A stretch of DNA of 59,653 bases from a virus, in the IMG/VR virus record IMGVR_UViG_3300042691_012584, positions 1 through 59,653 of that record; one strand, 5' to 3'. The position numbers and the translations under genes were made by a program. Below are positions 1-59,653 of this stretch, one piece after another (position 1 is the stretch's first letter; each line of letters begins with the position of its first letter). The notes under the pieces were generated by a model. It was not told the origin of the DNA. It worked only from the letters and a program-made list of their open reading frames with translations, and ran no database searches.

Positions 1-69
1 GCATTCCTTCGGGCACTGGGCCGTAGCAGGTCGCCAAAGGCTGGAACTGGCGTTCTGACGACCGTCGAC
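1..69. repeat. Terminal direct repeat, left copy
   Basis: These 69 bases are identical to the last 69 bases of the window (59585-59653). The simplest reading is an assembly overlap from a circular or circularly permuted molecule, because a protein reading frame runs uninterrupted through the join. A true packaged terminal repeat is less likely: the sequence is coding and short. Confidence 0.95.
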
Positions 70-241
70 CAACTGCCGTTTTTTTTGCAAGCGGACGCCC
101 TAAAACCCTTTATTTCCGAGGACTTGGCCCAGTCGACCAATCCGATCTTTTACCGCACCAAATCGGGCGCGAGAGCAGTCGGTTATGATGCCCGGTTGCT
201 CCCCCAGGTCGCGGACGTCTATCTCCAGCTTCGAGATGCAT
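1..241 (+). pseudogene. P63C-domain protein remnant (3' part, continues from 59549)
   Basis: Read across the circular join, a frame opens with ATG at 59549, passes 59584/1 and gives a sequence typical of the N-terminal half of P63C-domain proteins: GRSRSPKAGTG, then LPFFLQADALKPFISEDL, then VGYDARLLPQVADVY and RDA near base 241. After that the frame runs to a stop at 388-390 but is antisense to the minus-strand gene at 219-398 and no longer resembles P63C; the conserved GLA.VGI.ALVDEATG core is absent. About 80 of roughly 290 residues remain. I read it as a truncated relic, although a short functional peptide cannot be excluded. P63C proteins are phage/prophage proteins of unknown role. Confidence 0.65.
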
Positions 242-398
242 CAGTGAAGGACCGTGCCACGATATCCCCTTTCCGGATGATCGTGCGGAGGAACGCCAGC
301 AGGTGCGGGCAATACTCCCGATGCTTGCCGAGAAGTACGTCGAAGAACGGGTCGGGCAGGACGGCGAACCGGCCTTGGTCGGTGTCGTAGATGTTCAC
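219..398 (-). CDS. Hypothetical 59-aa protein, end of the fibre operon
   Basis: I chose the GTG at 398 because it overlaps the upstream stop codon as GTGA, the junction used repeatedly in this genome; an ATG at 419 is the alternative. The product (MNIYDTDQGRFAV..., then LLGKHREYCPHLLAFLRTII) has no family I recognise. Its last codons overlap the P63C remnant on the other strand. It is the last gene of the minus-strand run that begins at 12863, and may assist fibre assembly or simply be the operon tail. Confidence 0.5.
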   Translation of the reverse strand: MNIYDTDQGRFAVLPDPFFDVLLGKHREYCPHLLAFLRTIIRKGDIVARSFTDASRSWR

Positions 399-604
399 TG
401 AGGATTTGCCCCCAGCCATGCGGCGAGGGCCGCGTCGAGGGAATGCTGGGTCACGCCCGCGACGTAAAGTGTTCCTGCGCCAGTGCCGTCGTCGCCCGAC
501 GCGAACCAGAACGTCGGTGATAGCGGAGTTGACGGGGCGGCGCCGCTTGCAGCCGCGATGGACGGAAGATCCCAATCCCCGAGGACCAAAACGCTGGCGG
601 TCAT
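395..604 (-). CDS. Small hypothetical protein next to the fibre gene
   Basis: A 69-residue product beginning MTASVLVLGDWDLPS, rich in Ala, Gly and Ser, with no recognised domain. ATGA overlap (ATG 604, stop of the collagen-like gene at 601-603) shows translational coupling to the fibre gene upstream. The small size and position after a fibre suggest a fibre-associated or chaperone-like role; this is positional inference only. Confidence 0.55.
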   Translation of the reverse strand: MTASVLVLGDWDLPSIAAASGAAPSTPLSPTFWFASGDDGTGAGTLYVAGVTQHSLDAALAAWLGANPQ

Positions 605-1659
605 CCGATCACCTCAATCGCAAGAGAACTTGCACGCCCCGCTGCCCCAAAGCCAGCTGTGTTGTAGACCCGTGCAGATCCTGATTGCTGTTGTAGCGCC
701 ACCCTTACATAGTCCCCCGCGACAACATCAAAAATACACGTTGCCGTCGGGAATGCGACAAACCCTAGGCCGGTAGCGCCTGGGAAGAAGCCGGTATTTT
801 GAAATACATTGCTACTATTAAACTGCCTAATTGCCACATATGTAGCGCCTGACTCGCCAAATGCAGCGTCAAGAATTACCGTCGCAGTGCAGCGAACCCT
901 TGTGACACCTGACGGAATAACAAAGTTTGATGAGGAGTTTACTGTCCAACTGTAGGGATTGTAAACAATGTTGTCCCACGGGCACACGGTATCAGTTCCG
1001 TTCGGGAACACGCTTGACCCGGCCGTTGCGCGCGTCGCGAGAACGGCAAGATAAGGAGCTTGGAATTCCTCAACCGCACCGCCGGCCGTTCTCCCGCCGA
1101 GCATTCGATGCGCTGTCGTCATCGTCAACCCGGACGACGTAATGGCGCCCGACGCACCGCCACCCGTGCCCGGAGGCCCCGCAGTCCCCGCAGGACCGCG
1201 AGGTCCGGACGGCCCTTGTGGTCCCCGGAAACTCCCCAGATCGACCGCGCGGCCATCGTCTAGGGTAACGACGATGTTGTCCTTGACCCGCTCGACGCTG
1301 GCGATGCCGACGCCATCCTCGCCGTCTCGACCATCTCTTCCGGCGGGTCCGGGAGGGCCGATGACGCTCTCCCCAGGATCACCCTTGCCACCCTTCGGCC
1401 CGATTGGCCCGATGACAGGCCCAACGTCAATGTCGTCTCCGGTCGTGCGGGTGAGGATCAACCTTCCATCACGGACGGTGGCCCGCTCCACCCCCACGCC
1501 ATCGCGACCGGGGGGGCCGTCTCGGCCGTCCCTGCCAGGCTTGTCGGCAAGAGTAGACACTTGGTCAATAAGCCGCTGTAGGGCCTCGGTATCGGCCTGT
1601 TGGCCCTGCCTCCCCTGTCGGGCGGCTTGCATGGCGAGGATAAGGGCGGCGATGCTCAT
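601..1659 (-). CDS. Collagen-like tail fibre protein
   Basis: A 352-residue protein in three parts. The N-terminus is helical (about residues 1-40, Gln-rich). The middle (about 40-180) contains Gly-X-Y runs such as GRDGRDGPPGRDG and GPQGPSGPRGPAG that would form a trimeric collagen-like shaft. The C-terminus (about 190-352) is Thr/Ser/Asn/aromatic-rich and looks like a beta-sandwich tip. The C-terminal DNA (roughly 700-990) is visibly richer in A+T than the shaft, as often seen in exchanged receptor-binding tips. A second collagen-like protein lies at 4468-5055. Likely role: host recognition fibre. The start overlaps the upstream stop by one base (TAATG). Confidence 0.85.
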   Translation of the reverse strand: MSIAALILAMQAARQGRQGQQADTEALQRLIDQVSTLADKPGRDGRDGPPGRDGVGVERATVRDGRLILTRTTGDDIDVGPVIGPIGPKGGKGDPGESVIGPPGPAGRDGRDGEDGVGIASVERVKDNIVVTLDDGRAVDLGSFRGPQGPSGPRGPAGTAGPPGTGGGASGAITSSGLTMTTAHRMLGGRTAGGAVEEFQAPYLAVLATRATAGSSVFPNGTDTVCPWDNIVYNPYSWTVNSSSNFVIPSGVTRVRCTATVILDAAFGESGATYVAIRQFNSSNVFQNTGFFPGATGLGFVAFPTATCIFDVVAGDYVRVALQQQSGSARVYNTAGFGAAGRASSLAIEVIG

Positions 1660-2240
1660 CAGTTACCCCACACCTTCGTCCAAGTGCCGTTCGTGCGATA
1701 CCATACGGCCGATGGTGTAGACCATGCGCCGTTGTTCTTCACCCTCGGCGTGAGGGTGGACGTCCACGCCCCGTTGCGCTTGACGTAGATCTGCCGCACC
1801 GCGCCGCCGGTAGCGACCAAAGTGGCGACGGGTGCCGTCGCGGCGATGGTGCCGGTGACTGCTGCCGGTGTGATGACGCCGGATGCGACCAACGTGGGGG
1901 CGGGGGCGGATGCGGCGATGGTGCCAGCCGCGCCACTCGCACCGGTCGCCGCCAGCGTGGCGACTGGGGCCGCTGCGTTGATTGCACCCGCGACGCCATG
2001 CGCGCCGCTTGCCGAAGCCGTCGCTGCGGGCGCAGTGGCCTCGATGGTTCCGGTGACACTCGGCGCTGTATGCGTGCCAGAGGCGGCGAGTGTCGCTGCG
2101 GGTGCAGTGGCCGCGATGGTGCCTGTTACGCCCCGCTCGCCAGATGCGACTAGGGTGGCGACGGGCGCCGTCGCGGCGATCGCGCCTGTTACGCCAGACG
2201 CCGCCGCACCGATCGCAGGAACGCGGATGCGGAGCGGCAT
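1659..2240 (-). CDS. Tandem-repeat virion protein
   Basis: The 193-residue product carries about six tandem repeats of 21-24 residues with the core VTGTIAATAPVATLVASG (about residues 17-150). The C-terminal 45 residues are rich in Trp, Asn and Gly (KRNGAWTSTL, KNNGAWSTPS, RTNGTWTKVWGN), a pattern seen at the ends of phage appendage proteins. It lies between a lectin-like and a collagen-like fibre gene, so it is probably part of the tail appendage. Repeat number may vary between relatives by slippage or recombination. Confidence 0.75.
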   Translation of the reverse strand: MPLRIRVPAIGAAASGVTGAIAATAPVATLVASGERGVTGTIAATAPAATLAASGTHTAPSVTGTIEATAPAATASASGAHGVAGAINAAAPVATLAATGASGAAGTIAASAPAPTLVASGVITPAAVTGTIAATAPVATLVATGGAVRQIYVKRNGAWTSTLTPRVKNNGAWSTPSAVWYRTNGTWTKVWGN

Positions 2241-2241
2241 G

Positions 2242-3060
2242 TTAGTCTCCGATCAGGGGCGGGCGGCTTAAAAACTGACTGCTCGTCACCACGTCCCCGG
2301 CGACGCCCCACTTCCACGCAAGATATCCCTCAATTTTCAAACGATCCGGTACGGATAGCGCCGCATTATTTGTGATGATTACCTCTCCAATTTGCCAGTT
2401 CGTGTACCGACTGAACAAAGGCGATGAGCCTATGTACAGCGGCGAAGTTCCTAAGTTCGTCCGCAACGTATAGGAGCCGGAGTTGCTACCGTCTGCGTTT
2501 CCGTTTCGCAGCCCAACTAGCGAGTTGTTTTGATGTATGCCTGTAAAAATGTAGGTTCTATTTGCGATGTAAGTCAACAAACCGGTGCCGTCATAAAAGT
2601 TCTGTGTTCCGACGGTGTTTGTTGCATAAATCGCAGAACGCGATGCAGGGCCGATGAGGTCACTCCATCCGGCAGTTGCTTGACCGCTTACGGTGTAAAA
2701 CTCAAAAAGCGAGTTATAGCTACCGTTGAATGCCGTCGCCCTGAATACAATAAAGGACGTGACTGGATATTGAAACGCCCACGCCTCGGGCGTGCGTTGC
2801 AGCGCTTTGACGCTGCCGTCAAAAGCGATGGTGCCCAGACCGTTGATGCCGGTTGTGTTATACCCTGGCTGCCTCGCCGCGACTGATTGGGTGAAATGCC
2901 GCCCGTTGCCGCTTTTATCTCGCCACTCGCTGATGCCCGTGGCAGTCGTGATCGTGGACTGGTCGGCAGCATCCATCCACAAAGCCGGCCGCAGCAGAGC
3001 GGGCGTCCAGAGCCGCTGCTGCAAGCGGGCTTCGTCGAGGAGACTAACGCCGCGTGGCAT
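2242..3060 (-). CDS. LamG/concanavalin-like putative receptor-binding protein
   Basis: The 272-residue protein contains the signature of phage LamG-like appendage proteins: LWMDAADQSTI then ISEWRDKSGNGRHFTQ, and near the C-terminus YIGSSPLF, WQIGEVIITN and LKIEGYLAWKWG. Such beta-sandwich domains typically bind carbohydrate. The gene body (about 2340-2800) is much richer in A+T than its neighbours, which suggests acquisition from elsewhere. It lies in the fibre cluster downstream of the portal gene. I infer a role in host surface binding. Confidence 0.75.
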   Translation of the reverse strand: MPRGVSLLDEARLQQRLWTPALLRPALWMDAADQSTITTATGISEWRDKSGNGRHFTQSVAARQPGYNTTGINGLGTIAFDGSVKALQRTPEAWAFQYPVTSFIVFRATAFNGSYNSLFEFYTVSGQATAGWSDLIGPASRSAIYATNTVGTQNFYDGTGLLTYIANRTYIFTGIHQNNSLVGLRNGNADGSNSGSYTLRTNLGTSPLYIGSSPLFSRYTNWQIGEVIITNNAALSVPDRLKIEGYLAWKWGVAGDVVTSSQFLSRPPLIGD

Positions 3061-3061
3061 A

Positions 3062-3481
3062 TTAGGTCACATCCTCGTTATAGGGCGTGACGTAGAGTTC
3101 ATTGCCGCTGGCGGCGAACGACACGCCCGCGCCGTTCACGATCTGGAAGCGCAGCGAGAACGGGTACAGCCGCACCATGGGGATGGTGACGACCTTCGCG
3201 CTGCTTCCCGTCGCCAGCGCCACAACGTAGGCGTCGAAAGCGCCACCATTCACATCCGGCACGTCCGTCCCGTCGCTCGCGTAAACCCGCAAGGTCACGC
3301 TGCCTCCCGTCGCGGGGTTGATCGACCCGAGCCTGACGGCAATCGCCGAGTAAAGGTCGAGGTTGGTAGCGTTGTTATAAGTGATGAAGGCCGACGCCGA
3401 GCCGTTGGCGAGGCTGTTCAGCGCCGTGCCAGCAAGATTGGCCGACCGCGCGCTCGGCGCAGCCCACTTAGCAACCGCCAT
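3062..3481 (-). CDS. Virion-associated beta-rich protein
   Basis: 139 residues from the ATG at 3481, which shares a base with the TAA of the upstream gene. The sequence (SITYNNATNLD-like beta strands, GGSVTLRVYASDGTDVPDVNG) has the Gly/Thr/Val-rich character of structural proteins. No family is recognised with confidence. Gene order portal, collagen-like, three small structural proteins, fibres supports a base-of-fibre or minor virion role. Confidence 0.6.
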   Translation of the reverse strand: MAVAKWAAPSARSANLAGTALNSLANGSASAFITYNNATNLDLYSAIAVRLGSINPATGGSVTLRVYASDGTDVPDVNGGAFDAYVVALATGSSAKVVTIPMVRLYPFSLRFQIVNGAGVSFAASGNELYVTPYNEDVT

Positions 3482-3927
3482 TAAATCCCTCCTCGTGCGA
3501 GACCGACCGTTCGGGCCGTGACATCGACGCCGTTCGCCGCCGCCCAAGATTGAGGTTTCTCGGCCAGCGCCAAGAGCGCATCCCGCGTTTGCGTCGCCAG
3601 TAGCCCGGCCTGTACCAGACCGGCGAGGGCTGCCGCCGTACTGGCGTAGACCGTCGGCTGGGATGTGCCGATGGTCGAGGATTGCCTCACGGTGTCGCGC
3701 ATGAGGATTGCCAAGGTGCGAACTTGGCTTGGTGTGCTCGCGCTTTCGGCCGCGAGCACGATCCCGGCCCACTCCCCGGTTGTCAGGAGCACCTCCTGCA
3801 CGTCCCCGGTGGGCACGTCCACGCGAACGGTCGGCAGTGTGGCGTCGGGGGTGTTGAGCACTTCGGCAACCTGCCAGTCCGGCAGGCCCTGCACGTCGGG
3901 CAGTGCCACGCGCTGCGTGAGAAGCAT
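3481..3927 (-). CDS. Hypothetical phage structural-module protein
   Basis: 148 residues, mostly hydrophilic. The C-terminal stretch (ALLALAEKPQSWAAANG) resembles segments found in phage proteins of the baseplate/fibre module, but I cannot name a family. It is coupled on both sides by one-base stop/start overlaps (3927 and 3481). Confidence 0.6.
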   Translation of the reverse strand: MLLTQRVALPDVQGLPDWQVAEVLNTPDATLPTVRVDVPTGDVQEVLLTTGEWAGIVLAAESASTPSQVRTLAILMRDTVRQSSTIGTSQPTVYASTAAALAGLVQAGLLATQTRDALLALAEKPQSWAAANGVDVTARTVGLARGGI

Positions 3928-4337
3928 TACGCACCTCCCTCCGTGAACACCGCGCTGGTCACCTGGACCGGCCCGCCTGAGGCGATGGAAATGGTGTTGA
4001 GGGTGAGGTCGCCGCCGCCGCCCGTCGCCGTTACGTCACCGTCGATTACGGCTGTCGTTCCATTCGCCTGAAAGAGGCGGAACCACGAGGCCGTGCCGGT
4101 CGCGTTGGCGCTGCTGTCCTGCGTGATCGCGTTGGCGGTCAGCACGCCGCTCGACGCTGCCGGGGCGAACGGGCTGCCGCCCGTCAGTTCGGCCAAAACG
4201 ACCTGAGTGGTTACCGCCGTGCCGACGTTTGCCGGTCGCGTCCCGTCGTAGATGCGAAGGATGCCCCCGTTGCCGATCGCGGTCGAGATCGCATCGGCCC
4301 GCGAGTTGCGCAGATCTGTCGAGAATTTCAGTGCCAT
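3927..4337 (-). CDS. Minor virion protein
   Basis: The product (136 aa) begins MALKFSTDLRNSRADAI and continues with GNGGILRIYDGTRPANVGTAV, SWFRLFQANGTTAVIDGDV and ILDTISIA-like text, a recognisable type of small beta-rich phage protein often found beside fibre genes. Exact virion role unknown. The stop overlaps the downstream start (3927), and the start lies inside the last codons of the 45-aa gene at 4328-4465. Confidence 0.7.
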   Translation of the reverse strand: MALKFSTDLRNSRADAISTAIGNGGILRIYDGTRPANVGTAVTTQVVLAELTGGSPFAPAASSGVLTANAITQDSSANATGTASWFRLFQANGTTAVIDGDVTATGGGGDLTLNTISIASGGPVQVTSAVFTEGGA

Positions 4338-4465
4338 GTTGTGGTTCCCCTAAAATCGGCCGTGTCGTTGGCCCCGTCGCTGATGAGCGTGGACTTGACG
4401 CGATGATAGTGCTGGCGGCCAATCAGGTCGGTGGCGGCAGCCGCGATGCCCGCGCCGTCGGTCAT
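4328..4465 (-). CDS. Small phage protein of the HYxRVK type (45 aa)
   Basis: A 45-codon frame fills the interval between two structural genes, starts 2 bases after the upstream TAG and overlaps the next start by 10 bases. The product contains TDLIGRQHYHRVKSTLISDG, matching the pattern D.(I/V)GG.HYQRVK....DG common in small virion genes at this place in other phages. This makes it more than a chance frame. Confidence 0.6.
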   Translation of the reverse strand: MTDGAGIAAAATDLIGRQHYHRVKSTLISDGANDTADFRGTTTWH

Positions 4466-4467
4466 CA

Positions 4468-5055
4468 CTAGACCTGGAACCAGATATCGCCGTCCACGCC
4501 GTCAGCCGACGTCGGGGCGCTTGAACTCACCGTCACGCCGATCTGCGCACGGGGACCGGCGGGACCACGGGGGCCGTCTTTCCCATCCGCACCACGGACC
4601 CGGCCGATGCGGCGTTCCGTGCCGTCGGACAGCCCGAGGACAAGCGTGTCTCCATCCATCCGGGCCGACGTGATGCCGGTCCCGTCGCGGCCATCCACGC
4701 CGTCCCTGCCGTCTCGACCGGGCAGCCCGACCGCATCACGACCGGGAGGCCCCATCGGACCCATCGGACCCGTGTCGCCGTTCAACGGAAGCCGGCCCAT
4801 GGCTTCCGCCACGTCTTCCGCGAAATCGTCCAGCCGTTCCTTGAACTGGGCCAGTTCGGCCCGGCTCATCTCCCCGATGCCGTCGATCAGTTGCCTGTAG
4901 CCGGGGATCGTCTGCATGGCTTCGGCAAGATCGCCCGCCATGTCCGCGACTTCTTGACGAAGCGCGGCCATCTCAGCGCGGCCGACCCCCGTCCCCTCGT
5001 CGGCCATCTGCTTGAGCATAGCGGCGGCGACGAGCCGTTCAAACTTCGCGGACAT
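4468..5055 (-). CDS. Coiled-coil/collagen-like fibre protein
   Basis: 195 residues from ATG 5055 (TGATG overlap with the portal stop). Residues about 1-95 are a long amphipathic helix (coiled coil likely), residues about 97-130 a Gly-X-Y block (GPMGPMGPPGRDA, GLPGRDGRDGVDGRDG), followed by a short beta segment and another Gly-X-Y patch (GADGKDGPRGPAGPRA). The C-terminus ends SADGVDGDIWFQV, a motif common at the ends of phage fibre proteins. Probably a short trimeric fibre or adaptor for the larger fibres at 601-3060. Confidence 0.75.
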   Translation of the reverse strand: MSAKFERLVAAAMLKQMADEGTGVGRAEMAALRQEVADMAGDLAEAMQTIPGYRQLIDGIGEMSRAELAQFKERLDDFAEDVAEAMGRLPLNGDTGPMGPMGPPGRDAVGLPGRDGRDGVDGRDGTGITSARMDGDTLVLGLSDGTERRIGRVRGADGKDGPRGPAGPRAQIGVTVSSSAPTSADGVDGDIWFQV

Positions 5056-7310
5056 CAGATGACCCGGCGTTCGGTGCGGACAGGGGCCGGCGGCTGAAGT
5101 GCGCCTTGGAGCATCGTCATGACCGCTTCGTCCAACGTGTCGGTCTGGGCGATTTCCTGCTGGCGACGGAGTTTCTCCATCTCTATCGCCGCGTTCGCCT
5201 CCCGGTCCTCGCGCTTGACCGCGACGTCGACGGCCAGCTTCTGCTTTTCCATCGCGAGACGGGCCGCGAGTTCGCGTTCCTGCTTGGACATGGACGCCTG
5301 GACGTCCACCGTCTTTTCCCACGCCCGGAGTTGGCGGTCGGCCTGCTTGTCCTCAATGGCCTTTTGCATCTCGGCCATCTGCGCCTGTAGCTGTTGGATC
5401 GCCTGTTGCGCCTGCATCTGGACTTGCTGGACGGCCTGTTGCGTCGGGTCCTGTCCCTGATCCTGAAACGCGAGGAATCTTGACGCATCCTTGTAGCCGG
5501 CCGCGCCGAAAATCTCTTTCGCGATGGCCTGAAACGCGGGCGACTGAAGCACCTGCGGCCCGCCGGTCATCTGAGACAGCCCCATGCCGATCTGCATCAG
5601 GGATTGCATCGCGACTTGGAACTTTTGAAGCCGCATGTTCGGGTCGGTCTGGCCGATGCCGACGTTGACCGTGACCGTGAGTTCCTGATCAAGCAGCTTG
5701 TCCAATCCCGGATCGATGCCGTGCCGCTGGAATTGCTGGATCATGTCCGACTTGCGGGCCGCAAGGCCCAGGATCACCTCGTCGCTTTCGTACCGTTGCT
5801 CCAATCGGACAAGCTGGCGAAGCACCGGCTCGACCCACGTTTCCGCGAAGATGCGAAGGTCGTACTCGGTGACCGCGTTGGCGGCGTTTGTGAGCAAGGC
5901 CATGCCGCCGACGGTCTCGTTCATCCGGCGATTGGTCGCGACGGTGCCCTGACTGAACGCCCCGGCCACCTCGTCGAAGTCCACGTTGAGCCGGTCCTGT
6001 TCGGCGTAGGCCGTGCTCGTCACATCCGGGGGCCGGTCGTAGGCGATGGAGTTGGCGACGTCCTTGACCACCACCGCAGACCCCGGCGCCCCCGACGTGG
6101 CCGCCTTGATGTCGATTTGCTCGCCGGCCTTGATGCGCGTTTTCGGGTGCAGCGAGTGCTTAATGCCGTCCATCCGCAGGTTCTGGACGTCGTTGACCGC
6201 AACCTGAAGGTCGGACAGCAACGTGGCTTGGCTCGTCGGCGTGGCCGTGAAGGCTTCGAGCATCCCGTAGCCGATGACGTACGGCCTCTCACCATCCCGA
6301 AGCCACGGCGCGTAATCCCGAAGGCGCACGGGCTCACTGAGCAACGACACGGTTCCGAGCGAGAAGAAGAACCAATCGTCCCCTTCCTCGTCGCGGATGA
6401 TATTCCGGTGGCGCCAGACGAGTTCGTGGTCTTCAATGCTTTCCGACGTGCCGTCCGGGTCTAGCGGGTCGTATCCCGACCGCTTCTCGCGGATTGAGGA
6501 CGTCGTGTCTACCTTAGCCTCGGCCAGCGTGGCGTCGTCCACGTCCAGCCATTCGAGAATGCCGTCCTTCGACCCCGCCGCGCCCTTCAAGGCCCCGGCA
6601 TAAACCGCCTCCCGCTCGATCAGGAACGGCGAGTCCTCGGCCGGATTGAGGAAGTCCGCGCCTTGGTGGAAGCGGAAGTTCTCCGGCGGGATGGGTCGGA
6701 TGACCGGCTGGTCCTTGCGGATGCGCTCGCTGGGAACCTGTAGCGTCAGCGGATCACCCGTCTCGGCATCAAGCACGGGGGCGCCGGTCATCGGGTCCAT
6801 GACCTGCTGATCAACCATTTCCTCGACACGCTCGTACAGCCACTCTTGCCGGCTGACGCAGTACCCCATGGTCTTCGTGGTCTGAAACTGAGACTGGACC
6901 GTCATGAACCACGGGATCGTCTTCGTGAGCCGGTGCTGAAGAATTTGCTGCATCAACTCGGCCGACGCGATTTGGATCGGATCGCCGTCGTCCGTGGGCG
7001 CGACGTTGGTGACGTCCTGTGTGGAGAAGAACGCCGCCGCGCACGCCGCTTCGCCCTTGCGGATCGTGGAACGGGTCTTCGGGCGGAACAGCCGCGACCG
7101 GCCCCGGTAGTCGTCCGAATTGTACTTGGACCCCGAGGGGTGGCGTCCGTGGAAGTGATCAAGCGCCTTTTCCCACGGCTTCTGCAGTTCGGACTGGACG
7201 AACGACTCCGATTGGTCCCAACAGGTCCGGGCGAGGGCGAGCCAGTCGCGCGAGCGCACGTCCTGCTCCTGCCCGTCCTCCATCTTGGAACCGGCGTCGT
7301 CGTTCAGCAT
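5055..7310 (-). CDS. Portal protein (large, podovirus type)
   Basis: At 751 residues this matches the large portal proteins of short-tailed phages. Features: N-terminal KPWEKALDHFHGRHPSGS, then the conserved stretch SRLFRPKTRSTIRKGEAACAAAFFS, a core with DVQNLRMDGIKHSLHPKTRIKAG, and a long Gln/Lys/Glu-rich helical C-terminus (about residues 610-740) likely forming a barrel or coiled coil. The dodecameric portal forms the DNA channel at one capsid vertex and binds the terminase. It is separated from terL by about ten small genes, which is unusual; major capsid and scaffold are on the far side of the circular map. Confidence 0.85.
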   Translation of the reverse strand: MLNDDAGSKMEDGQEQDVRSRDWLALARTCWDQSESFVQSELQKPWEKALDHFHGRHPSGSKYNSDDYRGRSRLFRPKTRSTIRKGEAACAAAFFSTQDVTNVAPTDDGDPIQIASAELMQQILQHRLTKTIPWFMTVQSQFQTTKTMGYCVSRQEWLYERVEEMVDQQVMDPMTGAPVLDAETGDPLTLQVPSERIRKDQPVIRPIPPENFRFHQGADFLNPAEDSPFLIEREAVYAGALKGAAGSKDGILEWLDVDDATLAEAKVDTTSSIREKRSGYDPLDPDGTSESIEDHELVWRHRNIIRDEEGDDWFFFSLGTVSLLSEPVRLRDYAPWLRDGERPYVIGYGMLEAFTATPTSQATLLSDLQVAVNDVQNLRMDGIKHSLHPKTRIKAGEQIDIKAATSGAPGSAVVVKDVANSIAYDRPPDVTSTAYAEQDRLNVDFDEVAGAFSQGTVATNRRMNETVGGMALLTNAANAVTEYDLRIFAETWVEPVLRQLVRLEQRYESDEVILGLAARKSDMIQQFQRHGIDPGLDKLLDQELTVTVNVGIGQTDPNMRLQKFQVAMQSLMQIGMGLSQMTGGPQVLQSPAFQAIAKEIFGAAGYKDASRFLAFQDQGQDPTQQAVQQVQMQAQQAIQQLQAQMAEMQKAIEDKQADRQLRAWEKTVDVQASMSKQERELAARLAMEKQKLAVDVAVKREDREANAAIEMEKLRRQQEIAQTDTLDEAVMTMLQGALQPPAPVRTERRVI

Positions 7311-7327
7311 GGCACCACCTTGGATGT

Positions 7328-7690
7328 TCAGCCGCGAGCGGCGATCTCAGCCGCAACGGCGGCGCGGCGCGTGGCCCTCAGTTCGTCGGAAGCGTCGGGG
7401 CTGGGCCACCGCTCGCGCCCGGCCTTGTAGTCGGCTTGGCGCTGCCGGAACGCCTCTGCCTCGGCCGGCGTCTTGTAGCGGCTGCCGGTCACGGTGAGTC
7501 CGGCACCGTCTCCGGTGGGCTCGGCCACGATTGTCGTGAGCCCCTTGGTCGCCAGAATGGCCTGCACCTTCTGAAGCGCCGCGATGACGCTTTCCACCGG
7601 CATGTTCATGCAGCCGAATTCATACGTCTCGTGGGCGTTGGTTTCGCCGTCCCAGAACGACACGCGCTCGACGCTGATCTCTTCCATCAT
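7328..7690 (-). CDS. Hypothetical protein
   Basis: 120 residues from ATG 7690, chosen for its ATGA overlap with the upstream stop. Begins [16 protein letters not shown] and ends in an Ala/Arg-rich helix. A central GAGLTVTGSRYKTPAEAEAFR is suggestive of a small phage accessory protein; no function recognised. Lies between portal and terminase genes. Confidence 0.6.
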   Translation of the reverse strand: MMEEISVERVSFWDGETNAHETYEFGCMNMPVESVIAALQKVQAILATKGLTTIVAEPTGDGAGLTVTGSRYKTPAEAEAFRQRQADYKAGRERWPSPDASDELRATRRAAVAAEIAARG

Positions 7691-8040
7691 GCGAACCACG
7701 CGCGGGCCTGCTTCTCTGCGCGGTCGGCCTCGTTGGCCTTGGTCGCCGGCAGGCCGTGGCGCTCAAGGAACTCGCCGCCGGCTAGGATCGCCGCGCGCCT
7801 GATCTCATGCGCGCCGGTCAGCTTGTTCATGTGCAGGACGAAGCCAAAGCGTTCGGACAGGTCCCAATTCTCGATCGTCGCGATGCCCGTGCGGCTATCA
7901 ACGTGAACTGCCCAACTCCACCCAGCATAAGCATTGCGAAGAACGCGGGCGATCTCGCTGGCGAGTTTCTGGTCGGCCGCAAGCGTCGCCGCCTGTTCCA
8001 TGCTCGCATAGGGGAGGACTTCGATGACGGCCATGGTCAC
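7687..8040 (-). CDS. Hypothetical protein
   Basis: 115-117 residues; GTG at 8040 gives a GTGA overlap with the upstream stop, ATG at 8034 is the alternative start. The product ([28 protein letters not shown]...) has an alpha/beta composition with a possible [15 protein letters not shown] strand pair. No family recognised. Part of the tightly coupled accessory set between terL and portal. Confidence 0.6.
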
Positions 8041-8285
8041 ACCGCCTCGTAGGTCGCTGCGAAGATGTCAGGCTTGCAAGGGTAGAACTCGCCCTTCACC
8101 CCGCGGATGATCCAGTCGCTAGGACTAGCAGTCATGTCGCCCTCTAGGGTCTTGATCGTCAGGACCCCGCCATCCGGCTCCCACTGGATTTCCCGGTGTT
8201 CGCGGATCATCGGCCATACTGATCCAAAAGTACCGTCGAACTGAACGGCATCAATCACGACCGGCTTCTTGCGGAACTGCGCCAT
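8037..8285 (-). CDS. PGDYG-type phage protein
   Basis: 82 residues. The sequence follows the PGDYG family pattern: [14 protein letters not shown] at the N-terminus, then [20 protein letters not shown], and [19 protein letters not shown] at the end. These small domains are widespread in phages; the biochemical role is unknown. ATG 8285 is preceded by the end of the membrane-protein gene. Confidence 0.75.
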
Positions 8286-8286
8286 G

Positions 8287-8847
8287 TCAGGCTCCGAACA
8301 CCAGAACGAAAACGACCGCCCGAGATGCGCCCGTGAGGAACTCACTCCACTCAATCCCGCCCCGCAGGATGTGCGGCACCCGCCAGGGGATGCGCCAGCC
8401 GACGAAGTAGGAGAGCGGGAGCGTGATGGCGTAGAGGACGGGGATGCCCCACACAAATGGGTAAACGACCGCCAACCACGTCAGCCCTGCGCCATTAAAG
8501 TGCGTCACGACGACGAGCGGGGCGATGACGGCAGCAAAGACGATCGCTCCACGCATTGCGCCGACGCGGACCATGTAGAGCACGTCACCCCAGATGGACC
8601 CGCGCCACGTCCCCATGTCCTGACCGGGGGCGTGGCGGATGTGCAGGCCGATCCACTCGCCGATGGCCACGGCACCCGCGATCCACAGGTCACCCGTCAG
8701 CATGTAGACCACGCCGAACACGGACGCCGCCCACAGGGGGCGAAGCGTGAAGACCGGGTGCATGACCGTGCGCAGGGACCCGCTATCAGGACGGTGCCCA
8801 CGGATACGGTATGCGAGCGCGAGCCACAGGACGAGGGCGGCGCTCAT
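8287..8847 (-). CDS. Multi-spanning membrane protein
   Basis: 186 residues from ATG 8847 (ATGA overlap). Hydrophobic segments at about residues 1-13, 38-60, 95-118 and 125-150 predict several membrane helices. The C-terminal [23 protein letters not shown] is not a holin signature I know. Possible roles are host membrane modification or superinfection exclusion. It sits in the accessory run between terminase and portal. Confidence 0.6.
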
Positions 8848-8999
8848 GTGCCCGTCCCCGTGCCGTAAGCCTGCCCCGGCCGCTCGGTCACATTGAATTC
8901 TCGCCCGTTGGAAAACTCGTAGGCCACCGGGCGCACGCTGCCCTTCGACCAGTCCCGGTCGGCGCGCTGGACGATCAACTTCCATGTCTGCGTGGTCAC
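8844..8999 (-). CDS. Small hypothetical protein (51 aa, GTG start)
   Basis: A short frame, MTTQTWKLIVQRADRDWSKG then VRPVAYEFSNGREFNVTERP, fits exactly between two genes with GTGA (8999) and ATGA (8844) overlaps at its ends, so it is very probably translated. No known domain; the strand-rich look is compatible with a small beta protein. Confidence 0.6.
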   Translation of the reverse strand: MTTQTWKLIVQRADRDWSKGSVRPVAYEFSNGREFNVTERPGQAYGTGTGT

Positions 9000-9520
9000 A
9001 GGATCACCTCCATCGGCTCGGCATTGCGGGGTTCGTAGTCCTCACCCGTCAGCGAGTGGTGAAGCATCCGCAAGACGTGCTTGTGGGCGATGACGACCGC
9101 TTCCTCGACGTCCTGACCGCGCCACCAATCCGTGACCCGCAACCGGACCTGCGCCAGCGTTTCGCCATCCGGGGGGGCCTGGTCGAACTGCGTGTCCCAA
9201 TCGTCGTGGGCGAAATAGCCGTAGCGTTCCATGACCCAGGGGACCGTCTTTCCGTCGGCCTCGCCATAGTCCCGCTCGATCAGGGCTGGCACGGTGACGA
9301 TCTTCGGCTTGGTACCCGCCGCTTCCGCCGCAAGGGCCGCCGTCTCCTGCGCCCGCTGCATCGGGGAGACGAACCACACCGGGATGCCCGCGATCAGCGG
9401 CCCGAGGGCCTTGGCCTGTAGCTTGCCCGGGTGGGACAGGCCCGCGTCCACGTTGGACCCCGCGATGATCTTCTTGTCCTGGAGGATGGTCCGCGCGTGG
9501 CGAACGAGAATGAGGCGCAT
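8996..9520 (-). CDS. Histidine phosphatase superfamily protein
   Basis: 174 residues from ATG 9520. The phosphohistidine motif is LILVRHART (residues about 3-11; RHA rather than the usual RHG). The second catalytic region is VVIAHKHVLRMLHH near the end, with SPMQRAQETA and ERDYGEADGKTVPW matching the usual conserved Arg and Glu positions. The family dephosphorylates sugar phosphates and other small molecules. Because this phage also encodes GmhA and HldE, a role as heptose 1,7-bisphosphate phosphatase (the GmhB step) is an attractive inference, but specificity cannot be read from sequence. Confidence 0.8.
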   Translation of the reverse strand: MRLILVRHARTILQDKKIIAGSNVDAGLSHPGKLQAKALGPLIAGIPVWFVSPMQRAQETAALAAEAAGTKPKIVTVPALIERDYGEADGKTVPWVMERYGYFAHDDWDTQFDQAPPDGETLAQVRLRVTDWWRGQDVEEAVVIAHKHVLRMLHHSLTGEDYEPRNAEPMEVIL

Positions 9521-9924
9521 CAGCGGAACCTCTGCCACCACGGGCGGCCGACGTTGGGATCAATGCCGCCATCCGCAGGGTCAAACGCCCTGTCCAGCGC
9601 CCGGTTCGCCTTGCGAAAAGCACAAAGGACTTCGCCGTAAATGCTGCTGAACTCTTTGCGCTCGTCGGCCTTGAGGTCGCCGTGGTAAGTGCCGCGCATC
9701 TTCTGATACGCATCTTCCAACTTGGCTCGGGCCTCGGCGGCATCATCCACGTACTTGATGTTGGCGTCGCGGAAGGCGTTGAACCGCTCCTCAGTGAGAC
9801 CAAGGGCTTTGTCCAACTCGGCCATGTAAGGCTCAATCTCGTCAGGGCTCTTGGCCTTGTCGATGACCTTGTGCGCGTAGCTGTGCCGCACGGCGCTACG
9901 CCATGCATCAAACGTGGGGAACAT
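9520..9924 (-). CDS. Hypothetical helical protein
   Basis: 134 residues, strongly charged and helical (KVIDKAKSPDEIEPYMAELDKALGL, AEARAKLEDAYQKMRG). The ending GGIDPNVGRPWWQRFR is distinctive but unassigned. The TGA overlaps the phosphatase start (TGATG at 9520), so the two are co-translated. Confidence 0.6.
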   Translation of the reverse strand: MFPTFDAWRSAVRHSYAHKVIDKAKSPDEIEPYMAELDKALGLTEERFNAFRDANIKYVDDAAEARAKLEDAYQKMRGTYHGDLKADERKEFSSIYGEVLCAFRKANRALDRAFDPADGGIDPNVGRPWWQRFR

Positions 9925-9927
9925 GGG

Positions 9928-10203
9928 TCAGCCCTCCGTCGTCATCGTCGCGGTGTAGTGCGCTTCGATCATCTCGCGAAGGGACGCTCCCTCATGTGGG
10001 CGGGCAGCGTTATGCACAGCGAGGCCAAGGGCTGCGTCGCGAATGGCGTTCAACTTTCCGCGCGCGCTCTCACACGGGTCAAGAATGCGCTTCGCCGGGT
10101 CAACCGCATCGGCAATCCGGTCCAGCAGCGCGCCAAACTCCGCATGGAGCCGCACGACATCCTCCACCAGCGCCATGCGCGCCGGGTCCACGACATATCC
10201 CAT
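9928..10203 (-). CDS. Small helical protein
   Basis: 91 residues, predicted all-helical (VEDVVRLHAEFGALLDRIADAV, then ARGKLNAIRDAALGLAVHNAARP). Start ATG 10203 has a clear GGAGAG ribosome site. The helical-hairpin look is vaguely like small anti-CBASS sponges (Acb2/Tad1 hairpin), but the match is too weak to assign. Located directly downstream of terL. Confidence 0.6.
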   Translation of the reverse strand: MGYVVDPARMALVEDVVRLHAEFGALLDRIADAVDPAKRILDPCESARGKLNAIRDAALGLAVHNAARPHEGASLREMIEAHYTATMTTEG

Positions 10204-10262
10204 TGCTCTCTCCGTTGGTGAAATCGCCCGAAGGCGTCATCCGGCGTCCGATGGATAGCCGG

Positions 10263-11768
10263 TTAGCTGTCCCAATAGGATGGGGGCTGGTACGACGTCG
10301 TTTGAGGCGGCATGTCCGAAGCCGATAGGGTCAAATTGAATGCGTCGGCCAAATCCGGCGACCGTAGGCCCCGCGCCTTCATCTCGTCCTTGCCCTCGAC
10401 CTGCAGCTTCCCCGACGACGTGATCTTGTACTTGACACCCGTCAGTTCACCGATCAGGGCCTCGTCCGGGGGCATCCGAACATCCCGGCCCTCGAACCAC
10501 TCCCGCGCCTTGAACCACAGTTCGTCGCGCAGCCGCATGTATTTCGCGCCGTCAACGCTCGGGCTTTCCGCAACGTTGATGCCCGTCACCGGCAGGCCCA
10601 TCTCGTTGAGCCGGTCCACGACGCCAGCGCCGAAGCCGATCACGTCCACGCAAATCTCGTCGGGCTTCTCTTCGGCCGCCAAGTATTCCTGATAGACCGT
10701 GCCCGCGATCTGCATCAGGTCGGGAAGCCGCCACCACTTCACCGGCTCGAGGAGCGTGTTGCCCCACCGCTTCGCCAATGCCGTCCGGTCCCCCGTCAGG
10801 CTACGCGCAACGTCCAGACCCCACACACGCCGATAGCCCGCCTGCCCGACGTTCCGGTTGATGGCCGACCGCACCAATTCGATGGGCACGACCGCATGTT
10901 CGATCGAGGTCTGGAATGCCTCGTCGGGCGAGCACGGGTATTCTTGGCGGAAGAGTTCGACCGACCCGAGTTCCGCGACCTTCTTCCGGCGCCATGCGAT
11001 CTGGTCTAGATCCAGCCCGTAGGCGCCGACCAGTTCCGCCTCGCCCTCGTCCAGAACGATGTCCTTCGGGGCCGGCGATCGGTACTCAGGTTGCAGGAAC
11101 CACGGCACGAAGATCGCGATAAACTCGCTCTCCCCCGCGACGGCCTTGGTCCATTGTTCGTGGTAGAAGTTCCCGACCCCGTTGGCCGTGCTCTCCAGGA
11201 TGACTTCGGTATCCGGGGCGTCGGGAATGGCCTGCATCACCCCGGCGGCGTGCTCATGGGCGAAGGGCCAAAAGCCGACCTCCGAGCCATGGAAATACTG
11301 GATCGTGGAGGACCGTCCCACGCCCTTGGTGCCCGCCGTCCCGACTTTGTACCCGCTGTCCAGCTTGTCGAAGATCAGTTCCTTGGCGTTCGCGGCACCC
11401 GTGCTCGGCCGCACCGGGTCGGGGCAGTTCTCATGATAGCGAACCGCCATGTCGAAGAGGTTGTTCGTCGCCTCGGCTTCATGAGTGAGGATGAACGCCC
11501 GCACGCCCGACCGATGCGTGACCCGCCAGTAGTACCGCGCCTCGACATAGGTGCTGCACCCCTGTTGCCGGCCCTTCAGGATGATCGCGCGGACCTTGCC
11601 CGTTTCGGCCCGCTGCGCCTCAATCCGTTCATGGATAAGCAACTGCGCCGCGTTCAGTTCAAGCCGCTCGACCTTGCCAGCCTTGGTTCTGATGTTGAGG
11701 CACCGGGAAGCGTAGTGAGGGAAGTTGTCCCGCAGTTTCCGCCGGATCTCCGTCTCTTCCGGCGTCAT
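10263..11768 (-). CDS. terL: Terminase large subunit
   Basis: 501 residues, usual length for TerL. The ATPase region has LNAAQLLIHERIEAQR (adenine motif region), a Walker A-like GRQQGCSTYVEARY (about residues 66-79) and VILESTANGVG. The nuclease domain begins at about residue 310 with WGLDVARSLTGDRTALA, whose first Asp is the expected metal ligand, and continues with ICVDVIGFGAGVVDRL and LRSPDLADAFNLTL (last acidic cluster). It packages DNA through the portal. ATGA overlap with terS at 11765-11768. Confidence 0.9.
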   Translation of the reverse strand: MTPEETEIRRKLRDNFPHYASRCLNIRTKAGKVERLELNAAQLLIHERIEAQRAETGKVRAIILKGRQQGCSTYVEARYYWRVTHRSGVRAFILTHEAEATNNLFDMAVRYHENCPDPVRPSTGAANAKELIFDKLDSGYKVGTAGTKGVGRSSTIQYFHGSEVGFWPFAHEHAAGVMQAIPDAPDTEVILESTANGVGNFYHEQWTKAVAGESEFIAIFVPWFLQPEYRSPAPKDIVLDEGEAELVGAYGLDLDQIAWRRKKVAELGSVELFRQEYPCSPDEAFQTSIEHAVVPIELVRSAINRNVGQAGYRRVWGLDVARSLTGDRTALAKRWGNTLLEPVKWWRLPDLMQIAGTVYQEYLAAEEKPDEICVDVIGFGAGVVDRLNEMGLPVTGINVAESPSVDGAKYMRLRDELWFKAREWFEGRDVRMPPDEALIGELTGVKYKITSSGKLQVEGKDEMKARGLRSPDLADAFNLTLSASDMPPQTTSYQPPSYWDS

Positions 11769-12115
11769 CCCAGGGCCTTTAGCGCGTCCTCATGGCGGAC
11801 GGTGACCGTGCTTTCCACGGACTGCTTGTCGCGCCACTCGTCAGCGTCGGCGTTCTTCAAGGCGAACATGAACGCAGTCACCTTCGGCCCCGTCTCACCC
11901 GCGAGCAATTGCCGCTCTAGCTGGGCAAGGCGTTTCGGCCTCGCACGCGATACCGCGCCAAGAAACTCAGGATGTTCGCGGGTCCAGTTGTACACCGTCT
12001 CTTTGCTCACGCCGATGTGGCCGGCGAAGGCGGTGAGGCTGTACCCCTGCCCCATGATCTCCTCGACCATCTGGCAATAGGCGGGGTCGTACTTGGTCGG
12101 ACGTCCTACGGTCAT
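11765..12115 (-). CDS. terS: Terminase small subunit
   Basis: 116 residues from ATG 12115; an upstream GTG (12181) would add 22 residues overlapping the HNH gene. The product opens MTVGRPTKYDPAYCQMVEE, then a helix-turn-helix YSLTAFAGHIGVSKETVYNWTREHPEF, and a C-terminal helical part with ALKNADADEWRDKQSVE. This is the standard layout of DNA-binding small terminase subunits, which recognise the packaging site. Directly upstream of terL. Confidence 0.85.
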   Translation of the reverse strand: MTVGRPTKYDPAYCQMVEEIMGQGYSLTAFAGHIGVSKETVYNWTREHPEFLGAVSRARPKRLAQLERQLLAGETGPKVTAFMFALKNADADEWRDKQSVESTVTVRHEDALKALG

Positions 12116-12153
12116 CGCCGTCTCGACGCGCCCTTTCGGGTGGCGTCCCTCTT

Positions 12154-12633
12154 TCACCAGTTGATTGTTCGTGGTGGCCACGGAATTCTGGTCTGCGCCG
12201 CATAGATCTGTGCCAAGTGCACGCGATCAGGGCCACCAGACGCTTTGTCTTCCGCTTCCAATGTTTCAATCGTAGCCAGCTTGCTGACTATCAATCCGTA
12301 TGTTTTCCAGCCCAAATTGAAGTCAGCCCGCTCTTTTTCGCGAGCCTCTTTGTGCGGGTTGCGAACCTTCCGTTTCTGGCGATTTGGATTGGCCATGCCC
12401 TCGCGCGCCATCTCAACCAGACCACGGAACTGCGTGCCGCCCGCCAGATTGTGTACGTGCATGTGATCCTCGCCTTCGATCAGGACGAGGTTCGCGGGGT
12501 CGTTGTTGCCTGGGTTGTGGTCAAGGTGGTGGACTTGGAACCCATCAGCGATGCGCTCGCGCAACCATGCCTCAGTGCGCTTCGGGTGCGCCGACAGCCA
12601 CGCGAGGTGATAGGGCTGAAGACCTGTCGTCAT
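12154..12633 (-). CDS. HNH endonuclease-like protein
   Basis: 159 residues from ATG 12633 (ATGA overlap). The HNH motif is visible as FQVHHLDHNPGNNDPANLVLIEGEDHMHVHNL (about residues 30-62; the HH, N and H positions). The tail is basic and helical. HNH proteins beside terminase genes often stimulate cos cleavage or packaging; a free-standing homing enzyme is the alternative. Lies between the repressor-like gene and terS. Confidence 0.8.
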   Translation of the reverse strand: MTTGLQPYHLAWLSAHPKRTEAWLRERIADGFQVHHLDHNPGNNDPANLVLIEGEDHMHVHNLAGGTQFRGLVEMAREGMANPNRQKRKVRNPHKEAREKERADFNLGWKTYGLIVSKLATIETLEAEDKASGGPDRVHLAQIYAAQTRIPWPPRTINW

Positions 12634-12863
12634 CGGGCGTCTCCGATGAACTCGGCCAGCCGGTCGGCCTGATCCCGCATCAGGTCCAGCAGCGCGATGG
12701 ACAGCGCCACCGCCCCAGGGACCGGATGTTCGCCCATGCACCAGCGGTTGACCGTCGCCGCCGTGACCTCGCTACCCACTGCGTATCGGGTGAGCAAGCG
12801 GCTAAACGCGCGCTGGCTCATACCCATGCGGCTCAAGGCCGCCTTCAGTTCGGCTCCCGTCAT
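12630..12863 (-). CDS. HTH repressor-like protein, probably leaderless
   Basis: 77 residues: AALSRMGMSQRAFSRLLTRYAVG and VTAATVNRWCMGEHPVPGAVALSIALLDLM form an XRE-type helix-turn-helix. The ATG at 12863 is only 6 bases after a perfect TATAAT (12875-12870), so the mRNA probably starts at the start codon, as with lambda cI. It is first in the run that continues into terminase, suggesting it controls this operon and the divergent plus-strand cassette at 13005. Confidence 0.75.
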   Translation of the reverse strand: MTGAELKAALSRMGMSQRAFSRLLTRYAVGSEVTAATVNRWCMGEHPVPGAVALSIALLDLMRDQADRLAEFIGDAR

Positions 12864-12869
12864 GAGGCA

Positions 12870-12875
12870 ATTATA
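12870..12875 (-). promoter_or_regulatory. Minus-strand -10 element for the HTH/terminase operon
   Basis: A perfect TATAAT on the minus strand lies 6 bases before the ATG at 12863. No good -35 hexamer exists at 16-18 bases, so activation by a bound regulator (PRM-like) is plausible. A transcript from it would have no 5' leader. Confidence 0.6.
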
Positions 12876-12929
12876 CGCGATGCGACGCTACCGGCCAGAC
12901 AAAATGTTATCGAGGCGGCGATTTCATCG

Positions 12930-12958
12930 TTGACGACATGCACTCAGTGCGCTACATT
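12930..12958 (+). promoter_or_regulatory. Sigma70-like promoter for the 13005-13781 cassette
   Basis: TTGACG (12930-12935) and TACATT (12953-12958) are separated by exactly 17 bases and point to the gene starting at 13005. An interrupted palindrome CGATTTCATCG just upstream (about 12919-12929) could be an operator. This is divergent from the minus-strand TATAAT at 12870-12875, making 12864-13004 a two-way control region. Confidence 0.65.
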
Positions 12959-13004
12959 CCTCTCATCAGCAACGGGGCAGCGCCCCACACCAACGGAGAA
13001 CACC

Positions 13005-13208
13005 ATGGCCCGCCTGACCGCTATCGAAGTCCGCGCTGCCTACAAGGCCGGCACCCCGATCCGGGTCCGCAGCACCGTCGATGGCGACTGCGGGTGGGCG
13101 CACCGCGTCTCCAATGCCAAGGATTGGAGCAAGGGCTACGTGGAAGTCAAGTTTGACAACGGCCAGCGCGTGTGGGTGCGCCAGAGCCACCTTGTTCGCG
13201 AAGACTGA
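13005..13208 (+). CDS. Small hypothetical protein (first of plus-strand cassette)
   Basis: 67 residues starting at ATG 13005 after GGAG. Basic and beta-rich (GTPIRVRSTVDGDCGWAHRVS, KGYVEVKFDNGQRVWVRQSHL), looking like a small SH3/OB-type fold; possibly a regulator or nucleic-acid-binding protein. It is under the good promoter at 12930-12958 and followed by a hairpin at 13229. Confidence 0.65.
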   Translation: MARLTAIEVRAAYKAGTPIRVRSTVDGDCGWAHRVSNAKDWSKGYVEVKFDNGQRVWVRQSHLVRED

Positions 13209-13228
13209 CCCCACCCCACTCCCCCACC

Positions 13229-13256
13229 AGCCCCGACCGGATCATCCGGCGGGGCT
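13229..13256 (+). terminator. Hairpin between cassette genes (possible terminator)
   Basis: The sequence AGCCCCG...CCGG-ATCAT-CCGG...CGGGGCT forms a long stem but lacks a T-tract, so it may attenuate or protect the 3' end rather than terminate fully. Confidence 0.45.
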
Positions 13257-13296
13257 TAGGGTGGTAGAGAGACCCCATTCAACGCAGGAGGAACCA

Positions 13297-13578
13297 ATGG
13301 TCAGCAAATTCATGACCGAGACCTTCGGGTCGGACGGCTACGGAAACAGGGACGAGACGTCCCACGCCACCTTGGCGGAAGCGCGCGCCTACGCCCGGCG
13401 CCGACTCAAGGTCGGCTCGCTCCGCCCAGAGCGTGCTGGTGGAACCAACGTTGGCAACGTGCCCGACGGTTATAACTGCATCGAGTGCTGGTGTGACGTG
13501 ACGGCGTCCGAGGCGGATCGTTTGGGCCGGCATGAGTGCGGCGGCGTTTTGATCTATCGTCTGCGAGGCGACGAATGA
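13297..13578 (+). CDS. Hypothetical Cys-containing protein
   Basis: 93 residues from ATG 13297, preceded by a strong GGAGGA site. Contains CIECWCDVTASEADRLGRHECGG (about residues 60-82), whose four Cys and one His could bind zinc. N-terminal half is charged and helical. Coupled to the next gene by an ATGA overlap. Function unknown. Confidence 0.65.
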   Translation: MVSKFMTETFGSDGYGNRDETSHATLAEARAYARRRLKVGSLRPERAGGTNVGNVPDGYNCIECWCDVTASEADRLGRHECGGVLIYRLRGDE

Positions 13579-13781
13579 CCCCCGAAACCTTCAAGGCGTG
13601 GCGGGCGCATCGTCGCCTGTCACGCCGGGAAGCGGCCGATGCCCTTGGGGTCTCCGTCGCAACCATCGTTCTTTACGAAGCCGGGAAGCGCCGTGCGCCT
13701 GACAACCGGCCCGTCGTCATTCCCAAAACCGTGGCGCTCGCCTGCGCCGCGATTTCGTTCAACCTCCCCGAAATGTCCTGA
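13575..13781 (+). CDS. XRE-family HTH regulator
   Basis: 68 residues: FKAWRAHRRLSRREAADALGVSVATIVLYEAGKRRAP is a textbook XRE helix-turn-helix. It ends the cassette opposite the HTH gene at 12630-12863 and is therefore in the position of a Cro-like counterpart. A terminator follows immediately. Confidence 0.75.
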   Translation: MTPETFKAWRAHRRLSRREAADALGVSVATIVLYEAGKRRAPDNRPVVIPKTVALACAAISFNLPEMS

Positions 13782-13785
13782 CAGA

Positions 13786-13810
13786 CGCCCCCGCCACAGT
13801 GCGGGGGTTT
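13786..13810 (+). terminator. Rho-independent terminator after the cassette
   Basis: CCCCCGC (13788-13794), a 6-base loop, GCGGGGG (13801-13807) and TTTCTCGTTT follow the HTH stop codon directly. It ends the plus-strand cassette before the convergent minus-strand genes. Confidence 0.8.
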
Positions 13811-13815
13811 CTCGT

Positions 13816-14070
13816 TTAATAATCCCTCTCGCCATCCATCATGTCGATGCGGCTGGATTGCGTCGGCTTGGCGGCCTTTCCAGCACGGCCGGCGTCGGAA
13901 GGCTCGTATCCCATGGAATAGACGCCGTAGCTTCCCATGCGGGCGTCGGACTGAGAGCCGTAGATCTTCCGGCCCCGGTAGCCATCGCCCATGCGAGCGG
14001 CGCTTTCCACGGTGCGCTTGCCCGCGTACTTCTCCGCGGCGGGGGTGTTGATGTTTACGTAGCGGGTCAT
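13816..14070 (-). CDS. Hypothetical protein
   Basis: 84 residues beginning MTRYVNINTPAAEKYAGKRTVESAARMGDGYRG; rich in Gly, Tyr, Ser and Met with low complexity toward the C-terminus. No known domain. Last gene of the short minus-strand group started by the promoter at 14611-14650; ATGA overlap with the upstream gene. Confidence 0.6.
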   Translation of the reverse strand: MTRYVNINTPAAEKYAGKRTVESAARMGDGYRGRKIYGSQSDARMGSYGVYSMGYEPSDAGRAGKAAKPTQSSRIDMMDGERDY

Positions 14071-14255
14071 TTCGGCTTTCCTCCGTTCACTCGGCGGGCC
14101 CAGGTTGCCCGGCATTTCTCTGCATCGTCCGATCGCCCGAATACCCCGACCGTCGTCCACACGGGAGACGGGTCTTCGGTGTTGCGATGGCGGATGTAAG
14201 CGTGGACCTCATAGGCGCCGTCGTAGGCGCGCTGTTTGAGAACCACCCGGTCCAT
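14067..14255 (-). CDS. Small hypothetical protein
   Basis: 62 residues (MDRVVLKQRAYDGAYEVHAYIRHRN..., then WTTVGVFGRSDDAEKCRATWARR). A small alpha/beta protein of unknown role, between two equally small genes of the same group. Confidence 0.6.
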   Translation of the reverse strand: MDRVVLKQRAYDGAYEVHAYIRHRNTEDPSPVWTTVGVFGRSDDAEKCRATWARRVNGGKPK

Positions 14256-14259
14256 CGCC

Positions 14260-14517
14260 TTACTTCCGGGTGAGGGCGTCGATGATGATCAGGCCGAGCG
14301 TCTCGGCGTCGATCTCGACCTCACAATCGCAGTCCTCGCACTCGTCGGCGTCGCAATCGACGTCCCCGTCCGTGTCGGGCAGGGCATCCGAAAGCGCGAT
14401 CACGAACGCCTCGGCCTCGGCCGGGGACAGCTCGACCGTCGTCGGGCCGAACTGCATCAGCAGCCCGCCATCGGTATCCGCCACTACGGCGATCTGGTCC
14501 GCAGTCTCGATACGCAT
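14260..14517 (-). CDS. Acidic small protein (possible DNA mimic)
   Basis: 85 residues from ATG 14517 (GGAGACGT ribosome site; a farther upstream start would read through a terminator hairpin). Very acidic, with a Asp/Glu/Cys stretch DGDVDCDADECEDCDCEVE near residues 50-70 and a preceding LSPAEAEAFVIALSDALPD. Such acidity is seen in DNA-mimic inhibitors, but that is only a suggestion; the Cys pattern could bind metal. It is the first gene downstream of one copy of the promoter-terminator module. Confidence 0.6.
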   Translation of the reverse strand: MRIETADQIAVVADTDGGLLMQFGPTTVELSPAEAEAFVIALSDALPDTDGDVDCDADECEDCDCEVEIDAETLGLIIIDALTRK

Positions 14518-14563
14518 GTACGTCTCCGGGGATGGAGTGAGAGAGGCGCGGCGCGAGGGCCGG

Positions 14564-14599
14564 AAAAGCGAAGGGCGCCAAAGGTATCCCCCGGCGCCC
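14564..14599 (-). terminator. Terminator hairpin directly after promoter copy B
   Basis: On the minus strand GGGCGCC (14599-14593) and GGCGCCC (14579-14573) form a stem followed by TTCGCTTTT. It sits between the promoter at 14611-14650 and the gene it should express (ATG 14517), so expression would need read-through or antitermination. Confidence 0.7.
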
Positions 14600-14610
14600 A
14601 CGAATCCCTA

Positions 14611-14650
14611 TTCTCAATTTGACCGTACCATGTTCGAAGGGGTGGGGCAA
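14611..14650 (-). promoter_or_regulatory. Late-type promoter module, copy B
   Basis: Minus strand: TTGCCC (14650-14645), 17-base spacer, TACGGT (14627-14622), then the conserved AAATTGAGAA. About 30 contiguous positions match copy A near 59541 with one mismatch, and similarity extends through the -35 region. A terminator follows at 14599-14564. Confidence 0.75.
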
Positions 14651-14824
14651 CTAGGCCGTCTCTTTGCTCACGGCTTGCATCGCCACTTCCACCACGCCGG
14701 GGATGCGCCGCCGGCCCTGTTCCCAGTTCTGGTACGTGTCTACGGAGGTGTTCAAACGCGCCGCCGCCCCGGACTGGGATAGCCCGAGGCGGTTACGCCA
14801 TGCGAGGAGGTCGGCGGGGATCAT
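14651..14824 (-). CDS. XRE-family HTH protein (57 aa)
   Basis: Product opens MIPADLLAWRNRLGLSQSGA then AARLNTSVDTYQNWEQGRRRIP, a compact XRE domain with no extra region. ATGA overlap with the upstream gene at 14821. Its stop codon lies just next to the -35 of promoter copy B, so it could regulate that promoter or its own (15010-15038). The gene is too short for most gene callers. Confidence 0.7.
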   Translation of the reverse strand: MIPADLLAWRNRLGLSQSGAAARLNTSVDTYQNWEQGRRRIPGVVEVAMQAVSKETA

Positions 14825-14976
14825 GCCGCCTCCCCCCTCAGCGCGTCGTACACGTCGCCGGCAATCTTGGCGAACGTCCCGGCGCCCAGCACCGCGTCGA
14901 TGGCGTCCTGCATGGACATGCCGGCTGCGATGTTGGCCAGGATGCGGGCGGAAATGGCGGCGGTCATGTTGGTCAT
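14821..14976 (-). CDS. Small hypothetical protein (51 aa)
   Basis: Sequence MTNMTAAISARILANIAAGM, then SMQDAIDAVLGAGTFAKIAGDVYDAL: Ala-rich, two likely helices. Start ATG 14976 follows a GGAGAC site and the promoter at 15010-15038. Coupled to the HTH gene. The pairing small protein plus XRE regulator recalls toxin-antitoxin or peptide-regulator pairs, but this is speculative. Confidence 0.6.
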   Translation of the reverse strand: MTNMTAAISARILANIAAGMSMQDAIDAVLGAGTFAKIAGDVYDALRGEAA

Positions 14977-15009
14977 CGGTGTCTCCGTGGTGCGCGTTTC
15001 GTTAAAGAG

Positions 15010-15038
15010 ACAGTACGCCAATGGCGGGTTGCTGGCAA
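15010..15038 (-). promoter_or_regulatory. Sigma70-like promoter for the 14976-14651 pair
   Basis: Minus strand TTGCCA (15038-15033), 17 bases, TACTGT (15015-15010), 33 bases before ATG 14976. The intergenic space between 15067 and 14976 contains nothing else obvious. Confidence 0.65.
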
Positions 15039-15066
15039 GGGGAAAGCGCGCCGTTGGCATATATTT

Positions 15067-15639
15067 TTACGCCGCATCCTTCGCGCTGATCTTCCACAGT
15101 CTCGCCAGATCATCCAACGCCCCCCGGAACCTGCTGCCCCACATCGGCCACCGATCCAGCATCACGGGGTTCTCGCGGAAATCCACCGCCCCAAGGCACA
15201 CCATTTCCACCGCATCCCACACCAACTTGGATGCATCCTGAGTGCGGATGACACGGGCCATGGCGTCGAAATCGTCTTTCGCCCGGTTCCACTCTTCCGC
15301 CGCGCGGGCGTCGTCATCGCTCACCGATTGCCCCTGGACGTGCGCGACAAGGGCGATGGGCGGGCAGCCGGCTAGGCGCATCCATGTGGACCACACCCGC
15401 TGGACCCGAAGGCCCGCGTCGTGCTGGCGGGCGTCGATGTAGCCCCCATGAAGTAGCTGACCTAGTGCCGTGCCGGATCGGTGATCGAGGGCATTTGCCT
15501 CCCCCACGATGCGGGCGCGTTGGGCGATGGCCTCCTTCGGGATCACGGCCTCGTCGTTCGCAGGCGGTCGGATCATGCGGCCGTCCTCAGTGCGGGGATT
15601 AGGTCGTCGGCCCCGGCGGTTGATGCGGCGACGGGTCAT
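15067..15639 (-). CDS. Hypothetical protein
   Basis: 190 residues with a basic N-terminus (MTRRRINRRGRRPNPRTEDG) and a helical body (DHRSGTALGQLLHGGYIDARQHDAGLRVQRVWSTW is typical). Similar unnamed proteins occur in alphaproteobacterial phages as I recall. Last gene of the operon that starts at 23035; function unknown. Confidence 0.65.
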   Translation of the reverse strand: MTRRRINRRGRRPNPRTEDGRMIRPPANDEAVIPKEAIAQRARIVGEANALDHRSGTALGQLLHGGYIDARQHDAGLRVQRVWSTWMRLAGCPPIALVAHVQGQSVSDDDARAAEEWNRAKDDFDAMARVIRTQDASKLVWDAVEMVCLGAVDFRENPVMLDRWPMWGSRFRGALDDLARLWKISAKDAA

Positions 15640-16292
15640 CGGGCGTCCTCTTTGATCATGGCGATGACGGATGCGAGGTCGATGGCGCTAATGTCTTGAT
15701 ACAGGCCGTCCGTCACTTCGGGCCATCGTGCGCGCATATTCGCAAGCACCGCCTCCCGCACTGCATCGGCTACGGCGAAGTCGCGGGCTGCGCGCTCTTT
15801 CATCAGGAACCGGATGTTCGCGCCTTGGGTTTGATGGAGGCGCATGTACCTCTGGTTCTCACCCCACAAGCGGTGGATCTCAGCCACATCATGAAGCCGC
15901 CGCTCGGCGCAGACCCGACAGTGATGCGCCCGCTTGTCGCCGCTGAACTCCCGCCCGCACCCCGAGCACCGGCAGAAGTAGCCACCCGGCGCGAAGCCAT
16001 ACGGCACCAGCGGGTGCGGTACGATGTGGTCCCACGTTTCGGATGGCATGAGCATGTCAAACGCAGCGCCGTCCGCTTTCCCGGCCGGGACATTGTGGCC
16101 CGTTGGGGCGCTCTTAGATGCCTGATTTTCCCGATCGGGATGCGGCTCTGTCGCCGGGGTCGTGTGCGCACGCTCGCCCCGTCGCATCGCCTCTTCGGCT
16201 TTGCGCAGTTCCGCCCACACGCAGCCCGAGGCGCCTGTGCAGACGTACCCCATCTCCAGTTTGCAGAACCCGCACGTCGGATGGCCGCTCAC
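15636..16292 (-). CDS. Zinc-finger-like hypothetical protein
   Basis: 218 residues. The N-terminus has CGFCKLEMGYVCTGASGCVW (four Cys). The centre has YFCRCSGCGREFSGDKRAHHCRVC (about residues 105-130), a Cys/His cluster fit for two zinc sites of FYVE or treble-clef type. The C-terminus is helical (ADAVREAVLANMRARW). Could bind DNA or RNA; no enzyme motif visible. Confidence 0.65.
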   Translation of the reverse strand: MSGHPTCGFCKLEMGYVCTGASGCVWAELRKAEEAMRRGERAHTTPATEPHPDRENQASKSAPTGHNVPAGKADGAAFDMLMPSETWDHIVPHPLVPYGFAPGGYFCRCSGCGREFSGDKRAHHCRVCAERRLHDVAEIHRLWGENQRYMRLHQTQGANIRFLMKERAARDFAVADAVREAVLANMRARWPEVTDGLYQDISAIDLASVIAMIKEDAR

Positions 16293-16495
16293 GTATTCAC
16301 CCTCCTGCCGTAGAGGCGACTAGCCTCGCTGATGATGGTCGCCCTCGTCATCTCAGGGATGCGGGCCAAGTCGTGCGCGGTGATGCAGACCATGCCACGG
16401 TCGTGCCATGCCTTGTGAGCGGCGCGGCGGATGTCCTCGTCGGTCATGTGCGATTGGGGCTGGTACTTGCCGAGGTAGCTGCGGACGCCGGTCAT
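16289..16495 (-). CDS. Small helical protein
   Basis: 68 residues from ATG 16495 (ATGA overlap with the vWA gene): MTGVRSYLGKYQPQSHMTDE, then DIRRAAHKAWHDRGMVCITAHDLARI. The C-terminal half could be a small winged-helix or HTH. Unassigned. Confidence 0.6.
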   Translation of the reverse strand: MTGVRSYLGKYQPQSHMTDEDIRRAAHKAWHDRGMVCITAHDLARIPEMTRATIISEASRLYGRRVNT

Positions 16496-17118
16496 CGGCC
16501 TGCCCATTGCGGCAGGGTTCCCGCGATCTCTGTCCCGAGTTTGCTGATCATCGCGTGCCCCACGTCCTCGTATCCATGTGCCGGTCGGGTGAACGACCCG
16601 AACCCCGTCTGCACATGCTCGGCGTACCATTCCGCCAAGTCGGGGCTTTCGGCGTTCACGATGGGCAGTCCGTTGATGGTGATCCCCCGCTGATCCGCAA
16701 GGAACCGGCCCGACCCGTAAGCCCCGGTGTTGTGCTCACCATCCCCGGACACGTCGATGACCATCCGATCCCCGCAAGGGGCTTGGTCCATCAGCGCGAC
16801 GGCGTGGACGATGGCGTCGTCCAAGTTGGTGGACCCCGCCGGGACAGACCGGGGCGTGGACTGGACCCGATCCGCAAGCGCAGGAAGGTCCGCCGGCCCG
16901 ACCACCGTCCACGCCACGACGACCGACTGTTCGCTGGCCCACTGAGTGACCGCGATGGCGATACGCCCATACGGGGCGCTGGAGACGGCGCTGGCGGTGC
17001 GGGGGTCGCGCAGGGCCTCCCCGTAGCCCTCAGTGACTAGCTGATACTCACGCTCGTCCATGGAACCGCTGACGTCCATGGCGAGGATTAACGACAAGGC
17101 GCACAAGGCGTTAGTCAT
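16492..17118 (-). CDS. von Willebrand factor A (DUF1194-like) protein
   Basis: 208 residues from ATG 17118 (GGAG site; a GTG at 17127 is possible). The MIDAS motif is DVSGSMDEREYQLVTEGYG (about residues 16-34), followed by the DUF1194-like QWASEQSVVVAWTVVG, PAGSTNLDDAIVHAVALM and DVSGDGEHNTG. The first 15 residues are hydrophobic (ALCALSLILA), close to a signal peptide. DUF1194 proteins are mostly exported proteins of alphaproteobacteria. Its presence inside a phage replication operon is unusual; a host-interaction or capture-from-host origin is inferred. Confidence 0.8.
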   Translation of the reverse strand: MTNALCALSLILAMDVSGSMDEREYQLVTEGYGEALRDPRTASAVSSAPYGRIAIAVTQWASEQSVVVAWTVVGPADLPALADRVQSTPRSVPAGSTNLDDAIVHAVALMDQAPCGDRMVIDVSGDGEHNTGAYGSGRFLADQRGITINGLPIVNAESPDLAEWYAEHVQTGFGSFTRPAHGYEDVGHAMISKLGTEIAGTLPQWAGR

Positions 17119-17323
17119 GCTCTCCACCTTCGCTATCGTGGATGATCTGGTCCCCGATGCGGGCGATTTCCGCTCGCTCCTCGGGCGTGAACTCGATTTC
17201 CCTCACCGCCATGCCCACGCGATGCGCGGCGTGGTGATCGCCCGCGAACGACGAGAACTCTTCGTCGGGAGTGACCAAGCCACCCTCGCGGATGAAGCGA
17301 ATTTCCCAGGTGCGCCCGGTCAT
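17111..17323 (-). CDS. Small acidic hypothetical protein
   Basis: 70 residues: MTGRTWEIRFIREGGLVTPD, then VREIEFTPEERAEIARIGDQII. It overlaps the vWA start by 8 bases and the upstream stop by an ATGA. No family recognised. Confidence 0.6.
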   Translation of the reverse strand: MTGRTWEIRFIREGGLVTPDEEFSSFAGDHHAAHRVGMAVREIEFTPEERAEIARIGDQIIHDSEGGEHD

Positions 17324-17802
17324 GCCGCCACCCCGATAGCAGCCCGGCGGTAATACCCCTCGCCCTGAAGCCTGGAGAGAGCCGCGCGCCCGTAGCGGGT
17401 GCCGCTCCGGTCCACCCGGTCAAGCAGTTCCGCGTTGCCGTCTGCCTCATAGACCGCAGTGGCGAGCGCATCCCACGCCCGGTCAAATGCCGGGTCCATA
17501 TCCCAAAGGTCGGCGGTGATGAGTTGCGCGACCAGTTCCCGCGCCGCTACCAGCGCAGTCGCGACGGGGCGGTCGGCAAGGTCCCCGGTCACCACCTGAC
17601 ATACCCGGTAGAGCCGGCGGGCGAGACGGAGGCGGTCCTTGTCGGAGACGCTTTCCAGAGTGGCGTTGAAGCTGGCCTCTAGATCCGCGACGATGGTGCC
17701 GATCTGGGATGTGCTGTGCGTCTCAATGCTCTTCGCGACGTGCCAGACCAGACGGGCGGGGAGTGCGCGTTCGATACGCTCGCGATCGGAGAGGTAGGGC
17801 AT
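17320..17802 (-). CDS. Hypothetical protein
   Basis: 160 residues from ATG 17802 (TAATG with rusA). Predominantly helical (LPARLVWHVAKSIETHSTSQIG, LRLARRLYRVCQVVTGDLADRP). Sits between rusA and small genes of the replication operon. No domain recognised. Confidence 0.6.
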   Translation of the reverse strand: MPYLSDRERIERALPARLVWHVAKSIETHSTSQIGTIVADLEASFNATLESVSDKDRLRLARRLYRVCQVVTGDLADRPVATALVAARELVAQLITADLWDMDPAFDRAWDALATAVYEADGNAELLDRVDRSGTRYGRAALSRLQGEGYYRRAAIGVAA

Positions 17803-18257
17803 TAGGCGACCCTCCTCGTCACGTTTGCGGACAGGCACGGAAGAGGCTCGGCAGTAACCTCGACACGGGGATCGGTCGCGTATGCCTTGGTCACCGTGAG
17901 CGAGACGACCTGCGCATCGTCCGACCAGACGAGGCCGTTGCAGCCGTCCATGATCGCCTTCGCGCAGTTGTCCGCATCCGGCTTCCCGGTCGGGAGGACC
18001 GCCCCGGCTAACGCTGCGTCCCGCTTCCACTGAGCCCACGATTGCGGGACCGGGAGGAAAATGCCGAGCGTGAGCGCAACCGGGCCTTCGTGCGGCGGCG
18101 CGCGGCCCATCGCCAGCTTCGCAAGCATCCGCACTTGGTCCTCATAGGCCCGCGTTTTCGCGGGGGTGTAGTGCCGGCCGTCGCGCGTGGACCGGGCGCG
18201 GCCCTTGCCCACCGGAACGCCGAAAATCGTGATCCGGGTCACGGGATGGGGGTTCAT
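17802..18257 (-). CDS. rusA: RusA-family Holliday junction resolvase
   Basis: 151 residues. The typical features are visible: ITIFGVPVGKGRARSTRDG at the N-terminus, HEGPVALTLGIFLPVP, then the catalytic acidic region KPDADNCAKAIMDGCNGLVWSDDAQVVSLTVTK (about residues 88-120; KPDxDN...D..ng..w.DD). RusA cleaves Holliday junctions from recombination or replication. Located just after the initiator gene with an ATGA overlap at 18254. Confidence 0.9.
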   Translation of the reverse strand: MNPHPVTRITIFGVPVGKGRARSTRDGRHYTPAKTRAYEDQVRMLAKLAMGRAPPHEGPVALTLGIFLPVPQSWAQWKRDAALAGAVLPTGKPDADNCAKAIMDGCNGLVWSDDAQVVSLTVTKAYATDPRVEVTAEPLPCLSANVTRRVA

Positions 18258-19237
18258 GCGTCCTCCTTCGTTTGCGGCTGGCGAAACCCGAACTCGGTGA
18301 GGATGGAAACAGGCGCGGCGCATCGAGGATCGGACGGCGGCTCTCCCCACATCGCGGACCAGAACCGTTTAGCACGAAACCCCGAAACCCGAGCGCGCCA
18401 TTGCACCACGTCATCAGGTTCCCGAGGCTCGTCCCGCTTGACCTGCGCGGCATGGGCCGATGCCAAATCCGTCGTGATGATCCCCATGTGCGACGGAGGT
18501 CGCTTCCCGGCCCGGCACATCTGCGCGATTTGTTCGCTCGCGACCGTGCGGACTAGATCCGCCGAATACCCGGCTTCCGCCCACTCGTCGGCGGTGTCCT
18601 GATCCCGGCTGGTCCCCCGGCGCGGCTGGCCGATCGTGTCCTCGTAAGCCTCATCAAATGCCAAAATCAAATCGGCGGCGGCGGCAACAGGCGGCGTCGG
18701 TGCGGGTCGCGCGCGGTCAAGAGATATGCCGCCGCCTGTTTTTACCTTTTCATCCTCCATCCTCCATCCTCCATCCTCCATCTGCGGAGCAATTTCCGGC
18801 TTTGGCGGAACTGGCGTGCGTTGACGGGCTTCAAGTTCCGACTTTTCCGTAACTGCCTCTGGTTCATTGTGCTCCGGTTCAGAACCGCCAGCGTTTTGTC
18901 CGACGTAGGTTCGGAACTCCACAGGCATGAAATGGACGGATTTCGGCTTTTTGGGGCGCTGAAACCGCATGAAGTTCCGAACCGCGCCGAACTGACGGCC
19001 CCCGTGTTCGTACCTTCGGATAAGATCAGCGGTCTCCAGTTCCGCCAACAGCGCGCCGATATCGACGCCATCGGCGGGGAATAGGCGCATCTTGAGCGTG
19101 AGCGGCTTCCACTCGAAAGCGCCGCAATCATCGCTCTCCGTCCATATACCGATGCCGAGAAGCCGGGCGTGGGCGGAAACGGAGACCCATGCCTCGTCCG
19201 TGAACCACCCAGGATGAAGGGACCGGATGCGTGCCAT
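18254..19237 (-). CDS. Phage replication initiator (lambda O-like)
   Basis: 327 residues. The N-terminus MARIRSLHPGWFTDEAWVSV, HARLLGIGIWTESDDCGAFEW and LKMRLFPADGVDIGALLAEL is the winged-helix domain typical of phage replisome organisers. The middle (about 110-190) is a low-complexity linker, and the C-terminus has a second helical domain (YSADLVRTVASEQIAQM, FWSAMWG). A 7-bp repeat tract lies inside the linker-coding region, as the origin does in lambda O. Likely binds the origin and recruits host helicase; no phage helicase or polymerase is seen. Confidence 0.8.
   Translation of the reverse strand: MARIRSLHPGWFTDEAWVSVSAHARLLGIGIWTESDDCGAFEWKPLTLKMRLFPADGVDIGALLAELETADLIRRYEHGGRQFGAVRNFMRFQRPKKPKSVHFMPVEFRTYVGQNAGGSEPEHNEPEAVTEKSELEARQRTPVPPKPEIAPQMEDGGWRMEDEKVKTGGGISLDRARPAPTPPVAAAADLILAFDEAYEDTIGQPRRGTSRDQDTADEWAEAGYSADLVRTVASEQIAQMCRAGKRPPSHMGIITTDLASAHAAQVKRDEPREPDDVVQWRARVSGFRAKRFWSAMWGEPPSDPRCAAPVSILTEFGFRQPQTKEDA
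18738..18782. repeat. Iteron array with AT-rich tract: candidate replication origin
   Basis: Four perfect tandem copies of the 7-mer CATCCTC (18751-18778) plus a partial fifth (CATC) lie beside an AT-rich stretch, GTTTTTACCTTTTC (18738-18751). The array is inside the linker-coding part of the initiator gene, at about residues 152-162. This is the classical lambdoid layout of iterons plus AT-rich unwinding region within the O gene. Confidence 0.55.
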
Positions 19238-19410
19238 CAGGCGCGGCCTCGCAACTTCGATTGCCTAACCTCGGCCCGGAGCTGCTGCGCGACGGCGGCG
19301 ACGAGCCTGATGCGCCTCTTCGTGCGAAGCCCGTGCGGCGCGGCGCGGACCATCCTGCGGAGCCGAACGACTTCCGCGGCTGCCGCCTCGGGCGTGAAGG
19401 TGCGCTTCAT
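19237..19410 (-). CDS. Small basic protein (57 aa)
   Basis: Sequence MKRTFTPEAAAAEVVRLRRM, then LRTKRRIRLVAAVAQQLRAE: strongly Arg-rich and helical. TGATG overlap with the initiator and ATGA with the upstream peptide, so it is very probably expressed. May bind nucleic acid. Confidence 0.6.
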   Translation of the reverse strand: MKRTFTPEAAAAEVVRLRRMVRAAPHGLRTKRRIRLVAAVAQQLRAEVRQSKLRGRA

Positions 19411-19508
19411 GCCGGGCCATCCATCGTCGCGTCACTGAACATGTCCATGGTCTTTTCGCCCACGATAACCCCTTCGGCGGCAGCTTTCACGTTCTTCACG
19501 GCCTGCAT
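19407..19508 (-). CDS. Very small protein (33 aa)
   Basis: MQAVKNVKAAAEGVIVGEKT followed by MDMFSDATMDGPA. It overlaps the upstream gene by 13 bases and the downstream start as ATGA. Support comes only from the coupling pattern. Confidence 0.4.
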   Translation of the reverse strand: MQAVKNVKAAAEGVIVGEKTMDMFSDATMDGPA

Positions 19509-19684
19509 TCCATTTCCTGCCAGCGGCGCACGCAGGCGCGGTGGACGTATGCGATGGCATCCTCGCTGCAGAGCGGCGGAGGAACCGAGAGCGCGTCGCA
19601 CATCTCGGCCACGGACAGGCCCTCGCGGACCCACATAGCGATGGTCTCGCGCACGTCGATTGCCATGTCCTCTAACGTCATCAC
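19496..19684 (-). CDS. Small HTH-like protein
   Basis: 62 residues: MMTLEDMAIDVRETIAMWVREGLSVAEMCDALSVPPPLCSEDAIAYVHRAC is compatible with a helix-turn-helix (GLSVAEMCDALSVP). ATGA overlap with the ParB-like gene at 19681-19684. Function unknown. Confidence 0.6.
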   Translation of the reverse strand: MMTLEDMAIDVRETIAMWVREGLSVAEMCDALSVPPPLCSEDAIAYVHRACVRRWQEMECRP

Positions 19685-20496
19685 GCGGCGTCCATGATCG
19701 AGACCCCGGCCGACTGCCGGTGAAGTTCACGGATGACGTCCTTGGTCTTCGTCGCCTCCAGCCACGTCACGATCTGGGGGATGACAGGCAAGGCCCCGTG
19801 GGCGATCAGCCACTCCGCGAACTCGGCGGCGGCCTGCTCACCGATGTCGCGGTCGATCTGCTTGTTTTCTGTCTTCCCGGAACGCTCGGCGGCGATCTGC
19901 GCCAGCTTGGCGCGGTCAGGGGTGGCGGCCTTGAGCAGCCTGTCCTGCGTCCAGCCCTCTGCGCGGGCTTGGTCGCGGACGTCCTGGGGCAGCGAGGCGA
20001 TCTTTTCGGCGCGACGGATGGATGGCTCAGAGACGCCCAACGTCTCGGCCGTCTTCTTGAAGCCCTTGTCGTGCGGCTGGTGGCCGCCCAAAGGGGTGTC
20101 AACTTGACGCCCCTTATCCGCCGTCAGCCGGCGCCACTCGTCGATATGCTCGGCCCGGTCAACAGGGGAGAGTTCTGCGCGGTGCAGGTTCTCCGCGATC
20201 TCCCAAAGGCGGGCATCAATTTCGTCGCCGTCTATGACCGCGACGTCGATCATTTCCCACCCGAGACGCTTAGCCGCCTCTAGCCGGTGCAGGCCCGCGA
20301 CAAGTGCGGGCTGATCCGAAAGAACCGCTCCGTCTGCCGATACAGCATCAGGGACCATGCGGACGCTGATGGGCGTCCGCAGGCCGAGGGACCGCATCGA
20401 CTCTTCCAAGGCAGGAAGTTTGCTCTCATCAAGAGCACGCTTCCGTTGCCCGAGAAGAATGGCATCCACGGCCATGCGCTCGATGATCGTGGGCAT
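19681..20496 (-). CDS. ParB-like protein with HTH
   Basis: 271 residues from ATG 20496. The ParB N-terminal fold shows SMRSLGLRTPISVRMV, LVAGLHRLEAAKRLGWEMIDV (the G-R/H-x-R loop is GLHRLEA here) and AENLHRAELSPVDRAEHIDEW. A KorB/ParB-type HTH follows (KTAETLGVSEPSIRRAEKIASLP, about residues 145-168). ParB enzymes bind centromere sites and hydrolyse CTP; phage relatives may instead be regulators or nucleases. No ParA gene is seen. Directly downstream of a second ParB-fold gene. Confidence 0.8.
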   Translation of the reverse strand: MPTIIERMAVDAILLGQRKRALDESKLPALEESMRSLGLRTPISVRMVPDAVSADGAVLSDQPALVAGLHRLEAAKRLGWEMIDVAVIDGDEIDARLWEIAENLHRAELSPVDRAEHIDEWRRLTADKGRQVDTPLGGHQPHDKGFKKTAETLGVSEPSIRRAEKIASLPQDVRDQARAEGWTQDRLLKAATPDRAKLAQIAAERSGKTENKQIDRDIGEQAAAEFAEWLIAHGALPVIPQIVTWLEATKTKDVIRELHRQSAGVSIMDAA

Positions 20497-21425
20497 CACT
20501 GCACCTGCGGGAACGGTTCGGGCGACGACCCTCCGGTAATCCACCGGAGAACCTTCGTCGGGACGCCAGCGCGGCGATGGTTCCACGACTTGATCGCGAG
20601 GGCGGCCAACTCCGTCACGGGGAGTTTGCCCTTCGCCGCCAAGTTCTCGATCAGGCGTGCGCGAAGAGCGCCGACGTTGTTGTGCTTCCCGACAACCCCA
20701 TCCCCCGTCGCCAGCTCAACGAAGAAGCGATCAGCGGCAACCTGATCAACGCGCGCCATGAGGTAGTGGAGGGCCGCCCAAGCACCGGCTGACCACCGGA
20801 ACACGCGGTAGGTCGCTCGCCCGTGCGTCATGCTGATCTGCACGTCGTCCCATCGCATCGCACTCAGACGATCCGTGATTTCCTGCGGCGTCCGATGCGT
20901 GCCAAGGTGCATCTTAGCCTCGTAGTTGATGATGAACTTCACCATCACCGCAACGTACGTGGCATCCGGCACGCCACTCATCCCGAGGATGTCACCGGCA
21001 GTGCGCTTCGCGCCAAGATCGACGGTGTTTCGGCTGGATCGCGTGACCCCAAACACGAAGATCGAGCGAATGGCGGTGTTCGATAGCAAAACCGCGTTGA
21101 GACGGTGCTGCCCGTCGTTTAGCTCCCCGGTGTCGGAGATGATGATCGGCTCGCCGTTCAGATCCCAATCGCCGCGAAGGATCGCTGCGGCGTACTCTCC
21201 AACCTTGGACCGATAAACGGCGCGGTTCGCCGGGTTCCTGGCGAGCAACAGTTCCGCCAGTTCCGGCGTGACCGTCACCGTCTCCGTGAACACGCCGTCC
21301 GTCGCCATGCGGCGGATTTGGTGGTCGAGCCACGACTTCGCCCGAGCCTCCGGGCTAGCGGTAGGAAGCTTCTGCTTGGCGACAAACTCGCCCAACGTCT
21401 TGTCAAAAACGATATCGAGTGTCAT
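20496..21425 (-). CDS. Second ParB-fold / DGQHR-like protein
   Basis: 309 residues from ATG 21425 (AAGGGA upstream). The core TVTPELAELLLARNPANRAV, GDWDLNGEPIIISDTGELNDGQHRLNAVLLSN and SIFVFGVTRSSRNTVDLGAKRT is a ParB/DGQHR-type nucleotide-binding fold with the motif DGQHRL (about residues 90-95). The helical C-terminus (LATGDGVVGKHNNVGALR) resembles phage proteins of unknown function that act near replication genes. TGATG overlap with the next gene indicates they work together. Confidence 0.7.
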   Translation of the reverse strand: MTLDIVFDKTLGEFVAKQKLPTASPEARAKSWLDHQIRRMATDGVFTETVTVTPELAELLLARNPANRAVYRSKVGEYAAAILRGDWDLNGEPIIISDTGELNDGQHRLNAVLLSNTAIRSIFVFGVTRSSRNTVDLGAKRTAGDILGMSGVPDATYVAVMVKFIINYEAKMHLGTHRTPQEITDRLSAMRWDDVQISMTHGRATYRVFRWSAGAWAALHYLMARVDQVAADRFFVELATGDGVVGKHNNVGALRARLIENLAAKGKLPVTELAALAIKSWNHRRAGVPTKVLRWITGGSSPEPFPQVQ

Positions 21426-21471
21426 AGATCCCTTGTCCTTTGCTGATTGTGGACGTCCGCAGACGTCCGGG

Positions 21472-21630
21472 TTACCCCCGCGATTGCCCGTCGCGGGGGT
21501 TTTCAGTTTCGCTGGCACGCTCAACGATGCTTTCGACGCAGCGGAGCAACCCGGCGAAAATGCCGACCACGGCCACCGCGGCGATGACCGCCAGCACGGC
21601 TATGGCGATGTGTTCCTGGGTAATCTCCAT
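21472..21630 (-). CDS. Small membrane protein (52 aa)
   Basis: The product MEITQEHIAIAVLAVIAAVA continues VVGIFAGLLRCVESIVERAS: one clear transmembrane helix at about residues 8-29, then a charged tail. It is coupled (TGATG) to another one-helix protein upstream. Paired small membrane proteins may be superinfection exclusion or anti-holin-like factors; nothing in the sequence decides. Confidence 0.6.
   Translation of the reverse strand: MEITQEHIAIAVLAVIAAVAVVGIFAGLLRCVESIVERASETENPRDGQSRG
21475..21503 (+). terminator. Plus-oriented terminator inside the minus-strand operon
   Basis: CCCCCGCGA (21475-21483), a 7-base loop, TCGCGGGGG (21491-21499) and TTTT form a strong terminator that works only for plus-strand transcripts. 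No plus-strand gene lies upstream of it; it probably blocks antisense transcription from the left. It overlaps the 3' end of the 21472-21630 gene. Confidence 0.6.
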
Positions 21631-21773
21631 CACTCGGTCTCCCCGTATCGATGGGCGTCCTCACGACGGGGACGGGACGTTCGCCAGATCAGCCACAGGG
21701 CTCCGAAGACGCAGCCACCGGCCGATAGGGCGCCCACGATGAGAACGAGGAAGAGGGCGAGGGCGTCGGTCAT
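21630..21773 (-). CDS. Small membrane protein (47 aa)
   Basis: MTDALALFLVLIVGALSAGG then CVFGALWLIWRTSRPRREDA: one transmembrane helix (about residues 5-28) followed by a basic stop-transfer stretch, so the N-terminus is probably outside. TGATG overlap with the membrane protein downstream and ATGA overlap upstream. Confidence 0.6.
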   Translation of the reverse strand: MTDALALFLVLIVGALSAGGCVFGALWLIWRTSRPRREDAHRYGETE

Positions 21774-22039
21774 TCCGCTGCCCCTGCTGACTGAGCAGCC
21801 TTGCGGCGGGCGTAGTAGGCGCGCATGTAAGCGCGCTTCGCCTCAGTCCATTCGCTGTCCACGCCGTACCGCTTGTGATGCGCGCGCCGAAGCGACTCAT
21901 TTGCTTTTTGAGGATTCAGCACTTGCCACACATTTGAATGCGGCATTTGCAACCGGCGCCCAATTTCTCTTTGGCTCACGCCTTCGGCATGTAGCCGCCG
22001 GATCTCTGCGTTCCGCTCGGGATAGCGTTCCTTGGTCAT
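21770..22039 (-). CDS. HTH DNA-binding protein
   Basis: 89 residues. EIRRLHAEGVSQREIGRRLQMPHSNVWQVLNP (about residues 12-43) is a resolvase/HigA-like helix-turn-helix; the C-terminal half is very basic (AKRAYMRAYYARRKAAQSAG), resembling the AYxRxYYxRN pattern of small phage proteins. Likely a regulator of the early operon. Confidence 0.7.
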   Translation of the reverse strand: MTKERYPERNAEIRRLHAEGVSQREIGRRLQMPHSNVWQVLNPQKANESLRRAHHKRYGVDSEWTEAKRAYMRAYYARRKAAQSAGAAE

Positions 22040-22317
22040 CGCATCACCTCCATTTGAGGAGCCAGATCGCGAGACTGATGCGTGCGTTTAGCAGGCGCAT
22101 CCGCGCGACGAGCCGCCACTTTCTCCACCACGCCCTCACGGGTCGCCTCCATGTGATGATGTGCCCTCCTCGCCATCCATGCCGCATCAGACCGTGTGCC
22201 CGGTGCCGCAACGGATTGACCGGCCGAAGCCGGCTGGATGGCTTGGTGTGCTCTGATCGGAGGGCAGGACCGGCCGGAAGATGCGGCCCCGGAACTGTAT
22301 GGCGCGGCGCGCGTCAT
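22036..22317 (-). CDS. Hypothetical basic protein
   Basis: 93 residues with ATGA overlaps at both ends. Low complexity N-terminus (RAAPYSSGAASSGRSCPP) and an Ala/Arg/His-rich C-terminus. Composition is less convincing than its neighbours, and support is mainly the gene spacing. Confidence 0.45.
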   Translation of the reverse strand: MTRAAPYSSGAASSGRSCPPIRAHQAIQPASAGQSVAAPGTRSDAAWMARRAHHHMEATREGVVEKVAARRADAPAKRTHQSRDLAPQMEVMR

Positions 22318-22799
22318 GCGGCCTCGCGCTCGGGTGGCAGATCGAACGCGGGCGGCTCAATGCCACGGCGCTCGCACTCACGGACCACGCGAAGCTGCAA
22401 CCGATCGGGAAAGCGATCCGCCCTCCGCCAGTTGCTGACGGCAGACGGGAGCACGCCGAACAGCCTTGCTGTCGCCGTCGTGCCGCCGAATGCAATCACG
22501 AACCTGTCAACCGACGTATCGGCCCTTTGCTTACGATGCCTGCGCTCGTTGACTGGGCGGCCTCGGCTTACGGCGCCCATCACTTCAGGAGACGGATCAA
22601 ACCATTCACCGACCCGACGGAAGTCGGTCAACTCCCGATGCAACGCCCGCTCTTCCGCTTCCCCGCCGTCCATGACAGCCAGCAGCCGAAGATGGTCCGG
22701 CGCCGACGTCTGAATCATCGACAGACGCTTCCGAACGTCATTGGTGTGACCGATCTTGATCGGGCCGGCGTCGCCGGCTTGGATAAAGTAGACCGGCAT
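22314..22799 (-). CDS. GIY-YIG (MUG113-like) nuclease fused to a YdaS-like HTH
   Basis: 161 residues from ATG 22799. Residues 1-70 (VYFIQAGDAGPIKIGHTNDVRKRL, IQTSAPDHLRLLAVMDGGEAEERALHREL, RRVGEWFDPS) match the MUG113/T5orf172 type of GIY-YIG nuclease domain. Residues about 98-150 (VDRFVIAFGGTTATARLFGVLPSAVSNWRRADRFP) resemble the YdaS-like HTH encoded by the next gene upstream, including the V..AFGG start. A nuclease tethered to the repressor-type HTH may act at the operators at 23045-23176. Confidence 0.7.
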   Translation of the reverse strand: MPVYFIQAGDAGPIKIGHTNDVRKRLSMIQTSAPDHLRLLAVMDGGEAEERALHRELTDFRRVGEWFDPSPEVMGAVSRGRPVNERRHRKQRADTSVDRFVIAFGGTTATARLFGVLPSAVSNWRRADRFPDRLQLRVVRECERRGIEPPAFDLPPEREAA

Positions 22800-23035
22800 C
22801 AGGCGGCCTCCGAAAGCCACGGCATCAAGTCCCTTGCCGACAGCGGAGCGCCACGCTCCCGAGCCGCTTGCAAAAGCGCCTCGTGATGACGGGCAGGGAC
22901 CTGCCCGCCGTGGCCTTTTGGTTTCGGCTGACTCCAGCGCCAGACCTGGACTCGGGTAACCCGGAGGATCTCGCAAACAGGCTTGATGCCGCCGAAGGCC
23001 GAAACGACGCGATGTGCTGGTGTGGTATCGTTCAT
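22799..23035 (-). CDS. YdaS/Cro-like repressor, probably leaderless
   Basis: 78 residues from ATG 23035: RVVSAFGGIKPVCEILRVTRVQVWRWSQP is a YdaS-type helix-turn-helix (residues about 9-37), followed by PARHHEALLQAARERGAPLS. The promoter at 23043-23071 places the transcription start at or next to the start codon. Three 17-bp operator-like sites lie upstream, one on this promoter and one within the divergent promoter. This arrangement suggests it is the main switch protein. Confidence 0.75.
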   Translation of the reverse strand: MNDTTPAHRVVSAFGGIKPVCEILRVTRVQVWRWSQPKPKGHGGQVPARHHEALLQAARERGAPLSARDLMPWLSEAA

Positions 23036-23042
23036 GCCACGG

Positions 23043-23071
23043 ACGTTACGAAATTCATAACGACCCGTCAA
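23043..23071 (-). promoter_or_regulatory. Minus-strand repressor promoter
   Basis: TTGACG (23071-23066), 17-base spacer, TAACGT (23048-23043), only 7 bases before ATG 23035. Operator 1 covers its spacer and -10 region, so the repressor would shut off its own synthesis. Confidence 0.7.
23045..23061. promoter_or_regulatory. Operator 1
   Basis: GTTACGAAATTCATAAC, an imperfect 17-bp palindrome (half-site GTTAYGAA). Overlaps the minus promoter. Confidence 0.65.
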
Positions 23072-23136
23072 GCCCCATGCCCGCGATCGTTTGGGGTTGA
23101 GGGATGGACCGAGGTAGGCCGATTCGTGCCCGCACC

Positions 23137-23153
23137 GTTACGAATTTCATAAC
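23137..23153. promoter_or_regulatory. Operator 2
   Basis: GTTACGAATTTCATAAC differs from operator 1 by one base. It lies 8 bases upstream of the plus promoter's -35. Confidence 0.65.
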
Positions 23154-23159
23154 AAGCCC

Positions 23160-23176
23160 ATTGCGCATTTCGTAAC
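23160..23176. promoter_or_regulatory. Operator 3 (one good half-site)
   Basis: ATTGCGCATTTCGTAAC keeps the right half TTTCGTAAC but has a degenerate left half. It lies in the -35/spacer of the plus promoter, 23 bases from operator 2, so cooperative binding is possible. Confidence 0.5.
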
Positions 23177-23189
23177 GGCCCGCTATTGT
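23161..23189 (+). promoter_or_regulatory. Early plus-strand promoter (PR-like)
   Basis: TTGCGC (23161-23166), 17 bases, TATTGT (23184-23189). It faces the long plus-strand operon beginning at 23321 and is covered by operator 3. The leader to the first gene is about 125 bases and holds a strong hairpin. Confidence 0.7.
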
Positions 23190-23253
23190 CCCCCCCATCA
23201 GCACGATGCTGATGGCCGAGGCGGTCCCTCCCCCGTCCCACCCGGCCCAACTA

Positions 23254-23288
23254 CCGCCCGTCGCGCTTAAACCGGCTGCGACGGGCGG
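23254..23288 (+). promoter_or_regulatory. Strong leader hairpin in the early operon
   Basis: CCGCCCGTCGC (23254-23264) and GCGACGGGCGG (23278-23288) are perfectly complementary over 11 bp with a 13-base loop. There is no T-tract after it, so it is not a simple terminator. Candidate roles: binding site for an antitermination factor, mRNA stabiliser, or attenuator. Confidence 0.55.
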
Positions 23289-23320
23289 GACCTTCCGGGA
23301 GGAAAAAGGGGAAAGTGACT

Positions 23321-23635
23321 ATGGACAAGCCGAGTTTTACGCCGGGGCCTTGGCAGGTGGGCGACGTGACTGAAACGGATGATTGTCACGTCCACGCATG
23401 GATCAGGCCTGTGGCCGGCGGCGGCACAGGTTGCGCAGGCGCAGGGCGCTACATGGCGGTCAGCGGCATCATGACGATGGCCGATGCCCGCCTGATCGCC
23501 GCCGCCCCGGAGATGTTCGAGGCGCTGAAGGCCCTTCGCGCGGCGTTTATGACCCACACCCAATGGAGTGGCGAGCCGCCGGCCGAAGTGCTTGCCGCAG
23601 ACGCCGCTCTCTCCCGTGCAGGGGAGGGCGCGTGA
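23321..23635 (+). CDS. FTPGPW-family early phage protein
   Basis: 104 residues. KPSFTPGPWQVGDV at the start and ADARLIAAAPEMFEALKALR (about residues 55-74) are hallmarks of a very common but uncharacterised phage protein family. A paralogue is at 26903-27205. First gene after the early promoter and leader hairpin; GGAAAAAGGGGAAAG precedes the start. Confidence 0.75.
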   Translation: MDKPSFTPGPWQVGDVTETDDCHVHAWIRPVAGGGTGCAGAGRYMAVSGIMTMADARLIAAAPEMFEALKALRAAFMTHTQWSGEPPAEVLAADAALSRAGEGA

Positions 23636-24117
23636 TGCCCACCCAAGAAATCCGCCACCGCTCTACCGACGCCGTGCTGTTCAGCGCGGAACTGTCGGCG
23701 GAATACGACGGCGCGACAAGTAGTGTCAGGCTCGGCGCGGCGGTCAAGCTGGCCGTAAAGGCGGGCGCCTATCTATCCGGCGCCGATCTGGCCGGCGCCA
23801 ATCTGGCCCGCGCCGATCTGGCCGGCGCCTATCTGACCGACGCCCATCTGGTCGGCGCCAATCTGGACGGTGCCAATCTGGCCTACGCCAAAGACGTGAT
23901 CGACGCCGGCACCCCGGATGGCTGGTGGTGCGTCGGGTGGCGTCGCGACGGCGTGGTCCGCGTTCGCGTCGGGTGCAGGGACAAAACGTTGGCCGAGGGC
24001 GGCGAGTACTGGCGCGGCAAGGACAACCGCCGCGAGGTGATGGCGGCGCTGGACTACGTCGAATCCGTGGCACGGGCGCGCGGATGGATCGTCACCGATG
24101 CGAAGGAGAGCGCGTGA
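23635..24117 (+). CDS. Pentapeptide-repeat protein
   Basis: 160 residues. About residues 44-86 consist of A(D/N)LxG-type repeats (GADLAGANLARADLAGAYLT...), forming a short right-handed beta-helix. A C-terminal region follows with GWWCVGWRRDGVVRVRVGCRDKTLAEG and a helix. Some pentapeptide proteins mimic DNA and inhibit gyrase, but this repeat block is short and the C-terminal domain resembles other phage-encoded versions of unknown role. TGATG coupling with the gene before. Confidence 0.75.
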   Translation: MPTQEIRHRSTDAVLFSAELSAEYDGATSSVRLGAAVKLAVKAGAYLSGADLAGANLARADLAGAYLTDAHLVGANLDGANLAYAKDVIDAGTPDGWWCVGWRRDGVVRVRVGCRDKTLAEGGEYWRGKDNRREVMAALDYVESVARARGWIVTDAKESA

Positions 24118-24413
24118 TGCCCTTCACCATCGCATCCAAGCGGATGATGGCCGAGGATCGGCGCATCCAAGAGCTTGACGGCGACGAGTTGGCCGTCGCC
24201 ATCGGCAAGGTCTACGACGCGGTGGACGCATTTAAGGCCGCCATCCGCAAGGCCGCCGCTCCGACCCGCGCGATGACGGAGGACATCGAAGACGAACTTC
24301 GGTGCCTTAGTGACATCGAGGCCGAGGTGATCGGAGACTTCCGTCGCTACTACGACCATCAGGCTGTAGAGCGTGCCGACGATATCGTGCTTGCCGAGAG
24401 GGGTCCGCGATGA
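24117..24413 (+). CDS. Helical early protein
   Basis: 98 residues from ATG 24117: MPFTIASKRMMAEDRRIQEL, GKVYDAVDAFKAAIRKAAAP, CLSDIEAEVIGDFRRYYDHQ. Predicted helical and charged; no domain assigned. Overlaps by one base the upstream TGA and by four the next start. Confidence 0.6.
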   Translation: MPFTIASKRMMAEDRRIQELDGDELAVAIGKVYDAVDAFKAAIRKAAAPTRAMTEDIEDELRCLSDIEAEVIGDFRRYYDHQAVERADDIVLAERGPR

Positions 24414-24547
24414 GCCGCATGTCCGACGAACACCTCCGCATGACGGAAGCGGGCCTGATCGGAAACGACGACGGGCCGGAGCGTGACCCGCCCGAGGCAA
24501 TTGAGCGGGACATTAACGCCCTTTTGGACGACGGGGAGGCTCACTGA
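24410..24547 (+). CDS. Small acidic early protein (45 aa)
   Basis: MSRMSDEHLRMTEAGLIGND then DGPERDPPEAIERDINALLD, strongly acidic. ATGA overlap with the gene before and one-base overlap with the gene after support translation. Confidence 0.55.
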   Translation: MSRMSDEHLRMTEAGLIGNDDGPERDPPEAIERDINALLDDGEAH

Positions 24548-25119
24548 TGTCACCCCAAACCACCATTAAGCGCGCATGGCTGATGGACGACATCGCCGCG
24601 CTGCGTCGGTGGGTGGCGGCCGGAATGACCGACGCTCAGATCGGCGCAGCTATGCACCGGACTGCAACGGCGGTTTGCTGCAAGCGCCGCGAACTGAAGA
24701 TTTTTGTGAACGCGGAAGAGTTGATGGCGCGCACCGCCGCCGCCGTGGCTCGCCGCCGGGAAGACCTGGCCGCGCGCGCAGTGCCCCTGTTCGCCGCCGG
24801 TCTCAGCGTGGCTCAGATTTCTCGCGATCTGGGGTATGCGTCCGAAACCGTGACCGACGCGCTGCGTCATGCCGGGTGCGACACGTCGCGCGGCACGAAG
24901 CGCGGAACGTGGCTTCGGGAACAGAACAAGCGGGCCGCGAACGCGGAATATCGAGGGTGCGTCGAGGCGTGCGCGGTCAAGCCCGCACCGGGCGACCTGT
25001 CCGCTATCTACCGGGGGCGACGGTACGACGCCGACGACATGCGCTTTCGGCCATCTGGAGTGACGCTGCGCCCGGCTCCCTTGCCGACGCACGTTCCAAC
25101 ACAATCCACCCTCGCGTGA
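24547..25119 (+). CDS. DNA-binding protein with two HTH-like units
   Basis: 190 residues. Two helix-turn-helix-like segments: ALRRWVAAGMTDAQIGAAMHRTATAV (about residues 19-44) and AVPLFAAGLSVAQISRDLGYASETVTDALRHAG (about 78-110). The tail has PAPGDLSAIYRGRRYDADDM; the PxPDxSxxYRGRRYD box recurs in the protein at 33464-33961, which also has two HTH units. The two genes stand near the two ends of the early operon and are probably distant duplicates. Likely regulator. Confidence 0.65.
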   Translation: MSPQTTIKRAWLMDDIAALRRWVAAGMTDAQIGAAMHRTATAVCCKRRELKIFVNAEELMARTAAAVARRREDLAARAVPLFAAGLSVAQISRDLGYASETVTDALRHAGCDTSRGTKRGTWLREQNKRAANAEYRGCVEACAVKPAPGDLSAIYRGRRYDADDMRFRPSGVTLRPAPLPTHVPTQSTLA

Positions 25120-25128
25120 GGTGATTTA

Positions 25129-25362
25129 ATGACCAACGTCATCGTGCTAGACCACTACCGGGGTTCGGCGCCCGCGCTCCCCCATGTGGACATTGGGGAT
25201 TTCGTGTGGGTGCCAAACCAGTCCCGTCTCGGGGTCGGGCGGGTCACCTACGTGTCAGACGTCCACGGGGTGATGGTGCTGGAGATGGCGTTCCCCAACG
25301 GGATCGTCCGCAAGCTGCCGGCCCGCGAGGTTGAACTGTACGACCCGCACGGTGCCGCATGA
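25129..25362 (+). CDS. Small SH3-like protein
   Basis: 77 residues: DIGDFVWVPNQSRLGVGRVT, HGVMVLEMAFPNGIVRKLPA. The short strands with GVGRV and FPNGxxRKL look like an SH3/KOW-type barrel, sometimes found in RNA polymerase or nucleic-acid-binding factors. Start is preceded by GAGGTGATTTA. Confidence 0.6.
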   Translation: MTNVIVLDHYRGSAPALPHVDIGDFVWVPNQSRLGVGRVTYVSDVHGVMVLEMAFPNGIVRKLPAREVELYDPHGAA

Positions 25363-25475
25363 TTGCGTTCCTGCGCCGCCTGTTTGGCCGCCGGCCCGAT
25401 CCCCGCCCGCGTCTCAACCTTGCCCTGCTGGCCGTCCACATGGACGCCGCATCCCCACGGAGGACGCTGCGATGA
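25359..25475 (+). CDS. Very small basic protein (38 aa)
   Basis: MIAFLRRLFGRRPDPRPRLN then LALLAVHMDAASPRRTLR; Arg/Pro-rich. ATGA overlaps at both ends are its main support. Confidence 0.45.
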   Translation: MIAFLRRLFGRRPDPRPRLNLALLAVHMDAASPRRTLR

Positions 25476-25654
25476 CCGTGCATAGCGTGGTCTACGACTT
25501 CACCGGCCCGCCGACCAAGTCGCCTCAAACAGACCGCGACGTCGAAATGGTGCGCCGTGGGATAGAGGCCGCTGCCGCCATCGTCGCGTATCGATGGGTG
25601 CGTGAGGAGATCCGCGCGCTAGACCCCGCTGCCATCGCACGGGGCGATCAATGA
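25472..25654 (+). CDS. Small early protein
   Basis: 60 residues (MTVHSVVYDFTGPPTKSPQT..., MVRRGIEAAAAIVAYRWVREEIRAL). Shares the D.xMVRRGIEAAA helix with 29991-30641 (AMVKAGIEAAAK). Unassigned. Confidence 0.55.
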   Translation: MTVHSVVYDFTGPPTKSPQTDRDVEMVRRGIEAAAAIVAYRWVREEIRALDPAAIARGDQ

Positions 25655-26157
25655 CCGCCGCTCACACCCTGCACCGTGCCGTCGCCGGGCATCGCGCCCT
25701 TGCCGACGCACTCCGTCGCCAGTTCCCGGACGTGGACGATCAGGCCCTTGCCGACACGCTGGAGGGCGAAACCACGTTCGACGGAGCCGTGGGTCGCGTT
25801 CTCCGTCACATGGCCGAGGACGAGGCGCTGGTCGCTGGATTGGGTGTTATCATGGGGGAGTTCGCGGCCCGCAAGAAGCGGCTGGAGGCGCGCATCGAAC
25901 GGACACGGGAAGCCATCGCGGACGCTATGAGCGAGGTCGGCATGGCGAAGGTGGTCACGCCCCTCGCTACCGTCACGGTGCGGGCCGGGAAGCCCGAGGT
26001 GATCGTGACGGACGAGGCGGCGCTGCCCACGCACCTCACGAAGACGACCGTATCCCCTGACAAGCGCGCCATTCGAGAAGCGATTGAGCGCGGCGAAACC
26101 ATCGACGGCGTGACGCTCGGAAACGGCACCTCCGTCCTGACCATTAGGAGGGCATGA
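25651..26157 (+). CDS. Gp157-family protein (recombination accessory)
   Basis: 168 residues. The pattern ALVAGLGVIMGEFAARKKRLEARIERTREAIADAMSEVGM (about residues 60-100) followed by VTVRAGKPEVIVTDEAALPTHL fits the Siphovirus Gp157 family, usually encoded beside ssDNA annealing proteins. A long coiled coil is likely. The next gene is a Rad52-type annealing protein, which supports the call. Confidence 0.8.
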   Translation: MTAAHTLHRAVAGHRALADALRRQFPDVDDQALADTLEGETTFDGAVGRVLRHMAEDEALVAGLGVIMGEFAARKKRLEARIERTREAIADAMSEVGMAKVVTPLATVTVRAGKPEVIVTDEAALPTHLTKTTVSPDKRAIREAIERGETIDGVTLGNGTSVLTIRRA

Positions 26158-26906
26158 TGCCTTTCACCAACGAACAAGTCGCGGCCCTCAGTGCGAAGTT
26201 GAACGGCACGCACGTCAAGTCGCGGTCTCAGGCCGGTCGGCAACTCAGTTACATCGAAGGCTGGCACGCCATTGCCGAGGCGAACCGCATCTTCGGATTC
26301 CACGCTTGGGACCGCACCCTTTCCGCTCTCAAGGAACTTGGGGCGCCGCGCGAGGTGGATGGGAAGTGGCGCGTCGCTTGGATGGCTACCGTTCGGATCA
26401 CTGTCGTGACCGACAACGGGATGCCGGTCGTGCGAGACGGGACTGGCTACGGGTCCGGGATCGACAAGGACCTAGGCCAAGCCCACGAAAGCGCGATCAA
26501 GGAAGCCGAGACGGACGCGATGAAGCGGGCGCTGATGACGTTCGGCAACCCCTTCGGCTTGGCCCTTTACGACAAGACCCAAGAGGACGTGGAACGGGAG
26601 CCGCCGAAGGCCGCGCCGAAGCCCACCCCCGCACCGCCGCCGCAGGCCAGCGCGCCGCCTGATTGGTGGGGCCGCGACAACCTCGAAATCCCGGTCGCAC
26701 GCGGGGATTACGGCGCGTGGTCTGAGCGCATTAAGAAGGCGATCGACGCCGCTCCCGACCTCCCGAAGATCAACAAGCTGATGAGCGACAATGGCGCCCA
26801 CCTTGTTGCTTTCGAGCGGGATGAGAAGGCCGGCGCTGCGTTCATTAAGGACCGTGCGGCGAAGCGGCGTGCCGTGTTCGCGCAGGGCGAAGTGAGGGAT
26901 GCGTGA
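26154..26906 (+). CDS. Rad52-family single-strand annealing protein
   Basis: 250 residues. The Rad52 core is visible: SRSQAGRQLSYIEGWHAIAEANRIFGFHAWDRTL (about residues 22-55), WRVAWMATVRITVV, GYGSGIDKDLGQAHESAIKEAETDAMKRALMTFGNPFGLALYDK (about 98-141). A Pro-rich linker (APPPQASAPPDWW) and a small C-terminal domain follow. It would anneal complementary strands in phage recombination or repair. No partner exonuclease was recognised nearby. Confidence 0.9.
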   Translation: MMPFTNEQVAALSAKLNGTHVKSRSQAGRQLSYIEGWHAIAEANRIFGFHAWDRTLSALKELGAPREVDGKWRVAWMATVRITVVTDNGMPVVRDGTGYGSGIDKDLGQAHESAIKEAETDAMKRALMTFGNPFGLALYDKTQEDVEREPPKAAPKPTPAPPPQASAPPDWWGRDNLEIPVARGDYGAWSERIKKAIDAAPDLPKINKLMSDNGAHLVAFERDEKAGAAFIKDRAAKRRAVFAQGEVRDA

Positions 26907-27205
26907 TGACGAACCACACGCCTAGCCCTTGGCGCCTTGAGCCCGCAGAAGTCGGCGGCCGGGTGATGGCCTGCGATGATCGGGCGACCATTGTGCATGT
27001 CCCTCCGGGCAATCCAATGAACCCGGAGGTCTACGCAGACGCTCGCCTGATATCGGCCGCACCGGACTTGCTGGAAGCGTGCCGCGCTTTTCTCGCTTAC
27101 CACGATGCGGACGGCGAATCCGACGTTGAAATGATGCTCAACTATGCGGATGCCGTGGAAGCTGCCAAGGCCGCCATCCGCAAGGCCACCGGGGAGCCCT
27201 CCTGA
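26903..27205 (+). CDS. FTPGPW-like early protein, second copy
   Basis: 100 residues: HTPSPWRLEPAEVGG at the start and YADARLISAAPDLLEACRAFLAY later match the family of 23321-23635, with a helical C-terminus ending AAIRKATGEP. Unknown function. Coupled to rad52 by an ATGA overlap. Confidence 0.7.
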   Translation: MMTNHTPSPWRLEPAEVGGRVMACDDRATIVHVPPGNPMNPEVYADARLISAAPDLLEACRAFLAYHDADGESDVEMMLNYADAVEAAKAAIRKATGEPS

Positions 27206-27669
27206 TGCGCCCCCGTCGCATAGATCGCGAGCCCCCATCCCGCACACCCAAGGTGCGGGATGGAGATAGCGCCGGGCATCTCCGCTTCGTCCGCACGTTG
27301 CCCTGCGTCGCGTCGGTCGCGTGCGGTGGGCAGTTGGGCGGGCCGGCGGGTGGAGAGGCGCACCACCTGCAGGGCCACGCCGTCGGGCATGGCATCGGCC
27401 GGCGGGCAGAGGACCGGTGGACGATCCCGGTATCCCGAGCGGTCCATGCGTGGCTACACGTCCCGACCCCGCACGTCCCGGACCACGGGCCCGCCAGCCC
27501 TCACGATCGTCTGCGGATGCTCGGGTTCGACCCGATCACGCTCGCCACCGAACTGTGGAAGCACACCGGGGACGAAGAGAAGGCGTTGCGGGCGCTGTAC
27601 CGGGTGGCGTTCAACAGCGCGCCGGCCGAAACCCGGATGCTGCTTCGCCGGCTGGGGGTGGTGCCATGA
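27205..27669 (+). CDS. DUF968/HNH-type recombination nuclease
   Basis: 154 residues. The motif CGGQLGGPAGGEAHHLQGHAVGHGIGRRAEDRWTIPVSRAVHAWLH (about residues 40-85) fits the DUF968-like group of HNH nucleases (AHH...G.G.GRK..D...VPL...HH). Such genes commonly accompany Rad52- or Erf-type annealing proteins. A helical C-terminus ends MLLRRLGVVP. Confidence 0.7.
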   Translation: MRPRRIDREPPSRTPKVRDGDSAGHLRFVRTLPCVASVACGGQLGGPAGGEAHHLQGHAVGHGIGRRAEDRWTIPVSRAVHAWLHVPTPHVPDHGPASPHDRLRMLGFDPITLATELWKHTGDEEKALRALYRVAFNSAPAETRMLLRRLGVVP

Positions 27670-28109
27670 CGGCGTTCAAGGCCACGTATTCCGACTTCAA
27701 GGTCATCCGCGGCCGGAAGGTTGCGCAGATCATCTTGGAAGTCCCGCTGGAGCAAGCCGACGAAGCCCTCACGGTGCTTGGCGGGGTTCCCCGGCCGGAT
27801 CAAGAGCGGTGGGTCGGCGTCGCCAGGATTGATCCCAACGCCGCGAAGGCCGCGCCGGAAGTCGCTGGCGAGCCAACGCCTCCGAAGGGCGGGAAGTATG
27901 CGAAGCGCGCCGGCATCGTGTGCAATGAGCCGGGCTTCTGGACGTTCATAACGGAAATCTTCCCACAGGCTCGCCACCACGGCAACGCGGCAGAGTTCGT
28001 TAGATCATACTGCGGCGTCAAATCGCGCTCAGACTTGGATCACAACGAAGAAGCCCAGCGGCGCTTTCGTGGATTGGTGGCTGATTACGAATTCTGGCGG
28101 CAGACATGA
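27666..28109 (+). CDS. Hypothetical protein of the recombination cluster
   Basis: 147 residues: FKATYSDFKVIRGRKVAQIILEVPLEQADEALTVLGG (about residues 4-40), then CNEPGFWTFITEIFPQARHH and VRSYCGVKSRSDLDHNEEAQRRFRGLVADYEFWRQ. This two-part protein is, from memory, frequent next to DUF968/NinB-like genes in alphaproteobacterial phages; function unknown. Confidence 0.65.
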   Translation: MTAFKATYSDFKVIRGRKVAQIILEVPLEQADEALTVLGGVPRPDQERWVGVARIDPNAAKAAPEVAGEPTPPKGGKYAKRAGIVCNEPGFWTFITEIFPQARHHGNAAEFVRSYCGVKSRSDLDHNEEAQRRFRGLVADYEFWRQT

Positions 28110-28204
28110 CCTCCGAAGACATCGCGGCCTTAGTCGCCGCAGCCCTACGCCACGCGGACAACCCGCAACTGCCAGTCCACAAGATGAGGAGGCATGAGGA
28201 ATGA
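28106..28204 (+). CDS. Very small early protein (32 aa)
   Basis: MTSEDIAALVAAALRHADNP then QLPVHKMRRHEE. ATGA overlaps at both ends; otherwise undistinguished. Confidence 0.4.
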   Translation: MTSEDIAALVAAALRHADNPQLPVHKMRRHEE

Positions 28205-28650
28205 GTGAGATCGACTGGAAGGCCCGCGCCGAATCAGCCGAGGCCCGCGAGGCCGTGCTGCTTGACCTTATCCGGCGGATGCCGCAGACCTTGGTGGCGC
28301 AACCCGGCAAGGTGTCTAGCGAAATGACGCTGACATTGGCCGATCTTGGTCTCGCCGCCGCTGCCCGTGACGCCCGTATCCGTGAAGAGGGACGGCGGGA
28401 GGGGATCGAGGAGGCGGCGGGGGTAGCGACATCCCCTAAGCACGTCGCGCCAGTTTGCCCCTACGCGAACGATCAGCCGGGCGACCCGACATGGACGCAC
28501 ACGGACAAGGACGTTTGCCCGGTGTGCAAGAAGACGGGGGAGAATAGCGCTGGGCACTGCACCGTATATGTTGGCGGGCGCATCTCCACCGCCATCCGCG
28601 CACTCCTCGACCCCGAAGCCGTGCTAAAGATGATGGAGGATGGGCGATGA
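28201..28650 (+). CDS. Early protein with C-terminal DPEAVLK box and Cys/His motif
   Basis: 149 residues. Opens with a helix (WKARAESAEAREAVLLDLI), has CPYANDQPGDPTWTHTDKDVCPVCKKTGENSAGHC (about residues 85-120, possible zinc site) and ends RALLDPEAVLKMMEDGR. The terminal box is shared with several later proteins of this operon (28916, 29991, 30916, 32407), indicating one expanded family. Confidence 0.65.
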   Translation: MSEIDWKARAESAEAREAVLLDLIRRMPQTLVAQPGKVSSEMTLTLADLGLAAAARDARIREEGRREGIEEAAGVATSPKHVAPVCPYANDQPGDPTWTHTDKDVCPVCKKTGENSAGHCTVYVGGRISTAIRALLDPEAVLKMMEDGR

Positions 28651-28919
28651 CGGTCTATCGCATCAGCCACGCTCCTCGGTTCGCGATCAGCACGAAATGG
28701 GACGGAGGCGAGGATGCCCCGCCGCACATCTCCCGCCGCACGAAGCGCGGATCGGTGTCGAGCGCGCCGCAGACTTTTTACGGCGACACCCTGCCGCTCG
28801 CTGAGGTCGTGCGCCTGATGGAGTGGGCATACGACGTTGGAGTGAGGGACGCCAAGGGCGCGGTGCGATCAGCGATCGGGCTTGGCGCGTTCGACGATGA
28901 CGGGGAGGACGGGCGATGA
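28647..28919 (+). CDS. Small early protein
   Basis: 90 residues (MTVYRISHAPRFAISTKWDG, then VVRLMEWAYDVGVRDAKGAV) ending DDDGEDGR. No family assigned. Confidence 0.55.
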   Translation: MTVYRISHAPRFAISTKWDGGEDAPPHISRRTKRGSVSSAPQTFYGDTLPLAEVVRLMEWAYDVGVRDAKGAVRSAIGLGAFDDDGEDGR

Positions 28920-29287
28920 ACGATGATCCGAAGTGCCCGCCGGAAGGGCTGGACATTGTCAGGCGTCTCCGCAGCATCGCCCGAGCAATCACATACTCTT
29001 CGGATGCCGCTGAAAATAGGCATGAGTGGGAGGCCGCCGACGAGATCACCCGCCTCCGGAGCGAGGTGGCGCGGCTGACGGCCGAGCGGGACAAGGCGCT
29101 GACCGTGGCCGTGGTGTTGAACGAGACGGACACGCGGGCCGACCGCCACGCCCGCGACATCGCCGTGGTGGAGGCGGCGCTGGAGGCGGCGATGGATGCG
29201 GTGAGCGACAACGGTTGCGACAACGTGGGTGCCATCTACTACCTCGACCCCGAGGCTGTGCTCAAAGCGATGGAGGAGGGGCGATGA
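28916..29287 (+). CDS. Coiled-coil early protein of the DPEAVLK family
   Basis: 123 residues. ITRLRSEVARLTAERDKALT is a leucine-zipper-type coiled coil, followed by VAVVLNETDTRADRHARDI and the terminal YYLDPEAVLKAMEEGR. The first bases of the gene (ATGAACGATGATCCGAAGTG) and the central block are nearly identical to the gene at 32407-33072, so one arose from the other by duplication. Confidence 0.65.
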   Translation: MNDDPKCPPEGLDIVRRLRSIARAITYSSDAAENRHEWEAADEITRLRSEVARLTAERDKALTVAVVLNETDTRADRHARDIAVVEAALEAAMDAVSDNGCDNVGAIYYLDPEAVLKAMEEGR

Positions 29288-29562
29288 TCGGATGCAAGTC
29301 CTGCGCGAACGACCCCGATCCGGTCAACGGCGTCACCTACCTCGTCTGCACGAAGGGCGACAGGTGCCGAGAGCGTCTCGCCATCACCCTCCTAGACCGC
29401 ATCGGAGAGCATGCGGCAGACGCGCTGATCGCGGGGATGGCGTGCGTAGTGCCGGTTGAGCCTACGTGGGAGATGAACGAAGCGTGGCTTGACCCCCAGC
29501 CCGGCAACTGGCCCGCCATGATCGCCGCCGGTCGGCTCAAGGCGATGGAGGAAGGGCGATGA
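29284..29562 (+). CDS. Early protein with CxxC and shared tail
   Basis: 92 residues from ATG 29284: MIGCKSCANDPDPVNGVTYL (CKSC), a helix LLDRIGEHAADALIAGMACV, VPVEPTWEMNEAWLDPQPGNWPAMIAAGRLKAMEEGR. The last part corresponds to VPVEATDAM...MLAAGRL in the protein at 33069-33464, so these two are paralogues too. Confidence 0.6.
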   Translation: MIGCKSCANDPDPVNGVTYLVCTKGDRCRERLAITLLDRIGEHAADALIAGMACVVPVEPTWEMNEAWLDPQPGNWPAMIAAGRLKAMEEGR

Positions 29563-29750
29563 CGGACGCCGATTTGGCGACAATGACGGTCGATGCGATC
29601 GTCCCCCGCTTGCTTGATGAGGTGGAGAGGTTGAGAAGCGAGAACGCCGCCCTGAAGGAACGCGTCAGGGTCGCCGAGGCGTTCATGGGCTGGGAAATGC
29701 GCGACATAGAAGACGCCGAATCCGTGCGCGAGGAGAGGCCCGGTGACTGA
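29559..29750 (+). CDS. Small coiled-coil early protein
   Basis: 63 residues; RLLDEVERLRSENAALKERV forms a short coiled coil as in the neighbouring duplicated genes. Overlaps the start of the next gene by 8 bases. Confidence 0.55.
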   Translation: MTDADLATMTVDAIVPRLLDEVERLRSENAALKERVRVAEAFMGWEMRDIEDAESVREERPGD

Positions 29751-29922
29751 CGACCCCAATCAATCGGCTTTCAACGGGCTACTAACCACCGCCGCCCTGT
29801 GCCTCGCGGTGGTGGTGTGGTCGCTATTCGGGGGCGACGTCGCGCTCAAGGTCTTCGTGCATATCGGGCTTGCGGCAATGCTGGCGTGGTGGCTGTACGT
29901 CGTTGTGACGATTGACAAGTGA
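29743..29922 (+). CDS. Small two-helix membrane protein (59 aa, GTG start)
   Basis: MTDDPNQSAFNGLLTTAALC, LAVVVWSLFGGDVALKVFVH, IGLAAMLAWWLYVVVTIDK: two hydrophobic segments (about residues 13-28 and 38-56) with a short loop. The GTG at 29743 overlaps the preceding stop. Holin-like topology is possible, but it is in the early operon, so membrane exclusion or host-takeover roles are as likely. Confidence 0.55.
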   Translation: MTDDPNQSAFNGLLTTAALCLAVVVWSLFGGDVALKVFVHIGLAAMLAWWLYVVVTIDK

Positions 29923-29928
29923 GGCCAC

Positions 29929-29959
29929 TTGACGCGCCAGCACGGCGCGCGCGCATAAC
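29929..29959 (+). promoter_or_regulatory. Weak possible promoter
   Basis: TTGACG (29929-29934) and CATAAC (29954-29959) lie in the only sizeable gap of the early operon (29923-29990), but the spacer is 19 bases. Could give a secondary transcript for 29991 onward. Confidence 0.3.
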
Positions 29960-29990
29960 GCTCTGACCACTGACCAAGAGAGAACACCTC

Positions 29991-30641
29991 ATGCTGTTTC
30001 GTTTCCTGTCTCAGGCCGACCTGGCCGACCACCTGACAAACTTCTGCGTCACGCCCCGCGCGACCGATGCGAAGGACTTCACCCGCGGCTACCGCCAGGC
30101 GCTCAAGGACGCCGGTGCCCTGGTCCGCGTGGCCGACTTGCCCGAGCCGCAAACAAGCGAGCAGCAGTTCCTCGCCCTGGCGAACAAGTTCCAGGTCGCG
30201 AGCGTCAGCATCCAGCGCGACATGGCACGCACCCTGTACATCGTGATCCTGGCGAACGGGTGGACGTTCAACACCGGCCCGGCGAACGGTAAGAATTCGT
30301 TTACGTTCGCCAGTCCTGAGCACGCCATCGCGGACACCACGCGGCACACGCGGTGTGCCGAACCGGTTGACGCCCTCGTCGCCGCGCTCGAGGACGCCAC
30401 GCGGTGTGCCGAACCGGTCGACGCCCGCGACGTGGCGATGGTCAAGGCGGGGATTGAGGCGGCTGCGAAACTCCACGACGACCACGCCGACAGGCTTGCC
30501 GAATCTGCCCGTCGATACCGGGCGAACACCGGCGAGCCCGACGGGCCGCGCATCCATGCGGCCGAGGACCACCGCGAGAACGCGAAGGCTATCCGCGCGA
30601 TCAACGCCGAGGCCGTGCTCAAGGCGATGGTCGATGACTGA
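29991..30641 (+). CDS. Early protein with internal duplication
   Basis: 216 residues. N-terminal FLSQADLADHLTNFCVTPRA and FLALANKFQVASVSIQRDMARTLYIVILANG are unassigned. A short internal duplication encodes TRCAEPVDAL and TRCAEPVDAR (about bases 30343-30372 and 30396-30425, near-identical DNA). The C-terminus AKAIRAINAEAVLKAMVDD is the shared box in variant form. Follows the only larger gap in the operon and has a GAGAG ribosome site. Confidence 0.65.
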   Translation: MLFRFLSQADLADHLTNFCVTPRATDAKDFTRGYRQALKDAGALVRVADLPEPQTSEQQFLALANKFQVASVSIQRDMARTLYIVILANGWTFNTGPANGKNSFTFASPEHAIADTTRHTRCAEPVDALVAALEDATRCAEPVDARDVAMVKAGIEAAAKLHDDHADRLAESARRYRANTGEPDGPRIHAAEDHRENAKAIRAINAEAVLKAMVDD

Positions 30642-30879
30642 ACCTGATCTGAGCGAGTTCGGTTTCGGGCGTCTGAAGCCGAAACCGTCGAACCAGCGTG
30701 CCCTCGACATCGCCAACGCGGTGATCGAACTCGTCGAGGCACACCAAGAACTCAACAAGGCCCGAGACTCGGTGCCCGACTACACCGCTCAGTGGTCGAA
30801 CGAAGACTACTACGGCTCCGAGCAAGAAGCCTTCTATCGCGCCGCCACCAAGCTGCAGGAGGTGATCGATGCAACGTAA
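30634..30879 (+). CDS. Small early protein
   Basis: 81 residues from ATG 30634: MTEPDLSEFGFGRLKPKPSN, VIELVEAHQELNKARDSVPD, EQEAFYRAATKLQEVIDAT. Helical C-terminus; no domain. Overlaps the previous gene by 8 bases. Confidence 0.6.
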   Translation: MTEPDLSEFGFGRLKPKPSNQRALDIANAVIELVEAHQELNKARDSVPDYTAQWSNEDYYGSEQEAFYRAATKLQEVIDAT

Positions 30880-30915
30880 GAACGTCGAAGCGGCGCTCGA
30901 CGCGAAGAGCGGGCG

Positions 30916-31587
30916 ATGACGCGGGCGTTGGTGGCGGATGACGGGGCGGGTGACGTGGACATCGTGGACATGCTGCGCCCAATGCCCCAGACGCCCGACC
31001 TGATTTCGTGCGGCGTGCAGGCGAAGTATCTGCGCCAAGCCGCAAACGAGATCGTGCGGGACCGAGCCGAGATCACCCGCCTCCGGGGCGATGTGGAGCG
31101 GCTGACGAAGGAGCGGGACGAGGCGCGGGACTTCGCCCTGCGAAAGTCTAAGGAGGCGTTTGAAGGCAATGCCGGTGCCGTGAATAAGCTGGGTCTGAAC
31201 GCAATGGACGTTCATCCCATTCTCATGGCCGTCCAGACGTGGAACATTTCCACAGGCCGGGCGAGGGAGCTTATCCGCTGCTGGGTCCTGGGGACCTTTG
31301 CGGAAGACATGCTCCCGACCGGGGGTGAAGACCTGGGCATCGCGGAAGACGATGACCCGGCGGATGTGCTGCGATCAACCCGCGCCCGCGCCGACGCGGC
31401 CGAGGCCGACCGCCACGCCCGCGACCTCGCCGTCGTGAAGACTGCGCTGGAGGTGGCGGCGGGGGTGGCCGAGACCGACAAGCATCGGTTCGAGCAATAC
31501 TACGGGCCGACGGCACAGGGGTCTTACATCGCAAAGACTGTCCGCGCCATCGACCCCGAAGCCGTGCTCAAGAGGATAGAGGAGTGA
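30916..31587 (+). CDS. Large member of the DPEAVLK coiled-coil family
   Basis: 223 residues. Shares with its paralogues the coiled coil EITRLRGDVERLTKERDEAR (about residues 52-71), the DRHARDLAVVKTALEVAAG block and the end RAIDPEAVLKRIEE. A unique insert (AVQTWNISTGRARELIRCWVLGTFAEDMLPTGGEDL) sits between them. The modular make-up suggests recombination between family members. Confidence 0.65.
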   Translation: MTRALVADDGAGDVDIVDMLRPMPQTPDLISCGVQAKYLRQAANEIVRDRAEITRLRGDVERLTKERDEARDFALRKSKEAFEGNAGAVNKLGLNAMDVHPILMAVQTWNISTGRARELIRCWVLGTFAEDMLPTGGEDLGIAEDDDPADVLRSTRARADAAEADRHARDLAVVKTALEVAAGVAETDKHRFEQYYGPTAQGSYIAKTVRAIDPEAVLKRIEE

Positions 31588-31591
31588 CCCC

Positions 31592-31798
31592 ATGAGCAAA
31601 TTCACCATCGGCGCGATCGTCGCCGTGATGGAAGACCAGACCGTGGTCCGACAGGACGTCGTCACGAAGGTCTACAAGACGGGCAACTTCACGCTGCGCG
31701 ACAGCGACGATCACCTGTCCTGGAACGATGGGTGGAACGCCGCGGCCGACGCCGCCGCGGAAGATGACGACGAAGGACGGGAGGGAGCGGATGAATAG
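31592..31798 (+). CDS. Small KOW/SH3-like early protein
   Basis: 68 residues: FTIGAIVAVMEDQTVVRQDV then VYKTGNFTLRDSDDHLSWN, with an acidic tail (AAEDDDEGREGADE). Beta-rich small barrel is likely; function unknown. Confidence 0.6.
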   Translation: MSKFTIGAIVAVMEDQTVVRQDVVTKVYKTGNFTLRDSDDHLSWNDGWNAAADAAAEDDDEGREGADE

Positions 31799-31991
31799 GA
31801 GACCCCTCGTGGGTGGGCTCGGGATCGCGGTCGCCATGGCGCTCGCGGCGGTGGAGCGGAAGCGCGCGGCCCCGCCCGAAACTGGCGAAGGCAAGAGCGC
31901 CACGGAGCCTACCACCGCCCCGCCCGACGAGACGTGGAGCCGCCAGCGGCGCCGCGCCTGGGAGCGCAAGCACGGAAGGACCGCCCGATGA
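31791..31991 (+). CDS. Small protein with hydrophobic N-terminus
   Basis: 66 residues from ATG 31791. MNRRPLVGGLGIAVAMALAAVERKR looks like a signal anchor, followed by a polar, basic tail (SRQRRRAWERKHGR). Possibly a small membrane-associated protein. Confidence 0.5.
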   Translation: MNRRPLVGGLGIAVAMALAAVERKRAAPPETGEGKSATEPTTAPPDETWSRQRRRAWERKHGRTAR

Positions 31992-32410
31992 GTGGCAAGA
32001 GGATCATCGACGGGTTGAACGAGGCACTCGCCCATGCGTCGTCTCCCGTCGCCGACGTGTTCGCCCGCGTGCAGCGCGTCGCGGCCCCCGACCCGGAGCT
32101 CGATCAGGCGATCTTCGCGGCCGTCTACGGGTGGTCGTTCCCGCTCCATGGGGCGGCGGTGTCCGACTACATCTCCCGCGGGCGCCCCGCCTACACCGCA
32201 ACCCTCGACGCCGCGCGGACGCTGATTCCACCCGAGCACTCGTTCGCCCTGTTCGACCACGACGCCAAGCTCGGCGGGAGTGCAGGAGCGAAGGTCGGCC
32301 ACCGCACGGCCCGGGCCGAGGATGTGCCGTGGGTCTACCATCCCGACCCCGTGCTGGCGCTCTGTGCCGCCGCCCTCATGGCCCGGATGGCGATGGAGTG
32401 CGGACGATGA
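31988..32410 (+). CDS. Early protein of the phage ABA-sandwich-like type
   Basis: 140 residues: DVFARVQRVAAPDPELDQAIFAAVYGW, AVSDYISRGRPAYTATLDAARTLIPPEHSFALFDHD and DPVLALCAAALMARMAMECG. The opening APDPELDxAI, the YT.S.DAA..LvP.g and the final P.LALCAAAL.AR match a widespread small phage protein family with an alpha-beta-alpha fold and unknown role. Confidence 0.7.
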   Translation: MSGKRIIDGLNEALAHASSPVADVFARVQRVAAPDPELDQAIFAAVYGWSFPLHGAAVSDYISRGRPAYTATLDAARTLIPPEHSFALFDHDAKLGGSAGAKVGHRTARAEDVPWVYHPDPVLALCAAALMARMAMECGR

Positions 32411-33072
32411 ACGATGATCCGAAGTGCCCGGCGTGCGTGCAGATTGGCCTCAACCTGCCGATGCTTCCGCCGCCTCATACCTGCCGCCCCGGCTGCGTGC
32501 GGGCGGCGGGGACGGAGGGCGGTGCGCAGTCGCGTCACGTCCCGTATCGGCCGGTGTCGTTCGCCGAGCGGGCGCACGTCGTCGCGGAGTTCGCGGGGCG
32601 TGAACCCGAGCGGCACATGGCAAACTATATTGTCAGAGCCCGGTCCGAGATCGTCCGCCTGCGCGCCGAGAACGAGCGGATGGAGGATGCCGGACGCCAC
32701 CATGCGTCGGAACTGCGACTGGCAGTGCTGGCAGAGCGCGCTCGCCATCACAGCGAGATCACCCACATCCGTGCCGAAGTGGAGCGGCTGACGAAGGAGC
32801 GGAACAAGGCGCTGGCCGTGGCCGTGGTGTTGAACGAGACGGACACGCTGGTCGACCGCCACGCCCGCGACATCGCCGTGGTGAAGGCGGCGCTGGAGGC
32901 GGCGGCAGGATCGGCGAAGACCATCATCCTGGCTCACCCCATCGGGGTCGGCCTGCGCGGCATGTCCGCTGTCGTGAGCGATCGGGACGGGGCGATCGCC
33001 GATAAGGTGGAAACCAGCATCCGCGACCTCGACCCCGAGGCCGTGCTCAAGGGGATGGAGGATGGGCGATGA
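32407..33072 (+). CDS. Coiled-coil early protein, duplicate of 28916 gene
   Basis: 221 residues: MNDDPKCPACVQIGLNLPML with a Cys/His cluster (CPAC, HTCRPGC), a long coiled coil (SEIVRLRAENERMED; AEVERLTKERNKAL), VAVVLNETDTLVDRHARDIAVVKAALEAAAG, and the end SIRDLDPEAVLKGMEDGR. Very similar at DNA level to parts of 28916-29287. The best full-length example of the family. Confidence 0.65.
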   Translation: MNDDPKCPACVQIGLNLPMLPPPHTCRPGCVRAAGTEGGAQSRHVPYRPVSFAERAHVVAEFAGREPERHMANYIVRARSEIVRLRAENERMEDAGRHHASELRLAVLAERARHHSEITHIRAEVERLTKERNKALAVAVVLNETDTLVDRHARDIAVVKAALEAAAGSAKTIILAHPIGVGLRGMSAVVSDRDGAIADKVETSIRDLDPEAVLKGMEDGR

Positions 33073-33464
33073 CGCGGGATGAACTGGAGCGCAAGATCGG
33101 CCACCACGTCGCGTTCGCGATGACGGGCAACCGGATGCCGGACATGAGCGGCGACGCCCGCAACCGGCTGAGCCCGATGCAACGTCGGAACTGCGATCAC
33201 GCGGTTGAGGCCATCATTGACCACCCCCGCATCGCCCGCGCCCTCGCCGTCATCGACCGGATCGGCGACGAGGCGGCCGAGGCGATCCGCGAGGGGCGGG
33301 CAGCGGTGGTGCCGGTGGAGGCGACGGATGCGATGTACGGCGCAGGTGGCCCAGAAATGGGGGACTACGGTCACATGGACCCAGACGACGACGTGTACGG
33401 TGACCAAGCGAAAGTGTGGTCCGCCATGCTCGCCGCCGGCCGTCTCGACCGGGGAGGAGCGTGA
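33069..33464 (+). CDS. Early protein, relative of 29284 gene
   Basis: 131 residues: MTRDELERKIGHHVAFAMTG, NCDHAVEAIIDHPRIARALAVID, GRAAVVPVEATDAMYGAGG, and MLAAGRLDRGGA. The VPVEATxAM...AMLAAG part is a familiar phage segment and mirrors 29284-29562. Function unknown. Confidence 0.6.
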   Translation: MTRDELERKIGHHVAFAMTGNRMPDMSGDARNRLSPMQRRNCDHAVEAIIDHPRIARALAVIDRIGDEAAEAIREGRAAVVPVEATDAMYGAGGPEMGDYGHMDPDDDVYGDQAKVWSAMLAAGRLDRGGA

Positions 33465-33961
33465 TGGTATCTGAGCGTCAGCGGGCGGCGGCCGAGCGGG
33501 CGGCTCGCGTCAAGGCGCTGTTTGAGAAGGGCCTCGACGACGATCAGATCGCAGCGGCGATGGGGTCCACGCGAGACGCGGTGCGGACGGTGAGGTTCCG
33601 CAACGGCCTAGCGATGGACCCAGCGGCGAAGCGGGCGAAGCTTGTGCAGGCGGCCAAGTCCAGCGTCCGCGGTCGGGCCTCCGCCGAGCGTGCGGCGCAG
33701 ATTAAGGCCCTGTTCGATCAGGGGCTAGATGACGCCGAGATCGCGGCCGAAATCGGCACGAACAAGGACACCGTGAGAGCGACGCGCAGCCGCCTAAAGC
33801 TCGCGCTACCGGCCGATGAGGTGTTGCGCCGTCGCCAGCTGGCCGCACGATCCGCCGGGGAGACGCTACGCTCCGGGGCGTTCCCGAGTGACCGCGTTCG
33901 CCCCGCACCCGACGTCAGCCACCTCTATCGCGGGCGGCGGTACGACCGGGTGGGTGCGTGA
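33464..33961 (+). CDS. Tandem-HTH DNA-binding protein
   Basis: 165 residues. Two similar helix-turn-helix units: RVKALFEKGLDDDQIAAAMGSTRDAVRTVRFRNGL (about residues 14-48) and QIKALFDQGLDDAEIAAEIGTNKDTVRATRSRLKL (about 73-107). C-terminal PAPDVSHLYRGRRYDRVGA matches the tail box of 24547-25119. As the last sizable gene of the early operon, it is a candidate for the switch from early to late expression. Confidence 0.65.
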   Translation: MVSERQRAAAERAARVKALFEKGLDDDQIAAAMGSTRDAVRTVRFRNGLAMDPAAKRAKLVQAAKSSVRGRASAERAAQIKALFDQGLDDAEIAAEIGTNKDTVRATRSRLKLALPADEVLRRRQLAARSAGETLRSGAFPSDRVRPAPDVSHLYRGRRYDRVGA

Positions 33962-34025
33962 TGAGGTGGGGAGGCTAAGGAGGAGGGTGGCTGAGTTGGA
34001 AAACGATATCTCAAACGCGATCTAA
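33954..34025 (+). CDS. Possible 23-aa leucine-zipper peptide
   Basis: GTG at 33954 overlaps the end of the HTH gene and opens a frame with DEVGRLRRRVAELENDISN, a compact heptad repeat as in phage Rz-like or regulator tails. It converges with the minus-strand gene ending at 34022. Too short to be sure. Confidence 0.3.
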   Translation: MRDEVGRLRRRVAELENDISNAI

Positions 34026-34237
34026 TCGCCGCCAGCCACATCCGCCCCGCACGCCGCATAGCCCGCCCTCGCCGCCACCTGATGCAGAGAAAGCGCGTGC
34101 CCTGTCAGTTGGTGCGCGAGGTCCAGTGCCTTGGTGACGGTGATGGGGATCAGGACAGGCTCAGACCCGTCGTTCCGAAACACCATCACTTCGATCTGGT
34201 CGCCATTCAGTCTCGGCGCGATAAACCACGTCACCAC
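34022..34237 (-). CDS. Small hypothetical protein
   Basis: 71 residues starting with GTG at 34237 (MVTWFIAPRLNGDQIEVMVF, then VTKALDLAHQLTGHALSLHQ). Lies 4 bases after the holin stop and is the end of the late minus-strand run. Unknown function; position suggests a lysis accessory or nothing more. Confidence 0.5.
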   Translation of the reverse strand: MVTWFIAPRLNGDQIEVMVFRNDGSEPVLIPITVTKALDLAHQLTGHALSLHQVAARAGYAACGADVAGGD

Positions 34238-34241
34238 TGGG

Positions 34242-34751
34242 TCACCGCTTCAGCGTCGCGTTGATGGCGTCGGCCGACCGGCGGGCACCGTTCGACGTCC
34301 CGAAGTAAAAACCCACCACGGCGGTCCAGGCGGTCGCCAGCGAGCCGATGAGGACCAGCAGGGGTTCGCGCCCCACCTCGGGCAGCCCGAACGCCATGGC
34401 GAAGCCAAGCGCCGCGAAAAAACCCAGGGTGATGAAGAACGCCAGCGCCGGGGTCGCCCAGTCCCGCATCAGCGCGTGCCGGGCGCGGGCGTCGGCACGG
34501 TCGGCGGCGTCGGCGCGGATCACGTCCAACTCAATTTCCGCTAACCGGGTGCGGAGTTGGGCAGCAAGCGCCGGATCGCCCGCAAGCGCCTGCGCGACCG
34601 CATCGGGCTCAGTCTGTCCGGTGACCGCCTGCGCGACTTCGACCACCTTGCGCGCGATGTCTCCGGCCGGCTCTCCTGCGATGCGTTCCGCGACGGCGGG
34701 GACGATGTAGGGCAACACGGCCCCCAGAAGGGGGAGCAACGGGAGGGGCAT
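34242..34751 (-). CDS. Putative holin (GTA 3-TM type)
   Basis: 169 residues. N-terminal hydrophobic PLLPLLGAVLPYIVPAVAERIAG, an Ala/Gln helical middle, and two C-terminal hydrophobic helices (WATPALAFFITLGFFAALGFAMAFG; LLVLIGSLATAWTAVVGFYFGTS). The C-terminal part fits the three-TM holin family of gene transfer agents and related phages. It would permeabilise the inner membrane at lysis time. The lysozyme gene is directly upstream. Confidence 0.75.
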   Translation of the reverse strand: MPLPLLPLLGAVLPYIVPAVAERIAGEPAGDIARKVVEVAQAVTGQTEPDAVAQALAGDPALAAQLRTRLAEIELDVIRADAADRADARARHALMRDWATPALAFFITLGFFAALGFAMAFGLPEVGREPLLVLIGSLATAWTAVVGFYFGTSNGARRSADAINATLKR

Positions 34752-34754
34752 GGA

Positions 34755-35270
34755 TCACTCCTTCACGAATAGAGCGCGCTCGGCGGCGCGGCGGCGCACA
34801 AGTCCCGGAAGTTCGACGCCCTTGGCCTTCGTCCACCGGCCGAACTGATCAGCCGCACCCGCGTAGTCCCCAGCATTGAGCATCTTGGCGAGGGTGGACG
34901 CACCAAAGGCCCCGGCCCCGATGTTGTAGGCGAGGCTCGCGCAAGCGCCGTGCTGGTTAGCAGTCAAGGGGACCGTGACGGCCCGGCGAACCGCGATGGC
35001 GAACTGCCGGGCGTCAACCGCAAGGCGCACATCGGCTTGTTGCTGCGTCCACGTCAGTCCACCCACGATGCCGTCCCCGGTCGCGCCCCAGCCGATCGTC
35101 CACACGCCCGCTGGACAGCGGTAGGCCGTCAGCTTGCACCCCTCGAATTCCTTGATGACGGGAAGGGCCGCATTGACCGCGAGGGTGATCGGATCGACCG
35201 GGATGGGTGGAGAAGTGGCGGGCGCACGCACGCGCGCGAAACGCTCGGCAAGGCGGGACCAGAGAGACAT
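34755..35270 (-). CDS. Endolysin, GH24 lysozyme
   Basis: 171 residues from ATG 35270 (GGAGG site). Catalytic region LPVIKEFEGCKLTAYRCPAGVWTIGWGAT (about residues 38-66) gives the E-8aa-C-5aa-T pattern, with Cys in place of the T4 Asp20, as in other phage lysozymes of this group. C-terminal conserved parts include QHGACASLAYNIGAGAFGASTL and FGRWTKAKGVELPGLVRRRAAERALF. N-terminal 30 residues (SLWSRLAERFARVRAP) are basic and not an obvious signal-arrest anchor, so it would rely on the holin. Confidence 0.9.
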   Translation of the reverse strand: MSLWSRLAERFARVRAPATSPPIPVDPITLAVNAALPVIKEFEGCKLTAYRCPAGVWTIGWGATGDGIVGGLTWTQQQADVRLAVDARQFAIAVRRAVTVPLTANQHGACASLAYNIGAGAFGASTLAKMLNAGDYAGAADQFGRWTKAKGVELPGLVRRRAAERALFVKE

Positions 35271-35280
35271 GACGCCTCCA

Positions 35281-35442
35281 TCAATTCGGCTTTGGCGACC
35301 AGTCGGTTTCGATGACGAATTCAAGGGCATCCGCGCCCTCGTCATCGGGGGCGAACTCGACCTTGGGGTGCTTGCGGGGTTCGCGGATCGGCGGCGGCTT
35401 CTTGGGTCGCTTCTTGATCCTAGGCGGCACGGGGCTCGCCAT
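35281..35442 (-). CDS. Small Lys/Pro-rich protein (53 aa)
   Basis: MASPVPPRIKKRPKKPPPIR, EPRKHPKVEFAPDDEGADAL, EFVIETDWSPKPN. Overlaps the phosphoesterase gene by 23 bases. A basic Pro-rich N-terminus and acidic C-terminus; the role is unknown. Translation is likely from codon bias and position rather than homology. Confidence 0.5.
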   Translation of the reverse strand: MASPVPPRIKKRPKKPPPIREPRKHPKVEFAPDDEGADALEFVIETDWSPKPN

Positions 35443-36439
35443 AGAGCCGGGACAGTTCACGGAACGTGCGGAGAGGTGCGGACAGGATTTCCCCGCCCTC
35501 GATCATCATGTCCACGATGCCGTAGGTAAAACCCGTGGGGAGAGAGCTGGCATAGGATGGAACGTAATTGTGGGGCATGGCGCACCCGACATTTACGACC
35601 GTCACGCTGTTCGCGTAACCCTGCTTCGGCCGGCGCACGTAGTTATAGCGGTGGGTGTGCCCGAACACGACGCTAAACGTCGCCTCGTTCGCAATGGTGT
35701 TCTCGACGTTCTTCCCGCCAAGCGGGCGGCCCATGATGGACTGCGGCGCGTGGGTGAACCCCACTCCGCCGATCACCGTCCAATGCCGATAGCCTTGGTG
35801 GGTCCAGCCGAAGGATTCAAAGAGCGTGTCCCGCTGGCCGGCGTACATGCCCCGCGCTTTGGGGTCGATGTCCTCGGCGCGCTCGGCTCTCTCTTCGTGG
35901 TTCCCGTATGTGATGTGCTTGCGGGGGTGGAAATCGGGCGACAACTGAGCGTCGAAGACCTGCAACGCATCCAGACCCGACGCCATGTCTTCCATGAAGG
36001 ACGGCTTCCCGCGCGCTTTGTATGTGTCTTCCCGTTCGTGGGTGGACAAGCTCGCGAAGTCGAGGAAGTCCCCGATACTGAGGATCACGTCCGGCCGTGT
36101 CGCTTCGGCGTGGGCGCCCATCAACGCGAAGCGGGACTTGTCGGGGACGCGGGGGTCGTCGTGGGCGTCCCCGATCACCATCACCCGGACAAGCCCCTCC
36201 GGCGGGCCGATCTTCCGGTACTTCGGCGCCTCCCTCGGGGACAGGTCGGGAACCGGCGAGCCATAGTCCTGCGTCAGTTCCGCCACCATCCTTCGGCCTT
36301 CGGACGAGTAGATGGTTGACCCCAACGTTTTGGTGTTGATGCCCAACTCGCTTGCGGCGCGAACGACGGACTTATCATTGCGAAGCCACGCCTCGATCCG
36401 GGTTCGGATCGCATCTTCCGCAAGGGATCGCCCGGTCAT
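35420..36439 (-). CDS. Calcineurin-like metallophosphoesterase
   Basis: 339 residues. N-terminal 60 residues form a HTH-like domain (NDKSVVRAASELGINTKTLGSTI). The phosphoesterase motifs are in order: VMVIGDAHDDPR (D-x-H), ILSIGDFLDF (GD), ITYGNHEERAER (GNHE) and VVFGHTHRYNY (GHxH). Such phage enzymes may cleave nucleic-acid ends, cyclic nucleotides or phosphoesters; the N-terminal HTH suggests DNA. It lies between the lysis genes and the ejection proteins. Confidence 0.85.
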   Translation of the reverse strand: MTGRSLAEDAIRTRIEAWLRNDKSVVRAASELGINTKTLGSTIYSSEGRRMVAELTQDYGSPVPDLSPREAPKYRKIGPPEGLVRVMVIGDAHDDPRVPDKSRFALMGAHAEATRPDVILSIGDFLDFASLSTHEREDTYKARGKPSFMEDMASGLDALQVFDAQLSPDFHPRKHITYGNHEERAERAEDIDPKARGMYAGQRDTLFESFGWTHQGYRHWTVIGGVGFTHAPQSIMGRPLGGKNVENTIANEATFSVVFGHTHRYNYVRRPKQGYANSVTVVNVGCAMPHNYVPSYASSLPTGFTYGIVDMMIEGGEILSAPLRTFRELSRLYGEPRAA

Positions 36440-36675
36440 CGGTCAGGCCCGAACCTGTCCAGACGATGTTCGATCCGTTGCAGGCTCTCCCCGGCGGACC
36501 GAAGCTGCGCTTCCAATTCAGTCAGGCGGGTGGACGTCTGTTCGTTCTGGCTGATCCACCGCTCTATGTGATCCACCCGTGTCGTGAGCCGCGAGGCCCA
36601 CCACACGAAGCCGATAAGGTGGGCGAGGGTCACGACCGCCAGCCCCAGGATCGGCGCCACGTCCCCGGCGCTCAC
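36436..36675 (-). CDS. Membrane-anchored coiled-coil protein (spanin-like)
   Basis: 79 residues. One N-terminal transmembrane helix (PILGLAVVTLAHLIGFVWWAS) and a periplasmic-type coiled coil (DHIERWISQN, LTELEAQLRSAGESLQRIEHRL). The architecture equals that of an inner-membrane spanin (i-spanin) or DUF2730-type protein. The next gene encodes a small exported protein, so the pair could disrupt the outer membrane. Confidence 0.6.
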   Translation of the reverse strand: MSAGDVAPILGLAVVTLAHLIGFVWWASRLTTRVDHIERWISQNEQTSTRLTELEAQLRSAGESLQRIEHRLDRFGPDR

Positions 36676-36953
36676 GACGGATCACCATCAAGATGGACCT
36701 TCAGCCCGTTGCCCTCGACCCCGCAGGCCATGCCCCGCATGGGCGAAAGCAGCATGATCGCCCCCTTGCCATCGGGGAGCCTAACCATGGCCCACACGTC
36801 CCCGTCGCCGTCGGTGAACTCGGCCACCGGAGCCGCCTTGAGCGACTTCAGGATGTCCATCGCCGCCTGCAAAGGCATACAGGGGAGACGCACTTGCGCC
36901 GCGGCCGAACTCGAAACGAGCGCGACCGCAGCGGCTATGACCGCTGTCCTCAT
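36672..36953 (-). CDS. Small exported protein
   Basis: 93 residues. Signal peptide MRTAVIAAAVALVSSSAAAQ with an Ala-x-Ala cleavage site near residue 19; mature part has two Cys (CMPLQ, GMACGVEG) that may form a disulfide. No lipobox, so not a classical o-spanin. Coupled (ATGA) to the membrane coiled-coil protein. Confidence 0.65.
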   Translation of the reverse strand: MRTAVIAAAVALVSSSAAAQVRLPCMPLQAAMDILKSLKAAPVAEFTDGDGDVWAMVRLPDGKGAIMLLSPMRGMACGVEGNGLKVHLDGDPS

Positions 36954-36974
36954 GGGGGCTCCTGTATGTCCGTA

Positions 36975-37003
36975 TTGTTGGCCGGCACGCGGCCCGGTAG
37001 AGT
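36975..37003 (+). promoter_or_regulatory. Promoter for the plus-strand moron
   Basis: TTGTTG (36975-36980), 17 bases, TAGAGT (36998-37003). Only 6 bases separate the -10 from ATG 37010, so the transcript would be leaderless. Confidence 0.6.
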
Positions 37004-37009
37004 GGGCGG

Positions 37010-37210
37010 ATGATCTTGAAATTCGCGCAGTTCGTCGTGGTCTGTTACGTGACGTGGTTCCTGCTGTATGGCGGGGCTCAGGTCTCAACCACGAATCCGC
37101 TCGCTGCCGGCCTTGCCGGCTGGTTCTGCGCCTTCCTCTTCACCTTGGCGTGGATGTGGGTGAAGGGTCTATTCGCCGGTCTGGCCGGGCTTCGGAAGAG
37201 CTATCATTGA
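37010..37210 (+). CDS. Moron: two-helix inner membrane protein
   Basis: 66 residues with two hydrophobic helices (ILKFAQFVVVCYVTWFLLYGG; LAAGLAGWFCAFLFTLAWMWVKGLFAGLAG). It is the only plus-strand gene in 34-48.8 kb, has its own promoter and overlaps the 3' end of the ejection-protein gene (37169). Independently transcribed small membrane proteins in late regions are typical superinfection-exclusion or lysogenic-conversion genes; that role is inferred. Confidence 0.6.
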   Translation: MILKFAQFVVVCYVTWFLLYGGAQVSTTNPLAAGLAGWFCAFLFTLAWMWVKGLFAGLAGLRKSYH

Positions 37211-39211
37211 CGCCACCACTGAGATGGCCGGGTCGCTGTTCGGAGCCAGAACGGACAACCGTTTGAGGCGGTCGATGGCGTCCGGGGCCGTCAGGATGTC
37301 GGCCAGTTCTTCGGCGTTCTTCCGGTAGCGGGCGCGCTGGACCCATTCCGTGATTGTCTTCTTGGGCGTCAACGCTTGCTGCACCCCGCCTTGTTCCATC
37401 TCGCGCGTGAGGAGCCGGTTGAACTCCGTCTGAGACCCGGGGGCAAGGCGTCGGCCCGTGGCTTCCAGCACTTGCAACAGGTTCTCAAAACCCTGCCGGA
37501 TGGACGTGCCGTTCTTCGGGTCCAACGCCTCCAGCGCCGCAGACAGATTGCGATCCTGTTGCGGGTTGCCGGCGACGAGAATGCGGAACCGGGCACCTGC
37601 GTTCTCGGCGTTAGTCAGTTGCTTCTTCGACGCCTCATTAAAGGCGTTCTGAAGGAACTGGCGGGTCAGGTCGCGGGCCGCAGTCGGGTCTTTCTCATTC
37701 ACTTCAAGGATCGCCCGACGGACGGCATTCGGGTTCAACGTCTCAGGCTTCGCGGGGAAGAGGATCTGGCGCTGCTTGGCAAAGGCGCCCGCATCCAACG
37801 GGTCCGTCGCGGCAAGCTGCCCGACCGGGGATCGGATGGCGGGGTTCACGATTTCGTTGGTGATCCGCTCGTACTCGGCAAGGCCCTGACGGTAGTCGTC
37901 GCTGCTTCGCGCCATCAGGTCACGCAGTTCGCCCAGAAGCGGGCCGATCTTCGCCGCCGTCTCCTTATCGATGGCGTCTGCCGCGATGTCGGGCTTGTCC
38001 ATACGGTCGCGGAAGAACTTACGCGCGCGGTCAAGATTCTCAATGTCCGTCACCGGGACGCGGGCCTGAGCGGGCGTACCGGGCGTGGATGGAACGAACT
38101 TTCCATCGACGTACTGAGCGCGGGTTCCCGGCACGGCGTCTTTGGCCGGCGCTTCAATCAGTCGGCGGCGCAACTCGGCCAGCGGGCCACCAGACAGGAT
38201 GCCCGTCTTGTCGGCCGCAATCATGTCATCGATCTTGGCAATGATACCCTCGACGTCCTGTGCCGGGACGCGAACGGGGTCTGCGGCCTTGTAAAGCGGC
38301 CTTACCGCCTGAGTACGCGCCTCTCCCACGTCCTTAATCACGTCCTGTGCTGCGGCTTGGACGCGGGGCGGGATTTCGGCCGGGATGGGCGATGCCGGGC
38401 CAATGGCGTCCAGTTCGCGCGTCACCGCGCCTTCAACCTGACCGGGGCGGCGGTTCATAAAATCCTGCATCCGCACGCCACCGCCGCGCGACTGCTCAAC
38501 GACCCGTTGGACGTCCTGCAACGGGGTGCGGCCGGTCACCTGTGCGATGGCCTCAGCCACCGTCAGATCAACGCCCCTCGACCGTGCGGCATCCATCAAC
38601 CGCTGCGTCATCTCGACCTGAGATGGATCAAGCCCCTCCAGCGCATCGCGGGCGATGGACGACGACGTGGCGGGAAACGCGCGAACCTGCCCAGCGAGCA
38701 ACGGAAGACCGACGCCAGCGACGACGCGCCCAGCCTGTTCGTAGGGCGTGCCCTCAAGCGCCTGCCCGGCGGCCTCGGCACCACCGCCACCAAGCGCGCC
38801 CATGATCACACCACCAGCGCCGAAGGGCGAACTCGCCATCCCCTCAACCGCCCCGGCTGCGATCTTCCCCGGTGCGCTTTCCGGGCGACGGTTCATCTGG
38901 AACCCCAACTTCCCCATGAACCCGGCGACGTCTTCCGGGGTGGGGAGAAGGTTCTTCACCTCGTAGGCGGGAGGGAGGCCCGTGGCGGCTTCCATGCCAG
39001 CATTCGCCCCGGAGCGGACGAGCGACTCAACTGACCCAGGAAGGCCGATCAAGTTGGCGATGCCCCGCAGGGCCGCCTGAGACGCCAAGTCCTGTGCGTT
39101 TACCGCCGTTTCGGCACCGGAGACGATGGCGGCCTTCGCCCTGTCACCGCGCGACGGGATAAGATCCGCGAAGTCGTCGCCGGGGATCAGGTCATCGAAC
39201 TCGCCAGCCAT
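37169..39211 (-). CDS. Large internal/ejection virion protein
   Basis: 680 residues from ATG 39211 (or GTG 39214). The N-terminal MAGEFDDLIPGDDFADLIPS contains two FADLIP-like repeats typical of podoviral ejection proteins. A hydrophobic Gly/Ala region follows (FGAGGVIMGALGGGGAEAAGQ, RVVAGVGLPLLAG, about residues 130-190), then a long helical body (about 230-660). Third and last of the three large internal proteins encoded in a row; such proteins form the ejected tunnel or protect DNA entry. Confidence 0.7.
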   Translation of the reverse strand: MAGEFDDLIPGDDFADLIPSRGDRAKAAIVSGAETAVNAQDLASQAALRGIANLIGLPGSVESLVRSGANAGMEAATGLPPAYEVKNLLPTPEDVAGFMGKLGFQMNRRPESAPGKIAAGAVEGMASSPFGAGGVIMGALGGGGAEAAGQALEGTPYEQAGRVVAGVGLPLLAGQVRAFPATSSSIARDALEGLDPSQVEMTQRLMDAARSRGVDLTVAEAIAQVTGRTPLQDVQRVVEQSRGGGVRMQDFMNRRPGQVEGAVTRELDAIGPASPIPAEIPPRVQAAAQDVIKDVGEARTQAVRPLYKAADPVRVPAQDVEGIIAKIDDMIAADKTGILSGGPLAELRRRLIEAPAKDAVPGTRAQYVDGKFVPSTPGTPAQARVPVTDIENLDRARKFFRDRMDKPDIAADAIDKETAAKIGPLLGELRDLMARSSDDYRQGLAEYERITNEIVNPAIRSPVGQLAATDPLDAGAFAKQRQILFPAKPETLNPNAVRRAILEVNEKDPTAARDLTRQFLQNAFNEASKKQLTNAENAGARFRILVAGNPQQDRNLSAALEALDPKNGTSIRQGFENLLQVLEATGRRLAPGSQTEFNRLLTREMEQGGVQQALTPKKTITEWVQRARYRKNAEELADILTAPDAIDRLKRLSVLAPNSDPAISVVASMIALPKPGQTGE

Positions 39212-40551
39212 CACAGGTCTCCCGGAGGCTCAATGCCCATATCCCGCAGGCGCTTGGCGATAGCGTCCCTTTGAGCCCCGCGAGCAATAGCGGCACGAGC
39301 GCGCTTGATGACGTCTTCTTGCTCGGGCGTGTAGGACGTGGCTGCTGGGCGCGGCTGCTGCGCGGCCAGGGCATCGGCTGCCGGGCGCTGCGTCGTCAGA
39401 AGGTTGCGCTGGCGCGTCGTGAGCGGGTCGCCCAGCTTGGACAATTCCTCAGACACAGACACCGGGTCGGGCACGTTCCCGTTCTTCCGCGCGTTGTCGC
39501 GGAACACCTGCGCCACCTTGCGGTCGTACTCGTCCAACTGCCGCATCATGCCGAGGATTGCCCGGACGCCATCCGGGGTGTTGGCGAGGGTCGGGATCTG
39601 GTTGCGGATGATGGACCGCTCGTTCTCCGTGATCTGGCCTTGCCCCTTCGGCGCCACCTCAAGTTCAAGGCGGGCTTGGAGGGACTTGAAGACCTCGGCG
39701 TCGGACAGATTGCCGCCCACCTTGATACCGAACACGTCGTCCAGCAACTTGGACGCATTCAAGCGCAGCTCCGCCGTCGCGCCGGGCTTGAAGCCGTCGA
39801 TGGCCTGTTCCATGCGATCGTAGAACTGAGCGCGGCGATCGGCAGAACGCGCGGCCTCCTGCGCGACGCCGAACTGAGTGGCGGCGTCGGTGTATAGCTT
39901 CTCTGTCCCCTTGCGCTCGCCGGTCACGGTCACGTTGGTCGAGGCGGGGGCGGGCCGATCCCCGAGACGGCGCCCGAGGCCCGTGGGGCTGTTCGGGTCG
40001 CGCTCAAACACGCCTTGTTCCGTCGTGACGGTGGTGGGCGCCCTCGGCGTCTGCAACGATGCTGCTAGGTACGTGCGCCCCGCGCCATCGGGGTCTGCCA
40101 AGATGATCTGCTTCTGTGCGGGCGTCAGTTTGGTGTCGGATTCCAGCGCCGTGCGGAGCGATTGCCGCGTGGCCCGCTGTTGTTCCCCCGCCGCAATCTG
40201 CCCGCCGATCTGAGCCTTCTGGACCAGTTCGCGGACGTTCTGGTTTCCCGTCTTTTCGACGTTGGCAAGGGCGGCCTGCCCGGCTTCTCCCACCGCTCCG
40301 AAGAGGGAGGGGGACCGGGATGCCAGCATTCCCAGACCAAGCTGAAGCAACAGGTCGTAGGGACGTGCCGCGCGGTCGCTCTCGACGGCTTCCTGATAGG
40401 CTTCCGTCGTGAGCTCTGGGAAGACGGCGGGGGCCTTCCGGCTCCCGCCCCCGCCCTTCAGTGCGGCGAGGAACCTTTCCATGCGATCTTCGGGCGTATC
40501 GCCAAAGTCAGAGATTTCGGCGTCATCAACCCCAAGAATCATGCCGGTCAT
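39211..40551 (-). CDS. Internal/ejection virion protein
   Basis: 446 residues, largely helical. Key stretches: MTGMILGVDDAEISDFGDTP, GLGMLASRSPSLFGAVGEAGQAALAN (about residues 72-97; the LLxxGLGMMAG.S..pl..iG.g pattern of podoviral internal proteins), then GQIAAGEQQRATRQ and an LTPAQKQIILADPDG spacer. The C-terminus carries YTPEQEDVIKRARAAIARGA typical of such proteins. Good GAGGTGAG ribosome site. Confidence 0.75.
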   Translation of the reverse strand: MTGMILGVDDAEISDFGDTPEDRMERFLAALKGGGGSRKAPAVFPELTTEAYQEAVESDRAARPYDLLLQLGLGMLASRSPSLFGAVGEAGQAALANVEKTGNQNVRELVQKAQIGGQIAAGEQQRATRQSLRTALESDTKLTPAQKQIILADPDGAGRTYLAASLQTPRAPTTVTTEQGVFERDPNSPTGLGRRLGDRPAPASTNVTVTGERKGTEKLYTDAATQFGVAQEAARSADRRAQFYDRMEQAIDGFKPGATAELRLNASKLLDDVFGIKVGGNLSDAEVFKSLQARLELEVAPKGQGQITENERSIIRNQIPTLANTPDGVRAILGMMRQLDEYDRKVAQVFRDNARKNGNVPDPVSVSEELSKLGDPLTTRQRNLLTTQRPAADALAAQQPRPAATSYTPEQEDVIKRARAAIARGAQRDAIAKRLRDMGIEPPGDL

Positions 40552-40559
40552 GTCTCACC

Positions 40560-41549
40560 TCAATCGCGAAAGCCGGGAATGCCGATGCCGTCCTTGCCGA
40601 GCCACCCGAGCCCTCGCGGCCCGGCGATGCCGACGCCGGTTGCCGCTCCGCCGATCAACTGAGACAGAAGCGAGGCCCCCGGCTGGTTCGTCGTCGTGCT
40701 GCGCTCGTAGGGCGTGCCCTGCAAGGCCGACTGAAGGATCTGGAGATTGCGGATCGGCCAGTCCCGAGCCTCGCGGAAATCTCCATATTGCGTGTCAAAG
40801 ATCCCCTGCGCGATGCCACGCTCCTGCCCGCCGAGCGAGTTGAGGAGTTGGATGATCGACGCGTCGTTCCCGAAGCCCGTTTGCCCGAGGTTCGCGAGCG
40901 TCGTGGCCCCGGCAATGTCCCGGCTCGCCCCGGCGTTGTTGATCTGTTCGAGGAGCTGGCTAATCTGCAATCCTCGGTTCTGTTCCTGATTGAACTGCTG
41001 CTGACCGCTCTCGAAAGCCTGAGAGGCGACCTGTCCGACCTGTCGCTGCGTCTGGTCGCGCTGTAGCCCTTCCGCCACCGCCTGACGGGACCCGCCGAAC
41101 GCCCCGGCCTTGGCCGCACGCGCGCGGATGTCGTTAAGGCTCCGGTCCCCCGTGCGCTCGATTTCCCCGAACACCGCGTCCATGTACGGGTTCATAAAGG
41201 CGGTCGTGTCGCTGTCCTTGAACCGCTGGCCGGAGGCGAGCGCGACCGGCATGGCCCCGCTCTCTCGGCCCGTGGCCCCGCGCACCATCCCCGCCGCTTC
41301 GGTGAGGAACGGATTGCCCGACATGCCACCAGCCTTGGTGCGGGCGTCCATCTCCATCGGCGTGAACCCCGCAACGCGAGGCCCGGTGTACTGAGGTGGC
41401 GTGCCGAGGTTCGACGGCCAGTTTCCCGCCGCGACCTGTTCCGCCGTCTGGAAATTACGGCGGCCGGCGTCGGTGACCCAATCGGGGATGCTCTGCGTCT
41501 GCGTGGCGGTCTGGCGGCCGGTGCCGAACAAGTTGTCGAAGATGCTCAT
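40560..41549 (-). CDS. Internal virion protein
   Basis: 329 residues from ATG 41549. The sequence IPDWVTDAGRRNFQTAEQVAAG, then YTGPRVAGFTPMEMDARTKAG, AFMNPYMDAVFGEIERTGDRSLNDIRARAAKAGAFGGSRQAVAEG (about residues 115-160) and QEQNRGLQISQLLEQINNAGASRD is typical of an uncharacterised internal protein in short-tailed phages. C-terminal Gly-rich (GGAATGVGIAGPRGL). Confidence 0.75.
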   Translation of the reverse strand: MSIFDNLFGTGRQTATQTQSIPDWVTDAGRRNFQTAEQVAAGNWPSNLGTPPQYTGPRVAGFTPMEMDARTKAGGMSGNPFLTEAAGMVRGATGRESGAMPVALASGQRFKDSDTTAFMNPYMDAVFGEIERTGDRSLNDIRARAAKAGAFGGSRQAVAEGLQRDQTQRQVGQVASQAFESGQQQFNQEQNRGLQISQLLEQINNAGASRDIAGATTLANLGQTGFGNDASIIQLLNSLGGQERGIAQGIFDTQYGDFREARDWPIRNLQILQSALQGTPYERSTTTNQPGASLLSQLIGGAATGVGIAGPRGLGWLGKDGIGIPGFRD

Positions 41550-41551
41550 GT

Positions 41552-42157
41552 TCACCCCCAGAACCCAGGATCGCCGCCCATGCCCGTCGAATCGCGGGAC
41601 ACGGCGTCGATCGAATTGCCGACAGCATCGGTCGTGCGGTCGCCCGCATCGGGCACGCCGCCTTCACCCATCTGGTTTTCGTTGACGCCCCACTGATTGC
41701 CCTGCGCCTGTAGGGCCGCTTCAAGCATCTGCTGGTCAATGGACGTGCCGAACATCCCGAAGGGGCTGGCCGCGTTGGCGAACGCCGATCCTGACGACAA
41801 GGCGTTGGGGATGCCGAGCGACGCGAGGTCCGACCCCGCGAGGTTCATCCCGCGCGTCGTGTCCACCCCGGCGCCCATGAGGGAGCCGATCAGGCCGCCC
41901 ATCATTCCGCCGGCCATCTTGCCCGAGGAATAGTCGTAGATCGGCCCCTGACTGACCGCGAGGGGATCGCGGCTGTACGAGGGTCCACCCATGCCCATGT
42001 CTTCCGCGCCCCGCGTTTCGGGGATCGGCATCTCTACCTTGGGGAGCGCGGCGGCGACTTCGGGCTTCGGCTCCTCGCGCGCGGGCATCGCGGGCGCATA
42101 GCCTCTCACCCGGTCAGCCCCGAACAAGCCGACCAGCGTATCAAGCAGGGTTGCCAT
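41552..42157 (-). CDS. Virion-module protein
   Basis: 201 residues. MATLLDTLVGLFGADRVRGY, then a Pro/Glu-rich linker, GGMMGGLIGSLMGAGV (hydrophobic, Gly/Met-rich) and QQMLEAALQAQGNQWG. Likely another minor internal or tail protein, between the tail hub protein and the ejection proteins. Confidence 0.6.
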   Translation of the reverse strand: MATLLDTLVGLFGADRVRGYAPAMPAREEPKPEVAAALPKVEMPIPETRGAEDMGMGGPSYSRDPLAVSQGPIYDYSSGKMAGGMMGGLIGSLMGAGVDTTRGMNLAGSDLASLGIPNALSSGSAFANAASPFGMFGTSIDQQMLEAALQAQGNQWGVNENQMGEGGVPDAGDRTTDAVGNSIDAVSRDSTGMGGDPGFWG

Positions 42158-42160
42158 GGA

Positions 42161-44197
42161 TTACCTCCGTCCGCCGGCCGGCTGGACTTCAAGCTGCACC
42201 GCGCCGAGCCGCCAAGTGGTCGAGGCGTCGGGCAGGCTTTCGATGCGGATGCGGACTTGTCGGGCTGGGACGCGCATCGTCACGTCCTCCGTCGAAGGGC
42301 CGGCTTGGAACGGGCCTTCCGTCGTCTCGCTGCCCTGCGGCTTGTCGCGGGTGAGCAAGTAGAGGTTCACCCCGACCGCCATGCCCTTAAAATCCGGCAC
42401 CCACCGGAAGACGTCCATCAGGGGCTCGCCCTCGCCCAACTCGACGGGGCTGCTTTCGATGAAGACTTCCGAGTATGGCGCGCCGTTGTCGCCGGTCCCG
42501 CTCTCCATGAAAAACAGGTTCCCGTCGTCGGTTGCAGCGATGGGGTTCCCGACCCCGCTACGATCCGCCCATGCGGTGAGATCAAACGACCCGATGGACC
42601 ATTCGCCGCTGACATAGTTCCACGTCACATAGCGGGAGCATTCAAGGTTCGCGGTCCCCGTGGGGTACAGCGTCCAGAGTTCCGCGAACTGGCTATTCGA
42701 CCCCGTGTAGATTTTCGCCTCTTGGACGGGGGAGAGCGTGTCGAACACGAAGTCCCGCACCGGGCAGTCGATCGCCCTCGGAGCCGACCCGTCGTATAGG
42801 AAGAACTGCCGGCTAGTCCCGACCCAGAACGATCGCCCATCCTGTTCCGAAAACGCACGGGGGCCGATGATCCCGCATTCCGTCCCGAGGGGGACGAAGG
42901 AGAACACGAACGTCCCCTCACCCGTGTAGCGCATGGCGTAGAGCGCCCGGTCGGTCCAGATCAAGTTCTGACCCACCGATGCCTTCCCGCAAATTCCCTC
43001 CGACCCGATGGCGAGCGTGAAGTCACCGGCCTGATTGGTGTCGCTGGCCGTCCACGTCGTGTTGTCTTCCTGGTCCGACCACCGGACGAGGCGGGGGTCG
43101 TAGACCGAGGACAGGTTCGTGGACCCTACACACACCACATGCCGTTCCGGGGTGACGAACATATAGCCGATCTGAGCCGGGGCGTTGCTTACCACCGCCG
43201 CCCGCTGGGACGGGTTCAACTGCCATTCGAAAAGTCCGTCGTATCGGGGATTGGCGAGGAGGTATTCGCCCCACGCCGCGAGGCTCCATGTGCGGGCCTG
43301 GTTTTCCTGCGCCGAACCACCAAGGCCGAAGCCGCCAGAACCAAACCCACCCACACCGAACCCGCCACCACCAAGGCTGTCGTCGTTCCCGACGCCGATT
43401 TCCGCCTTGATCTGGACCGTCGTGGACCCGCCCGAGGACGAGGCGTTCGCCGTGCCCGCCCCGGTGAGCGTGAAGGTGTTGGCGGTCGGGACCGTGCCCA
43501 CGGTGTAGCTTTTGAAGTGCCGCGCCACCACCGATGCGCCCCCGCCCGTGGCCGAGGACGTCGCGACCGACGAATGATAGATCAGGTACACGTCCGTCGT
43601 CAGGACCGTGATGGTGTAATCGCCCGAGATGGTGATCCCGCCGACCGCACTGGCACCGGAGAAGTTGACAATCTCCCCCGTGGCGAAACCATGCGAGGTC
43701 TGCGTCACCTCCACCGCCGCCGAGTTCGCGAGCGTCGTGAACGGGGAGGAAAGCGTGGCGTCGTCGCCGCCGATGGTGACGTTGTTAATGGCCCCGACGG
43801 GGGTGTGGAGATAGACGTAATCCCCCACCGCTAGGCCGTGCGAGGTCCAGGTGATCGTGACCGTGGACGAGCCGTTCGTCGTGGCGATGGGGTTCGTGCC
43901 GAGGGTGGCAGACGACCGGATGGGGGTGATATCGTAGAGCCGCCCGCCGTAGTAGGCGTAGAGCTTCTTCGACGTCCCCACCGCGCAATACGAGTTCCCG
44001 GCGTTGTCCGACCACGGGAACAAGGCACGGCACCGTCCGGTGAAAGTGCTGATGGCCGCCAACTCCCGCCCGCCGATAGGCTGGGGGAGGCCCCGGTAGA
44101 AGCGTACCTTGTCGCCGTCCGTCCACCGGGGACGTGAGGCGAGTTCCGTCTCGTCCTTCACGATCCCCGGCTGGAATTGGAGGCGAGCGTAGGGCAT
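42161..44197 (-). CDS. Tail hub / DNA-stabilisation-like beta-propeller protein
   Basis: 678 residues. It begins MPYARLQFQPGIVKDETELASRPRWTDGDKVRFYRGLPQPIGG, the characteristic opening of a large podovirus tail protein comparable in position to P22 gp10-type packaged-DNA stabilisation proteins. Repeated Trp-containing strands (VCVGSTNLSSVYDPRLVRWSDQED; RSFWVGTSRQFFLYDG) suggest a beta-propeller. A Gly/Phe-rich repeat GGFGVGGFGSGGFGLGG is near residues 275-295. Probably closes the head-to-tail channel or forms the tail knob. Confidence 0.75.
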   Translation of the reverse strand: MPYARLQFQPGIVKDETELASRPRWTDGDKVRFYRGLPQPIGGRELAAISTFTGRCRALFPWSDNAGNSYCAVGTSKKLYAYYGGRLYDITPIRSSATLGTNPIATTNGSSTVTITWTSHGLAVGDYVYLHTPVGAINNVTIGGDDATLSSPFTTLANSAAVEVTQTSHGFATGEIVNFSGASAVGGITISGDYTITVLTTDVYLIYHSSVATSSATGGGASVVARHFKSYTVGTVPTANTFTLTGAGTANASSSGGSTTVQIKAEIGVGNDDSLGGGGFGVGGFGSGGFGLGGSAQENQARTWSLAAWGEYLLANPRYDGLFEWQLNPSQRAAVVSNAPAQIGYMFVTPERHVVCVGSTNLSSVYDPRLVRWSDQEDNTTWTASDTNQAGDFTLAIGSEGICGKASVGQNLIWTDRALYAMRYTGEGTFVFSFVPLGTECGIIGPRAFSEQDGRSFWVGTSRQFFLYDGSAPRAIDCPVRDFVFDTLSPVQEAKIYTGSNSQFAELWTLYPTGTANLECSRYVTWNYVSGEWSIGSFDLTAWADRSGVGNPIAATDDGNLFFMESGTGDNGAPYSEVFIESSPVELGEGEPLMDVFRWVPDFKGMAVGVNLYLLTRDKPQGSETTEGPFQAGPSTEDVTMRVPARQVRIRIESLPDASTTWRLGAVQLEVQPAGGRR

Positions 44198-44871
44198 TAG
44201 ACAAGGCCCCGCGTCGGGATGCCCATCTGCGGCATGGACCGGCGGGTGGAATAGTTCCGGCCGAAGGGGGATGCACTGATCGGGTTGCTCATGGCCGAAG
44301 TCTGTTGGCCCGTGACGGCACCGGACCCGAACTGACCGGGGGATGCGCCGAAGAGGTCGGTGAACTGGTTATTGCGCGGCATGGCGCCGAAGCCGGGACC
44401 ACCGCCGCCACCGCCCATCAACTGCCCGAGGATGCCGCCGAGCCAATCAGGCGGGCCGCCACCCATGCCCCCGGTGTTGCGCGGGGTCCAGTCAGGCGGC
44501 CCCCATACCGCTGACTGGAACGGATTGACATTGGGGTCCTGATACCCACGACCCGTCATGCCGCCGGGCTGCGCCATCGGGGGCTGCATCTGTCCCGGCG
44601 CAATCGGCTGCCCGCCGACCGTCTGTGTGAACGCCGGGCCCTGACGCGCCGCCGCCGCGTTAAACCCTGCGGGATTAAGCCGGGGGTCATCAGGCGACAG
44701 AGACCGCCGCATATCGCCGTGCCTGTCCGAAAACTCGGGCGTGGCGAGAAGCGCGTTCCGGTAGTCGTTGATGCTCCCGCCGACGTTGTTCCATGCCGCC
44801 AGATCGGAGGCTGGCGCGTCGCGGCCCAAAATCTCGCGATACTGCGCATTCAGTTGGTCCTGCGTCAGCAT
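44197..44871 (-). CDS. Tail-associated Gly/Met/Pro-rich protein
   Basis: 224 residues. N-terminal MLTQDQLNAQYREILGRDAPASDLAAWNNVGGSINDYRNALLATPEF contains a DUF4214-like segment (YREILGRxAp..l..w). The rest is low complexity (GGMGGGPPDWLGGILGQLMGGGGGG). It may link fibre and tail; the C-terminus shares its last base with the hub gene start. Confidence 0.65.
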   Translation of the reverse strand: MLTQDQLNAQYREILGRDAPASDLAAWNNVGGSINDYRNALLATPEFSDRHGDMRRSLSPDDPRLNPAGFNAAAARQGPAFTQTVGGQPIAPGQMQPPMAQPGGMTGRGYQDPNVNPFQSAVWGPPDWTPRNTGGMGGGPPDWLGGILGQLMGGGGGGPGFGAMPRNNQFTDLFGASPGQFGSGAVTGQQTSAMSNPISASPFGRNYSTRRSMPQMGIPTRGLV

Positions 44872-44872
44872 G

Positions 44873-45307
44873 TCAGCCTCCGTTCACGATTGCGCGCAGG
44901 GTCGCGCGGCGTTGGACCCATGCGGTGTAGCGGGCGGGCATTTCAGCCCCGGCGGCGAGGTCCTCGATCCACCGGGGCTCGAATTGGCCGTCCGTGATGG
45001 CGAGCGCGGCGCGGGCCTGATCGGCCGTCATGGGCGGGGGATCGCCGCAGGTGTAGGTGGCCGTGGCGCTGTCCTTCCCGACGGTCCACGACCGGGTGAG
45101 CGTCACCTTGCCGTCGGGGGGCAAGACGCCGGCATCCGTCGCGGGGAGCGCCGTCAGCGACCCTAGGACGAGGCGGCCGGTCGGCGCCACGCTCGGCGGG
45201 CTGATGTTGTGGCCCCGCGCGTAGAGCATCGCCGCGACCGCCGCGGGGTTCCAGCCGGACAGTTCGGCGACGACCGCGCCGTCCTCGATGATGACGTGCA
45301 TGGTCAT
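44873..45307 (-). CDS. Fibre-associated small protein
   Basis: 144 residues from ATG 45307 (ATGA overlap with the HNH gene). N-terminal MTMHVIIEDGAVVAELSGWN, and a C-terminal helical part MTADQARAALAITDGQFEPRWIEDLAAGAEMP. Position after fibre genes suggests a fibre chaperone; not shown by homology. Confidence 0.55.
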   Translation of the reverse strand: MTMHVIIEDGAVVAELSGWNPAAVAAMLYARGHNISPPSVAPTGRLVLGSLTALPATDAGVLPPDGKVTLTRSWTVGKDSATATYTCGDPPPMTADQARAALAITDGQFEPRWIEDLAAGAEMPARYTAWVQRRATLRAIVNGG

Positions 45308-45843
45308 GTGGCAATCCCCCCGACGTCTTCTGCCCAGATACGGTGATGGACGATCTGGCACACGTAGGCCGGGATCAGCCCGTAATGCGCCGCGATGTCC
45401 TTCTGCATTTCCCCGGCAGCCCACCGCGCGCGGATGTCTCGCGCCACTTCAATACTCAGGTGGACGCACCGCCGGTTCCGCTGCTGCATTTTGCGGGTCG
45501 CCCATCGAACATTGTCCGGCTCATAGCCCCGGTCATTGTCGATACGGTCAAGCGACAGTCCGTCAGGGCTCTTGCCCATGTCCGCGTAGAAGTTCTCAAA
45601 CGACATCCATCGCTCGCACACCGTAATCCCGCGCCCGCCATAGTTCTTGAAATGCTTGTCGGCCGGGTCAGTGCACCGCTTTACCATTGCGAGCCAACGG
45701 TTGTACGTATTCTTGTCTTTGCCGTGGCGCTTCAGTTTGACCGTGTTGGGGTCTCCGTGCGCCATTATTCTCATGTAATGGGTGTGGCAGTATCCACGGG
45801 CGCTGTGTTTCCCCGTGCAATTTGGGACGGCGCACGTTTTCAT
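45304..45843 (-). CDS. HNH homing-type endonuclease with zinc motif
   Basis: 179 residues. Starts with a Cys/His finger CAVPNCTGKHSARGYCHTHYMRI (about residues 4-26), then WLAMVKRCTDPADKHFKNYGGRGITVCERW and the HNH core SLDRIDNDRGYEPDNVRWATRKMQQRNRR (about 95-125). The C-terminal part is a HTH (MQKDIAAHYGLIPAYVCQIVHH). This is a typical mobile phage HNH endonuclease; it sits between two fibre genes and shares one base with the upstream stop (TAATG). Confidence 0.85.
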   Translation of the reverse strand: MKTCAVPNCTGKHSARGYCHTHYMRIMAHGDPNTVKLKRHGKDKNTYNRWLAMVKRCTDPADKHFKNYGGRGITVCERWMSFENFYADMGKSPDGLSLDRIDNDRGYEPDNVRWATRKMQQRNRRCVHLSIEVARDIRARWAAGEMQKDIAAHYGLIPAYVCQIVHHRIWAEDVGGIAT

Positions 45844-46817
45844 TATGCGGACCTCACGGCCATGAACACGTAGGTGTCGGTGTTGTTGTTCAGGTTCGTG
45901 TCGGCGCTGGCGAGCGTGAAGCCGGTCGCCGTCAGGTCGATATAGTCGGCGGCTGAAAGCACACCGTCTTCGGCTGCGCTGCTGTTCGGGCAGAGCGTCG
46001 GATCGTTGCCGGCGGGAATGCCGCGCGCCGTGTCAAAGATGACCCAGTTGCCTGTGCCGCCGGATGCCCGCTTGACCATCACGAACTGTGGACGCCACCC
46101 GAGCGTCACAGTCGGCCCGCTCGCGGACCCGTTGCCGGTATACGACCCGCACTGCACGATGCCGTCCGACGCGGTGTCGTGGGCGAAGAGGTAGGCGACG
46201 TAGGTTTCAAGGTTGTTGTTTGCGCTAGTGTAACTTCCGACCGTAAAATTCGCTGATGTTGGGGCTGTGTTGTTCCAAGCATTCGGCTCAGAGTAAGCTG
46301 CGTTTGCAAGAGAAAGAACAATATCCTGCGTTGGGCCCAAAGACCTGTGCTGACCTGTCCAATGTCTTACCCCGCTCCGTGACTTGACGAGAATTAGGCC
46401 CGGAGCAATGCCAAGGCTGTGAGCAATCTGCCGGTTGCTAGACCCATCACCCGTCCACGTCACCACATCGAAGAAGCGGGCGGCGCGGGCGAAGGACCAT
46501 GCGACGTAGGTAACGAGGTTGCGGTTCACGTCGTCCTGCGACCCGACCGTGAACCCGGTCGTGCCGAACGCCGTCACGCTGCCCGAGCCGGTCAGTTCGT
46601 TGATCGTCGAGTTTGAGCGCAGCTTGGCGTTGATGCCGCGAAGCTGATCGCACAAGGCATGGTCCCACGCCTCGCTGCGAGCCTTGATCCACGCGAGGTC
46701 CGTGTCGATGCCGTTTGCGATCGTCTGCGACGACCCGTTGCCCGTGTAAAGCGTCGTGGCGAAGACTTGCGACGCGACCGGCGCCCCGCCCGCCGCCCCT
46801 AGGAAGAACGGGATCAT
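45843..46817 (-). CDS. Tail protein with repeated DUF7483-like domains
   Basis: 324 residues from ATG 46817 (overlaps the upstream TGA). Repeated units contain VVTWTGDGSSNRQIAHSLGIAPGLILVKSRSG (about residues 112-143), TLYTGNGSSQTIANGIDTDLAWIKARS, and GSYTGNGSASGPTVTLGWRPQFVMVKRAS, each followed by a strand-rich part: three copies of one domain. These occur in phage fibres and probably bind surface glycans. The DNA around 46220-46400 is A+T-rich relative to the flanks. Confidence 0.75.
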   Translation of the reverse strand: MIPFFLGAAGGAPVASQVFATTLYTGNGSSQTIANGIDTDLAWIKARSEAWDHALCDQLRGINAKLRSNSTINELTGSGSVTAFGTTGFTVGSQDDVNRNLVTYVAWSFARAARFFDVVTWTGDGSSNRQIAHSLGIAPGLILVKSRSGVRHWTGQHRSLGPTQDIVLSLANAAYSEPNAWNNTAPTSANFTVGSYTSANNNLETYVAYLFAHDTASDGIVQCGSYTGNGSASGPTVTLGWRPQFVMVKRASGGTGNWVIFDTARGIPAGNDPTLCPNSSAAEDGVLSAADYIDLTATGFTLASADTNLNNNTDTYVFMAVRSA

Positions 46818-47935
46818 GCGCTTGCCCACGCACGGCGACCGTGCCAGTTGGTCCCCGCGTTGTAGGTCACAAAGGCCAGTTCGTCGGTGCCGGTCGAGGT
46901 GAGCGTCGGCGCGCTGTTGCCGTTCCACCGTACCGATGCGGGCCAAGTCTGCGTGTACTGCCCCCCGTTGATCAAGAATAGCGAGAACGCCCCGGTCCGG
47001 TTGCCGGTCGGGGGGTGCGAGAACACCCACGTCGTCGTCGCCGTGGACGTGGCCGAGAACGTGTTGCCGTTTTGCAGATTAGCCGTCGCCGTCCCGCCCG
47101 CGTTCCCGAGATTGGAGAGCGTCAGCGAGTAGTCGTGGAGTTCCGGCCGGATGGCCTGATGGTCCGTGAAGTTCAACGCACCCGACAGCGTGCCGCCCGT
47201 CGTCGCGATGTAGGGAAGCGTTGCCGGGCCTGCCCACGCACCCGCCGACCCGTTGTAGATCAGCACGTCGCCCGAAGAGGTGCCCGTCGGCAGCGCCGCC
47301 GAGAATGACAGGCCGTCCGCATATGCCTTGGTCACTGCATCCGCCGTGCTCGTCGGCGTCGCGAGGTTCGTAATCCGCTGCGTCCCGAACGAAACCGCCG
47401 TCGTGGGCGCCGCAAACTGGTCAAGCCGGTTCGACAGGCTCGCCGCATCCGTCGCCGCCGTGCCCGCCGCAAGCGACGTAATCCGCTGCGAATTGAGGCT
47501 CACCGCCGAAGTGGGCGCGGGAACCTGATCCAGACGGGGGGAGCCAAGGCGAACATTCGTCCCGTCCGACACGACCCAGGAAATGCGCCCCGCCTCGACC
47601 GTGGCCCCTGTCCCCGATGCCATGATGTACCGGACGGGGCCGGCCGCATCGTTGATCGCGAGGTAGTTCTTGGTGACCAGCGGGATCGTCGCCGTGAGCG
47701 TCTGCGTCCCCGTGCCCGAGTAAATGTGGACCCGGTTGCGCGTCTGGTCGCTGGCGTAGTTCGTGGACGTGAGCGTCGTCGCCGTCGCCGTCCCCACCGC
47801 AATGGCGGACACACCATCCAACGCCGCATCAATCAGGTCGAAATTCGTGTTGAGGTACGGATCGCCCCACACGTTCACATTCGAGGCGAGCGTCTGCTTG
47901 CGAAAGCGATTGCTCGTCGTCGCGGAATCAGCCAT
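46814..47935 (-). CDS. Tail fibre protein
   Basis: 373 residues. N-terminal MADSATTSNRFRKQTLASNVNVWGDPYLNTNFDLIDAALDGVSAI is the tail-attachment-like domain. Two fibre repeats APTSAVSLNSQRITSLAAG and APTTAVSFGTQRITNLATP precede STADAVTKAYAD (classic fibre repeat end, about residues 140-210). C-terminal half is beta-rich, ending in TYNAGTNWHGRRAWASA. Probably the connector to which the downstream lectin-like protein attaches. Confidence 0.85.
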   Translation of the reverse strand: MADSATTSNRFRKQTLASNVNVWGDPYLNTNFDLIDAALDGVSAIAVGTATATTLTSTNYASDQTRNRVHIYSGTGTQTLTATIPLVTKNYLAINDAAGPVRYIMASGTGATVEAGRISWVVSDGTNVRLGSPRLDQVPAPTSAVSLNSQRITSLAAGTAATDAASLSNRLDQFAAPTTAVSFGTQRITNLATPTSTADAVTKAYADGLSFSAALPTGTSSGDVLIYNGSAGAWAGPATLPYIATTGGTLSGALNFTDHQAIRPELHDYSLTLSNLGNAGGTATANLQNGNTFSATSTATTTWVFSHPPTGNRTGAFSLFLINGGQYTQTWPASVRWNGNSAPTLTSTGTDELAFVTYNAGTNWHGRRAWASA

Positions 47936-47943
47936 CGGTCACC

Positions 47944-48201
47944 TCAGAAAGTCGCCGTGCCCGTGCCCCAATGCCGCCAGTTCGTCCCGTCGCGGTAGGC
48001 AGGGACGAGCGCGGTGCCCGTGGACACCGCAATCCACAAAGGCTTGCCGCCCTTGTCGGGTAGGGCCGTGGACGCATAGATCGGAAGCAGGTTTTGCCGG
48101 GACAGGCGGTCGAACTCTTGTTCAAGCGCCCGCTTCGTATCCGCCCACCACCGTTGAAGCGTGGGGTCGCCGGTCGGAATGTCGGATAGCCGAAAGGTCA
48201 T
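47944..48201 (-). CDS. Small tail-module protein
   Basis: 85 residues: MTFRLSDIPTGDPTLQRWWA, then PIYASTALPDKGGKPLWIAVSTGTALVPAYRDGTNWRHWGTG. The C-terminal strand pattern (PAYRDGTNWR) recurs in small phage proteins beside fibres. Unknown function. Confidence 0.6.
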   Translation of the reverse strand: MTFRLSDIPTGDPTLQRWWADTKRALEQEFDRLSRQNLLPIYASTALPDKGGKPLWIAVSTGTALVPAYRDGTNWRHWGTGTATF

Positions 48202-48833
48202 CGCGTCGTCGGCCGGTCGATGATCGCGGCCCCCTGCGCGAGGTCGTATTCCTCATTCAGCTTGTCGATCTCGGCCTCGGCCACCGCGAGCCAGTGGGAC
48301 TTTTCGGCTTGGTCCTTCATGTACTCGTTGGCAAAGGCCAGACACGCCGCCCGAAGCAACCGGGGGGCCTTCGTGGTGAGCCAGTTGGTTTCCGTCGCCG
48401 TGGAAAGCCGGGCCGGCTCTTGGAAGTACGTCCATCGGTAGACATAAGCCTGATCCGCCATCACATCCAATTCAGCCGACGTTCCCTGTTCCGCGAACAT
48501 CATCGGGGTTCCGCTCGACACCCCGCCCGCCCCGTCGTAGACCCGGAAGTCGTCCAAGTCTTCGACAAGCCGAGGCTGGATCTCATGCGTGTCCGGGGAC
48601 ACCATCCGAAGGCGCTTGTTCGACAGATACCGCACCGGCAGATCGACCGCCGTGGCCGACGCCGTGATGGTGCCCGTGGACGTGGCAATCATCTCCCGCA
48701 CCCGAAGGCGCCGGAAGATGTGGGCCTGCGCGTCGTCTAGGATTTCGTCGGCGGGGACGGACTGGTTCACCCAGGTTTGAATGGCTCCCGCGCTACCTCG
48801 CGTGCCCGTCAGTCCGCTGTAGCTGACCGCCAT
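48198..48833 (-). CDS. Head-tail adaptor protein
   Basis: 211 residues from ATG 48833 (GGAGGGTGCC site). Helical protein with the pattern of podoviral adaptor proteins: TWVNQSVPADEILDDAQAHIFRRLRVREM (about residues 17-45), LPVRYLSNKRLRMVSPDTHEI, and a C-terminal helix LLRAACLAFANEYMKDQAEKSHWLAVAEAEIDKLNEEYD (about 155-195). It would sit below the portal and join the tail hub. Confidence 0.75.
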   Translation of the reverse strand: MAVSYSGLTGTRGSAGAIQTWVNQSVPADEILDDAQAHIFRRLRVREMIATSTGTITASATAVDLPVRYLSNKRLRMVSPDTHEIQPRLVEDLDDFRVYDGAGGVSSGTPMMFAEQGTSAELDVMADQAYVYRWTYFQEPARLSTATETNWLTTKAPRLLRAACLAFANEYMKDQAEKSHWLAVAEAEIDKLNEEYDLAQGAAIIDRPTTR

Positions 48834-48849
48834 GGCACCCTCCAAATTT

Positions 48850-48899
48850 CGTTACGGCGTAAGATTTTCGTTGACCGGGCCGACGTTACGGCGTAAGGT
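48850..48899 (+). promoter_or_regulatory. Promoter with two palindromic operators
   Basis: TTGACC (48871-48876), 17 bases, TAAGGT (48894-48899) drive the plus-strand cassette. The sequence CGTTACGGCGTAAG occurs exactly twice (48850-48863 and 48884-48897, 34 bases apart); its core GTTAC-GGC-GTAAG is a near-palindrome. The second copy overlaps the -10, as expected for repression. Confidence 0.65.
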
Positions 48900-48927
48900 T
48901 CTCTTGTCAGCAACCAAGGAGGCACCA

Positions 48928-49251
48928 ATGCCCGGCTTCATCCTCTATAACACCGACGACGGCGCCGTTTACGGCACCGGGGCCACCGTGTCGGAAATGT
49001 TCACCGACGCGACGCAGTGGCTCAACAACCCGGACGAGATCGACGACGCCCGCAACACCGCATACGAGGTCCAGTTCGGCCGCACCCGCGGCGACCGGAC
49101 GTGGAACTACGGCCCCGCGACCGACGCCCTCATTGCCCACATCCTCGCGAACGGCGGCTGCGGCGTCCAGTTTTCGTGGAACTCCGACGTCGGCGCGTTC
49201 GACATGCACGACCGCGATGCGGCGCAGCCGTCCATGGCGAGCGGCATCTGA
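48928..49251 (+). CDS. Small protein of plus-strand cassette
   Basis: 107 residues from ATG 48928, with an excellent AAGGAGG ribosome site. MPGFILYNTDDGAVYGTGAT, VQFGRTRGDRTWNYGPATDALIAHILANGG and GAFDMHDRDAAQP. No family recognised. First of four plus-strand genes placed inside the late minus-strand region and under separate control. Confidence 0.65.
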   Translation: MPGFILYNTDDGAVYGTGATVSEMFTDATQWLNNPDEIDDARNTAYEVQFGRTRGDRTWNYGPATDALIAHILANGGCGVQFSWNSDVGAFDMHDRDAAQPSMASGI

Positions 49252-49291
49252 CCACCCCTTGTTCCCCGCGCTCGCGGGGATGGAGATGACC

Positions 49292-49480
49292 ATGACCACC
49301 GGCAAGTTTGAACTGACGTTCTGGGGCAACGTGTCCGTCCGCTACCGCCGTTTCTGGCCGACCTATGAGGCCGCCGAAAAGCGGGCGCTCAACATCCTGT
49401 ACAAGCTGGAAAACCGCGCCGCCCACCCCGCCATCATCTACGGCCCCGGCTGCGGCCGGGACGGCGTGACTGTCCCGTGA
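49292..49480 (+). CDS. Small protein of plus-strand cassette
   Basis: 62 residues from ATG 49292 (earlier in-frame ATGs at 49280 and 49286). TTGKFELTFWGNVSVRYRRF then EAAEKRALNILYKLENRAAH. Preceded by a CCCCGC-GCTC-GCGGGG hairpin. Unknown role. Confidence 0.55.
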   Translation: MTTGKFELTFWGNVSVRYRRFWPTYEAAEKRALNILYKLENRAAHPAIIYGPGCGRDGVTVP

Positions 49481-49647
49481 CCACCGCCAAGTACGTCCGC
49501 GCCACCGAGGCCCGCAAGCGAAAGCGCGGGCTTCGTGAAATCCGCGTGTGGGTGCCCGACACCGATCAGGCCGTCAGCGCAGTTCGTGCGCTGGCGGCAA
49601 CTCTTTGCGAGGACGCCGATGTTCAATCCGACCCGAAACCCGAGTGA
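49477..49647 (+). CDS. Ribbon-helix-helix/antitoxin-like protein (56 aa, GTG)
   Basis: MTTAKYVRATEARKRKRGLR, EIRVWVPDTDQAVSAVRALA, then an acidic tail. The RKRGLREIRVWVPDT strand followed by a helix resembles antitoxin MazE-like or RHH DNA-binding proteins, which bind short palindromes; it is a candidate regulator of the operators at 48850-48897. GTGA overlap with the previous gene. Confidence 0.55.
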   Translation: MTTAKYVRATEARKRKRGLREIRVWVPDTDQAVSAVRALAATLCEDADVQSDPKPE

Positions 49648-49831
49648 CGCCGACGTGCGCGGCATCATCGCCGCGTCGAAATACAAAGCAGCCCGCCGGA
49701 TCACCGACCCTCGGAACGGCGACCACTGGTACTGGCCTGCCGAGCAGGCGACCCACGCCGAAGGGGCCGCGCACCTCAAGGTTCCTTACGACCGCCCCCC
49801 CGGCGCGGGAGACATCATCACCGACGACTAA
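49619..49831 (+). CDS. KYKAARRI-domain protein (70 aa)
   Basis: From ATG 49619. IAASKYKAARRITDPRNGDHWYWPAEQATHAEGAAHL closely resembles TKYKAARRIVDPETGDTYLWDANDPALHAMVAEQL in the minus-strand protein that converges with it (49828-50364). The two genes overlap by 4 bases tail to tail, so one domain has been copied in inverted orientation. Role unknown. Confidence 0.6.
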   Translation: MFNPTRNPSDADVRGIIAASKYKAARRITDPRNGDHWYWPAEQATHAEGAAHLKVPYDRPPGAGDIITDD

Positions 49832-50364
49832 TCCAAGCCGATCATGTCCATGATGGTCTTGCCGCCCGGCTTGATGCCAAGCTGCTCGGCCACCATGGCA
49901 TGGAGTGCGGGGTCGTTCGCGTCCCACAAGTACGTGTCGCCCGTCTCAGGGTCCACGATCCGACGCGCCGCCTTGTACTTCGTCCGGTTCAGAAACCCGA
50001 CCTGTTGCTGCGTGGATGGGTTTTGGAGGATGCGGATCGGCTGGCCGAAGTAGTCCAGTTCAAAAGACCCGCCCGCCCGCCCGATCGCCCCCGCCATACT
50101 GGGCACGAACGGCAACAGCCCCATGAGCGACATCAGCGCGTTGCTGACCGTCCGCGTCTCAGGCTCGTTGACGTAGTGCCGCACGTCGTTCGCGATGCCG
50201 GCGATGTCCCCCACCACCGGAACCGGCGACACCGCAAGCGCCGCCGCGTCCAAGGGGTTGTCCTGCGCCCACCCAAGCGCGGCCCGGCCCGCGCCCATCA
50301 GGTCCGCGAGCGTGTCGGCCGGCGTCAGGGTCGGCGCGGAACTCCTGCCGGTCCCTGGCCCCAT
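49828..50364 (-). CDS. Virion-type protein with MGPGTGRS tag and KYKAARRI domain
   Basis: 178 residues from ATG 50364 (GGAGGGTGCC site). N-terminal MGPGTGRSSAPTLTPADTL is shared with the 545-aa protein at 56577-58214 (MGPGTGRSGGPRATPADTL). A hydrophobic middle (LAVSPVPVVGDIAGIANDV; LMSLMGLLPFVPSMAGAIG) precedes the C-terminal KYKAARRIVDPETGDTYLWDA domain. Likely a minor internal protein. It lies downstream of promoter copy C and its terminator. Confidence 0.65.
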   Translation of the reverse strand: MGPGTGRSSAPTLTPADTLADLMGAGRAALGWAQDNPLDAAALAVSPVPVVGDIAGIANDVRHYVNEPETRTVSNALMSLMGLLPFVPSMAGAIGRAGGSFELDYFGQPIRILQNPSTQQQVGFLNRTKYKAARRIVDPETGDTYLWDANDPALHAMVAEQLGIKPGGKTIMDMIGLD

Positions 50365-50381
50365 GGCACCCTCCACAAACG

Positions 50382-50406
50382 AAAAGAGGCGCCGCTGTGG
50401 CGCCTC
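50382..50406 (-). terminator. Terminator hairpin directly after promoter copy C
   Basis: Minus strand GAGGCGCC (50406-50399), 5-base loop, GGCGCCTC (50393-50386), then TTTTCG. Lies between promoter copy C and ATG 50364. It also ends transcripts coming from hldE. Confidence 0.8.
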
Positions 50407-50420
50407 GGGCAGAACGTCGA

Positions 50421-50461
50421 ATTCTCAATTTCAGTCTACGCCGCGCGGGCGATTTTGTCCA
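50421..50461 (-). promoter_or_regulatory. Late-type promoter module, copy C
   Basis: Minus strand TGGACA (50461-50456), 17 bases, TAGACT (50438-50433), then GAAATTGAGAAT as in copies A and B. The promoter is embedded in the last codons of hldE. Confidence 0.7.
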
Positions 50462-51776
50462 CCAGCGCCGTGGTCGAATGGTCCCCAAGCCGAGGCACGA
50501 AACACAAACGCCCCGCGAACTCCGATCCCACGACCGGATTCCCCCGGTACTCCCCGCCCTTCACCAACACATCGGGGGAGAGCCTTTCAATCAGCGACGC
50601 CAACTCTTGCTCCGACCGGAATACCACCACGTCGTCGCCCGGACGGAGGTGCGCCCGGACCATCTCGGATCGGACCAGTTCGTTCCACACCGGACGCCCG
50701 TCACCCTTCAACGCCCGCACGCTTTCGTCCGAATTGACCAGTACGACGAGCCGGTCGCATTCCTCTTGGGCCGCCCGGATCAAGTGCAGGTGGCCCGGAT
50801 GAAACAGGTCAAAGCACCCGTTCGCCACGCCGACGACTTCCTTCGTCGTGAACAGGTCATAGCGCCCCACCACCGCCGTCCCCGGTCGCTCCACCGCAAG
50901 GCCCGACGCATGGACCGCCAGTTCCGTCGCGGCTTCAAGATCGAGCCCCGCAGCGAGGGCAACCGCAAGCCCCGCAAGGGCGGTATCCCCGGCACCCTGG
51001 ACATCGCGGACCTTCCGCCGCTCTCCCCGGACGTGGAGGGCATCCACGCCGTCCCGAATGAGCGTCGCCCCATCTTCCGCACGGGTGCAGACGATCACCC
51101 CGACCGAGTAGCCGGCGAGCATCCAATAGCCCGATGCCTCCACCTCGCAATCCGTCCCCGTAGGCTTCCCCGCCGCCGCCGCCATCTCCCCGGCGTTCGG
51201 CTTGATGACGTCGGCCCCTTCGTACCGGGACCAGTTCGTGTGCTTCGGGTCCACCACGACAAGCACCTTCTCGGTCGCCGCCGTGATGATCTCCTGCAAC
51301 ACCCGTTCCGTGAGGACGCCCTTCGCATAGTCGGAAATGACCAGCACCGCCGCGCCTTCGAGCGCGTGGGTCACCTGACTGATGATCTTCTCTTCGACGT
51401 CCCGGCTGATGGGGGCCGTGCTCTCATCGTCCATGCGGATCATCTGATGCCCGCTCGACACGATGCGCGTTTTGCTCGTCGTGGGACGTGCGCGGTCGGG
51501 ATGCAGATAGCACCCCACCCCCGCCGTGTAGCACGCCTGACGCATCCGGTGCGCGGCGTCGTCATCCCCCACGACCGAAATGAGTTTCACCGGGGCGCCC
51601 ATGGCCGCGATGTTCGCAGCCACGTTCCCCGCCCCGCCAAGCACCTCTTCCACCCGCTGCCGCTTCACCACCGGCACCGGGGCCTCGGGAGAGATGCGCG
51701 TGACCTCGCCGTGGATCGTGACGTCAAGCATCACATCCCCGACGACGACGATGGGGCGGATATCGTCAGGAAGCAT
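50436..51776 (-). CDS. hldE: Bifunctional heptose kinase / ADP-heptose synthase
   Basis: 446 residues, near the usual 470-480 of HldE. N-terminal PfkB kinase: VVGDVMLDVTIHGEVTRISPEAPVPVV (about residues 11-37), LGGAGNVAANIAAMGA, HQMIRMDDES, and the catalytic VQGAGDTALAGLA. C-terminal nucleotidyltransferase (from about 318): NGCFDLFHPGHLHLI with the HxGH motif, VLVNSDESVRALKG, VLVKGGEY, and HSTTALVDKI. It phosphorylates heptose 7-phosphate at C1 and later adenylylates heptose 1-phosphate, giving ADP-heptose. All core motifs look intact. Overlaps the transferase gene upstream by 11 bases. Confidence 0.93.
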   Translation of the reverse strand: MLPDDIRPIVVVGDVMLDVTIHGEVTRISPEAPVPVVKRQRVEEVLGGAGNVAANIAAMGAPVKLISVVGDDDAAHRMRQACYTAGVGCYLHPDRARPTTSKTRIVSSGHQMIRMDDESTAPISRDVEEKIISQVTHALEGAAVLVISDYAKGVLTERVLQEIITAATEKVLVVVDPKHTNWSRYEGADVIKPNAGEMAAAAGKPTGTDCEVEASGYWMLAGYSVGVIVCTRAEDGATLIRDGVDALHVRGERRKVRDVQGAGDTALAGLAVALAAGLDLEAATELAVHASGLAVERPGTAVVGRYDLFTTKEVVGVANGCFDLFHPGHLHLIRAAQEECDRLVVLVNSDESVRALKGDGRPVWNELVRSEMVRAHLRPGDDVVVFRSEQELASLIERLSPDVLVKGGEYRGNPVVGSEFAGRLCFVPRLGDHSTTALVDKIARAA

Positions 51777-53475
51777 CGGACACCACCACCCGAAGGCCAC
51801 CCTCCGCTTCGGTGAGCGGCTTGGCGGGCGCTACGGTGCCCACGGTCAAGCCGGATGGGTCAAGGTTCGCCCCCAAGATCGTCGCCCCGGTCTCATTGGC
51901 GTCCGGCAGGTTAATGCCCGTCGCCACCGCTTCCGCCACGTCCTTCGGGTTGATCATCGCCTGACAAGCGGCGGAACCGCTTTTGGGGTCCTTCACGCAT
52001 CGGCTGAAATCGTATTGAAGCCTAAAACAAGGGTGACATGGGGTGGACCCGGCCGGCGCTTGGATCGGGATCGTGTTGACCCAATGGCGGGTCAAGGCGT
52101 TCGCGGAAGAGTGCGAAAGCAACACCACCTTCGCCGGCCGCTCCTCCAGACACACCGCATTCAGCACGCCCGTCTCAGGCCCGACAACCACGTCAACCAT
52201 CTTGGCGAGGGTCATGGTCGCCCGGATCGGCCAGTTGCCCGACGTGCGCGTGATCCGGCTCGCCGTGCCGAAATAGCCGATCGCCGCGTCCTCAATCAGT
52301 TGCTCGACATCCTGGCACCGCTCATCCCCCGCGAGGATGATATGCACGTCGTCCCGCTCCTGTAGCAACTGGACGATGGCCTGCGGTTGCCACGGATACA
52401 GCTTGTGAGGCGACGACCCCGCAATGACCCATAGGACTTTCACCGGCTCTTTGATCTTGTCAAGGAGCTGGCGCTGCGTCTGCGCCATCTCATGATCCGT
52501 CGCGTAGAACCGGGCATGGAATTCGTGCGGCACCCCGGCGATATCGTGGGTCCGCTCCAGATAGTTGACGTCGTAAATCTTCCGTCGAACCTCATGGGGG
52601 TAGCTGTCCCCGACCCGCCCCGGAAGCTGCAGGATCGCCCCTTCGATGCTCTCGCACAAGTTCACCACCCGGTCGAACCGCTCCCTCTCCATCCGGTCGA
52701 AATACTCACCCAGGAGCGGGTTCGGGATTTGGTCCTTATCCACGATGATGAAGTCGTCAATGTGCGGGTCGTGGGTGACCGCCTGCACACCGGGATTGGC
52801 GCTCATATAGGTGACGTGGTAGCCCTGCGCCTTCAGGTGGGGCAGGACCGACGCCGCTTGGATCTGGTCCCCGAAGGCCCCGAGCCGGATGACCATCACG
52901 GACTTATCGGGCTTCTTCCACGGCTTGAATTCGGTGGTCGCATCGGCCCGAAGCCGGAAGACCATCCAGAAGCAGTATTCTTCGTCCTGCGGGCGAACCT
53001 CGCATTCAAGGCATTCCCAGCCCCGCCCGGTTCGCTTGGTGACCTCCTCCATCGCTTCAAGGATGTCTTCAGGCCGGAAGTCGTGGACGTGATCAGGATT
53101 GGCCCCCGGCTGCCCGATGTTCGGGTAAAGGTCCTTGTGGGGCAGGTATAGGCAGATATGCCCGCCGTCCTTGACGATGCGGGACCATTCCACAAGCGCG
53201 CCGACGTGATCCTTGATGTGTTCCAAGGTGTGCGACGAGAACACCGCATCCCACGACCGATCCGCGAACATCGACAGGTCGCCACCGTCAGCGCGGATGT
53301 CAGCCACCCGCTGCCCGGCGTGGGCCTTGTCGCTGTTCAAATACGTCCAGTGCTCGAAGATCCGATGCATCCCCCCGCCGATGTCCAACACCCGTCCCTT
53401 CGTGAACGGGACGGCGAGGTGCCAGATACGGGTGTGCTCACGCCACGAATAATCGATGCCGGGTTTCCAGACCAT
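51766..53475 (-). CDS. Methyltransferase-GT9 heptosyltransferase fusion
   Basis: 569 residues, two domains. About residues 1-175: class I SAM-dependent methyltransferase (VLDIGGGMHRIFEHWT, DRSWDAVFSSHTLEHIKDHVGAL, VKDGGHICLYLPHKD, DFRPEDILEAME). About 190-545: GT9 glycosyltransferase of the ADP-heptose:LPS type (VMVIRLGAFGDQIQAASVLPHL at the start; VLWVIAGSSPHKLYPW, DVHIILAGDERCQDVEQL, and VVVGPETGVLNAVCLE toward the end). Four Cys near the C-terminus (PCHPCF, SRCV, SAAC) resemble those in related GT9 proteins. It would transfer heptose (or a related sugar) and methylate sugar or acceptor. Encoded with hldE, so it likely uses its product. Confidence 0.85.
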   Translation of the reverse strand: MVWKPGIDYSWREHTRIWHLAVPFTKGRVLDIGGGMHRIFEHWTYLNSDKAHAGQRVADIRADGGDLSMFADRSWDAVFSSHTLEHIKDHVGALVEWSRIVKDGGHICLYLPHKDLYPNIGQPGANPDHVHDFRPEDILEAMEEVTKRTGRGWECLECEVRPQDEEYCFWMVFRLRADATTEFKPWKKPDKSVMVIRLGAFGDQIQAASVLPHLKAQGYHVTYMSANPGVQAVTHDPHIDDFIIVDKDQIPNPLLGEYFDRMERERFDRVVNLCESIEGAILQLPGRVGDSYPHEVRRKIYDVNYLERTHDIAGVPHEFHARFYATDHEMAQTQRQLLDKIKEPVKVLWVIAGSSPHKLYPWQPQAIVQLLQERDDVHIILAGDERCQDVEQLIEDAAIGYFGTASRITRTSGNWPIRATMTLAKMVDVVVGPETGVLNAVCLEERPAKVVLLSHSSANALTRHWVNTIPIQAPAGSTPCHPCFRLQYDFSRCVKDPKSGSAACQAMINPKDVAEAVATGINLPDANETGATILGANLDPSGLTVGTVAPAKPLTEAEGGLRVVVSDAS

Positions 53476-53518
53476 GTTCCCTCACGGGTCAGGCGGCGTC
53501 CCGAAGGATGGCCGCAAC

Positions 53519-53549
53519 GAAAAAAATCCCCCGCCGTTTCCAGCGGGGG
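53519..53549 (-). terminator. Strong terminator after the 56-aa gene
   Basis: Minus strand CCCCCGC-TG-GAAA-CG-GCGGGGG followed by ATTTTTTT. It separates capsid-region transcripts from the sugar genes, which would then depend on read-through. Confidence 0.85.
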
Positions 53550-53569
53550 CCTGAGTTGGGTGTGATCGA

Positions 53570-53740
53570 TTACCGGCCCGACTTGCCGCCGTAATTGAAC
53601 TTGTCGGCAATGCCGGTGTTGTTCGGGGTCAGGGCATCGGTCTTCGCGACCTTGCCCATGTCCTTCGACTCGATGTCCCGAGGCAGGTTGTCCGTGACCA
53701 CCTTGGCCGAGACCATGTTGTTCCCGCGCATGATCGCCAT
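53570..53740 (-). CDS. Small protein after the capsid genes (56 aa)
   Basis: MAIMRGNNMVSAKVVTDNLP, RDIESKDMGKVAKTDALTPN, NTGIADKFNYGGKSGR. AAGGAGTG ribosome site. High Lys/Asn content and the FNYGGKSGR end fit a small virion or capsid-accessory protein. Too short for many gene callers. Confidence 0.65.
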   Translation of the reverse strand: MAIMRGNNMVSAKVVTDNLPRDIESKDMGKVAKTDALTPNNTGIADKFNYGGKSGR

Positions 53741-53756
53741 GTCGCGTCACTCCTTC

Positions 53757-54173
53757 TTAGGTAAGCAGGGCTTCGGCGTCGATCGAGACCTCGTAGGCCA
53801 CCCGGCCCGCCAGCGTGGCATCGGCCACGTTGGTGACGTAGGTGAACGAGTCCGCCGCCGCGATCGCGATGGGGGTGGAGAACGTCGTCGCCGTGCTGAT
53901 TACGCGCGCGCGAACGACCGACCCGATGGCCGAAGTGCCGGCCGTCATGGTCGCCAGCGTGGTCGTGGTCGTGCCCGACACGTTGATGACGCGGGCAAGA
54001 GCGCCCGTGCCCGTGCCGGCCGCCGTGACCTGATAGGCGACGTTCCAAAGGTCCTGCGCCGCCGGGTGCAGGATCGAAGCGGAGACGGCGAGCGTGCCGG
54101 CCGCCGAAGACCCACCCTGGACCAGCGTTCGGCCCGCGTAGGTGGGGTGATCATACGATACACTGTAAGCCAT
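53757..54173 (-). CDS. Head decoration-like / minor head protein
   Basis: 138 residues, almost entirely beta-type (VSYDHPTYAGRTLVQGGSSA; AYQVTAAGTGTGALARVINVSGTTT; FTYVTNVADATLAGRVAYEVSID). It follows the major capsid gene, as decoration proteins commonly do. TAAGGAGC ribosome site. Confidence 0.65.
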   Translation of the reverse strand: MAYSVSYDHPTYAGRTLVQGGSSAAGTLAVSASILHPAAQDLWNVAYQVTAAGTGTGALARVINVSGTTTTTLATMTAGTSAIGSVVRARVISTATTFSTPIAIAAADSFTYVTNVADATLAGRVAYEVSIDAEALLT

Positions 54174-54201
54174 GGCTTTAGCTCCTTATCCACGGCAGTT
54201 G

Positions 54202-54239
54202 AAAAAAGACGGGGCGCAGTCGTCAGACCATGCCCCGTT
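54202..54239 (-). terminator. Terminator after the major capsid gene
   Basis: Minus strand ACGGGGC and GCCCCGT pair around a 16-base loop and are followed by CTTTTTTC. Partial termination here would raise capsid mRNA over downstream genes. Confidence 0.75.
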
Positions 54240-54253
54240 CGGCCGCCGTGGTA

Positions 54254-55249
54254 TCAGGCGGCGGAGTCCCATTTGATGATGCGGGCGTTCGTGGCGGCCG
54301 GATCGTTGCCCGAAGAGTAGATGATGCCAAACCCTTCGAGCGCATACCAAGCCATGCCAAGCGACCGGCCGTAGTCGGACGGGATCTTGCCACGAACCTC
54401 GGGCGGAACCGAAATGACCTCGGCCACCGTGTCGGCGCCCATGAAGAAGCACCAATCGGCCTGGCTCGAAGACCACACCACGCCGTCCGGGATCGTGGTC
54501 GCACCCGACGCGGCACGACCACGCGGGATGTTGGTCTGCTCGATGAAGCGGCAGCCCTCGAAGCGACCGATCTCGCCGCGCAGGATCTTCGCGTACCCGC
54601 TTTCGACGTACTGGCTCACCGTCTCCAGCTCGTTCCGCAGGACGCGGTAGCCAGTGGGGCGGCCGATCGCCATGTAGTCGTCCCCGGAATATGCGGGGAT
54701 GTTCCGTTCCTTCATCGTGTCCACGATGGCGCGGACGTGGTACTTGTTGAGCGCCGACGAGTTGGTGGCGGTCGCCGTGCCGTTCGTGGTCAGAACGCCG
54801 GCCGCAGCCGTCGCCGTGCCCACGTAACGGAGCGCCGTCTTGTTGAACTCGGCAAACGCGGCGCGGTCCAGCGTCTCGCGGCAGTCGCGGGCGAGGACGT
54901 TGCGGGTGACCTCGTTCACCGAATGCTTGGCGAAATAATCGACAAGCGAGGTGAACGGAACGGCCCGGCCCCACTCCAACACGGTCGCCGTGCCCTGAGT
55001 GACGCGGAAGTTCGTCTCAGGCATCGCCGTCGTTTCCGCCAGCGTCGTCGCGGTGCCGTCCAGCTTCGAGTAGACGTTCCACGTCACGGTCTGGCCGTGG
55101 TGGAGGCCCTTGTCGCTGAAGTCCTGGGCATCGCAAAGCTGGCGGAACTTGTTGGTGGAACGCACCTCGGTGCGCAGGACGTCCGACAGTTCGTCGGCAT
55201 AGAGGAACCCGCCAAGCGAGTTCGTGGACCAAACCTGACCAGCAGGCAT
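54254..55249 (-). CDS. Major capsid protein (N4 gp56 family)
   Basis: 331 residues. QVWSTNSLGGFLYADELSDVLRTEVRSTNKFRQLCD (about residues 5-40), GQTVTWNVYSKLDGTATTLAETTAMPETNFRVTQGTATVLEWGRAVPFTS and GDDYMAIGRPTGYRVLRNELETVSQYV fit the N4-gp56 type of HK97-fold capsid proteins. Conserved C-terminal IPSDYGRSLGMAWYALEGFGIIY. Encoded after the scaffold gene, as usual. Confidence 0.9.
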   Translation of the reverse strand: MPAGQVWSTNSLGGFLYADELSDVLRTEVRSTNKFRQLCDAQDFSDKGLHHGQTVTWNVYSKLDGTATTLAETTAMPETNFRVTQGTATVLEWGRAVPFTSLVDYFAKHSVNEVTRNVLARDCRETLDRAAFAEFNKTALRYVGTATAAAGVLTTNGTATATNSSALNKYHVRAIVDTMKERNIPAYSGDDYMAIGRPTGYRVLRNELETVSQYVESGYAKILRGEIGRFEGCRFIEQTNIPRGRAASGATTIPDGVVWSSSQADWCFFMGADTVAEVISVPPEVRGKIPSDYGRSLGMAWYALEGFGIIYSSGNDPAATNARIIKWDSAA

Positions 55250-55289
55250 GTTCGTATTCCTTCTACCGGCGCATCACTGCGCGAGTTTC

Positions 55290-56468
55290 TCAGGCGAAGC
55301 GAAGTCCACGGGACGCACGCTCTTCAGCGATGATGTCCGCGGGGGTCTTCGGCTTGGGCGGCTGGGGTGCAGGCGCCCGGATGGATGCGGCATGAGTAGG
55401 CTTGGACAGGTTCGCCTTCGCATCCTTGCGGGACTGAAGAGCGGCCTGAGCCGGCGGCGCGAACTTCGCCTTCGTTTCTTTCGCTGCCGTGTCGAAGATC
55501 GTCATGGTCGGCCGCGCATAGCCGAGACGTACCGCCTCACGGTGGTAAAAACCGATCTGGGCGGGCGTCAGGGATGCCAGTACGCGGGGGTCGGCGCCTA
55601 CAGTCTCCAAGTCTTCGAGCATCATGCGCTGGGCACGCTGCGCGACGACGGTCTGTAGGTCCTCGTCCTTGGCGACGTCGGGATGACGGTCAGCAAAAGT
55701 CTGTAGGTCGTTTCGTGCCTCGGATGCGATCTGCCAAGCACGCACCCGCTTGTCCACCTCGGCCTGTACGACGTCGGGGGTGAGAGCGGGTGCCTGCTGC
55801 GTACCGCTCTGGCCCTTCAGTGCCTTTGCCAAGGCTTCCTTGATCGTGTCCTTGCTGCCGTAGGCGAGTGCCTCCGCCAGCTTGTCCACGTCATCGTTGC
55901 CCGTTTCGGCCTGCGCGGGGGCGCCGCCGGGGGCGTTCTGGTTCGCGTTGGCGATGCGACCGGCTTCCTGTCGGGCCGTCTCTAGCATCGCCGCCGCTTG
56001 CCGCTGCATTTCGGATGCGTGCTGCATCCGCTGCCGGGCGGCCGATTCGATCTGGTAGTTGCGCCGAAGTTCCTCGACGGTGACTTCGCGCTCCTCGCCG
56101 TTGACCTTGACGCGGATCTTCGTGTCGTCGGCCACGTTCTTCGCGGCGAACTTGCCCTCCCGGTCGCGGGGCTGCTGGGGCTCCCCAGGAACATCCGACG
56201 CCTGTCCCGGTGCGGACGGGGGCGTGTTGTCGTCGTCCCCGTCGTCGTCGTCGTTCGACGGCTCGGGCTGTCCCTGCGCTTCCCGGATCTTCCGGGCCTG
56301 CGCGTCTCGGGCTTTCCGTGCGGCGGCCTCTTCGACGGCATCGCGGCCCGTGAGTTCGGGGCGCTCGTCTACGACCGGCGGCTCGTTGTCCGCGTTAAGG
56401 TCGATCTGCGGCGGGGCATCGGCATTGAAGACTACCGACGCGCCCGAAAGGGTGGCGTCATCAGACAA
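55290..56468 (-). CDS. Scaffolding protein (TTG start)
   Basis: 392 residues. Start is TTG at 56468 (MSDDATLSGASVV) with a GGAG site 10 bases before. Acidic, Pro/Asp-rich N-terminus, then KIRVKVNGEEREVTVEELRRNYQIESAARQRMQHASEM (about residues 118-155), Gln/Ala-rich helices, and a basic C-terminus ending KPKTPADIIAEERASRGLRFA. These are standard features of capsid scaffolds. Directly upstream of the major capsid gene. Confidence 0.85.
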   Translation of the reverse strand: MSDDATLSGASVVFNADAPPQIDLNADNEPPVVDERPELTGRDAVEEAAARKARDAQARKIREAQGQPEPSNDDDDGDDDNTPPSAPGQASDVPGEPQQPRDREGKFAAKNVADDTKIRVKVNGEEREVTVEELRRNYQIESAARQRMQHASEMQRQAAAMLETARQEAGRIANANQNAPGGAPAQAETGNDDVDKLAEALAYGSKDTIKEALAKALKGQSGTQQAPALTPDVVQAEVDKRVRAWQIASEARNDLQTFADRHPDVAKDEDLQTVVAQRAQRMMLEDLETVGADPRVLASLTPAQIGFYHREAVRLGYARPTMTIFDTAAKETKAKFAPPAQAALQSRKDAKANLSKPTHAASIRAPAPQPPKPKTPADIIAEERASRGLRFA

Positions 56469-56576
56469 GGGTAAGGCTCCGTCTAGTGGGAAGTGCGGCG
56501 TCTCACGACGCTGCTCGGCGGCTTGCCCAAGGCCGCTTAGAAGGGCATCCCGACCGAAGTCAGGAACTCGTCGCGG

Positions 56577-58214
56577 TCACCGATCCTCTGGCGCCACGAT
56601 GTTTTGGAATGCCTTGCGCGCCGTCGCCTCTCCCCCAGCGGACAGGCCGCCTGACGGGGCAAATGGGTCGGCAGCCCGAGCGACGGACGACAACAGCGTG
56701 CCGATGCCCTTTCCTTGAAACTCGTCCGCGACCATCAACGCCGTTCCGTCGCCGGTCGGCGCGGCTTGGCCGATGACGTTCTTTCCCTGGACCGCCCAAT
56801 ACTCCCCGGTTGGCTTCCCGTACCGGGTGACCGCAACGATCTTGACCTTGCTGCCGTCAGCCAAGGTGTCAGTCCGGACCAGACGCGGGGGCTCCCCAAG
56901 GCCGACCATCAGTTCCCGGATTGGCTCCGGGCGTTGCGGGCCGAATGGCCGATCCGGGATGCGCTTTCCGTCCGGGTTGATCGCTGCGACGTACTCGTCC
57001 TCGGTCATTCCGCGAAGCCGCGCCAGATCATCCGGCGGGATGGTGACGCCACGGACGCTCGCCTGCACGCCCCCGCTTCGCGGCAGGACGATCATGTCAT
57101 CCGGTGCGATGCCCTGGGAGGAGTAAGGGGTCGTTGCCGCTCGCTGCTCAGGCGTGAAGTCGGCGCGGGACTGGACGTCGCGGGCTTCTACCTCGCCGGA
57201 CACATTCCGATAGGCGTTGTAAGCGCCCGTGCCATACCCCGGCACCTGTCGGGCGCCAGCCGTCGCATCGGTCAAATCCTGACGGAGCGATTGCAGCATC
57301 GGATGGGACGCGAGAAACGCTGAAACCTCTTCCGATGGCACCCCGAAACGGTTGCCGAGCATTTTCGCAACCGCCTCATCCATCCCCGCGTCCGTCAGGG
57401 GGTAGGGATACGGCTGGCCGAACTTCGATGCGAAATCGTCGCGGAACCGCTGCATTGCAGGGCTTCTGTTGAGAGCCTGCGTGGTTTCCTCAACCCGGCG
57501 CCGGGCATTGTCCATCCCGGCTTCAATGCCGCCCACGCTCGCGCCGGGCGCGAACCCCTCGCGCTGCTGTACGGCGTGCTGGATTTCGTGAAGCGCCGTT
57601 GACCGGCGCACGTCCTGCGTCGGGCCTTCCGCAACGATGGTCTTCGTGTCGGGGTAGAACTTCCCCCGTTGCGGACCCGGACGGATGGACTGCTGTAGCT
57701 GCGCCCACAAGTCGGGATAGGCATCCTGCACGTCCGGGTGCTGTAGGGCCTCGTATCCCGGTGGGGCGCCACGCGGCGTCTCTAGGAAAGCCTCGTTGTC
57801 CGGTATCTCAAACCGCCACTTCTGATCCGGCCCTTGGAACCACCCCGTCGCTGCACGGATGGCTTCCGGCTCGGCTCCCTTGCCCGCCATGTCCTCGGCC
57901 ACCCGTAGCTTCGCGAGGTCGGCGGTCTTCGCCCCCATGCCCGCGAAGATGCCCGCAACCGGCATCGCCCCCATGAAGGGGTTGGCGAACACTTCATCAA
58001 ACCGCGCGCGACCCTCTTCCGGGGTGCGGTTGATGATCTGGGCAAGTGCCTCACGACCCGACGCCGCACGGGGCGCATAGGCAGGATCAGCGGCGATCCC
58101 CTGCAACAACTCCCCACGCGATGCGAGGTAATCCGAAATGTCCCCCGCCAGAGCGCGCAGCGTATCGGCCGGCGTGGCGCGAGGCCCGCCGCTTCTGCCC
58201 GTCCCTGGTCCCAT
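56577..58214 (-). CDS. Large polyvalent-type virion protein with metallopeptidase-like motif
   Basis: 545 residues. N-terminal MGPGTGRSGGPRATPADTL matches the tag of the 178-aa protein at 49828-50364. Around residue 205 is TALHEIQHAVQQREGFAPG, an HExxH-like element of the large polyvalent protein-associated type. The C-terminal 70 residues (WAVQGKNVIGQAAPTGDGTALMVADEFQGKGIGTLL) look like the acetyl-CoA loop region of a GNAT acetyltransferase (QGKGIGTLL). Possibly packaged and injected; the enzymatic activities are inferred from motifs only. Located between scaffold and gmhA. Confidence 0.7.
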   Translation of the reverse strand: MGPGTGRSGGPRATPADTLRALAGDISDYLASRGELLQGIAADPAYAPRAASGREALAQIINRTPEEGRARFDEVFANPFMGAMPVAGIFAGMGAKTADLAKLRVAEDMAGKGAEPEAIRAATGWFQGPDQKWRFEIPDNEAFLETPRGAPPGYEALQHPDVQDAYPDLWAQLQQSIRPGPQRGKFYPDTKTIVAEGPTQDVRRSTALHEIQHAVQQREGFAPGASVGGIEAGMDNARRRVEETTQALNRSPAMQRFRDDFASKFGQPYPYPLTDAGMDEAVAKMLGNRFGVPSEEVSAFLASHPMLQSLRQDLTDATAGARQVPGYGTGAYNAYRNVSGEVEARDVQSRADFTPEQRAATTPYSSQGIAPDDMIVLPRSGGVQASVRGVTIPPDDLARLRGMTEDEYVAAINPDGKRIPDRPFGPQRPEPIRELMVGLGEPPRLVRTDTLADGSKVKIVAVTRYGKPTGEYWAVQGKNVIGQAAPTGDGTALMVADEFQGKGIGTLLSSVARAADPFAPSGGLSAGGEATARKAFQNIVAPEDR

Positions 58215-58217
58215 TGG

Positions 58218-58769
58218 TCACTCCGCAAAGGCGTCTTCAATCATCCCACATAGGATGTGTCCGATGATCGCGTGCATTTCTTGGATGGTGGCGGTGCTGT
58301 CGCCGGGGGCGCGGATGGCGTGGTCCAACAGAGACATGCCCGGAGCGGTCGGCCCGGTGATCATCGCGTGGATGCACGCCCGGCCGGCGTTCGCCTTGAT
58401 GGCATCCACGACGTTCGGGGAGGTGCCCGACGTGGAAATACCGATCAGCACGTCCCCGTCACGGGCCAGCGCCCGGACCTGTCGCGCGAACACATCCCCG
58501 AACCCGTAGTCGTTCCCGATCGCCGTCAGTGCCGACGTGTCCGTGGTGAGCGCGATGGCGGGCAGCGCGCGGCGTTCCCGCTTGTAGCGGCCCGTCAGTT
58601 CCGCCGCCCAGTGCTGGGCATCCGCCGCGCTACCGCCGTTCCCGAACAGCAGGATCTTGCCGCCCGCCTTGATGCTCGCGATGCAATCAGCGGCAAGGGC
58701 TTCAACGGACGGGATCACGGCGTCAAGTTCGTCTAGTGCCCGGCGGTGAGCGGCGATGTGGGGGTTCAT
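58218..58769 (-). CDS. gmhA: Sedoheptulose 7-phosphate isomerase
   Basis: 183 residues, close to the family norm of about 190. SIS-fold motifs: LLFGNGGSAADAQHWAAELTGRYKRERRALPAIALTTDTSALTAIGNDYGFGDVF (about residues 41-95) and VLIGISTSGTSPNVVDAI. The four zinc/active-site residues of GmhA appear as His53, Glu57, Gln163 and His171, all displaced by the same 8 positions from the E. coli numbering (61, 65, 172 minus 1 offset aside, 180). It converts sedoheptulose 7-phosphate to heptose 7-phosphate, the HldE substrate. Lies in the head operon. Confidence 0.9.
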   Translation of the reverse strand: MNPHIAAHRRALDELDAVIPSVEALAADCIASIKAGGKILLFGNGGSAADAQHWAAELTGRYKRERRALPAIALTTDTSALTAIGNDYGFGDVFARQVRALARDGDVLIGISTSGTSPNVVDAIKANAGRACIHAMITGPTAPGMSLLDHAIRAPGDSTATIQEMHAIIGHILCGMIEDAFAE

Positions 58770-59050
58770 TCCGCGTAGTCCTGCGCCCGAAGTTCGCCGG
58801 CCGCCAGTTGACCGCCCTGGATCGCCGTCTCAATCCACTGCCGCATTTCGAGGAACACCCGCGCATCCGCCTGCGCCCGTGCGATGATCCCGACGTCCGT
58901 GGGGTCCGCGTCGATCAGTTCCGCCACGGCCCCTTGATACCGCTGTTCCGCACACGCTACGAGATGCTTGTAGGCGGTGCTCTCGCGGAACACCTCCATC
59001 TCGATCCCGAGGTGCGCTCGGGCCATGCGCTCTTGGATCGCGGCAGACAT
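58766..59050 (-). CDS. Hypothetical helical protein of the head operon
   Basis: 94 residues: MSAAIQERMARAHLGIEMEV, HLVACAEQRYQGAVAELIDA, FLEMRQWIETAIQGGQLAAG. All-helical. ATGA overlap with gmhA. Minor head or chaperone role by position. Confidence 0.6.
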   Translation of the reverse strand: MSAAIQERMARAHLGIEMEVFRESTAYKHLVACAEQRYQGAVAELIDADPTDVGIIARAQADARVFLEMRQWIETAIQGGQLAAGELRAQDYAE

Positions 59051-59052
59051 GC

Positions 59053-59178
59053 TTACTTCTTGCCGCCCTTAACCGGCTTCTTCACCATGCCACCCTTCTT
59101 GTAACCGGCGGCCTTCTTCATGCACCCGCCAGCCTTCTTGCAAGCGGCCGGGTTCGGACAAGATGCACAAGCCATCAT
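59053..59178 (-). CDS. Cys/Lys-rich small protein (41 aa)
   Basis: MMACASCPNPAACKKAGGCM then KKAAGYKKGGMVKKPVKGGK. Cys at 4, 7, 13 and 19 could bind a metal; the lysine-rich tail (GYKKGGMVKK) resembles small basic virion proteins that contact DNA. ATGA overlap with the gene before. Not found by usual length cut-offs. Confidence 0.6.
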   Translation of the reverse strand: MMACASCPNPAACKKAGGCMKKAAGYKKGGMVKKPVKGGKK

Positions 59179-59372
59179 CGCTTTGATCCTTTCGTGTTGG
59201 CGCGGCGCTCGGCCGCCTTCATCTGGCGCTGGAGCTTCGCGGCGCCGATCTCGCGAGTGGCTTTCGCCGTCGTGACGAACTCACCCTTCGACAACCTCGC
59301 GGGGACGCTGTCGCTCGTCCCCGTGCCCGGCCCCTTGACCTTGCCGCCCTTGCGATAATCCGTGCGGGTCAC
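59175..59372 (-). CDS. GPGTGTSDS-motif small virion protein
   Basis: 65 residues starting at GTG 59372 (GTGA overlap). GGKVKGPGTGTSDSVPARLSKGEFVTTAKATREIG (about residues 9-43) is a widely recurring phage motif (G..GPGTGTSDSIPArLS.GEyVi.A), found in tail and internal proteins. Related GPGTG tags open two other proteins of this phage. Confidence 0.75.
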   Translation of the reverse strand: MTRTDYRKGGKVKGPGTGTSDSVPARLSKGEFVTTAKATREIGAAKLQRQMKAAERRANTKGSKR

Positions 59373-59485
59373 TTTTTCGCCGCCCGCATATTATCGACGA
59401 GCGTCGGATAAGGCCGGCCCGCCTCGTTGATCCCCCCGCTCTTGGACTTCCCGGCGCTACGCTGCCAAGCGGGGCTTTTCGCCAT
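59369..59485 (-). CDS. SPAWQR-type small phage protein (38 aa)
   Basis: MAKSPAWQRSAGKSKSGGIN then EAGRPYPTLVDNMRAAKK. The pattern SPAWQRKeGKn..GGLN.kGR is common among very small phage proteins of unknown role. First gene downstream of promoter copy A and its terminator. Confidence 0.65.
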   Translation of the reverse strand: MAKSPAWQRSAGKSKSGGINEAGRPYPTLVDNMRAAKK

Positions 59486-59499
59486 ACGGAGCCTCAAAC

Positions 59500-59528
59500 A
59501 AAAAAGGCCCTATCCGAAGACAGGGGCC
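59500..59528 (-). terminator. Terminator hairpin directly after promoter copy A
   Basis: Minus strand GGCCCCTGTC-TTCG-GATAGGGCC-TTTTTT: stem with a UUCG-type tetraloop and six T. It lies between promoter copy A and the start of the head operon (ATG 59485), so head genes would need antitermination or come from elsewhere. Confidence 0.85.
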
Positions 59529-59569
59529 ATTCTCAATTTCACCGTACCATGTTCGAAGCCTTGCGGCAA
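59529..59569 (-). promoter_or_regulatory. Late-type promoter module, copy A
   Basis: Minus strand TTGCCG (59569-59564), 17-base spacer, TACGGT (59546-59541), then GAAATTGAGAAT. Its spacer and -35 lie within the first codons of the P63C remnant on the other strand. Directs the head/gmhA operon. Confidence 0.75.
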
Positions 59570-59653
59570 CTAAGCCGCTTTCTGGCATTCCTTCGGGCAC
59601 TGGGCCGTAGCAGGTCGCCAAAGGCTGGAACTGGCGTTCTGACGACCGTCGAC
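59549..59653 (+). pseudogene. P63C-domain protein remnant (5' part)
   Basis: ATG at 59549 opens MFEALRQLSRFLAFLRALGRS and continues past the end of the window into base 70 onward (bases 59585-59653 repeat 1-69). See the 3' part at 1-241. RALGRSRSPKAGTGV is the characteristic start of P63C proteins. Confidence 0.6.
59585..59653. repeat. Terminal direct repeat, right copy
   Basis: Identical to bases 1-69; marks the closing point of the circular assembly. Confidence 0.95.

Follow-up and report, generated by a model that had tools for sequence, protein, structure and literature searches.

The window analysed here, the entire 59,653-nucleotide stretch of viral DNA, raises the question of why a single short plus-strand gene (ORF66) interrupts a long run of minus-strand genes, and what its product may do. 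An earlier note on this DNA described it as a leaderless moron and suggested a role in superinfection exclusion or lysogenic conversion. Direct reading gives exactly the coordinates reported there: TTGTTG begins at 36975, TAGAGT occupies 36998-37003, the ATG lies at 37010 and the stop codon ends at 37210. The minus-strand flanks are also as described, whereas the length of the interrupted block, given as 14 kb, had been understated; with ORFs taken as genes, the block extends over everything from about 34.0 kb up to the window's right end. In the plus-strand gene block at 28593-33312, several short DNA stretches recur, about 83-93% alike. The features of the locus are as follows.

34755-35345, minus strand: endolysin of the lysis region.
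36436-36675, minus strand: 79-aa protein with one helix and a coiled coil, weakly Rz-like (phrog_214, E 0.0022).
36672-36953, minus strand: 93-aa protein, by eye carrying a signal peptide, whose gene has a Shine-Dalgarno-like stretch; left border of the slot that holds ORF66.
36973-37009, plus strand: promoter island, with a -35-like TTGTTG (36975-36980), a 17-base spacer, the -10 box TAGAGT (36998-37003) and GGGCGG (37004-37009).
37010-37210, plus strand: ORF66, 66-aa membrane protein with two predicted helices.
37169-39214, minus strand: 681-aa convergent neighbour, third gene of a trio and gp16-like by order; allele A, start codon GTG.
39211-40551, minus strand: 446-aa second trio gene, gp20-like by order.
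40560-41555, minus strand: 331-aa first trio gene, matching PHROG 4287 'DNA ejection protein' (E 3.7e-16).

Sequence comparison indicates that ORF66 is a real conserved gene. It is retained in the related records L010 and L011 with 66-68% amino-acid identity, and its last 42 bases are shared with the 3' end of the 681-aa gene on the opposite strand. Outside this overlap, the NG86 dN/dS against the two relatives is 0.16 and 0.15, and the differences fall on the three codon positions as 13/8/22 and 13/7/22, third positions changing most. Purifying selection, the excess of third-position changes and the retention in both relatives together identify ORF66 as a gene. A chance ORF without function would fit the promoter taken alone, which is unremarkable, and the abundance of ORFs of this size in the GC-rich window, but it is contradicted by the dN/dS values and the start codon conserved in relatives, and we consider it scarcely credible.

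The protein has no match in PHROGs (E up to 1), Pfam, NCBIfam or PADLOC. An identical ORF66 is present in one IMG/VR contig, which belongs to the same virus (10.2 kb, 100% identical). The tblastn searches gave chance-level matches, one in 50,697 phage records (E 9) and three in 72,556 plasmid records (best E 0.7), and a nucleotide search of phages with positions 35400-39300 matched nothing. A Limnohabitans stretch (L095), the one returned out of 23 candidate genome-contig stretches, showed 45% identity over ORF66 residues 8-42; it was rejected, since stop codons closely bound the matched frame and a long ORF traverses another frame. The earlier description of a 66-aa protein with two membrane helices holds, since hydropathy gives two helices and the AlphaFold model also consists of two helices, at modest confidence (pLDDT 68, pTM 0.36). 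The distribution of charges suggests a hairpin with both termini inside.

The convergent neighbour of ORF66 is part of a P22-like ejection trio of 331, 446 and 681 aa, and the window virus is a short-tailed phage. The minus-strand order is stabilisation protein, 201-, 331-, 446- and 681-aa proteins, slot, and lysis region with the endolysin; by this gene order, the trio corresponds to gp7, gp20 and gp16. The hhalign comparison of allele A with P22 gp16 gave no significant match, and those of the 446-aa protein with P22 gp20 and of the 331-aa protein with P22 gp7 were both negative. The AlphaFold model of the 681-aa protein is poor (pLDDT 40.5), and a PDB sequence search with it returned nothing.

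Among the relatives, the third trio gene occurs as three alleles, A (681 aa), B (784 aa) and C (876 aa), that lack significant mutual similarity; the best value between alleles in a ten-sequence comparison is E 0.07, for A against C. Allele A matches a protein of the Rhizobium phage RHph_N65 (28.5%, E 3e-25) whose gene immediately follows that of a 'putative injection protein'. For allele C, the matches are a 'DNA transfer protein' (E 2e-13) and a structural protein of a Paracoccus phage. Residues 63-172 of allele B are common to Vibrio proteins (best E 3e-7), some of them annotated 'putative 16' or 'head morphogenesis' and others unnamed; in the Vibrio 1.003.O protein, P22 gp16 matches a different, larger part than allele B does. 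Compared directly, allele B and P22 gp16 give no more than a suggestive value (E 0.02 for two sequences). From the gene order and the relatives of its alleles, we infer that the third trio gene encodes an ejection protein.

The relatives L006-L012 were found via a 678-aa stabilisation-type protein (PHROG 3287), in which they are 91-92% alike. The slot occurs in three states. State A carries ORF66 (window, L010 and L011), state B carries an unrelated 50-aa hydrophobic frame, ORF50, behind the same promoter and ATG (L012, L083 and L085), and state C has neither promoter nor ORF (L098). Across the 10 records seen, each state is paired with one particular allele of the convergent neighbour. ORF66 and allele A occur together in all six records that show both (the window and the contigs behind L001, L010, L011, L084 and L088), a count that includes the L001 contig, which is the window virus, and L010, L084 and L088, whose ORF66 proteins are identical. 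ORF50 accompanies allele B in 3/3 (L012, L083 and L085), and allele C occurs without promoter or ORF in 1/1. Another window-virus contig, L005, breaks off within allele A, short of the slot.

The 331-aa protein is 76-77% identical across records of states A, B and C. In the 446-aa gene, the N-terminal part is conserved among haplotypes and the C-terminal part is divergent. The unit of exchange is a block made up of the small membrane ORF, the whole third gene and the C-terminal portion of the second. The linkage of ORF and allele, seen in few lineages, could be plain physical linkage, because ORF66 and the 681-aa neighbour overlap. Two scans of IMG/VR with the promoter pattern, which find only slots retaining the promoter (L098 came via the 93-aa neighbour), detected no further ORF behind it, and the looser pattern added no new contig; the first scan also matched an unrelated site (L086), followed by a 6-codon frame.

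This variation bears out the earlier assignment of ORF66 as a moron: it is dispensable, because it is absent in L098, and exchangeable, because another ORF occupies the slot in L012, L083 and L085. As in phage morons generally, ORF66 is an extra gene with its own predicted promoter that is absent or replaced in close relatives, and the one element of that definition not found is a terminator of its own, no terminator-like site being listed on the plus strand from the end of ORF66 to 37675.

The promoter is weak in the window, matching the consensus at 7/12 letters. A consensus promoter scan did not return it and yielded 2 hits in 15 kb, against a shuffle mean of 1.7; a scan of both strands for -10 boxes lying 5-8 bases ahead of an ATG or GTG that opens an ORF of at least 40 aa, run without shuffles, gave 21 sites at 7/12 or better, the ORF66 site included. 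It is the relatives that make the promoter credible. Their -10 boxes read TATAAT in L010 and L011 and TAGAAT in L012, L083 and L085, and GGGCGGATG is invariant across all six aligned promoter sequences. The -10 box varies at two positions, while the GGGCGG-ATG behind it is fixed in position and sequence in these contigs. The earlier claim of an own promoter thereby gains support, and the start codon lies six bases past the -10 box as that note had stated, a spacing kept in the relatives. Because GGGCGG-ATG follows the -10 box directly in all six promoters, the transcript is probably leaderless, and its translation would be leaderless as well. The G-rich stretch before ORF66 abuts the ATG; the 93-aa gene on the left has its Shine-Dalgarno-like stretch at normal distance. 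Among the 34 genes listed for the window, several others also have no clear Shine-Dalgarno stretch, so that its absence at ORF66 is unremarkable.

The promoter is shared by states A and B as an island. L011 and L085 agree at 42/43 positions (98%) in the stretch that ends with the ATG, and the flanks on both sides are at random level (ungapped identity 0.23 and 0.25). The left flank of L085 has a tRNA-Thr (CGT) just left of the promoter island (L085:483-557) and is otherwise unrelated; a search with it gave no identification, and it may reflect an insertion element, a join made in assembly or a different site altogether. For this reason, the promoter argument also rests on the pairs with a normal left flank: between L010 or L011 and L012 or L083, promoter identity is 0.81-0.93 and ORF identity 0.28. 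An inverted repeat at the -10 box, CCGCCC-8-GGGCGG, was considered as an operator and discarded; it is perfect in five aligned relatives and missing from the window. Elsewhere in the window, a 77-aa minus-strand ORF at 12630-12863, HTH-regulator-like by eye and without a convincing family match, has a perfect TATAAT box separated from its ATG by six bases. Since this spacing equals that of ORF66, the ORF is possibly another leaderless gene.

The location beside the lysis region raises the alternative that ORF66 encodes a lysis protein, namely a class II type holin, a pinholin or an antiholin. Class II holins have two helices and about 65-95 aa, and the size and predicted hairpin of ORF66 agree with this; moreover, the endolysin (34755-35345) and the weakly Rz-like 79-aa protein, whose best match is a family of unknown function (phrog_19911, E 0.00018), lie within about 2.3 kb. 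However, ORF66 has a promoter of its own and runs in the direction opposite to the lysis genes, and it is absent in L098 and replaced by the unrelated ORF50 in L012, L083 and L085. A multi-helix protein at 34242-34751 is the better holin candidate and is kept in all three states (L010 and L088, L083, L098). A lysis function of ORF66 is therefore improbable in our assessment.

It is also conceivable that the transcript matters rather than the protein, with a plus-strand RNA antisense to the end of the 681-aa gene dampening late or leaky expression. The convergent overlap of 42 bases would allow this, and since no terminator-like site is listed on the plus strand up to 37675, the ORF66 RNA may run on into the ejection genes. 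Purifying selection at the protein level outside the overlap and the different intact ORF behind the promoter in state B argue against such a role, which we regard as very unlikely.

The position of ORF66 has a counterpart in P22, where the genes 10, 26, 14, 7, 20 and 16 are followed by the convergent sieA with its own promoter. P22 sieA is a proven DNA-injection-blocking gene. ORF66 shares its geometry: it directly follows the third gene of the trio, faces it convergently and has a promoter of its own. ORF66 thus occupies the position characteristic of the SieA family, next to a neighbour that is gp16-like by order only. Both genes encode membrane proteins, and ORF66 shares with sieA its presence in some relatives and absence from others as well as the occurrence of very different types (PMC10883804). 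P22 SieA, of about 164 aa and with three predicted helices (PMC10883804), is larger than ORF66 with its 66 aa and two helices. In addition, P22 sieA has a Shine-Dalgarno-like leader, whereas ORF66 is apparently leaderless. No similarity of ORF66 to the SieA family was detected (PHROG 7745, E up to 1, and BLAST), while SieA itself matches phrog_7745.

A second small protein offers a partial parallel. HK97 gp15, of 62 aa with a hydrophobic stretch, is annotated 'moron product' and adjoins the tape measure gene. Unlike ORF66, it has one hydrophobic stretch by hydropathy, lies on the late-gene strand and belongs to a long-tailed phage; ORF66 shows no similarity to it (PHROG 5031). Closer in architecture is the 81-aa 'TMhelix containing protein' of the Vibrio phages 199E37-1, 1.003.O, 1.067.O and 1.091.O, which has two helices and is encoded convergently, directly after the gp16-like gene, as ORF66 is. 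It has no sequence similarity to ORF66; its genes in 1.003.O and 1.067.O, the two inspected upstream, have a Shine-Dalgarno-like leader, unlike ORF66.

The same position was surveyed in 21 named phages, a non-random set chosen by similarity searches. An annotated convergent gene directly follows the gp16-like or allele-related gene in 14 of the 21 phages, several of these 14 being closely related, and the genes represent 10 protein families. No convergent gene stands directly there in the other seven (KLEP18-1, RHph_N65, ctkAd229, ctyzp037, L, g341c and phiKp_30). Five of the 10 families lie above the hydropathy threshold for a helix (P22 SieA, the Vibrio 81-aa protein, Vibrio D279, E. coli N7 and Bas95), and, as a rough background rate, the same threshold is passed by 5 of 33 short ORFs on the minus strand of the window. 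The five families below it are HK620 hkcB, Gally, UPF_BP1, PVA1 (a regulator) and DSL-LC04 (a nuclease); by eye, the first two have an N-terminal hydrophobic or lipoprotein-like stretch, and none was seen in the last three. UPF_BP1, Gally and PVA1, the last of which has a sparse annotation, show a gap of about 80-275 bases ahead of the convergent gene. In DSL-LC04, the convergent gene (L115:6385-7095) encodes a PD-(D/E)XK nuclease, not a membrane protein, and overlaps the end of the DNA transfer protein gene.

These comparisons lead us to propose, at an evenly balanced level of confidence, that ORF66 mediates superinfection exclusion from the membrane by interfering with ejection proteins. In such a scheme, it would be a moron product of the inner membrane, working like P22 SieA or HK97 gp15. 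Host polymerase of the sigma-70 type would transcribe ORF66 separately from the late genes, starting at the gene's own promoter and producing a leaderless mRNA, in lysogens or early in infection. Inserted as a two-helix hairpin, the protein would interfere with the ejection proteins that a related phage brings in, and the DNA of that phage would remain undelivered. ORF66 converges on the 3' end of the ejection genes, which would encode its target, and is inherited together with the presumed target allele. The exclusion reading gains support from the sieA-like position beside the ejection genes and from the co-inheritance with the ejection-gene allele, and it is favoured by the exchange of the membrane ORF in one block with the third gene and the C-terminal portion of the second. 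Against it stand the lack of homology to SieA, HK97 gp15 and every family searched and the weak promoter of the window. A strict matching of protein to allele is disfavoured, because P22 SieA types A and B have an indistinguishable target range (PMC10883804).

ORF66 might instead be another kind of membrane moron, one that has no action on ejection proteins and changes the envelope or the physiology of the host (by receptor masking, by lysogenic conversion or as a type I toxin-like peptide). Small hydrophobic proteins with their own promoters serve many roles, and type I toxins can be as short as ORF50, whose length falls in their range. Such a moron predicts neither co-inheritance with an ejection allele nor a sieA-like position, and we rate it as somewhat unlikely. 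The lysogenic conversion that had been suggested finds no backing in the gene content, as no recombinase of PF00589 or PF00239 and no ParA-type ATPase of PF13614 was found in this record, which is possibly a fragment. The record does contain HTH_3, ParB-like and replication-initiation-like genes. An 81-aa plus-strand ORF of the HTH_3 type (Cro/CI-like), a candidate repressor, lies among minus-strand ORFs at 13536-13781, and the replication-initiation-like and ParB-like proteins are encoded on the minus strand at 18254-20586. Because these two occur without PF00589, PF00239 or PF13614, the window virus is possibly a phage-plasmid. If the phage is virulent, the ORF66 protein could still act early in infection.

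ORF66 is in itself an ordinary-sized moron of a known kind; its protein is without a family match, and the informative aspect is the pattern of swapping. Extending the exclusion reading, the slot would be an exchangeable guard-and-target cassette, in which small membrane proteins unrelated to each other sit behind a conserved leaderless promoter island and move together with the ejection-gene allele on which they act (the third gene in full and the C-terminal portion of the second), and the place just 3' of gene 16 would be a general exclusion hot spot in P22-like podoviruses. We put this extension forward as a speculative suggestion that is less likely to hold than to fail. With two unrelated proteins naturally found behind the same promoter, the slot is suited to an exchange experiment. 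Exclusion proteins are small and diverge past recognition; a positional rule (convergent, adjoining the third ejection gene and linked to its allele) would predict them without homology in P22-like genomes and would allow testing whether exclusion tracks the ejection-protein allele. If the hot-spot reading is true, exclusion proteins would be recognisable by their position where sequence similarity fails.
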